A stretch of DNA of 31,714 nt from a virus. The notes beneath the pieces were generated by a model that made no database searches, was not told the origin of the DNA, and saw only the letters and a program-made list of their open reading frames with translations. Of this stretch, positions 1-31,714 are shown piece by piece. The position numbers and the translations under genes are program-made. The number at the start of each line of letters is the position of its first letter. The first letter of the stretch is position 1. The stretch covers positions 1 to 31,714 of IMG/VR virus record IMGVR_UViG_3300035670_000886; one strand, given 5' to 3'.

Positions 1-1077
1 CCCTGTGAACGTATAACTTGTAACTGTTGTTGTTGCACTTAAAAATTGTGTTTCTCCTGAAACAAAATATGTAACATTTTCACCATTTGTGGATACAGAT
101 ACTTTGATACTATCACCTTTATTACATGTTGAATCCACTACTGTGGCTATGAAATTATTCGCAACTGAAGTATTAGAAGGTATTGATCTGATAACTTGAG
201 CGGTACATCCAAAAGAATCCGTAACAATAAATTTATAAAAATTACCATTACACAATGGAACTTCATTTCCTGTTAAAGTATATGTTGATTCATTTGTAGT
301 TCCTGTTGTATATATAAGAACATTTGGATTTGAGGATGTACCCGAATATACTGTTATTATTAAAGGTGATATAAAATTTGTATAATTTAATTGTAATACT
401 GTTTCTGTACAATCAAAACATTCAGGTATTGTTACTGTATTAGCACTTAATGTCGGTGGTCTTAAACTATTTATTGTAAGTGGTTTAGTTATTGCTGCAC
501 AAGTACCTGAAGTATCAGTCATCACTATACTATAACTTCCCGCAATAAAACCACTAATATTAATACTTTCTCCTGATATAGAAGTTCCTGTTAATCCATT
601 ACTAGCCGTGAACTGATATGGACCACCTGAAGGCATACCATATAACGTAATTGTTGTACCAGTTCTACTACAACTTGAAAGTGTGGCCGCTGACACACTA
701 AAAGTACAAGGGTCTGTTCCTGAAATTTGTAAACTTTCTGAATTTTGTTTACTTTTATATGATATTTCAGGTTTTTTTACTTCTTCTTCTATTGTGTAAA
801 ATTCTAAACAATTATCACAATTTCTATGTTGTATAAATGTAAATGTATCACCAGTAAATCTATTCGTGGTTGTTTTTACATAATCATCTCCTTCAAAAAC
901 ATCTATAATTTCATAACACCCCTCAATATCATTACCATTAGAATCTTCAATCTCCCATATTTCACCAACATCTAATCCATCATCACCACCGGCACTGCCT
1001 ACCCAAGATTTAAAAATTAATTCGTAGACATTTCTTTTGTCATAACAATCTTGAAATATGTAATTTTTTAGTTTCAT
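1..1077 (-). CDS. Partial SprB/Ig-like repeat virion protein (C-terminus beyond window)
   Basis: I translated this frame directly. It starts with ATG at 1077, sharing ATGA with the stop of the upstream 984-aa gene, and stays open for 359 codons to the window edge, so the C-terminus is missing. The first ~100 residues (beginning MKLKNYIFQDCYDKRN) form a Cys-containing domain I do not recognise. From about residue 130 come Thr/Ser/Gly-rich beta-type repeats. One has a GGPYQF strand at 151-156 and GSYSIVMTDTSGTC near 180-193; another has FYKFIVTDSFGC at 280-291. The pattern GG-PY...aGsY.i.vtD..G.C is that of SprB-like repeats, found in Flavobacterium gliding adhesins and other Bacteroidota surface proteins. 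By position after the baseplate genes it is probably a tail fibre or other exposed receptor-binding or decoration protein, which is inference. Confidence 0.8.
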   Translation of the reverse strand, partial: MKLKNYIFQDCYDKRNVYELIFKSWVGSAGGDDGLDVGEIWEIEDSNGNDIEGCYEIIDVFEGDDYVKTTTNRFTGDTFTFIQHRNCDNCLEFYTIEEEVKKPEISYKSKQNSESLQISGTDPCTFSVSAATLSSCSRTGTTITLYGMPSGGPYQFTASNGLTGTSISGESINISGFIAGSYSIVMTDTSGTCAAITKPLTINSLRPPTLSANTVTIPECFDCTETVLQLNYTNFISPLIITVYSGTSSNPNVLIYTTGTTNESTYTLTGNEVPLCNGNFYKFIVTDSFGCTAQVIRSIPSNTSVANNFIATVVDSTCNKGDSIKVSVSTNGENVTYFVSGETQFLSATTTVTSYTFTG

Positions 1078-4028
1078 TCTTCACAAAGTATTGATATATT
1101 AACCCCCACACCTATTTTAAATGTTTTATTTTCAAAGTCATCATCACAAGTTAGATTAAAAATAGTCACACTATTTCCATTGAACTCATATCCAATACCT
1201 TCACTTTGTAAATTAGGAAATTGTGCATTTATTTCGTTCACCCACTGTGTTTGACTTGGGAAATCGTTTGGACCAAATCCTGTATAAAATGGTGTGGTTA
1301 TATTAAGTAACTCTACACCATCTAAATATGCCAATAAATACCACTCACTTACTGTTCCGTTTACAACACAATCGCTGTATGTAAATCCACTTGCTTGTAC
1401 TGATGTTACAATACTATTTGTTAGTACTGTTTGAAGACTTTGTGATATATTACAAGACAATGTATGGGTGGCACAATTATAGTTGAATAGTGACCCGTTA
1501 TACGTACATGGGATGCAAATATCTAACGGACTAACACATCCTCTTTGTCTTTTCCATGAAATTTTTTGTCTTTGTAAAACGTTGTTCTCAAATTTTTGAC
1601 CTCCCATCCATAAGGTTGTGGCTGGTATCATCTGTTCTACAAGTTTCATCCAGTAATCACCAATTCCGTTGGTGAAGTCAATCATTTTTTGGTATGTATA
1701 TTTGTTCGATTCTATTCCTTTTTCTTCTAAAGAATTTATATATCTCCAATAAAGTGATTGTAGTGTTGGGTATCCACCTCCTTTACCATCATCGATGAAT
1801 AGTCTGTCTCTAACATTAATCATATTGAGATAAAATGTTTGAGCAAATTCAAAAAATGTTTTTTCTTTTGGTTTTGGGTTTATTATCGTCCAATCTGCTC
1901 CTTCAGGATATGGATATGGTGAGGTTAACCCTGTTGATGGTATTGGGTAGTCATATTTCTTTGACATATTCCAAATATCATATAAAATACCTTGACCCAT
2001 ATTTAAAGACAACTCAATATTTTTTGAGTTCAATACTAACTTCTCGTCATCTACTTGATAATATGCGTTGTATCCTGCGTTTTTGCTTGTTCTTAAATCT
2101 GTTTCTGTATCTGCCCAAGATTTTTTGTTGTCATAAACTCGTGAAATATTATACCCCATCTTCATATATGGGAAATTTCTAAATCTATTAAAATACTTTT
2201 CACCAAAACTTTTTGTTTCTAATTGAGTTTGGATATTAACATTTTGTCCTGTAAAAACTGAGTTTGTTATATTAACGACTTCAATCGACCTGTGTTCTGG
2301 TGTTGTTTCGTACCAACCTGAACCTTTTTGGAAAAACATATCATCCGTTTCCAAAGGTTTCTTTGGATAACCATTTATGTCTATCGGATAATCATCTCTT
2401 TCTGTGTCTGTAAAAGAAAAGGATGTGGTCGTTGTAAAACCACTATATTCTTGACCCATAAACATAAATGTGTTATCTGGATCCAAGGTTACTGTTTGTT
2501 CAACTTTTGTTCCTCCACTTAATAATGCAAATTCACTATCAAAATCATTTATATTGATGACCCCGTCCGCAAGGTAAAGAGTTTCATTAAATTCAATTAA
2601 CGCTTTTGGTGCCCCAATTAAATTCATAAGAGCTTCTATCGAACGTCTTGTCCCTTTTGATTTGAAGAGATATGCAGAATTTAATATAAGATTTCTATAA
2701 TATTGTTGATTTAATTCGTTTGGTGTTTTTCCTATAGATTGTCCCGAATATGCGGATACTTTGTTCCCCTTAATTAAATTGGCGATAAAGTTCTCATTAC
2801 TTATCGGTGAGATATTGGTATCCCATCCTAATGTTTGTGCTAAATTTGATAATAATTGTGATGGAATATCATTCTTTACTGTATAGTTTACAGAATTCAT
2901 GTTTGATAAAGCATCTATAAACTTTTTTGTTTCATCAAAACTTCTTCCATAAATTTGTAAAACTTTTTCAAATTTTTGTTCTTGGGTATCGAAATCTTTT
3001 AAGGTTCCTGCCGTTAAAAATCTCGATATTAAATCGGTTCTAAAATCGTCAATATCTAAAGCAATTTCACTTAACTTTTCTAAGTATCTATCAAATGAAC
3101 TTGTGGTGATATCTAAATTCCAATGTTTATTAACTAACCAAACTACCTTTTCGTTGGTTTTATATAATTTTCCATCTTCAGTTTCTTTTATAACTTGAAA
3201 AACTGCAGAGTACTTGGGACTTACCTTTCTATTTAATAAAAAGTCTTCAACTTCATCGAAGGCTTCTTTGAATATTTTTTCAGTTTCATCATCATTTGGT
3301 TTTATCACCAAACTAGTTGTTGTTTCAGTTTCATTTCCAAAAGGTTTTCCTTGAACTGTAAATTCAATATATCCATCAACTAAACTACTTGATGGTTCAA
3401 AATCCAAAACTCTATATTCTGTTAGTACATCTGAAAAATATAATGAATATTTTGTATAATTGTTAGTTAAATTTCTATAATTACTAACCTGTATTGGTCT
3501 TAATTGTAAGTTTCTACTAGCATTAACACTATAATCAATATCAAAAGGATTTTTTAATCTTCTGACATTGATTTTAAATGTTGTTGTGTTTTCAACATTA
3601 TCATATGTTATATCATATGCCGTATTACCTGTTGTATAGTCATAATAATCTTTATCAACTTCTAAAGCGGCCGGAAAATAATTAACTATTTTCGTTACCG
3701 ATGTTGATATCCTTTTTTGTATCGACCCGTATAGTGTAAAATTAGTAATTTGTGATATATCATAATTCGGATATACTCTAAATTCTTTTTCAAATAATAT
3801 CTTATTTTCTTCGATATTTTTTGAATTTATATCAGTCAAAGAAAGTGGTTGAGAAAATACTCCTGTGTCAAAGTTTCTTTGTATTCTTTCAACTAAATTC
3901 GTACTAAACTCAAAATTTCCTTGCGTTAGTCCTCCACCCTGAACAACTTGTAAACCAACCAAATTGTCAGAAAATGTACCCCTACCATTCGGTGGTGCGG
4001 GTGGATATCTATATTTATTATCTGCCAT
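1074..4028 (-). CDS. Baseplate wedge protein, P2 gpI / T4 gp7-like
   Basis: This 984-aa protein is close in length to T4 gp7 (about 1030 aa). Residues about 310-480 look like the tail protein I family: a helical stretch (SFDRYLEKLSEIALDIDDFR), then YYRNLILNSAYLFKSKGTRR and SIEALMNLIGAP near 443-474, which match the family's pattern of a short helix, KGT, and a helix ending in G. In P2 and T4 the gpI/gp7 chain joins two gpJ/gp6 chains to make the wedge, and gp6 and gp25 lie upstream in the same operon, so that role is likely. The N-terminal ~300 residues look beta-rich. The C-terminal 155 residues hold eight Cys (831, 838, 841, 852, 859, 887, 961, 982), unusual for a virion protein. The start overlaps the stop of the 302-aa gene by one base (TAATG), and its stop overlaps the next start (ATGA). 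Confidence 0.6.
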   Translation of the reverse strand: MADNKYRYPPAPPNGRGTFSDNLVGLQVVQGGGLTQGNFEFSTNLVERIQRNFDTGVFSQPLSLTDINSKNIEENKILFEKEFRVYPNYDISQITNFTLYGSIQKRISTSVTKIVNYFPAALEVDKDYYDYTTGNTAYDITYDNVENTTTFKINVRRLKNPFDIDYSVNASRNLQLRPIQVSNYRNLTNNYTKYSLYFSDVLTEYRVLDFEPSSSLVDGYIEFTVQGKPFGNETETTTSLVIKPNDDETEKIFKEAFDEVEDFLLNRKVSPKYSAVFQVIKETEDGKLYKTNEKVVWLVNKHWNLDITTSSFDRYLEKLSEIALDIDDFRTDLISRFLTAGTLKDFDTQEQKFEKVLQIYGRSFDETKKFIDALSNMNSVNYTVKNDIPSQLLSNLAQTLGWDTNISPISNENFIANLIKGNKVSAYSGQSIGKTPNELNQQYYRNLILNSAYLFKSKGTRRSIEALMNLIGAPKALIEFNETLYLADGVININDFDSEFALLSGGTKVEQTVTLDPDNTFMFMGQEYSGFTTTTSFSFTDTERDDYPIDINGYPKKPLETDDMFFQKGSGWYETTPEHRSIEVVNITNSVFTGQNVNIQTQLETKSFGEKYFNRFRNFPYMKMGYNISRVYDNKKSWADTETDLRTSKNAGYNAYYQVDDEKLVLNSKNIELSLNMGQGILYDIWNMSKKYDYPIPSTGLTSPYPYPEGADWTIINPKPKEKTFFEFAQTFYLNMINVRDRLFIDDGKGGGYPTLQSLYWRYINSLEEKGIESNKYTYQKMIDFTNGIGDYWMKLVEQMIPATTLWMGGQKFENNVLQRQKISWKRQRGCVSPLDICIPCTYNGSLFNYNCATHTLSCNISQSLQTVLTNSIVTSVQASGFTYSDCVVNGTVSEWYLLAYLDGVELLNITTPFYTGFGPNDFPSQTQWVNEINAQFPNLQSEGIGYEFNGNSVTIFNLTCDDDFENKTFKIGVGVNISILCEE

Positions 4029-4936
4029 TACTGTGTTATGTTAGTAAAATTCTTACTAAAATCGATATTATCATTTCTGTTTTCTCTAACTTCGTACAGT
4101 AGATTGTTAAATTCGTCTCTAATTTCGTATAGGTTATATTGCTTGTAGATATTAAGTTGTGTGTCGTATAGGGTGTATACACCATCTTCAATACTCTTGG
4201 TTTGATTTCCGTACAACGCAATAGCCAAGGTGTCGATATCGTGTTCTGCGATTTCAACATCAACACTTACAGGGTTAAAATATGTATTTGTTAATATAAT
4301 GCTTTGATTTGGTTGACCGATAAATGGTGTTGCGTTTGGTTTATTTGATGGAGCACTCGCAGGTGTTAGTGTACAAAAGATTAGATTACTACCCGATTCA
4401 ACATATCTGTAACGAACAGATTTTTGAGATGAATTTGTAACATTAGATGTTACGGGTTCACAATAAAATGTTGAAGTTACTATTCTATGTAGGTTTTGGA
4501 TTTTAACACCTCCTTCGTTTAGATATTCCACTCTATATCCTACCAAACCTTGATTTATAAATCTACTTCTAAATTCTGATGGAACAGAATTCAAATCTAT
4601 TATTATACCTTTAACATTTGGTAGTGATGAAAGTACACCACAATCTAAAATTGTGGTTCTTATTTGTGCAGGTCGAACATAAACGGTATATATACCGATT
4701 TCACTAAATTCTGAAGCGGGTAATTTTAAATTATATAAACCACCTAAAATCTCTATACCTTGATTTCCACCAGTTTCAGAACTGTGAAAATAAGGTGTTA
4801 ATACTGTCCTTGCATCCAACTTTTTTAATATTGAACTTGGACTTGCATCTCTCGATGGTGTATAATTTAATATTACCTCAACGTCTTCAGGTGAAACGTC
4901 AGCAGGTCTCTTTGTTCCGTATGTTCCTAATGCCAT
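4028..4936 (-). CDS. Unknown baseplate/tail structural protein (302 aa)
   Basis: I do not recognise this family. The protein is soluble-looking, without signal peptide or membrane segment, and rich in beta-prone stretches (GIYTVYVRPAQIRTT, SVRYRYVESGSNLIFCTL). The N-terminus MALGTYGTKRPADVSPEDVEV is Pro/Asp-rich and probably extended. The C-terminal part (DGVYTLYDTQLNIYKQYNLY then EIRDEFNNLLYEVREN) reads as strands followed by a helix. It starts three bases after the stop of the 341-aa gene, and its stop codon overlaps the ATG of the gp7-like gene by one base, so the two are likely translationally coupled and made together. A role as an accessory wedge or baseplate-plug subunit is inferred only from this location. 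Confidence 0.65.
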   Translation of the reverse strand: MALGTYGTKRPADVSPEDVEVILNYTPSRDASPSSILKKLDARTVLTPYFHSSETGGNQGIEILGGLYNLKLPASEFSEIGIYTVYVRPAQIRTTILDCGVLSSLPNVKGIIIDLNSVPSEFRSRFINQGLVGYRVEYLNEGGVKIQNLHRIVTSTFYCEPVTSNVTNSSQKSVRYRYVESGSNLIFCTLTPASAPSNKPNATPFIGQPNQSIILTNTYFNPVSVDVEIAEHDIDTLAIALYGNQTKSIEDGVYTLYDTQLNIYKQYNLYEIRDEFNNLLYEVRENRNDNIDFSKNFTNITQ

Positions 4937-4939
4937 GTC

Positions 4940-5965
4940 TTAAATTTTATTTATTTTAAAATATCCATATCCATATAAAGTTAAATCTCCAATATTGTCC
5001 ACTTCACCAAGTCTTAGTAAAGATTCCAACCCTGAATATTTTCCTCTATCAATAAATATATCTGATTGAATTTCCGGTGACGATACAAACCCAATCATTA
5101 ATTCTTCTTTGGTTATGTATTCTTCATCTAACATCTCTTCTGTAAATCCTTCAGACTCAACAATATATATTGTTGTACCATCAGGATAATCATAATATAA
5201 AATATTGTTTATAGTATATGCCGTATATGTTTCGGTGATTTCATTTACAATACCGTAACTTTCTCCATATTTTTTTACGTCTTTACCTACGACAAATTTG
5301 TTCGGACCATATTGTGTTAACTCGTTTAATTGAGATTTACTATATCCTGTTATCGTTATAGGTGTTGTGGTGAAGTTACTTGAGAGTTGGTTTTCAATCG
5401 TACTAACGGAATCGTCATATATCAATACAGTACCATCGGGAAGAGTAAAACTCGCCTCAGTTACAGGTAAAACAATATCTACAAACGGGAAATACACCCT
5501 CTTTCTAACGTCTAAAGTTCCCCAAGGATTTGTTTGTGTTAATCTAATCACATAAGACGCAGATTCAGGAGCATAAGAATGTGATTTAAAGTTTGGAAAT
5601 ACTTCATTAAATGTTTCAACAACACCGTCCCCCCAATCTATCTGATATGTTGCAAATTTTAAAAATGTTTTGAGTTGTTCTGCCGTATTATATACCTTTA
5701 CCATATAAAGGTTATCTTCATCTCCATCAAAAATAAAATTATTTACAATATCTTTTTGTAAAACAAACCCATCAAACGCGGTATAGAATCCCAAATCATC
5801 ATAAGTTTGATTTAGTATTATAGGTATATTAAAATCTGTGGTTTCTGCGTTAACAAATTGAGACATACCAGAGTATACCCCAAATGTTATTCCCTCATAA
5901 ATTTGAGATGAAATTTCTTTTGTGATAGATTCTGGCGATATCCTAACATAAAACTTATCTTCCAT
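4940..5965 (-). CDS. Baseplate/tail protein with PKD-like domain (341 aa)
   Basis: Residues about 100-160 look like a PKD (Ig-fold) domain: YQIDWGDGVVETF at 107-119 carries the typical WGDG turn, followed by SHSYAPESASYVIRL (128-142), the usual H.Y...g.Y.v.l pattern, and a final strand ending RVYFPF. PKD domains are common adhesive or spacer modules on cell-surface and virion proteins. The regions before and after it are unrecognised; residues 160-290 look beta-rich (ASFTLPDGTVLIYDDS) and the C-terminus is short and mixed. There is no signal peptide. The ATG overlaps the previous stop by one base (TAATG), which places the gene firmly in the baseplate operon. It may be an exposed baseplate or fibre-attachment protein; this is inference. 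Confidence 0.7.
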   Translation of the reverse strand: MEDKFYVRISPESITKEISSQIYEGITFGVYSGMSQFVNAETTDFNIPIILNQTYDDLGFYTAFDGFVLQKDIVNNFIFDGDEDNLYMVKVYNTAEQLKTFLKFATYQIDWGDGVVETFNEVFPNFKSHSYAPESASYVIRLTQTNPWGTLDVRKRVYFPFVDIVLPVTEASFTLPDGTVLIYDDSVSTIENQLSSNFTTTPITITGYSKSQLNELTQYGPNKFVVGKDVKKYGESYGIVNEITETYTAYTINNILYYDYPDGTTIYIVESEGFTEEMLDEEYITKEELMIGFVSSPEIQSDIFIDRGKYSGLESLLRLGEVDNIGDLTLYGYGYFKINKI

Positions 5966-6813
5966 TATGGATTAATATATTCATACCATCTTATCGGGAT
6001 TGTAGTTCCTTCTCTTTTATTTGTATTTGGATTAAATACCTCATATGTATAGTTATTGTAATTCATAAAAACTTTATAATACAAAAACTTGCTTTTATCG
6101 AAACTAAATTTTTGAGGTATGGTTGCTTGTGGTTTATTTAACATCCTAATAAATTGTCCTGTTTTTGCGTTAAAAAACTTCGCGGACATATAAAAAGGTG
6201 ATATATTTAGTTTTTCTGGTTTTTTTAACCAATAAATAAAATACCCTTCTTTATCTCCAACAATATCCAAAACAAATTTGGGTGTTTTTATCTCCACTTC
6301 TCTTGGAATTTCTTCTGTTCCGATATCTACCGTTTCTGTTAACCCTTGTTGTGTGGGAATAATTACTGTGAAATATAATTTTTGTGTTTCGGAATCTGAC
6401 GTGTCATAAAAATCGAGTTTAAAAAAACTTCTTCTAAATGAATTGGCACTGTAATAGATTTCTAAATCAGTAAAACTTTCATCTACTGAACTCGGATTGG
6501 TTGTAAATCCATAATCAGCAACCCAGTTCACCACATTTGCAGATGTGGTGTCTCTAATATCAATAGATCTATCATAAAACAAAAAGTTATACGTTATCTT
6601 TGTGTTTACAATTCCAAAATTTGTCCACTTTTCGTGTCTATATCTAACAACTTCGAAATCCTTAATGGGATTTGCAACCCTTTCGATAACGTCTTTTTCA
6701 AAAGATGTAATCAAATCTTCTTTTCCCGATAAATCAAAATCAATTTCAATAGGAATATTTATATTTCTATCAATTTGATTAATACCAAATCTATACTTAT
6801 TCACAATCGTCAA
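5965..6813 (-). CDS. Unknown baseplate/tail structural protein (282 aa)
   Basis: I do not recognise this family. It is a soluble, charged protein with many aromatic residues and alternating strand-like segments (FFKLDFYDTSDSETQKLYFT, FIYWLKKPEKLNISPFYMSA), typical of virion beta-sandwich proteins. The full reading frame begins with TTG at 6813, overlapping the upstream gene by 17 bases. An in-frame GTG at 6804 (giving VNKYRFGINQ) would reduce the overlap to 8 bases, so the true start is uncertain by three codons. The stop overlaps the next ATG by one base. Its position between the 567-aa protein and the PKD-like protein in a tightly packed baseplate operon supports a structural role. Confidence 0.65.
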   Translation of the reverse strand: MTIVNKYRFGINQIDRNINIPIEIDFDLSGKEDLITSFEKDVIERVANPIKDFEVVRYRHEKWTNFGIVNTKITYNFLFYDRSIDIRDTTSANVVNWVADYGFTTNPSSVDESFTDLEIYYSANSFRRSFFKLDFYDTSDSETQKLYFTVIIPTQQGLTETVDIGTEEIPREVEIKTPKFVLDIVGDKEGYFIYWLKKPEKLNISPFYMSAKFFNAKTGQFIRMLNKPQATIPQKFSFDKSKFLYYKVFMNYNNYTYEVFNPNTNKREGTTIPIRWYEYINP

Positions 6814-8500
6814 TTATTGGTGAGAAAATTATGTCATTAAAGACTTTGGACATCTGTATAATTGGTTTGTGTAAGAATAAAATATCTTTAAACGGATAAT
6901 GGGCACCATTTATAAATGGAATGTTAAGTCCGATATTGTTGTTGTCTATATAACCATCGATATATATGTCCCTCCACCTCCACTGATTTTCATATTCAGA
7001 AAAATATGCATAGTCTGGTATCAAATCAGCCTTCTCTTTATCCGCAATTTCAATATAGTCAGAAGTTGCTTTGATATTAATCTCATGATGTGGAATATAA
7101 GCATATCCATCAGGCAAACTATTCGGACTATTGTTGTTTATCACATTGTAGTTGAATGAATATTTGTGATAATGTTCTGATAAAACAACCTCGGTTTGTT
7201 CATAATAATTGAATTCACAAATATCTCCCTTTATCTCATGACCCAACTCCAAATCTTGATTATAATAAAATTTTATTGCACTTTTTTCATAAAATGTATT
7301 CGGTATGCCGCTCACATTTTTATTATTACTTAAGTTCCACCAATTGTCTATTTGTGTTGACAAAAAATTAAAGTCCCACCCTATTTGTAAACCAGAGTTA
7401 AATGATGGTTTATTAAAATAACCCATATAACCCTTGTTTATAATCGTAACATATAAATTAATTAAAGGTCTTCCCAAATGGTCGAACAGATTTGATATGT
7501 CAATATCTTTTTTAAATGAAAATGCGGTGGTTTGTGTTCCCTCCTTTACTGAAATCCTTTCAACATTATTCGGTGTTAACGAGGCATATTCCAACTTCCT
7601 CTTGCTCGGAAAAATGCTGTTCTCAAAACCCATCTTATGTATCTCCTTATCAGAATTTTCTGTTAAAGTTTTATGTACCCTGACATAATATTCAGATAAG
7701 GTTTCATTAACATTTTTTATGTTACCTATCCTTTTAAAATTTCCAGTTTCATAATCAAAAAACCCACCGATATATCCAACATTGTATATGTAAAATACTT
7801 TATCTTCGTTACCATAAGACAAGTCTCCCAACCCATAAACCTCAAAATCTGTCTTTCCATTTATGGGATTTTTAAGTCTTATCCAATTTCCAACCTTTAA
7901 ATTGTGTTTAAAACCACAATAGAAATATGTTAGATTTTTTCCATTAACTTTTATTGTTTTATTGTAATAAGGTATCCCATCTTTAACAGAGAATGTTCTC
8001 GTATATGTCGTATCGTTTTCCTCAAATCTAATCGTTAAACTTTGGTCATAATCTTTTTTGGCGGCATACGTTACATAAACCATCCAATTATATGATGATG
8101 CACTTATAGGTTCAAAGTTCACATGTCCAGGTACTCCCGTAGTTCTAAAAAAAGAAAACTCATCGTATTGTGGATAACCCTTCCATTCTGAACCACTCTC
8201 TATCGTACCCAAAGCATCCAAATAATATAAATTATTTCTAAATGGTTCATAAGTCGTTTTTGCAGAAATAGAGTTTTCAAAAATGTTGACAATTTTTCCA
8301 GAAATTCTATACGTCTGATTTTCAAACCTTTCTTGTGTAAATTTTTCTTGAAGATTTAATATCACACTTCTGTCACCCTCCACATAATTTCTTTGGTTAA
8401 CGTCCAAATTAATCTGCAAACTAAGATCAACGTTAGAGGAACCAGCAAACCGGTCTTCACCTCTAACAATTCTTATCTGATCTTCCTTTTGATTACTCAT
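6797..8500 (-). CDS. Unknown large virion protein (567 aa)
   Basis: I do not recognise this family. The protein begins MSNQKEDQIRIVRGEDRFAG and is rich in Asn, Tyr, Phe and Asp, with many short strand-like stretches (NQTYRISGKIVNIFENSISA, SLTIRFEENDTTYTRTFSV) and no membrane segment, signal peptide or obvious coiled coil. This composition is typical of beta-rich tail or fibre proteins. The ATG overlaps the stop of the 1668-aa gene by four bases (ATGA), so it is probably translated by coupling to that gene, and its own end overlaps the 282-aa gene. A role as a baseplate-peripheral or fibre-connector protein is inferred from the operon alone. Confidence 0.65.
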   Translation of the reverse strand: MSNQKEDQIRIVRGEDRFAGSSNVDLSLQINLDVNQRNYVEGDRSVILNLQEKFTQERFENQTYRISGKIVNIFENSISAKTTYEPFRNNLYYLDALGTIESGSEWKGYPQYDEFSFFRTTGVPGHVNFEPISASSYNWMVYVTYAAKKDYDQSLTIRFEENDTTYTRTFSVKDGIPYYNKTIKVNGKNLTYFYCGFKHNLKVGNWIRLKNPINGKTDFEVYGLGDLSYGNEDKVFYIYNVGYIGGFFDYETGNFKRIGNIKNVNETLSEYYVRVHKTLTENSDKEIHKMGFENSIFPSKRKLEYASLTPNNVERISVKEGTQTTAFSFKKDIDISNLFDHLGRPLINLYVTIINKGYMGYFNKPSFNSGLQIGWDFNFLSTQIDNWWNLSNNKNVSGIPNTFYEKSAIKFYYNQDLELGHEIKGDICEFNYYEQTEVVLSEHYHKYSFNYNVINNNSPNSLPDGYAYIPHHEINIKATSDYIEIADKEKADLIPDYAYFSEYENQWRWRDIYIDGYIDNNNIGLNIPFINGAHYPFKDILFLHKPIIQMSKVFNDIIFSPIIDDCE

Positions 8501-11500
8501 ACGCTTTCTACTGTTATATACTTTTTAACAAATCTATTTAATGCACTTTTTCCTCTTTTCAAACCAAAATAAAAATAGAAAGGAGACCCAACCTTGAAAT
8601 TTTCATCGTTAATATCTGTGACAGGGTACTCACTAAAGGTTTCATCGTTAATACTTCTATTATAAATATACCCTAATCCGTAACCTGAGTCCGGCTTCAT
8701 ATATTTTATAGGTGTAATTACAGGACTGTAGAAAAAGTCGTCTCCCTGATATTTGGATGAATAAATAACGTCAGTAGTCCATGTGTTTAAATCGGTACCA
8801 AATAACTCTCCGTTATTGTTTACCTTCCACATATAATATGGAACCAACTGTGTTTTTTCGTATCCAAAAGTATTTGTAGGACCGTCAGGTAACAATCCAA
8901 AAGTGGTAACACCATTGGTTAAGATTCTCCTTAAGATAACATCAGATTCAAACCAAATACCAAAGGTCTCATCTCCAACATAAATTTGGTCATTTCTATA
9001 ATCAGCCTCCAAAAATGGTGTAACTCCAATCTCAGAATTTATACTGACCATCTGAGCAAAGTCACCATCAATCCTCGAATCAAAGAAACTTTGGTCGTCT
9101 CTAGAAAATATTTTTGATATCGAAGCATCACCCAAATTAAGTAAATCTTCTAAGAAATTAGAATTTTGTAATCTACTAATAATAAATAAATTAATCAAAT
9201 TACTATTGTCCGCATATGATGTGGTTCTTAATTTGTCCATGATATATTCACCAAATACATCAGATAAAACAATCTCCTTTAAGTATTTGTTTTTTGGTCC
9301 CAAATCCATAATAGTAGTTGGGAACCATATATTTCTTTTATTCGTTCTGTACCTGTCATATCTAGTAGATTCTTGTCCCAAAAATTTGTCTGTGTTGTCG
9401 TTATATGGTGTAGACCTATAATAAAAAGTGTTTGTGTCAGTATTAAAATATATAGGTCCTTGGAATTTTAAATTGTCATTGGGTTGTTGGGGGTCACCAC
9501 AATATTTGTATCTAGATACCTCATTGTCTGAATCATAAAAAGTTTTTTTCTGAAATGATGGATAATATAATGTGCCATTTATCCAATTATTCTGAAACAT
9601 CTCACCAATAATTCCCTGACAAACAGCAAACATAAACCTCATTCTCGTTCTGTATTCAAAAAACGCTTCAATATCTCTTGGTATTGTTAAAATTAATTTT
9701 TTAATTACAAATCTATAACAACCATTTACTAATCGTTCATTACTTTCTATTAACGCACCTGGAATATCACAAGGATCTTCTATTGTAAAACTTTCACCAG
9801 AACCAACATAACAATCTAATGGTACCATACCTTCACAAGAAAAACTTTCGAGTATTGATGATGAGTAATCTGACCCATAATCATCTGAATCTTCTTGAGA
9901 GTCTTCATAATTTCCACTACTATCTGTCGGTTGAAAAGATAAGTCATTACCTATTACTTCAATTTCACCATCATCAGAAATTGCATAGATTTTAAAATTA
10001 AGGTTTAGATGTAAACCATACCTTCTAAAATAGATATCATCAGTATCAATATCAGAAGGTTCATCCCAAAAATCAGAAGATGGTATTCTATCACTTCTAA
10101 AAATTAAATTGGTACTTGTACTTAACGTTGTTACGGGTTGGTCTCCACCATATGGGTCTGATAGTTGTGGGTTAGCACCAAAATATAAACTAGAAAAAGT
10201 TATAACGTCCTTTGGGTTTTCAATATCCCTATTATCTACATTTTGTTTTGAATATTGAAATCCACATCCTTCAATTCTTTGTTGAAATGAATTTGCAATC
10301 GGATTAGTTTGTACATTTACTAAGTCTATTTCTCCTCCTTCAAATAACTCATTAAGTTGATTTAATTCGGTTTCATGGGTAAAACTTTTATCGACGGAAA
10401 CATATTTGTTTGGTGCTTTAGTATTAAATTGTACCCAATCGTCTTCAGGAAACATTAGGGTAAAAGACGGATTCCACAAATTAGGTAAGTCCATCAGATC
10501 ATATGGTCCTCCATTATTATTGGTAAAATCCACACTAGAATTAGAATTATAAGATTGCACAAATAACAAATCGTGATCCACATTATATTTTCTCTGATGG
10601 TGTGGTACCGGTGTTCTATTATCTTGTCTCCAAACATTTGTTTTAAGAGTACTACCTGAATAATTAGTATTTCTTTGTATAGGTATATTTAAGTAATAAT
10701 CACCTTCAACTGTAACATTATTATCAAAATCATACCAATTATTATTACTTCTTCCAAAAAGTTTAGAAATATTATATTTTATACGTTGTCTTGGTGTATA
10801 AACATCAACTCCTCTCACAACAACTGTTATATAAAATGAATTTTTAAAATCTTCAATACCATCAGGGACAACTACGGATTGATCAGGATCTTCTTTATTT
10901 GCTTGACCATTATCACATCCATAATGTTGTGTCCAACCATTTACGATATTTCTAAGTATTGAAGTTTTACTAAAATCAATAAGATTAATAATTTCATTAA
11001 ATGTAAAAGCAGTTATTACTTGGAAATACTCTACACCTGCAGTTTTATCGTATATTTTGGTTTCATTAGGATTATATATTTTTATGGTTGAATCGACAAC
11101 CAAATCACCACTAGGGTCATTTTTTACACCTTTTATTGTTTTTGTAACATATCCTGTTGTAGAAAAATTAGTAGGAACTTCTTTTCCTAAATTCGGGTCG
11201 TTTATTTTATTTGGGTCATTTAACGTAAATAATTGTCCAGCACTTAACCTGTTCTCCATTATTAAAACCAATGGCATATCATATATAGGATCCGATGTCT
11301 CTAAACCAAAAATATCATTTTGTACTGTGGTTGTGATTGCCATAGGAAAATTTGTTTCATAATATTGATTTCTTCTATTCATTAGGTTTAAACCTTGTGA
11401 ATATGTCGGATTGGAATTCACATAAAAATTAGATATGTTAGGGTCTTCATTATTATTAAATGTCATATAAACTGGCGATTTATACCATTCTGAATGATCG

Positions 11501-13503
11501 TCTGGACTGCCACCCCATATATCCTCATAATAACCATCCGTTCTTTGGTCATATCCTGAATGTACCAATTGTCCTGTTAGTAACTCCGCCTCTTCATTGT
11601 TAAAATTACTAGAACACAATGATTTTTTATATGTATCTCCGGCAGATGAACCGATTAAAACTCCAGACGATGTAAATTCTGAAATGTTGTCTAATAATGA
11701 TTGTGAAGTTTCAGAACTATTATCAACCGTCTCCATTCTACATTCACAGGTCTCACAATCAGGATAAGTTAACATAGGTAAAGATATATTCTTAAAGGGA
11801 TTTTCATTAGGAAGTTTCTCTATTAAAGCTTCTTTACAATCCTCTTTATCTATTCTTCTTGATAATAACGCAACCGCTAAACATATTACAAAAATAAATC
11901 CATTTACTATTGCGACTATAAAATTTATTATAAATCTAATTACAGGATATATGAGTGCCAATACGTGTAATAATACTATTAACGTAATAAATGTTGGTGT
12001 TAAAATTGTAAGTAATAGATTAAATAAAAATATAAGTACATTACCATTTCTTTGAGCATCATTTACAGGAAATCTATTATTTTCTGATTGACATGATTTA
12101 TCATTTATCTCTTTGATTCCTATATGTTTTTGTCTTCCTCTACCCCACTTGAATCTATCGATATGTGATGCGACGGTATAAACCTTGTTATAATAAAAAT
12201 TATAAAATGTATCTTCACATTTTATTGCTGAATCGATATCATAATATTCTGACCAATCTAAAGAGAACGCATATGAAGAGTTTCTATTGACAGGTATTTG
12301 GTTTAATTCACTACCAACTCCATTTACCCATCCATGTTCTTTTATGTTTGGTATCAAATAATTTGCCCTTTGTATTTCGTTAGTCAAACCACCTTCAACA
12401 TCCCAACCTATCTTAAACCTATATTTACCTTGTGTTGGTATACCTTTTGATGCGTCGTTTGATACTATTCTATTTCCAAACTCATCAGTAATTAAATATT
12501 CTAGGTTCATAGGTATTTCTATCAACCAAACACCATTTTCATCAATAACATATCCACCATCCGGTAATTTATACTCCTCTAAAACAGGATATCCGTCAGC
12601 GTCTAAATTTATGGTTTGTCTTATACAAAGTATTTTTCCAATTCCTGTAATTAAATCACATAATTTACCTGTATCATTTTTTGGTTTACAATTTCCCTTT
12701 ATATAATCATCTTCATTTGAAGATAAGATGGACCCCATAAACACAGAGTGAGGTTGAATATCTATTCCAAAATTCCTTAAATCAAAATCCACCCTAGTGA
12801 TACCCACATCACATACTTCCCCTTCACCCCAAAAAGATGAAACATTTATATCCAATACTTCATGAACTATTTGTGGTAGTGAATCTAAATCCTCTGACGA
12901 TTTAAATAATTCACCATTAAATTGTTCAGGTACACCCATACCCATCCTTATCAAATCGCTAGGTCTTAATGAAAACTCACCTATGTTTGATAGGTCTAAA
13001 TCCATAACTATTTTTTGTGGACCTGTAGGTACTCCAACAATCATAAAATCGCCAGATTCGTTAGTTCTTACTGTATATTTATAATATTTTTCATATACCT
13101 CTAATACTTCTCTTCTTGTCAATATGTCCTGTCTTGTTGGAAAAGTTCCTGTCGCTGTGTGTCCTAAATATTCATTTTCATATGGAAGTAAATTATATCT
13201 ATAACCATCTTCATTTTTATCACCCGGCGTTCTATATGGATATAGTGTTGATATTATGGGATTATCCGCATCCTCATTTGTTATTTTAATAAAAATAGAT
13301 ATTAATGCGTTTGGTACACCTAACCCACCATTGGCAACAACTCGACCGACAACCACACCATAGTCTGCACAAAATCTTTCATAAAGGTCTTCTTGTGTTA
13401 ATTTTAAAGATAAAATTTCTAAAAAATCAAAATCTTGTTCTATATTAAGTCTGACTTCTCTATCGACACCAATATTTGTTTTAAATCTGTATGATTTGGG
13501 CAT
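8497..13503 (-). CDS. Giant baseplate-operon protein with CnaB-like domain and hydrophobic segment (1668 aa)
   Basis: This is an unrecognised virion-type protein. Residues about 48-170 resemble a CnaB or carboxypeptidase-regulatory-like fold: VVGRVVANGGLGVPNALISI (51-70), a ~75-residue insertion with a polar loop, then the closing strands TNESGDFMIVGVPTGPQKIV (147-166). Residues 488-548 are almost wholly hydrophobic (VLIFLFNLLLTILTPTFITL, later FIVAIVNGFIFVICLAVALL), enough for two or three membrane-spanning helices, bounded by RNGN on one side and SRRIDKEDCK on the other. A Cys motif DCETCEC follows at 582-588. The remaining ~1080 residues are polar and beta-rich, with Asp/Ser-rich stretches near 1210. 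The length approaches a tape-measure protein, but helical repeats are absent and the gene lies inside the baseplate cluster. Its stop overlaps the next gene (ATGA). Confidence 0.75.
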   Translation of the reverse strand: MPKSYRFKTNIGVDREVRLNIEQDFDFLEILSLKLTQEDLYERFCADYGVVVGRVVANGGLGVPNALISIFIKITNEDADNPIISTLYPYRTPGDKNEDGYRYNLLPYENEYLGHTATGTFPTRQDILTRREVLEVYEKYYKYTVRTNESGDFMIVGVPTGPQKIVMDLDLSNIGEFSLRPSDLIRMGMGVPEQFNGELFKSSEDLDSLPQIVHEVLDINVSSFWGEGEVCDVGITRVDFDLRNFGIDIQPHSVFMGSILSSNEDDYIKGNCKPKNDTGKLCDLITGIGKILCIRQTINLDADGYPVLEEYKLPDGGYVIDENGVWLIEIPMNLEYLITDEFGNRIVSNDASKGIPTQGKYRFKIGWDVEGGLTNEIQRANYLIPNIKEHGWVNGVGSELNQIPVNRNSSYAFSLDWSEYYDIDSAIKCEDTFYNFYYNKVYTVASHIDRFKWGRGRQKHIGIKEINDKSCQSENNRFPVNDAQRNGNVLIFLFNLLLTILTPTFITLIVLLHVLALIYPVIRFIINFIVAIVNGFIFVICLAVALLSRRIDKEDCKEALIEKLPNENPFKNISLPMLTYPDCETCECRMETVDNSSETSQSLLDNISEFTSSGVLIGSSAGDTYKKSLCSSNFNNEEAELLTGQLVHSGYDQRTDGYYEDIWGGSPDDHSEWYKSPVYMTFNNNEDPNISNFYVNSNPTYSQGLNLMNRRNQYYETNFPMAITTTVQNDIFGLETSDPIYDMPLVLIMENRLSAGQLFTLNDPNKINDPNLGKEVPTNFSTTGYVTKTIKGVKNDPSGDLVVDSTIKIYNPNETKIYDKTAGVEYFQVITAFTFNEIINLIDFSKTSILRNIVNGWTQHYGCDNGQANKEDPDQSVVVPDGIEDFKNSFYITVVVRGVDVYTPRQRIKYNISKLFGRSNNNWYDFDNNVTVEGDYYLNIPIQRNTNYSGSTLKTNVWRQDNRTPVPHHQRKYNVDHDLLFVQSYNSNSSVDFTNNNGGPYDLMDLPNLWNPSFTLMFPEDDWVQFNTKAPNKYVSVDKSFTHETELNQLNELFEGGEIDLVNVQTNPIANSFQQRIEGCGFQYSKQNVDNRDIENPKDVITFSSLYFGANPQLSDPYGGDQPVTTLSTSTNLIFRSDRIPSSDFWDEPSDIDTDDIYFRRYGLHLNLNFKIYAISDDGEIEVIGNDLSFQPTDSSGNYEDSQEDSDDYGSDYSSSILESFSCEGMVPLDCYVGSGESFTIEDPCDIPGALIESNERLVNGCYRFVIKKLILTIPRDIEAFFEYRTRMRFMFAVCQGIIGEMFQNNWINGTLYYPSFQKKTFYDSDNEVSRYKYCGDPQQPNDNLKFQGPIYFNTDTNTFYYRSTPYNDNTDKFLGQESTRYDRYRTNKRNIWFPTTIMDLGPKNKYLKEIVLSDVFGEYIMDKLRTTSYADNSNLINLFIISRLQNSNFLEDLLNLGDASISKIFSRDDQSFFDSRIDGDFAQMVSINSEIGVTPFLEADYRNDQIYVGDETFGIWFESDVILRRILTNGVTTFGLLPDGPTNTFGYEKTQLVPYYMWKVNNNGELFGTDLNTWTTDVIYSSKYQGDDFFYSPVITPIKYMKPDSGYGLGYIYNRSINDETFSEYPVTDINDENFKVGSPFYFYFGLKRGKSALNRFVKKYITVESV
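11860..12042 (-). other. Sequence coding a 61-residue hydrophobic, membrane-like segment
   Basis: This stretch codes for residues 488-548 of the 1668-aa protein. The segment is nearly uncharged for 60 residues (one Arg and one His), with Pro at 503 and 520 and Gly at 535 breaking it into two or three possible helices. Basic residues follow (SRRID). I see no other comparable hydrophobic run in the proteins of this window. Confidence 0.75.
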
Positions 13504-13586
13504 AAAGTATTATTTTAAGATAAATAGTTATTATCTTAATTTTAAAATTAAATAAAAAAAAGTATATAAATTACTTGATATTCAAG
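13504..13586 (-). promoter_or_regulatory. Intergenic region with two dyads between gp6 and the 1668-aa gene
   Basis: This is the largest gap inside the baseplate module, 83 bases and very AT-rich. One dyad, ACTTGA-ATA-TCAAGT (13573-13587), touches the gp6 stop codon and is followed some 12 bases later by a run of eight T on the transcribed sense (13553-13560), so it could be a weak terminator. A second dyad, TTAAGATAA-TAACTAT-TTATCTTAA (13515-13539), is a perfect 9-bp inverted repeat ending 12 bases before the next ATG. It could be an operator, a processing site or part of a promoter. The leader AAATAATACTTT has no Shine-Dalgarno sequence. Confidence 0.45.
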
Positions 13587-15425
13587 TTATGAGAAGTTAA
13601 CACTTTTCAAAGTTTTGACTCTAACTTTAATATCTCTTTCAGGAAATCTTATTTGATATATCTGATTTGGTTCTGCAAATATATTATCATCAATTAATGA
13701 TATTTCTTTTGTCGCAGAATTTAAATACGGTTGTGATGTTTCATTTGATGAGTATTGTCCTCCGACCTTGTTGAATATTTTAATACTGCTAAGAGTATTA
13801 ACTCCAGGTATTTCTTGAACAATTCTTCTTATATCTGAAACGTTTACATTTTTACCTAAGTTATTAACTAATGGTGAAAAATATGAATTCACACTATTAA
13901 CTATGTTTGTAATGATTAACCCCTGACTTTCTGATGATTCAACAACAACTGAAAACTCGATTTCTAAATCGATTACCTTAGCGCTTTCAACAGAAATATA
14001 ATCATTTATCATTCTATAGTTTGATAAATAATTTGCAATATTTTGTTTTAGTGTATTTGATACCGTTGTTGTTAGTTTTCCTAAATTATCATAAGACAAT
14101 ATCTGAATTTTGATTTTATTGTCCTCTTCAATTATTGCCGCTTTTGCAGGTGCTCCGTACTTACTCGGCATTGTTCTAATCAAGGAGTTATAATCATTTA
14201 TAGTAACCGCTCTTTTCTGTGCTGCGAAGTTAAAAGATACCATGTTTCTAACTTCTTCCGTTGTTGGTAGGTTACCTCCACCTATTGCGGCAGTCACATT
14301 ATTACAACTTAAACTTCTTTTAACATTCTCATTGATATTACTAGATGGTCCATTTACTGAAAAATTAATTGTACCAAAACTATTAATTGTGTTTATACCA
14401 ATGTTTGAGGAGACTCCTCCTCCGATTCTGTAACGAACAAATAATGTTGTGTTTGGTTTTACTGTTTTACCTAATCCAATATTGTTTTGATAATTTTCTA
14501 ATGTTAAAGGTATACCTGTTCTAGTAAACTGTGATAATTGATCGTCGGGTGTTGTTGTTGCCCCTCCAAATATAATTCTACAATAACCTTCGGGAGTATA
14601 TTCACTAATAAATCTATTTTCAGTTTCAATATATCTACCAACTTTTATTCCTGGTTTATCTGAAGGTTTTGTTGGATCTTCAACAAACACTCTATTTTCT
14701 GCCAAAGCATCGACTTCATACCACTTATCTGATGATGTTATAAATTCATCATAGGTTGGAGGACTCGCATATTGCGTACCATCTTTTTGAATTATTGTTG
14801 TTATTTCCAACACATTCTTTTCAGGTAAAAAGAATTCAAAAAAGGGTACAACATCATTTGCATTTACAACTTTTTTAAAAACTTTAGTTATACCATTTAC
14901 AACCACTTCTCTTTTTGTGATTGTATAATTTATAACTTTATTGTTTGAGTCAAAGTTTGGTATTTTCTTTCTGTTAGGAAATCCCTCACTATTATACTGT
15001 GTTGAAAAATCTATATCATTTACATTTTCAAAGAATTGTCCCGCACCAACGAACTGAGACCCCGCCCTTAAGATTCCCAAGTATCTACTGTCCTCAGCAT
15101 CACCAAATGCGGGTACTGTTATTGATATGTCAACTAAAGCAACTGAGGGTCTATTTCCCGGTATTTTTAAACCATAGGTTCTTGCGATATTATATATTGA
15201 TGACTTTTGTTGTGCATATTGTAATACGGTTTCTTGAATACTTCTATCTACATGATAATGTAAATTATCTGTAACCGCAGCGTTCAAATCCAATAAAACG
15301 GAGAATACGGAAGCGTCATTAAAGTTGTCTATTAAGTCAGGGTAGTATTGCTGTGTATAATTAATCAGGTCTTGACGTAAGCCTTCAAAATCTCTTTCTG
15401 TATATGAAATTCTTCTATTTGACAT
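13587..15425 (-). CDS. gp6: Baseplate wedge protein gp6 (baseplate J-like)
   Basis: This 612-aa protein is slightly shorter than T4 gp6 (660 aa). The first 100 residues carry the gp6/gpJ signature: ISYTERDFEGLRQDLINY, then DNFNDASVFSVLLDLNAA near 33-50, then HVDRSIQETVLQYAQ and SSIYNIARTYGLKIPG (75-90), which place the long N-terminal helices seen in the family. The central region (about 300-420) includes GRYIETENRF, IIFGGATTTPDD and VRYRIGGGVSSNIG, resembling the conserved baseplate-J beta core, and the C-terminal part has a ferredoxin-like pattern (IDLEIEFSVVVESSE). Two gp6-type chains and one gp7/gpI chain form each baseplate wedge, with gp25 at the base. The gene follows gp25 by 5 bases, the same order as T4 25-6, and the leader TATTTAATATTT lacks a Shine-Dalgarno sequence. 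Confidence 0.92.
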   Translation of the reverse strand: MSNRRISYTERDFEGLRQDLINYTQQYYPDLIDNFNDASVFSVLLDLNAAVTDNLHYHVDRSIQETVLQYAQQKSSIYNIARTYGLKIPGNRPSVALVDISITVPAFGDAEDSRYLGILRAGSQFVGAGQFFENVNDIDFSTQYNSEGFPNRKKIPNFDSNNKVINYTITKREVVVNGITKVFKKVVNANDVVPFFEFFLPEKNVLEITTIIQKDGTQYASPPTYDEFITSSDKWYEVDALAENRVFVEDPTKPSDKPGIKVGRYIETENRFISEYTPEGYCRIIFGGATTTPDDQLSQFTRTGIPLTLENYQNNIGLGKTVKPNTTLFVRYRIGGGVSSNIGINTINSFGTINFSVNGPSSNINENVKRSLSCNNVTAAIGGGNLPTTEEVRNMVSFNFAAQKRAVTINDYNSLIRTMPSKYGAPAKAAIIEEDNKIKIQILSYDNLGKLTTTVSNTLKQNIANYLSNYRMINDYISVESAKVIDLEIEFSVVVESSESQGLIITNIVNSVNSYFSPLVNNLGKNVNVSDIRRIVQEIPGVNTLSSIKIFNKVGGQYSSNETSQPYLNSATKEISLIDDNIFAEPNQIYQIRFPERDIKVRVKTLKSVNFS

Positions 15426-15430
15426 AAATA

Positions 15431-15913
15431 TTAAATATTAATAATAACAAAATCCCTCGTACCAAAGGTTGAGTTTTTAATTGTGTAATCAATTTTTATT
15501 TTGGCAGTATAATCTTCCGTTCCTTGTCCTGCACGTCTATAAATATCAAACATTTTATATTCACCAGGGTCTGTGTCGTAAGTTTTTAAACTAGAGGCAG
15601 AATTAATATCTTCTCTTTTATATGGTTCAATACTAATATCATTGATTTCTAAGTTTGGTATATACCTTTCAACCGCGTCTCTTATTTCAGATTTTATACT
15701 TTCAAAAGTTATATTATCCATAGGTTCAAAAATAAAATCATAAATTCTTGTACCAAAATCTGGTAGATAATATCTTGAACCTTTTTTAGTGAAAATTAAA
15801 TGCAACAAATTTGTTCTTACCTCCTCATCAGGAGATTCAGACATAGATAGATAGTATCCTTTTCTACTATCCCTAAACGGAAAATTTATACCAAAAGTTT
15901 TATTTAATAACAT
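15431..15913 (-). CDS. gp25: Baseplate wedge protein gp25 (GPW/gp25 family)
   Basis: The 160-aa product contains the gp25/gpW hallmark GSRYYLPDFGTRIYDFIFEP at residues 45-64, followed by an amphipathic helix (ESIKSEIRDAVERYIP) and a strand (LEINDISIEPY). T4 gp25 is 132 aa; here ~30 extra residues fall mainly in the C-terminal half (an insertion with YDTDPGEYKMFD). gp25 joins the baseplate to the tube and sheath and has a lysozyme-unrelated fold shared with other contractile injection systems. It opens the baseplate module directly after the nrdA terminator, so it likely has its own promoter in 15914-15952. Translation probably starts at the ATG at 15913, preceded by ATTTATAT and no Shine-Dalgarno sequence. 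Confidence 0.92.
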   Translation of the reverse strand: MLLNKTFGINFPFRDSRKGYYLSMSESPDEEVRTNLLHLIFTKKGSRYYLPDFGTRIYDFIFEPMDNITFESIKSEIRDAVERYIPNLEINDISIEPYKREDINSASSLKTYDTDPGEYKMFDIYRRAGQGTEDYTAKIKIDYTIKNSTFGTRDFVIINI

Positions 15914-15952
15914 ATATATAAATATAGTATTTATCGTTTTTAAATATATGAT
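15914..15952 (-). promoter_or_regulatory. Candidate late promoter before gp25
   Basis: Sense-strand reading gives AAACGATAAATACTATATTT shortly before the ATG. GATAAATA (15930-15937 on the opposite strand as tatttatc) equals the NATAAATA late-promoter core described for T4-like cyanophages (T4: TATAAATA). It lies about 17 bases before the start and follows the nrdA terminator, so a new late transcript beginning here is plausible. The other strand also carries TATAAATA (15917-15924), pointing away from gp25. The region is so AT-rich that chance matches are a real possibility. Confidence 0.4.
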
Positions 15953-15984
15953 AAAAAAAATCCCTCATTTGAGGGATTTTTTTT
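15953..15984 (-). terminator. Intrinsic terminator after nrdA
   Basis: This is a perfect 14-bp stem: aaaaaaaatccctc (15953-15966), loop attt, then gagggatttttttt (15971-15984). In the direction of transcription it reads A-tract, CCCTC core, loop, GAGGG, T-tract. Because it is symmetrical it can stop transcripts from either side. The A-tract touches the TAA stop of nrdA, so it closes the replication/nrd operon before the baseplate operon. Confidence 0.9.
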
Positions 15985-18446
15985 TATGATGAACACGTTT
16001 CACAATTTGGGTCGTCTATTGAACAAACCTTAGCGACCATGTCTTGAGGTATATTCACATTAAAGTTTACTTCGTTTTTAATTCTTGGTTCCTCCACTTT
16101 TTCAATTTTACTTAATTGTGATGTGTCGATACCCAACCCTTTTAACGCCGAAGCCTTAGCCTTTGTTCTTAAATAATACATACCTGTTTTAAGTCCAATA
16201 CTCCAACCATAAAAGTGTGCTGAAGAAAGTTTTGAATGTGTAACATCCTTCATGAAAAGATTCAGTGATTGAGATTGGTCAATAAAGTATCCTCTATCTC
16301 TTGCCATATCAATCAAGTTTTTACCTTTCATCTCCCAAACAGTCTTATACACTTCTCTTATATTTTGAGGTATTTCATTAATTTCTTGAACGGACCCTTC
16401 ATTCATAAACAACTTTAATCTAATATCATCGTTCCATAATCCAATAGTCTCTAGATCTTCGACTAAATGTTTGTTTATCATAACAAATTCTCCTGAAAGA
16501 GTATTTCTTTTGTATAGATTTGCTGTGAATGGTTCAAAACACTCGTTATTACCCAAAATTTGTGCGGTAGAAGCCGTTGGCATTGGTGCCAATAGTAGTG
16601 AATTTCTAATTCCAAACTCCTTTATTTCTTTCTTCAACCCAATCCAATCCCAACGGCCTGACAAATTCTCTTCAGTTAATCCCCACATATTATACTGTAA
16701 AATACCTTCAGATGCAGGTGAACCTTGGAATGTTTCATATGCACCGTCTCTTTTCGCCAAATCTTTAGATGCTGTCAATGCTGCGAAATAGATAGTTTCA
16801 AAAATATCTTTATTCAACTTCATCGCTTCTTCAGACTCAAACGGTAATCCCAAAATAGCAAAAGCGTCTGCCAATCCCTGAACCCCTAACCCGATTGGTC
16901 TGTGTCTAAAATTGGACCTCTTCGTTTCAGGTGTAGGATAGAAATTAATATCAATAACTCTATTAAGATTGACTGTTGCTTGATATGTAACTTCAAAAAG
17001 TTTTTCAAAGTCAAAACTTCTTAGTTTTTTATTTCTACTTCTAACCTTTCCACCTGGAATATCCACCATTTTTGGTAACGCAATAGATGCTAAATTACAG
17101 ACCGCAGTTTCCTTTTTATCTGTATATTCAAGAATCTCAGTACACAAATTAGATGATTTAATAGTTCCCAAGTTCTTTTGGTTAGATTTAGAATTCGCAG
17201 CGTCCTTATACAACATATATGGTGTACCTGTCTCAATTTGTGAATCTAAAACTTTATCCCATAGTTCTCTAGCCTTTATTACTTTAATCGCCTTTCCTTC
17301 TTTTTCATACTTCTCATACAAAGCGGTGAATTTCTTATCTTCCTTTGTATCATAAGCGTCGATAAGTCCGGGAACTTCGTTTGGTGAGAATAAAGACCAA
17401 AGTCCATCTGCTTTAACTCTTTCCATAAACAAGTCAGGAGTCCATAGTGCCAAAAATAAATCACGAGCCCTCAATTCTTCTTTACCATGATTCTTTCTTA
17501 AATCAAGAAATTCAAAGATATCAGCATGCCATGGCTCCAAGTAAACGGCAATGGAACCTTTTCTTTTTCCACCACCCTGATCTACGTATCTCGCAGTTTC
17601 ATTGAAGACACGAAGCATAGGAATAATTCCGTTAGATGTTCCGTTTGTTCCTTTAATATACGAACCCTTAGAACGAATTTTGTGAATGTTTATACCTATA
17701 CCACCCGCCGATTGCGAAATCAATGCACAATCAGAAAGTGTTTTGTAAATACCCTTTATTGAATCGTCATCAACATCTAATAGAAAACAAGATGAAAGTT
17801 GTGGTCTTTTTGTTCCTGCGTTAAATAGTGTTGGTGTTGCGTGTGTAAAGTCACCATTGGACAACATCTCATATGTTTTTTGTACCATCTCCAAGTTATC
17901 ACCCCAAATACCAACAGAAACTCTCATATACATATGTTGTGGTGTTTCTGCCACTTCACCATTAATTTTTAACAGGTAAGCTCTCTCAAGTGTTTTGTAC
18001 CCGAAAAAATCAAAGTTAAAGTCTCTGTCATGAACAATCATTGCGTCAAGTTCCTTGGCGTGTTTTTCAATGACGGAATATGTCTCGTCTGAAATCATGC
18101 CGGCAGGTTCTCCTGTGTTAGGGTTAATATAGTTATATAGACTTTTCGCTACATATGAAAAGTGTTTGTTAACCTTTTTATACATAGAAGATATTGCAAG
18201 TCTAGCCGCCAATATTGAATAGTCAGGGTGAATTGTTATCATAGATGCTGCGGTTTCTGAAGCAAGTCTATCCAACTCTTCAGTTGTAACACCATCGTAA
18301 AGTCCTGATATTACTTTTTTAGAAACTTCAACATAATCAACATAATCAGTATTTAAACCCCATGTTGACTTTTTAATACGTGCAGAAATTTTGTCAAACT
18401 TAACAGGTTCTCTACTACCATCTCTTTTTAATACTTCCATTCCCAT
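15984..18446 (-). CDS. nrdA: Class Ia ribonucleotide reductase large subunit NrdA
   Basis: NrdA reduces NDPs to dNDPs using a radical delivered by NrdB. The 820-aa protein has an N-terminal ATP-cone (KRDGSREPVKFDKISARIKK, about residues 7-26), allosteric activity control being its known role. The catalytic residues are all visible: redox pair C220 (SSCF) and C450 (TAVCNLA), active-site N433, C435 and E437 (SSNLCTEI), the PMPTAST loop at 621-627, and the radical-relay pair Y757-Y758 (KTGMYYLRT). The C-terminal tail has C815 and C818 (CETCSS) for re-reduction by thioredoxin or glutaredoxin. Nothing is truncated, so the enzyme should be active. It follows nrdB by 17 bases and ends in a strong terminator. 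The start could be the first ATG or M3; both follow an A/T-rich leader. Confidence 0.97.
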   Translation of the reverse strand: MGMEVLKRDGSREPVKFDKISARIKKSTWGLNTDYVDYVEVSKKVISGLYDGVTTEELDRLASETAASMITIHPDYSILAARLAISSMYKKVNKHFSYVAKSLYNYINPNTGEPAGMISDETYSVIEKHAKELDAMIVHDRDFNFDFFGYKTLERAYLLKINGEVAETPQHMYMRVSVGIWGDNLEMVQKTYEMLSNGDFTHATPTLFNAGTKRPQLSSCFLLDVDDDSIKGIYKTLSDCALISQSAGGIGINIHKIRSKGSYIKGTNGTSNGIIPMLRVFNETARYVDQGGGKRKGSIAVYLEPWHADIFEFLDLRKNHGKEELRARDLFLALWTPDLFMERVKADGLWSLFSPNEVPGLIDAYDTKEDKKFTALYEKYEKEGKAIKVIKARELWDKVLDSQIETGTPYMLYKDAANSKSNQKNLGTIKSSNLCTEILEYTDKKETAVCNLASIALPKMVDIPGGKVRSRNKKLRSFDFEKLFEVTYQATVNLNRVIDINFYPTPETKRSNFRHRPIGLGVQGLADAFAILGLPFESEEAMKLNKDIFETIYFAALTASKDLAKRDGAYETFQGSPASEGILQYNMWGLTEENLSGRWDWIGLKKEIKEFGIRNSLLLAPMPTASTAQILGNNECFEPFTANLYKRNTLSGEFVMINKHLVEDLETIGLWNDDIRLKLFMNEGSVQEINEIPQNIREVYKTVWEMKGKNLIDMARDRGYFIDQSQSLNLFMKDVTHSKLSSAHFYGWSIGLKTGMYYLRTKAKASALKGLGIDTSQLSKIEKVEEPRIKNEVNFNVNIPQDMVAKVCSIDDPNCETCSS

Positions 18447-18464
18447 AATTAAAATTTTTTTTTA

Positions 18465-19427
18465 TCAGAAATCCTCGTCTATTGAAAACTCTTTTTCTTC
18501 TTCCGTACCTACTCCACTCTTGGAATATTCAGCAACTCTTTTCTCAAAAAAGTTTGTCTTATTTTCCATTGCAATATTTTGCATAAAATCAAATGGATTT
18601 GATGTGTTGTATACTTTACCAACACCTAAATCAAAATACAATCTATCTGTAACATACTCAAGATATTGACTCATCAATTCTGAATTCATACCGATAAGTG
18701 ATACAGGCAATGACTCAGTAATGAACTCTTTCTCAATCTCAAGAGCGGAACCAATAATTTCTTTGATTCTTTCGGGTGTTACCTTATTTTGAATATGATT
18801 GTTATGTAGATGTACGGCAAAATCACAGTGAAGTCCTTCATCACGAGAAATCAACTCGTTTGAAAAACTAAGTCCGGGCATCAATCCTCTCTTCTTCAAC
18901 CAAAAGATTGAACAAAAAGACCCTGAAAAGAATATACCCTCAACAGCGGCAAAAGCGATAAGTCTTTCAGCAAAAGATGGTGACTTAATCCACCTCAATG
19001 CCCACTCTGCTTTTTTTCTAACCGCGGGTATGGTATCGATTGCGTTGAACAAATGTTTTTGTTCTTCTTTGTCTTTGATGTATGTGTCAATCAAAAGTGA
19101 ATATGTTTCACTATGAATGTTTTCCATCATGATTTGAAATCCATAGAAAAATTTCGCTTCAGTATATTGTACTTCATTTACAAAGTTCTCAGCGAGATTT
19201 TCATTTACGATTCCATCTGATGCTGCGAAAAACGCTAAAACATTTTTAATGAAATGTTTTTCACCATCATTTAGATTTGACCAATCCGTTAAGTCTTGTG
19301 CCAAATCAATTTCCTCTGCCGTCCAAAAACTAGCTTCGGCTTTTTTATAATATTCCCAAATATCATGATGTTGTATTGGAAATAATACAAATCTTCCGGG
19401 ATTCTCAACTAAAATTTTTTCTTCCAT
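18465..19427 (-). CDS. nrdB: Class Ia ribonucleotide reductase small subunit NrdB
   Basis: NrdB makes the tyrosyl radical for NrdA. The di-iron ligands are all present: D71, E102, H105, E163, E197 and H200 (motifs [24 protein letters not shown]). The radical tyrosine is Y109, four residues after H105 as in E. coli (H118/Y122). The 320-aa length is typical, if somewhat short. The C-terminus, KEFSIDEDF, resembles the FTLDADF tail of mammalian R2, the peptide that docks onto the large subunit, rather than the E. coli NrdB tail; I infer the pair belongs to the eukaryote-like subgroup of class Ia that is also found in Bacteroidota. It lies 7 bases after gp41 and just before nrdA, so B precedes A. 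Confidence 0.97.
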
Positions 19428-19434
19428 TTTTATA

Positions 19435-20823
19435 TTAAATTTGTGTCATCTCTGACGTTTTTTTTGTTTTTCTGTCGAGTAATTCTCGAATTCTTTCTTT
19501 GTTTTTAACTTCCTTTTGTTCTTCAAGACCTAATAGTGTTACACTTTGTTCAGTATCGATAACTAAAAGTTCATTATCAAACTTACAATTTTCAAACACA
19601 ATACCGTCTTTACCGATACGAGATTTTGTTATGGCTATTGTTGCCAAATTCATCTCTTTTTGTTGTAAAGATTTTGCGACTGAAATAATTACGTGACCAA
19701 CCTGAGCCTTTTTAATCGACCCACCCATTTGGTCTGTTGTTACGACATCAGATGAAATTGAACTTCTATTTCCTTGAGTCGCCGTCCAACCTACCAAATT
19801 AAGTTCGTGACACATAGCCTCAAAACCTCTCATAACTGAACCCTCACTTTTCCATTCATCTCCTAAATTTTTATCAGGAACAACACAATCGATGTAGTCC
19901 AAAACAACCATATCTAATTTATTTCCTTCAGCAATCATTTTACGAATCTGATTCTTGATTTGATTCATAGTCAAAGTATCTGAAGGTAACTTTTTTAAGA
20001 CAAGTTTGTTTGGTGTGTTTTCTCTAATTTCTCTGACTTTTTCCATGACTTTATCTTTATGTAAAGACAAGAAATCAGGTGCGATTCCGGTCCATAGTGT
20101 GAAATGTTTTCTTTGGATAATTTTAGGATTATCTTCAAAGAAAATCTGAAGTACATTATAACCAAGATTAAATGCGTGATTTGAAATCTTGGTTAGGAAT
20201 GTTGATTTACCCACTCCGGTCGGTGCCAATATAACACCCAACTCTCCTTTAGCGATTCCACCTTTAAGTAAGTTGTCGATACCGGGTATTCCAACAGGAA
20301 TTGGATGTCTAAAATCTTCTTCCAATACTTCATCTAAATTAGAAAAAACATCTGATGTCCCTGCGTCGACTTCTCCAACCTGTAAAGCCTCTCTAACCAT
20401 TTCCTCCAAATGATCATAACTCTCAAAATCACCTTTATCGATTATTTTTTGAGCCTCAACCATAACTTTTTGAAGTTCCTGTTGTTTACAGAATTTCAAA
20501 GCCTTTTCCTGAACAAACGATTCTCCCTCCAAAGGTGATTTTTGTACATCTTCTAATGTATCAATAACCATCTTTTGTGTCATAGGTGATGTTATTTCTG
20601 ACTTGATTAGTTGTTCTAAAGTGTTAAATGATGGTGCGTGTTCGTACTTGATATAGTATTCTTTGATAATTTGCATTATCAATTTAAAATACTGATTATC
20701 AAAGTATTTTGGTTCAATTACGTCAACAATAGAGGATGCGAAATTCTTATAAACAATAATGTTGTTTAATAGTTGAATTTGAAACGTGTTTCCGAGGTAT
20801 CCAAAGTTCTTATTGTTTGACAT
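19435..20823 (-). CDS. gp41: Replicative DNA helicase, DnaB/gp41 type
   Basis: This is a hexameric replicative helicase of 462 aa (T4 gp41 is 475 aa). The N-terminal ~110 residues are a helical DnaB-N-type domain ([15 protein letters not shown] and [20 protein letters not shown]). The RecA-like motor begins near 175 ([20 protein letters not shown]), with Walker [10 protein letters not shown] at 200-208, Walker B MVVLDYID at 305-312, and the sensor ATQGNRSS at 348-355. A late motif, [11 protein letters not shown] (397-407), matches the DnaB arginine-finger region. The C-terminus is a basic tail with [16 protein letters not shown]. Its leader (33 bases) holds an AT motif shared with the 74-aa gene and no Shine-Dalgarno sequence. 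No gp61-type primase is next to it. Confidence 0.95.
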
Positions 20824-20839
20824 AATAATTGTTGTTTTG

Positions 20840-20855
20840 TTTTACTATAAATATT
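20840..20855 (-). promoter_or_regulatory. AT motif shared with the 74-aa gene leader
   Basis: The sense reading AATATTTATAGTAAAA matches the leader of the 74-aa gene (GATATTTATAATAAAA) at 14 of 16 positions. It lies 17 bases before the gp41 ATG. The reverse strand reads TATAAATA. It could be a phage-specific promoter element or an unstructured ribosome-access site. Confidence 0.35.
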
Positions 20856-20856
20856 T

Positions 20857-21312
20857 TTAACTTAGTTTATATTCCATATATTTGTATGACAATTTGTCAG
20901 TAGATAAAACTTCTGTAACTGACCTCAAAATACCCTTTAGATGTGGTCTAATGTCAACTGTGTACCGAACTTTTGGTGGGTAAACCTTTCCATCCCACAT
21001 CCGATGATGCAAAATGTCATCTCCAATTTTAATATAAAGATTGAAATTTTCAGCGTCATCTGTGTTTGATGTTTCAAGAATCATCGGGTCTTCCATAATT
21101 TGATATATGTTGTCCATCATATATGTCAACGTTTTGTCTTTCATCGATTTTTCAATCTTCTGATGAACGTCACACATTACATAATAAAAGTCCGTACTCT
21201 TTCGAGCCATTTCGTTATAATCCTTAACATTAAAATATCGTTGTACTACGATATTGTCGTTAAGGGTTAGCAACATCTCAACTTTCGTAATCTCACTTTT
21301 TTCTTTAGTCAT
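20857..21312 (-). CDS. Unknown protein in the replication cluster (151 aa)
   Basis: I do not recognise this family. The product is soluble and mixed alpha/beta: a short strand pair (KVEMLLTLNDNIVVQRYFNV), a helix-rich middle (NEMARKSTDFYYVMCDVHQK, then MKDKTLTYMMDNIYQIMEDP), an acidic loop, and a C-terminal strand region (FNLYIKIGDDILHHRMWDGK, YPPKVRYTVDIRP). It has no membrane segment or signal. The gene sits between rnh and gp41 with short spacers, in the slot where T4 carries accessory replication or transcription factors (59, 33, dsbA). A helicase-loading, nuclease-cofactor or late-transcription role is a guess based only on neighbours. Confidence 0.7.
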   Translation of the reverse strand: MTKEKSEITKVEMLLTLNDNIVVQRYFNVKDYNEMARKSTDFYYVMCDVHQKIEKSMKDKTLTYMMDNIYQIMEDPMILETSNTDDAENFNLYIKIGDDILHHRMWDGKVYPPKVRYTVDIRPHLKGILRSVTEVLSTDKLSYKYMEYKLS

Positions 21313-21323
21313 TTTTTTTGTTT

Positions 21324-22343
21324 TTAAGGGTTTGTTTTTTCGTTTTTAAATCTTCGTTTTTCTTTTCTTGTTAACTTCATAAAAGGTGTTAAAAAGTATA
21401 CCCATCCATCATCTGTTTTAGGTAAGTACTTAAATACCCCATCAGTCATCATCATCCTCATCAAGTTCTTGTAACCTCTACCCTCAGGGTCTATATCCTC
21501 TTTATAATAGAGGTCAACAAGTTCCTTTGCTTCTTCCGTTAACAAAGGTTGTGATAGGTCTACAAGTTTTTTGTTAATGACATAAAACTCTTCACCATAT
21601 ACACCTCTCTTTGTTTTTCCTGATAACAAATTCTGTAGAGCCTTATTGTCTTTATCATTTTCGTGTAGTTTTTCACCTTTTTTTAAAATATCGTCAACAG
21701 AAACTACCGAATCAAGTATCTCAGGAAAAAGTTTTGAAAAGGTCTTTTCACCGAAATAATAGATACCATCAACATTATCTGACTTATCACCAGATATAAT
21801 TTTAAATGTTGCGACATTTTGATGTGGGATTGATATATCTTCTAATCTAACCTTATCACCTAATTTAATCATTTGTTTTAGGGACGGAGAATAAACTTGA
21901 ACGTTCTCAGAAATAAGTTGTGTCAAGTCTTTATCTGCCGAGAAAATAGTTTTGTGTTCGTCTAAGGATATTTGACAGTAGTAGGCAATCATATCATCTG
22001 ATTCGTTACCATCCACTACCACTTGACGAATAAACATCTCCTCAAGGTATTCTTTTACTCTATTGAGTTGCCAATCGAACGATTGTTTTTGAATATCATT
22101 AAGTCGATTATATCTTCTATTTTCTTTATACTCGGCAAATATCTTTTTTCTCTGAACGGAGTTATCATCTCCGTCCCAAAAAACAATTACTTTATCATAG
22201 TTGTAATCGGAAATAAACTTTCGTAAAGTATTCACAAAGTGGTAGATACCACCAATGTGATTTCCCTTATGATAATATTCACGTACCCCGTGATAACCTA
22301 TTTTAAAAAGGTTATTTCCGTCAACCAATAAAGTCTTAATCAC
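21324..22343 (-). CDS. rnh: 5'-3' exonuclease / RNase H of the FEN family
   Basis: This enzyme should remove RNA primers and 5' flaps during lagging-strand synthesis. The 339-aa protein (T4 RNase H is 305 aa) carries the acidic metal-binding residues of the FEN/PolI-5' nuclease family: D8 (LLVDGNNLF), D57 (VFWDGD), E114, D116 and D117 (DGNESDDMIAYY), D137 and D139 (IFSADKDLTQLI), and D186 and D189 (SGDKSDNVDGI), the last in the H3TH region. The C-terminal tail is basic (KLTRKEKRRFKNEKTNP), which could bind DNA or gp32. The start codon is GTG at 22343; I keep it because IKTLLVDGNNLF immediately follows, as expected for the family's first strand. It lies 4 bases after uvsX, suggesting coupling. 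Confidence 0.93.
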   Translation of the reverse strand: MIKTLLVDGNNLFKIGYHGVREYYHKGNHIGGIYHFVNTLRKFISDYNYDKVIVFWDGDDNSVQRKKIFAEYKENRRYNRLNDIQKQSFDWQLNRVKEYLEEMFIRQVVVDGNESDDMIAYYCQISLDEHKTIFSADKDLTQLISENVQVYSPSLKQMIKLGDKVRLEDISIPHQNVATFKIISGDKSDNVDGIYYFGEKTFSKLFPEILDSVVSVDDILKKGEKLHENDKDNKALQNLLSGKTKRGVYGEEFYVINKKLVDLSQPLLTEEAKELVDLYYKEDIDPEGRGYKNLMRMMMTDGVFKYLPKTDDGWVYFLTPFMKLTRKEKRRFKNEKTNP

Positions 22344-22347
22344 TTTG

Positions 22348-23355
22348 TTATAGTGTTATAGTTTCTTCTTCTTCTAACTTAAAATCACTACCCGTTCCGA
22401 TAATATCTTTCCAATATTCTGAATGTTCAGACTTATATGTTTCGATAGAATTCTTTTCTTCTGCGGGGTCTTTACCTGCCAAGAATCCATGAGCGGTAAC
22501 GAGAATCTTACCATCTTCATATCCCAACCCGTTAATATGGTTTTTCAAAACAGATATTTTTGTTCTTGTTGCGAATTTAACTTTTCTCTTGTCTTTAACC
22601 GCACTGATTTTAGTTGTACCAGCACCTTTTTGATTTCCAAACAAAAACACCAAAGAAGAGTTTAACCAAATCGCCTCACCACCTTTGGCCTTAATTTTAG
22701 GTTGACCAAATGGATTATCAGGAAGTTCAACCCACGGTTGGTTGACAATAACCAAGGTATTCTCGTTTTTGTAATCAGATCTACGTGACCCCGATACCCT
22801 TTGGTTAATTCCCATACCAATTTTATCTGCCAATACGGCGGCGTTGTGTTGTTTACCACCCTTACCTTCAAACGTCATTTTGCAAGGTACAGAACCCACG
22901 GAGTCCCACAAAAACAACATATCATATTCAATCTCACCCTTATCTTGAGCATCCAACAATTCATTTATATAATCGGTAATCTGTTCAATGTATTCAAAAT
23001 TGTTGTTGAATAAAAAGAACCCATCCCAATCCATCTCACCGGTTTCTTTATCGACCACTTCCTCACATTCAAAACCCATAAGTTTCGCATGGTCAAACGA
23101 CCACTTCTGTTCGGTTATAATAAAAACAGGTAAAATACCTTTCTTCTGAGCATCCACAGCAGCCTTAATCAATGCCGTTGTTTTACCTGTGTCTGAGTGA
23201 CCCAAGAACATATTTAAGTGTCCAATAGCAGGACCCGGCACACCAACAGCGTCCAAAAACTCTTCACCCAAATCAAAAAACCTTTGTGGTTTAAATTTCG
23301 CAGATGATGAGAATTTCTTTTTTATCTGTCCAAAATCTTTTTTCTTAATTGCCAT
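22348..23355 (-). CDS. uvsX: RecA/UvsX-type recombinase
   Basis: This protein should catalyse strand exchange in recombination-dependent replication and repair. The 335-aa length is shorter than T4 UvsX (391). The N-terminal region is basic (MAIKKKDFGQIKKKFSSSAK). The core begins NMFLGHSDTGKTT with Walker A at 52-60, continues through VFIITEQKW, with Walker B DMLFLWDS at 145-152, then a disordered DNA-binding loop region (GKGGKQHNAAVLADKIG), and VIVNQPWVEL (202-211), where the conserved glutamine sits. The acidic tail (DFKLEEEETITL) resembles that of UvsX/RecA. The leader is purine-rich (AAAAAAGAGAAAAT). A strong 13-bp hairpin separates it from gp32, which may keep its expression below that of gp32. 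Confidence 0.95.
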   Translation of the reverse strand: MAIKKKDFGQIKKKFSSSAKFKPQRFFDLGEEFLDAVGVPGPAIGHLNMFLGHSDTGKTTALIKAAVDAQKKGILPVFIITEQKWSFDHAKLMGFECEEVVDKETGEMDWDGFFLFNNNFEYIEQITDYINELLDAQDKGEIEYDMLFLWDSVGSVPCKMTFEGKGGKQHNAAVLADKIGMGINQRVSGSRRSDYKNENTLVIVNQPWVELPDNPFGQPKIKAKGGEAIWLNSSLVFLFGNQKGAGTTKISAVKDKRKVKFATRTKISVLKNHINGLGYEDGKILVTAHGFLAGKDPAEEKNSIETYKSEHSEYWKDIIGTGSDFKLEEEETITL

Positions 23356-23376
23356 ATTTTCTCTTTTTTAATAATT

Positions 23377-23410
23377 AAAATGATGGGGCAGAAATTCTCT
23401 GCCCCATCAT
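23377..23410 (-). terminator. Hairpin between gp32 and uvsX (attenuator-like)
   Basis: The stem pairs 23380-23392 (atgatggggcaga) with 23398-23410 (tctgccccatcat) around a 5-base loop, 13 perfect pairs with a GGGGC core. After it the sense strand has only TTTTAATTATT, a weak U-tract. It is therefore probably a partial terminator or an mRNA 3'-end stabiliser that lets some read-through into uvsX. Confidence 0.75.
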
Positions 23411-23422
23411 ATGTTTTGGTTT

Positions 23423-24307
23423 TTAGAATGGCAGATCTTCATCTACCTCCATACCACCTTGTGGATCATCATCCTCATCATCATCGTCGTCATCTTTAAC
23501 AACTTTCTTTGATGGTTTTTTGTCCGATTTTCCACCGATGACTTCAGTTGTGTCGTCTCCGTAGACAAACTTTTTAAGCTCAGAGTCCCAAACAGGAGTC
23601 TCCCCACGAGCGATTGCTTCAAGATATTCAATTGGTCTTTGTGCATATACATCAGACCATGTCATCTCATCTTCAACCCACTCTTTTGTTTTGTTTTTGT
23701 CTTCACTCAAAGGAGAGGGATCGTCATACATAATAGTTTGAACAACGGTATACTCAACACCCGAATTTGTTTTTGATTTGGTGAGTTCGATAATTAGGTC
23801 CCGTCCTTCTTCAGGATTGGTGATATCTCCTTTGGACCTCCAAATAGGAATAATCTTGTCCAAGATACCTTCTTTTTTATAGTTATCTTTAAACCTCCAG
23901 AATTTTACACCATCATCTTCATTGTCTCGATCCACAACTTTAACGATGTAGTATTTTCTTGGTTTATATTGTGTCGCCAATTTCTTGTCCGACTCTTTAC
24001 CTGTAGACATCAATGCCTCATAAACTTCGGTCAATGGAGAACGTTCTCCATCATTTTTTCCTGGATCATAAATTTTAGTCCACTTTCCATCGATTTGAAT
24101 TTCGTGAAACCATACCTCCTTAAAAGGTGAAGACCCATCAGGTGTTGGTAGGATTCGAATTCTAGATTGACCAGATTTGGCCCCTTTTGGAAGATAAGTA
24201 GTATAATACTTTTTAAGTCTCTCTTCTTGAGACATTCCATCTCCACCACCTTTTGGTGATGTGTTTTTTTCGTACTGTGCCAGTACTGCATCAAGCGCGT
24301 TTCCCAT
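23423..24307 (-). CDS. gp32: Single-strand DNA-binding protein, gp32-like
   Basis: This is the likely SSB that coats replication and recombination intermediates. The 294 residues compare with 301 in T4 gp32. The N-terminal domain is short and basic to mid-charged (QEERLKKYYTTYLPKGAKSG), followed by an OB-fold-like region with aromatic strands (RIRILPTPDGSSPFKEVWFH, RKYYIVKVVDRD and FWRFKDNYKK near 120-150). The C-terminus is strongly acidic, with a lysine patch then a run of ten Asp/Glu, ending MEVDEDLPF. The DLPF tip is that of SSB proteins, which dock partner proteins there. I did not see a Cys/His zinc site. It is followed by uvsX and rnh, the partners such a protein serves. Leader AAAACTAAAAAATT has no Shine-Dalgarno sequence. 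Confidence 0.9.
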   Translation of the reverse strand: MGNALDAVLAQYEKNTSPKGGGDGMSQEERLKKYYTTYLPKGAKSGQSRIRILPTPDGSSPFKEVWFHEIQIDGKWTKIYDPGKNDGERSPLTEVYEALMSTGKESDKKLATQYKPRKYYIVKVVDRDNEDDGVKFWRFKDNYKKEGILDKIIPIWRSKGDITNPEEGRDLIIELTKSKTNSGVEYTVVQTIMYDDPSPLSEDKNKTKEWVEDEMTWSDVYAQRPIEYLEAIARGETPVWDSELKKFVYGDDTTEVIGGKSDKKPSKKVVKDDDDDDEDDDPQGGMEVDEDLPF

Positions 24308-24354
24308 AATTTTTTAGTTTTTTTGTGTGTTAAAATTTTATCTTATACTCAATA

Positions 24355-24385
24355 AAAATATAACACATAAAAACTTCAAGTCAAA
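24355..24385 (-). promoter_or_regulatory. Candidate promoter before gp32
   Basis: The sense strand has TTTG (24382-24385), 19 bases, then TATATTTT (24355-24362). Bacteroidota housekeeping promoters are described as TTTG upstream and TAnnTTTG near -7, so this matches at 11 of 12 fixed or semi-fixed positions. It also reads as an ordinary TTGACT-16-TATATT. A start site near 24350 would give a ~40-base A-rich, weakly structured leader, as would fit the translational autocontrol known for T4 gp32. Confidence 0.55.
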
Positions 24386-24394
24386 TTATGAGGC

Positions 24395-24427
24395 AAAAAA
24401 AATCCGAACAGAGTCCGGATTATTTTT
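24395..24427 (-). terminator. Intrinsic terminator after the 225-aa gene
   Basis: Sense reading: ATAATCCGGACTCTGTTCGG then ATTTTTTTT. The stem AATCCG/CGGATT (24416-24421 with 24401-24406) can extend by three inner pairs and is followed by an eight-T run (24395-24402). It insulates the gp32 promoter just downstream from read-through of the hub and 225-aa genes. Confidence 0.85.
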
Positions 24428-24446
24428 AACTATATTAAAGTTTGTA

Positions 24447-25124
24447 TTAAAAATTATCTTGGTCGTTAAATGGTTCATCAAATGAATTTCTAATATCTCT
24501 GTCCGTGAAATTCTGTACATCGTCACTTGTTAAGATATACTCGTCTTTTCCTGTTTTTTCAAAATCAGATTTTTTATCCATAAAGAAATCTGATAACTTT
24601 TGGTTGAATGGATAACTATCCAAACTTCTTAATTGTAACTTTTCTTCAGGAGTTTTGGTTCTGTATTTTTCTATCTTTTGTTCAATATTGTTTATCCTAT
24701 CCAATATATTATTCATCGCATTTAACTTTTGGTCTAAATCGTCCATTTTGCTAAATAGATTTTCCATATATTCATCTTGTTTGTCAGATATGTTTTTTTG
24801 AGTATCTACTAATTGTGTGATATCCAACTCTTCTGAATCTTCGCCACCATCACCACCACCTTCTTCACTTCCTTCGTCACCAATCACTTCAACATCGGGG
24901 TCGTTAGCAACATCAACAGGTTCAGGGATAGCCTCAGCACCACCTTCAGCGGGTGGAGGAGGAGGGGCTGCCATATCACCACCGGGTGGAGGAGGTGCCT
25001 CCATATCACCACCGGGTGGTGGAGGGGGGGTAAGGGCATCTGCACTTAATTCCTGTTCGGAAATATATGTGTTAATAAAATTAAATCTTTTAATTTCTTC
25101 TAATAATTTTTTTTCTAATTCCAT
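24447..25124 (-). CDS. Pro-Gly repeat, acidic and coiled-coil protein (225 aa)
   Basis: I do not recognise this family. In order: a helical N-terminus (MELEKKLLEEIKRFNFINTY, 1-20); a Pro-rich repeat (three copies of a PPPPGGDM-like unit, 32-59); an acidic/Gly stretch (EVIGDEGSEEGGGDGGEDSEEL, given here as residues 79-100); a predicted coiled coil (about 103-155, with ENLFSKMDDLDQKLNAMNNI); and a conserved-looking C-terminal part (SDFFMDKKSDFEKTGKDEYI) ending in an acidic DEPFNDQDNF. The layout suggests an oligomeric linker or scaffold: N-terminal tether, flexible arm, coiled-coil multimer. It is 4 bases after the 74-aa gene and is closed by a terminator. Whether it belongs to the virion or to the replication set cannot be told from sequence alone. 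Confidence 0.7.
   Translation of the reverse strand: MELEKKLLEEIKRFNFINTYISEQELSADALTPPPPPGGDMEAPPPPGGDMAAPPPPPAEGGAEAIPEPVDVANDPDVEVIGDEGSEEGGGDGGEDSEELDITQLVDTQKNISDKQDEYMENLFSKMDDLDQKLNAMNNILDRINNIEQKIEKYRTKTPEEKLQLRSLDSYPFNQKLSDFFMDKKSDFEKTGKDEYILTSDDVQNFTDRDIRNSFDEPFNDQDNF
24948..25031 (-). repeat. Pro-Gly repeat DNA in the 225-aa gene
   Basis: Three imperfect copies of about 30 bases code for TPPPPPGGD-M, APPPPGGD-M and APPPPPAEGG. The DNA is locally GC-rich (runs of ccaccgggtggagg) in an otherwise AT-rich region, so it may expand or contract by slippage. Confidence 0.8.
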
Positions 25125-25128
25125 AATA

Positions 25129-25353
25129 TTAACCGTTCAATAAAGTTTTTATCCCTTCTTTTGTTTCAACCTTCAAAGTTCTATTAATTTGTTTGCTGTT
25201 ATCAACACGTTCTATTAAACCATCTTTCATTCTAACGGTATAACAATCTCCTGTGTCTAAATCACAGACTTCTTTAAATCCATTACCCATATTTTTTTCA
25301 ACCATTTTTGTATCCTTATTAAGATAATTATCTAATATGTTTTTAATGTCCAT
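25129..25353 (-). CDS. Small unknown protein (74 aa)
   Basis: I do not recognise it. The 74 residues start with an amphipathic helix (MDIKNILDNYLNKDTKMVEK), continue with a beta-hairpin-like core holding two Cys (EVCDLDTGDCYTVRMKDG, 28-45) and end with two strands (RTLKVETKEGIKTLL). It has no membrane segment. It lies 4 bases before the 225-aa gene and 43 bases after the hub gene, so it forms a two-gene unit with the 225-aa gene. The leader has ATAATAAAAAAATT and no Shine-Dalgarno sequence. Coding status rests on a full reading frame, the tight spacing and the protein-like composition. Confidence 0.65.
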   Translation of the reverse strand: MDIKNILDNYLNKDTKMVEKNMGNGFKEVCDLDTGDCYTVRMKDGLIERVDNSKQINRTLKVETKEGIKTLLNG

Positions 25354-25358
25354 AATTT

Positions 25359-25374
25359 TTTTATTATAAATATC
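25359..25374 (-). promoter_or_regulatory. AT motif before the 74-aa gene
   Basis: The sense reading GATATTTATAATAAAA (6 bases before the ATG) matches the gp41 leader at 14 of 16 positions. The other strand carries TATAAATA (25365-25372). It may be a promoter element or a leader motif; chance cannot be excluded in DNA this AT-rich. Confidence 0.35.
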
Positions 25375-25396
25375 TACTAATTAACCTTTTTCTCAA

Positions 25397-28300
25397 TTAA
25401 TAATTTTTAATTGCATAATCGAATCTATTTTTGGCTTCTTTATATGCGTCACTATTTTTAAATGTACCAATATTACTAATTATACCTTGTGCTGTTGACG
25501 CATCAACGGTTCTATTCCATATTGCCGCCCACAGATGTGTAAAAGCATCCGCAGTTGAATCTATAGATGGATTCTGTTGATTTAATTTAGTAATCAATTC
25601 TAATATTGTTGGTTCGTGTACTGAAACTTCGTCAACAACATAATTTACACTGTCACTAGCAGATGAGAAAGAAGCCATAGGTACTGTTCCGTCTACACCA
25701 TTTTCAATACAAACCTGTCCAGAGAAAAATCTCTTTTTATTGTTTATGTATGTTGTGTCGTTTGTTCTAATATTAAAAATATTATTGTTAACACATTTTA
25801 TATTTCCACCCGAAGTCTTGTTTTCTATAAGGGCCAATCCATAAATAAACTTCTTTATATTTGAATTGATGTTTGTGTTTGTGTTAAGATATGTTGTAAT
25901 TTGAGATTTCGATATTGTGGTTTCGGCATACGCAACAAAAGGTTTTTCAGGATATTTTGTAATATCTTGACACTTTCTGTCGTCTGTAGATTTATTTGTT
26001 CTCTGTGGTAATGTCTGATTTTCGGGATTTTCTGTTTGTTTTTTCTTTTCGTCCGCCTGTTGTTGATTGAGTTTTTGTTGAAATGTTTTAAGTATTTCTT
26101 TATTAACACTCATCACCAATTTATCCGGTGCCTGTAGTGAATATTTTGGTATTCTAACCCCCGTAAAGTTTGTATCAAACCCACCGGGTGTTATTGTGTG
26201 TTCAACATTTGTAATAAAATAAGGACCAGTAAACATAGGTACGTGTCTTAAATTAAAGTACATTGTTGGTTGTATCATCGCATTACCCATAGAACTAATT
26301 TGACAGGTATAACTCTTACTCTTATAGAAATTATAAAGAGACTGTGATTGTTGTGCAACCTTTTGTTGTGAATTCATGGAACCTAAGTCAGCCAAAACTT
26401 GGAATGTTGGTCCTATGTTTTTATTCTGATTCATATCCAAAGATATTCCGTGAAATATTCCTTGATTTCTTGTTCCAAAGTCCACGTTAAATCCTACACA
26501 CTTATTGGATTCTGAATAATCTTTTTTGTCAATTTGATTTTCAATCAACGGACAATCCGACGCTCTTGTTAAATCAAAAGCATCATCAAGTCTTCGTGAA
26601 TTAGGATAATTTCTATCATCTAAATTTTCAGAAGGTTTTCCAATATACATAGCCAACATTCTCGGTCTAGAGTCTTTGGTATCGACTTCCATAAATGTAC
26701 CAAATAAGTCGTTGGGAATATCTTGTGGTACTGGTTGTCCTTCTTTTATTCTGTCATTTCTACCATAAAAATTAACATAAACCGGTGTTGGCATAAATGT
26801 AAAATTATTCTTTTCGAGTATATGACCAACCAACTGATATACAGTAAGGGTTGAGTTTGTCCCTCTTAAAAATATTCTTAAATCTTCAATATTAATAACA
26901 ACTTTATCTCCGACAGGTCTATTTGCCCTATCTAAAAATAAAAAGTCTTCAAAGATTGTTCTGGTTTGGAAGTCTTGTCCTGATATCCATTTATCGTTCA
27001 TTAACCTAAATGTTTCCCAAGCATCTATTTTTGGTAAATTACCATCAACACTACTAAATCCAACACTATTTTCAACCGTACTAACCGCAGGTAACTTTCT
27101 ATTTAATTTAACTACGGTATCGTTTAAGATATTTCTATGGAAATTTTCTTGAATATTTAAAAATCCATTTAAGTCTTCATAAAAATTTGTTTTATTATAT
27201 GACGGATTTTCAAGTTTTCTTGTTGCAAATATTTTTATGAGTTGATGAAGGTTTTTAATATTACTTTCACTAAACTCAATTTCAAACTCTCTAAAGAAGT
27301 CCGTTATAAACGATCCATTATCTTTATATCTCAACTCTTCTATATTCGAAAAACCAACATATTGTTTAAGTGCTTTCCATTCATTAGGGTAATTAGCAAT
27401 ACTTTGTTCTAAAGTAATTAGATTTTCATTTGTTGGTACACTAAGAGGTACATATTTACCAAAGTCAAGTTTATCAACAGGATTCCTTGAGGGGTTATTA
27501 GAAAATGAATTAAATACCTTTCTATTGAATTTACCCGGATTACCTATTTTTAAAATTGCTTGTGTGGATAATTGTGCTATTTGATAATTTAAAAAGTTTC
27601 TAACTTGTAACTGTGATATTTTCGTTGCGATTTCTTCTGTTGACCCCGTATTAGGAACATCAGGAACCATAAATATTTTCTTCATAATATCAAATAAAGT
27701 AACTTTATAATAAATTACTTTTTCGTCTGATTTATAAAAATTTCCATTATTTTTAAAAATTGAAAATAATTTGGCAACTTCTTCCACACCTATATTTCCT
27801 GCTTCTAATCCCCCACTAACTTCTATATTTCTTAAAAATTGTTCGAAGTCTCCCTGATTTATATTCAATATATCAGGATTAATTTTATCGGGTTCTTTAC
27901 AAAAATTTAAAAAGTGTTTTTCAAATTCATCCAATATCTCTTTTGTAAAAATTCCAAATATTTCTTCAATAGATGAATATGGTTTATTTGTTAAATCAAA
28001 TGGTTGGTAGTTATCGGTTTCAGGGTTTATGTTTTTTATGTACTCATCGTGTCTTGGTTTATTTATTTTTTCGGTATTAAAATATCCGAAGTTTGGTGAT
28101 GCCCATAACGAACGGACACTACCATTATAAACTGAAGTATTGTTTTCAACATCGAGAGTCATGTTTCCATCAGTCTCTTTAAAACATTCATATTTAATTT
28201 GATTGAATTTAAAGTCACCAAAAGAAGGTATTACCAATATATTATTTGTTCCATATTCTTCAAATTCAGTATTTCCACTTAATTCAAAGTATCCATACCA

Positions 28301-31300
28301 CGTATCGAACCCTAATATTCTATTGGGATTATTCGCGTCGTGTCCAATGGTTTTAAATATTTTTCCTTTGTTGTTTTTAAATATTCTTAACTTTCTTTCG
28401 TTTTGTGCCTTGTTAAATTCATTATCTGTATAGTTGGTAAAGACATCTTTATTTGTAAAGTAATGGTATATGTCGTTTATAACTTTAGGATAAACTCCCG
28501 CGTTTATCGTTAGATATTCGGCATTTACCGTTGTTGGGTTTTCTGGGTTTATAACTATATTGTTATTGATTTTAAATTTGTGATAAAAATTAATATCTTC
28601 ACCCTCTTGGTTTTTTATGATATATGGTTTTTCAATATCATTTGATATCGGGTCATAGTTTTTTACATAATCAAAGTCTTCCCATATACCATCTAAGATA
28701 TCGATACCTGATGTTTCATATTTTTTATATCTGTGCCATATAGAACCCATTTTAATCAACCAAAGATATGGTTGACTATGTATCGATGCGAATTTATTTA
28801 ATGCCGCAAAAATATATGATTCATTTTTAAGAACTCCTGAAGATAATGTTTTTAAATATTCTCTTGTATTTGCAAAGGGTAAAGAGTTTAAATATAGATA
28901 TCCTAACCCGACATAGGGGTCTTCTATGGATGCTTTCTTATTCTCAATTCCTTTCGATATTGCATTAACAAAAAACGGTGTGTTTAATAAAGATGTTGTT
29001 TGTGTTGGTGTTAAATTATTTATCGTTGTGTTATATTCGTCACCATAATTTAAAAAGGACTCAGTTAAATACAAATCAGTATATTTTCTATCGTTAAAAT
29101 ACTTTCTTGCGGATTCGTGTGTGTTGATGTCAACAATTTGTTGTCCACCCTCAAGAAGATTTGTTTGAACTTGATTTGACGATTCTGAGGTGTTGTTTTT
29201 CCAATTGTAACTTGTAAAATATTTTTTATCATTAAAAACATCATCAGAAACATCGAATGTTGATACACACTTTTTCGTTGATAATATCGTATGTATTTCT
29301 TTTGTGTTGTAAGCGTCTTGAATATCGTTTATGTTCTTACCTAAAGACAAGTTGTTTTGAACCCAATTCAAATTAGTAAATGGATATGTGTCCAAAAATG
29401 TAACTTGATTGGATTTATTTGAATTTAGATATTTTTTTAGTTTTTCTATTTCTTCACCACCATTTATTATATCTACAGACGATGAATAAATGTAATCAAC
29501 ATCATATATTCCATAATCTAACGTTACCAATTCTTTTATGTAGTTGGTAACATATTCGTCTCTCTCATAGAGATTCCAAGAACCTGAATAAGAAATTGAA
29601 TTTAAATAAGATAAAAAACTTTCGTAACTAAATAATATTTCTTTTAATTTTTTACCTATTTCAGGTGACTTTGCAGATGACTCTTTTATATTCAAAAATT
29701 CCATCTCTCCCAAAGTTGAGAATATCTCATTTTGGTAGTCACTATTTCTAATAAATTTACTGTATGTTGCGTTTAAATATGTCCTTTCAAAAATTTCATA
29801 GTAATATGAAACTTCACTTAAGTTTGTATATGGTGTGTTAACAAAAGGAAATTCTATAGAACAAGGCATAAGGTATGAAATTTGATTTCCTTCGTTTGGA
29901 TAATTAAAGTCCAAAACTTCCGCCTCGGTCTGAACTGCCGCTTTTATATATTCTTCAACAAATTTAATTTCAGGCCATATTGTACTATCGTATCCCTGTA
30001 TTTTTGACGATACTGTAGAATCTCCCGGATACATCGCAACATATTCCTCATTTCCTTTTTCATCTTTTTGTAATTCCAAATAGTGTGGCCAAGGGTAAAC
30101 CACCGCAGTGTTTTTTAATTTACCATCGGTAGTTACTGATTCTATAGATTCTTTATTGTCTAAATTAAATGCTTTTTGTGAATCGATAATCGCAGTTAAT
30201 CTAACCGGATTGTCTCTCTGTTCCCAAGCCTCTTTATGGACATCATCCATTAACCTCATAAAAGCGTCTGAATTTGCACAAATAATCGCAACAATGTTTT
30301 TTATTGTCGGATTAAATCCAAGTCCAACGTCTGTCGATTTGATTTTAACCGCAAGTTCTTCCGCCAGTCTATCTTCAATATATTTTCTTTTCTGATTAAA
30401 TTGTTCTTCTATTTTACCCAACTTACCCAAAAAAGTTTTTTCGTTATAAGGTGGTTTAGATAATTTTGTTCCATATTCCAAAAACAAGTTAACCACCGGA
30501 TCTTCTTCTAATTCTAAAGTGGCCGCATTTATTTGTGTTTCTTTTTCAAAAACAAATGCCGCCTTTTCTTTTGCAGTAAATTCTTCTAACTCTTGTTTGT
30601 TTGGACTTCTTCCAAATGTTGCGTTATATGATTCTCTATACTCTATTTCGTTTTCCTGTCTTAACTTTCTAAGTAAAAAACCCTTATTTATTTTAACACT
30701 TAAAGCACAATCTGTAATCTTCTCTTGACCTATTGTGCAACTTCCATTTTCACCAAAGGTTTTGTTTTTGTTTAATAAGTCGTTGTATTTTAACATCAAA
30801 CTATCAAGTTCAGCCAAAGCATCCCTTTTTTCTTGTTTTGATAATTCAGTTTTTAAAACATTTAACAATGGTTTTTCGTTGGTATCTAAAACATATCTTT
30901 TTGTATTACTAACATATTTTACAAACCAACTACCTTTTAAAACTCCATAAATAGAATTTCTATATTCTTCTAATGTTTTTTTATAATCTTGTATATCAAA
31001 CAATACTGTCATGTCTTGTTTTCCATACAACTCCATAACATATTTTTCAAAGTTATCGAGTCTCATAAGTAATTGATTCATTGTTAATTCCGGAAAATTA
31101 TCATCAATCAACCCCTTACTCTTATACACACTATATGTCTCTTTTATTTTATCATACCCCCTACTACTTTTTACAATAATCGGTGGTGTTAAACTATTCT
31201 GACTTCCGTTTGATAAAACGGTGCTTGGTATTTTTGTATTGTTTTCAGATATTGTACTTTCGGTTGTATACATCCTTGGTAATGCGAAAAGTGCGGGTAT

Positions 31301-31714
31301 TTGAATATCTGAAAGTAACGCATAGGTTCTGGCGATATAGTTTGTTGTTATCTTATAGTTTCCGTCTGATGAGTCAAACCTTGCGTTAAAATCTTTCAAC
31401 ATCAATTCATATCTGACAGCCTTACCAAAGTACCCCTTAATCGTTAATGTAAATAAAGGATACGGCATTTGCATAAACGCACTATACGGTGAGTTCTCCC
31501 CTTGTTCAAATAGTATCCTACCTTGAACGTCAACCATCTCAATACTTACGTTTGGAACGTTTGCGGTATTCAATTTAATGGCAATACTTGTGATACCCAA
31601 AAGACCTGTGTCTTTTTGGTTCATGATATCTCTTCTCTGAACAAAATTTGTTTCAGTTTTTCCGTCTCCCGTTCTTATTTGTTTTTCTTGCCAACTAACT
31701 TTGGTTTGGTTGAT
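25397..31714 (-). CDS. Giant baseplate-hub protein with C-terminal muralytic domain (partial, N-terminus beyond window)
   Basis: The frame has an ATG at 31624 giving 2075 residues, but it stays open for 30 more codons (INQTKVSWQEKQIRTGDGK...) to the window edge and looks coding, so the true protein is longer. Numbering from that ATG: the N-terminal part (VPNVSIEMVDVQGRILFEQG; LFTLTIKGYFGKAVRYELML) has hub-like strands; the middle ~1500 residues are unrecognised; residues about 1719-1833 look like the late-control-D/gp27 hub fold (YTCQISSMGNAMIQPTMYFN, FITNVEHTITPGGFDTNF); a Q/N/K-rich linker follows (about 1834-1893); then a hydrolase-like domain (1894-2075) with LALIENKTSGG (candidate catalytic E1934) and NNNIFNIRT, resembling the ALIE.G / NN.F.I motifs of glucosaminidase or lysozyme-type domains. 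It would pierce and locally digest the cell wall, as T4 gp5/gp27 do as separate chains. Confidence 0.8.
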   Translation of the reverse strand: MNQTKVSWQEKQIRTGDGKTETNFVQRRDIMNQKDTGLLGITSIAIKLNTANVPNVSIEMVDVQGRILFEQGENSPYSAFMQMPYPLFTLTIKGYFGKAVRYELMLKDFNARFDSSDGNYKITTNYIARTYALLSDIQIPALFALPRMYTTESTISENNTKIPSTVLSNGSQNSLTPPIIVKSSRGYDKIKETYSVYKSKGLIDDNFPELTMNQLLMRLDNFEKYVMELYGKQDMTVLFDIQDYKKTLEEYRNSIYGVLKGSWFVKYVSNTKRYVLDTNEKPLLNVLKTELSKQEKRDALAELDSLMLKYNDLLNKNKTFGENGSCTIGQEKITDCALSVKINKGFLLRKLRQENEIEYRESYNATFGRSPNKQELEEFTAKEKAAFVFEKETQINAATLELEEDPVVNLFLEYGTKLSKPPYNEKTFLGKLGKIEEQFNQKRKYIEDRLAEELAVKIKSTDVGLGFNPTIKNIVAIICANSDAFMRLMDDVHKEAWEQRDNPVRLTAIIDSQKAFNLDNKESIESVTTDGKLKNTAVVYPWPHYLELQKDEKGNEEYVAMYPGDSTVSSKIQGYDSTIWPEIKFVEEYIKAAVQTEAEVLDFNYPNEGNQISYLMPCSIEFPFVNTPYTNLSEVSYYYEIFERTYLNATYSKFIRNSDYQNEIFSTLGEMEFLNIKESSAKSPEIGKKLKEILFSYESFLSYLNSISYSGSWNLYERDEYVTNYIKELVTLDYGIYDVDYIYSSSVDIINGGEEIEKLKKYLNSNKSNQVTFLDTYPFTNLNWVQNNLSLGKNINDIQDAYNTKEIHTILSTKKCVSTFDVSDDVFNDKKYFTSYNWKNNTSESSNQVQTNLLEGGQQIVDINTHESARKYFNDRKYTDLYLTESFLNYGDEYNTTINNLTPTQTTSLLNTPFFVNAISKGIENKKASIEDPYVGLGYLYLNSLPFANTREYLKTLSSGVLKNESYIFAALNKFASIHSQPYLWLIKMGSIWHRYKKYETSGIDILDGIWEDFDYVKNYDPISNDIEKPYIIKNQEGEDINFYHKFKINNNIVINPENPTTVNAEYLTINAGVYPKVINDIYHYFTNKDVFTNYTDNEFNKAQNERKLRIFKNNKGKIFKTIGHDANNPNRILGFDTWYGYFELSGNTEFEEYGTNNILVIPSFGDFKFNQIKYECFKETDGNMTLDVENNTSVYNGSVRSLWASPNFGYFNTEKINKPRHDEYIKNINPETDNYQPFDLTNKPYSSIEEIFGIFTKEILDEFEKHFLNFCKEPDKINPDILNINQGDFEQFLRNIEVSGGLEAGNIGVEEVAKLFSIFKNNGNFYKSDEKVIYYKVTLFDIMKKIFMVPDVPNTGSTEEIATKISQLQVRNFLNYQIAQLSTQAILKIGNPGKFNRKVFNSFSNNPSRNPVDKLDFGKYVPLSVPTNENLITLEQSIANYPNEWKALKQYVGFSNIEELRYKDNGSFITDFFREFEIEFSESNIKNLHQLIKIFATRKLENPSYNKTNFYEDLNGFLNIQENFHRNILNDTVVKLNRKLPAVSTVENSVGFSSVDGNLPKIDAWETFRLMNDKWISGQDFQTRTIFEDFLFLDRANRPVGDKVVINIEDLRIFLRGTNSTLTVYQLVGHILEKNNFTFMPTPVYVNFYGRNDRIKEGQPVPQDIPNDLFGTFMEVDTKDSRPRMLAMYIGKPSENLDDRNYPNSRRLDDAFDLTRASDCPLIENQIDKKDYSESNKCVGFNVDFGTRNQGIFHGISLDMNQNKNIGPTFQVLADLGSMNSQQKVAQQSQSLYNFYKSKSYTCQISSMGNAMIQPTMYFNLRHVPMFTGPYFITNVEHTITPGGFDTNFTGVRIPKYSLQAPDKLVMSVNKEILKTFQQKLNQQQADEKKKQTENPENQTLPQRTNKSTDDRKCQDITKYPEKPFVAYAETTISKSQITTYLNTNTNINSNIKKFIYGLALIENKTSGGNIKCVNNNIFNIRTNDTTYINNKKRFFSGQVCIENGVDGTVPMASFSSASDSVNYVVDEVSVHEPTILELITKLNQQNPSIDSTADAFTHLWAAIWNRTVDASTAQGIISNIGTFKNSDAYKEAKNRFDYAIKNY

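Follow-up and report, generated by a model that had tools for sequence, protein, structure and literature searches.

A 31,714-nt viral DNA (IMGVR_UViG_3300035670_000886, positions 1-31,714, from IMG/VR; hereafter the window) contains, among genes for a phage baseplate, an open reading frame for a 1668-aa protein with one long hydrophobic segment (protein X; 8497-13503, minus strand). What might such a segment do in a tail protein? The initial annotation proposed that it could be shielded in the virion and inserted into the host membrane on contact, for example to form an ejection pore. Our analysis partly supports this membrane interpretation.

A conserved hydrophobic segment in protein X

The segment spans amino acids 488-548 of X (12042-11860, minus strand; NVLIFLFNLLLTILTPTFITLIVLLHVLALIYPVIRFIINFIVAIVNGFIFVICLAVALLS). 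It had been described as nearly uncharged, 61 residues long and bordered by polar sequence, with a DCETCEC motif downstream, and each of these points was borne out: the coordinates are exact, R523 is the single charged residue, and the motif lies at aa 582-588, within a YPDCETCEC cysteine motif (aa 580-588; 11740-11766, minus) that is conserved in homologues. Mean Kyte-Doolittle hydropathy over the segment is 2.29; when X was shuffled 2000 times, the best window of 61 residues averaged 0.63 and reached 1.52 at most. The best 19-mer of the segment scores 2.94, and its apparent insertion energy lies clearly below zero. In a hydropathy scan this was the only hydrophobic stretch of X, an N-terminal hydrophobic signal was absent, and none of the other baseplate-operon ORFs in the window had a comparable stretch; the ribonucleotide reductase small subunit encoded in the window reaches 1.78. 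As a separate observation on that enzyme, the window encodes (15984-19427) a large subunit of 820 aa and a small subunit of 320 aa, and a 270-kb relative (L181:16611-17888 and 14889-16592) has an ATP-cone on its small subunit and a short large subunit; the cone may thus have passed from one subunit to the other.

We examined conservation among homologues of at least 700 aa, with near-identical N-termini removed and the window's own copy among the loci. All 86 distinct testable homologues (IMG/VR) have a strongly hydrophobic segment at the corresponding position, and none was found without it in this operon position; the segment is still kept when identity over the module drops to 22%. These homologues are related sequences, and the counts given here and below are not counts of independent events. 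The cysteines and the proline around the segment are also strongly conserved: C471, P479, C583 and C588 are invariant in 87/87 rows of the alignment, C586 is kept in 82/87, the motif [YF]P[DE]CxxCxC occurs in 79 of the 86 homologues, and the upstream flank (aa 471-487; 12043-12093, minus) follows a conserved C-x7-P-x-N-[DE]-x2-R pattern. By comparison with the region up to the cysteine motif, the C-terminal half of X (aa 600-1668; 8500-11706, minus) is variable across homologues.

The two halves of the segment differ in character. The first (aa 489-518; 11950-12039, minus) is free of charge in X and in 74/87 rows, with at most one charge in any row, and it holds two conserved polar residues, N495 (70/87 rows) and H513 (82/82 aligned). 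The second (aa 519-548; 11860-11949, minus) is amphipathic, with R/K at 523/524, N527, N534 and C541 on one face. Across the homologues its charged and polar positions cluster at 523/524, 527, 530/531, 534/535, 538, 541/542 and 545, the hydrophobic moment is greatest at about 100 degrees per residue, and the charges fall on one face. This half is strongly basic in some lineages (L130, L134), and some homologues carry up to 10 charges in the core segment, nearly all of them in the second half, so that only the first half is membrane-like family-wide. A further hydrophobic segment, mostly glycine-rich, is present in 11/87 rows. Taken together, these results confirm that the hydrophobic segment of X is a real and strongly conserved feature.

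Relatives of X and the baseplate operon

Searches with whole X gave no match in PHROGs, Pfam or 50,697 phage records, the X profile had no real match among PDB sequences, and in a single scan of genomes from bacteria and archaea no relative came up. Relatives were found in uncultured viral contigs: a first scan of IMG/VR gave 78 loci with homologues, and in an alignment query at least 575 candidate stretches, among the 599 listed, encode X relatives. Total length varies among the homologues, from 1335 to about 2100 aa, the short end being a divergent branch (L073, L076, L152, L153 and L178) with ~27% overall identity and complete proteins of 1335-1380 aa. A structural relative in BFVD is an uncharacterised protein of Myoviridae sp. 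ctPuP5, with 42% identity over the aligned part. The C-terminal match of a distant homologue to a 642-kb phage was set aside as probably a shared domain, as the profile finds no X relative in that region. Irregular loci were also seen. One homologue (L031:3535-9817) lies in two overlapping frames, through a frameshift, an assembly error or an intervening element. Directly upstream of the L076 homologue is a 109-aa protein (L076:9659-9988) with a hydrophobic segment at 26-59 and a CxC start, and the operon of the same distant relative is broken by two similar ORFs (L076:15901-16800 and 17665-18567) that are possibly homing-endonuclease genes, judging by their N-termini only.

The gene order gp25-gp6-X-F-E-D-C-B is constant across very diverse loci. 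PHROGs and profile comparison identify a gp25-type baseplate wedge protein (15431-15913, minus) and a gp6/J-type wedge protein (13587-15425, minus) upstream of X. The gp6 gene lies directly upstream of X in 166/167 loci with room for it, and F directly downstream in 97 of 99, some of these loci being repeats of one contig. Protein F (567 aa; 6797-8500, minus) overlaps X by 4 bases and is a possible partner of X. Protein E (282 aa; 5965-6813, minus) has an N-terminus weakly like that of X, possibly a common docking motif, and this similarity was not prominent when the proteome of a relative was searched. Proteins D (341 aa; 4940-5965, minus) and C (302 aa; 4028-4936, minus) are further members of the baseplate operon, and protein B (984 aa; 1074-4028, minus) comes last.

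The position of X after gp6 suggested a gp7 equivalent, a candidate that was dropped when B gave the profile match. Over aa about 304-491, B is of gp7/TssG/P2-gpI type by hhalign to proteins of Microcystis phage Mel-JY01 (E 8e-7), Flavobacterium phage immuto (1.4e-5) and LR756508 (1.5e-4), whose own gp7/P2-gpI-type label comes from position and sequence rather than annotation; B alone has no clear family match. Comparing X profiles with T4 gp7 and with the gp7-type protein of immuto gave a probability of 0.3% or less. Most likely, then, X is not gp7, and with B as the gp7-type protein X appears to be an additional, lineage-specific one. Of the initial description of X as a baseplate wedge protein, the fixed place in the baseplate operon holds, but the gp7-type wedge protein is B. 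No protein like X was found in the operons of immuto, Mel-JY01 and LR756508, and tails of this type therefore do not all depend on X.

In the 270-kb relative we found sheath and tube genes, which confirms a contractile tail. The proteins of 697, 1585 and 2204 aa encoded upstream of its operon have no comparable hydrophobic segment, and X is the only large tail protein in that part of the genome with one. The 1585-aa protein (L182:12698-17452), between the tube/sheath and the baseplate genes, has an OmpA-family domain of the peptidoglycan-binding type (E 1.2e-6). We also considered X as the tape measure protein and rejected this, since it sits in the baseplate operon, its N-terminal half is mainly beta, and the tube and sheath genes of the relative are ~26-31 kb off. 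Elsewhere in the window, a 2075-aa protein (25397-31624, minus) has a weak C-terminal match to the tail-protein family phrog_52 (E 1.5e-4). From this setting we infer that X is a structural baseplate protein, present in the virion, of a large uncultured group of contractile-tail phages.

Predicted structure of X

A single-chain model of aa 1-720 (26 sequences, mean pLDDT 58.7) predicts a beta-rich N-terminal part and an unbroken helix at 483-547. AlphaFold2 applied to aa 405-605 (73 sequences) likewise predicts one continuous helix, 488-547, with pLDDT of about 83-95 per ten-residue block. The two or three transmembrane helices originally suggested are not what the models give, and a two-helix hairpin was discarded because neither model breaks the helix. 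The phase agreement of the two helix halves fits a continuous helix, weakly, as changing the angle used by 1 degree moves it by ~30 degrees. A structure prediction that buries the segment in a soluble core had been named as an outcome that would speak against the membrane idea; the single-chain model places the segment outside the globular core, and such models are silent on packing against other subunits.

The N-terminal part is predicted to contain a beta-sandwich (aa 42-248; 12760-13380, minus) of transthyretin/carboxypeptidase-regulatory-like type, with an insertion. Structure comparison gave Z up to 6.7 and 2.3-2.5 A over 79-87 residues with several such domains, a Z below 8 that may reflect a common arrangement. 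Pfam CarboxypepD_reg matched 16 of 26 homologues at E up to 0.1 (best 3e-6), and X itself scored 14 bits against a cut-off of 32.3. In the Foldseek list, pilins and other beta-sandwich proteins had TM-scores too low for anything beyond the shared sandwich arrangement, and Foldseek with the helix module returned nothing meaningful.

Possible roles of the helix and comparison with known tails

The reading that we prefer, tentatively and at somewhat less than even confidence, is that X belongs to the baseplate of the virion and keeps a membrane-active helix stowed there, which is inserted into the host envelope on firing. The conserved N-terminal half would dock into the baseplate and the variable C-terminal half would face outward, with the 60-residue helix between them packed away against partner subunits of the virion and the conserved cysteines perhaps holding both of its ends, by disulfide or metal. 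Opening of the baseplate at the host surface would free the helix; its charge-free half would go into the host membrane, and its amphipathic, often basic half would lie along the membrane or line a bundle through its polar face. X inserted in this way would anchor the tail and may aid formation of a DNA passage. Stowage, release, insertion and pore are all steps that we infer. A more specific version, in which several helices form an inside-out bundle with the polar stripe N495-H513-N527-N534 inside, crossing the host membrane after contraction and forming or lining the DNA channel, we consider improbable.

Retention of the segment in 86/86 homologues, its charge-free first half and amphipathic second half, the confident helix prediction, the fixed operon place and the lack of a similar segment in the other operon proteins favour the membrane reading, and so do the extra glycine-rich segments in 11 rows, which a packed soluble core would tolerate less easily. 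Against it, a continuous helix of 60 residues (~90 A) far exceeds the thickness of one membrane, and the core segment of some homologues carries as many as 10 charges. A doubtful though serious rival is a buried structural helix, one that never meets a membrane and has gp6, F or further X copies as its packing partners in a soluble baseplate. The expectation that wedge proteins normally have no membrane-like segment is only partly right, and T4 gp7 is the telling case: RefSeq gives it a predicted integral membrane domain, which we located at aa 877-908 and which the calculation used for X also classes as transmembrane, it has there an uncharged helix of 25 residues, and it nevertheless forms part of several baseplate structures that have been solved, such as 5iv5. 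Hydropathy and conservation alone are therefore no proof of membrane insertion. Specific packing would also suit the polar stripe on one face of the X helix and the conserved N495, H513, N527 and N534; polar residues are conserved there beyond what a generic membrane anchor would show. T4 gp7 resembles X in its place after gp6 and in its transmembrane-looking segment, but there is no profile similarity between the two, and in this operon the gp7 type is represented by B. The X segment is about twice as long as that of T4 gp7 and more hydrophobic (best 19-mer 2.94 versus 2.07), and it is on this ground that the membrane reading is, narrowly, preferred. Moreover, none of the faces of the first 30 residues is charged, so that a large non-polar partner would be required to bury them fully, and such a stretch is absent from the other operon proteins; the additional hydrophobic segments of the 11 rows also speak against burial.

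Two further explanations would have X meet a membrane of the infected cell. An assembly tether, with the helix anchoring baseplate intermediates to the host inner membrane during tail building and later shielded or released, seems unlikely to us. A helix this hydrophobic, once synthesised in the cytoplasm, would tend to encounter the membrane, and in Anabaena a baseplate-associated membrane helix of Cis13 anchors a contractile system in the membrane of its producer; however, nothing separates a tether from entry, we identified no insertion signal or topology determinant in X, and free phage would still have to shield the helix. Still less probable, and in our view very improbable, is that X does not belong to the virion and is a phage membrane protein acting in the infected cell, for example in exclusion or in modifying the envelope, whose gene sits among the baseplate genes by chance. 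We found no homologue with proteomic evidence, and transthyretin-like domains are known from surface proteins too. This explanation, however, has to contend with the unbroken gp25-gp6-X-F-E-D-C-B order over very diverse loci and the 4-base X/F overlap, the weak N-terminal similarity of X to E, the lack of a hydrophobic N-terminal signal, and a length and a variable C-terminal part such as tail proteins typically have.

If the preferred membrane reading is right, X may help the phage tail to grip or pierce its bacterial host, and a bundle of X helices, if it forms, would be a baseplate-derived ejection pore in a myovirus. How DNA passes the inner membrane after a contractile sheath has fired is still poorly understood, and the X helix, from an abundant uncultured phage group and with conserved polar and cysteine positions, is a concrete candidate.

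One trait of tail-tip membrane inserters was found in X, namely an internal membrane-like helical segment that is long enough for at least one membrane span and conserved in homologues, and the use of such segments by known tails favours the membrane reading. In phi29 gp9 the L-loops are bundled helices while the knob is mature, and after ejection they make up a helix barrel that is largely hydrophobic (PMC6542822). As proposed for X, gp9 is a tail-tip protein with an internal helical segment, hydrophobic for the most part, that is stowed and then exposed, in its case after genome release (PMC6542822), but phi29 has a short non-contractile tail and X one predicted 60-residue helix, and the two are likened by feature, not homology. 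T5 pb2 has a stretch of 46 hydrophobic residues (PMC10038345); it is the tape measure protein of a siphophage, whereas X lies between gp6-type and gp7-type wedge genes, outside the tape measure position. The RcGTA megatron is a baseplate component with a proposed pore-lining helix, the iris/penetration helix (PMC7296036), and differs from X in that its helix is short and N-terminal and its particle non-contractile. In Anabaena, a contractile machine is held at a membrane through a predicted transmembrane helix in Cis13, a tail-fibre/baseplate extension (PMC8894136); this helix is C-terminal and provides thylakoid anchoring in the producer's own membrane, and the likeness to X is again one of feature only. 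A membrane-active segment at the tail tip is thus not the wholly new role that had been suggested for a baseplate component: phi29 gp9, T5 pb2, the RcGTA megatron and Anabaena Cis13 precede it.
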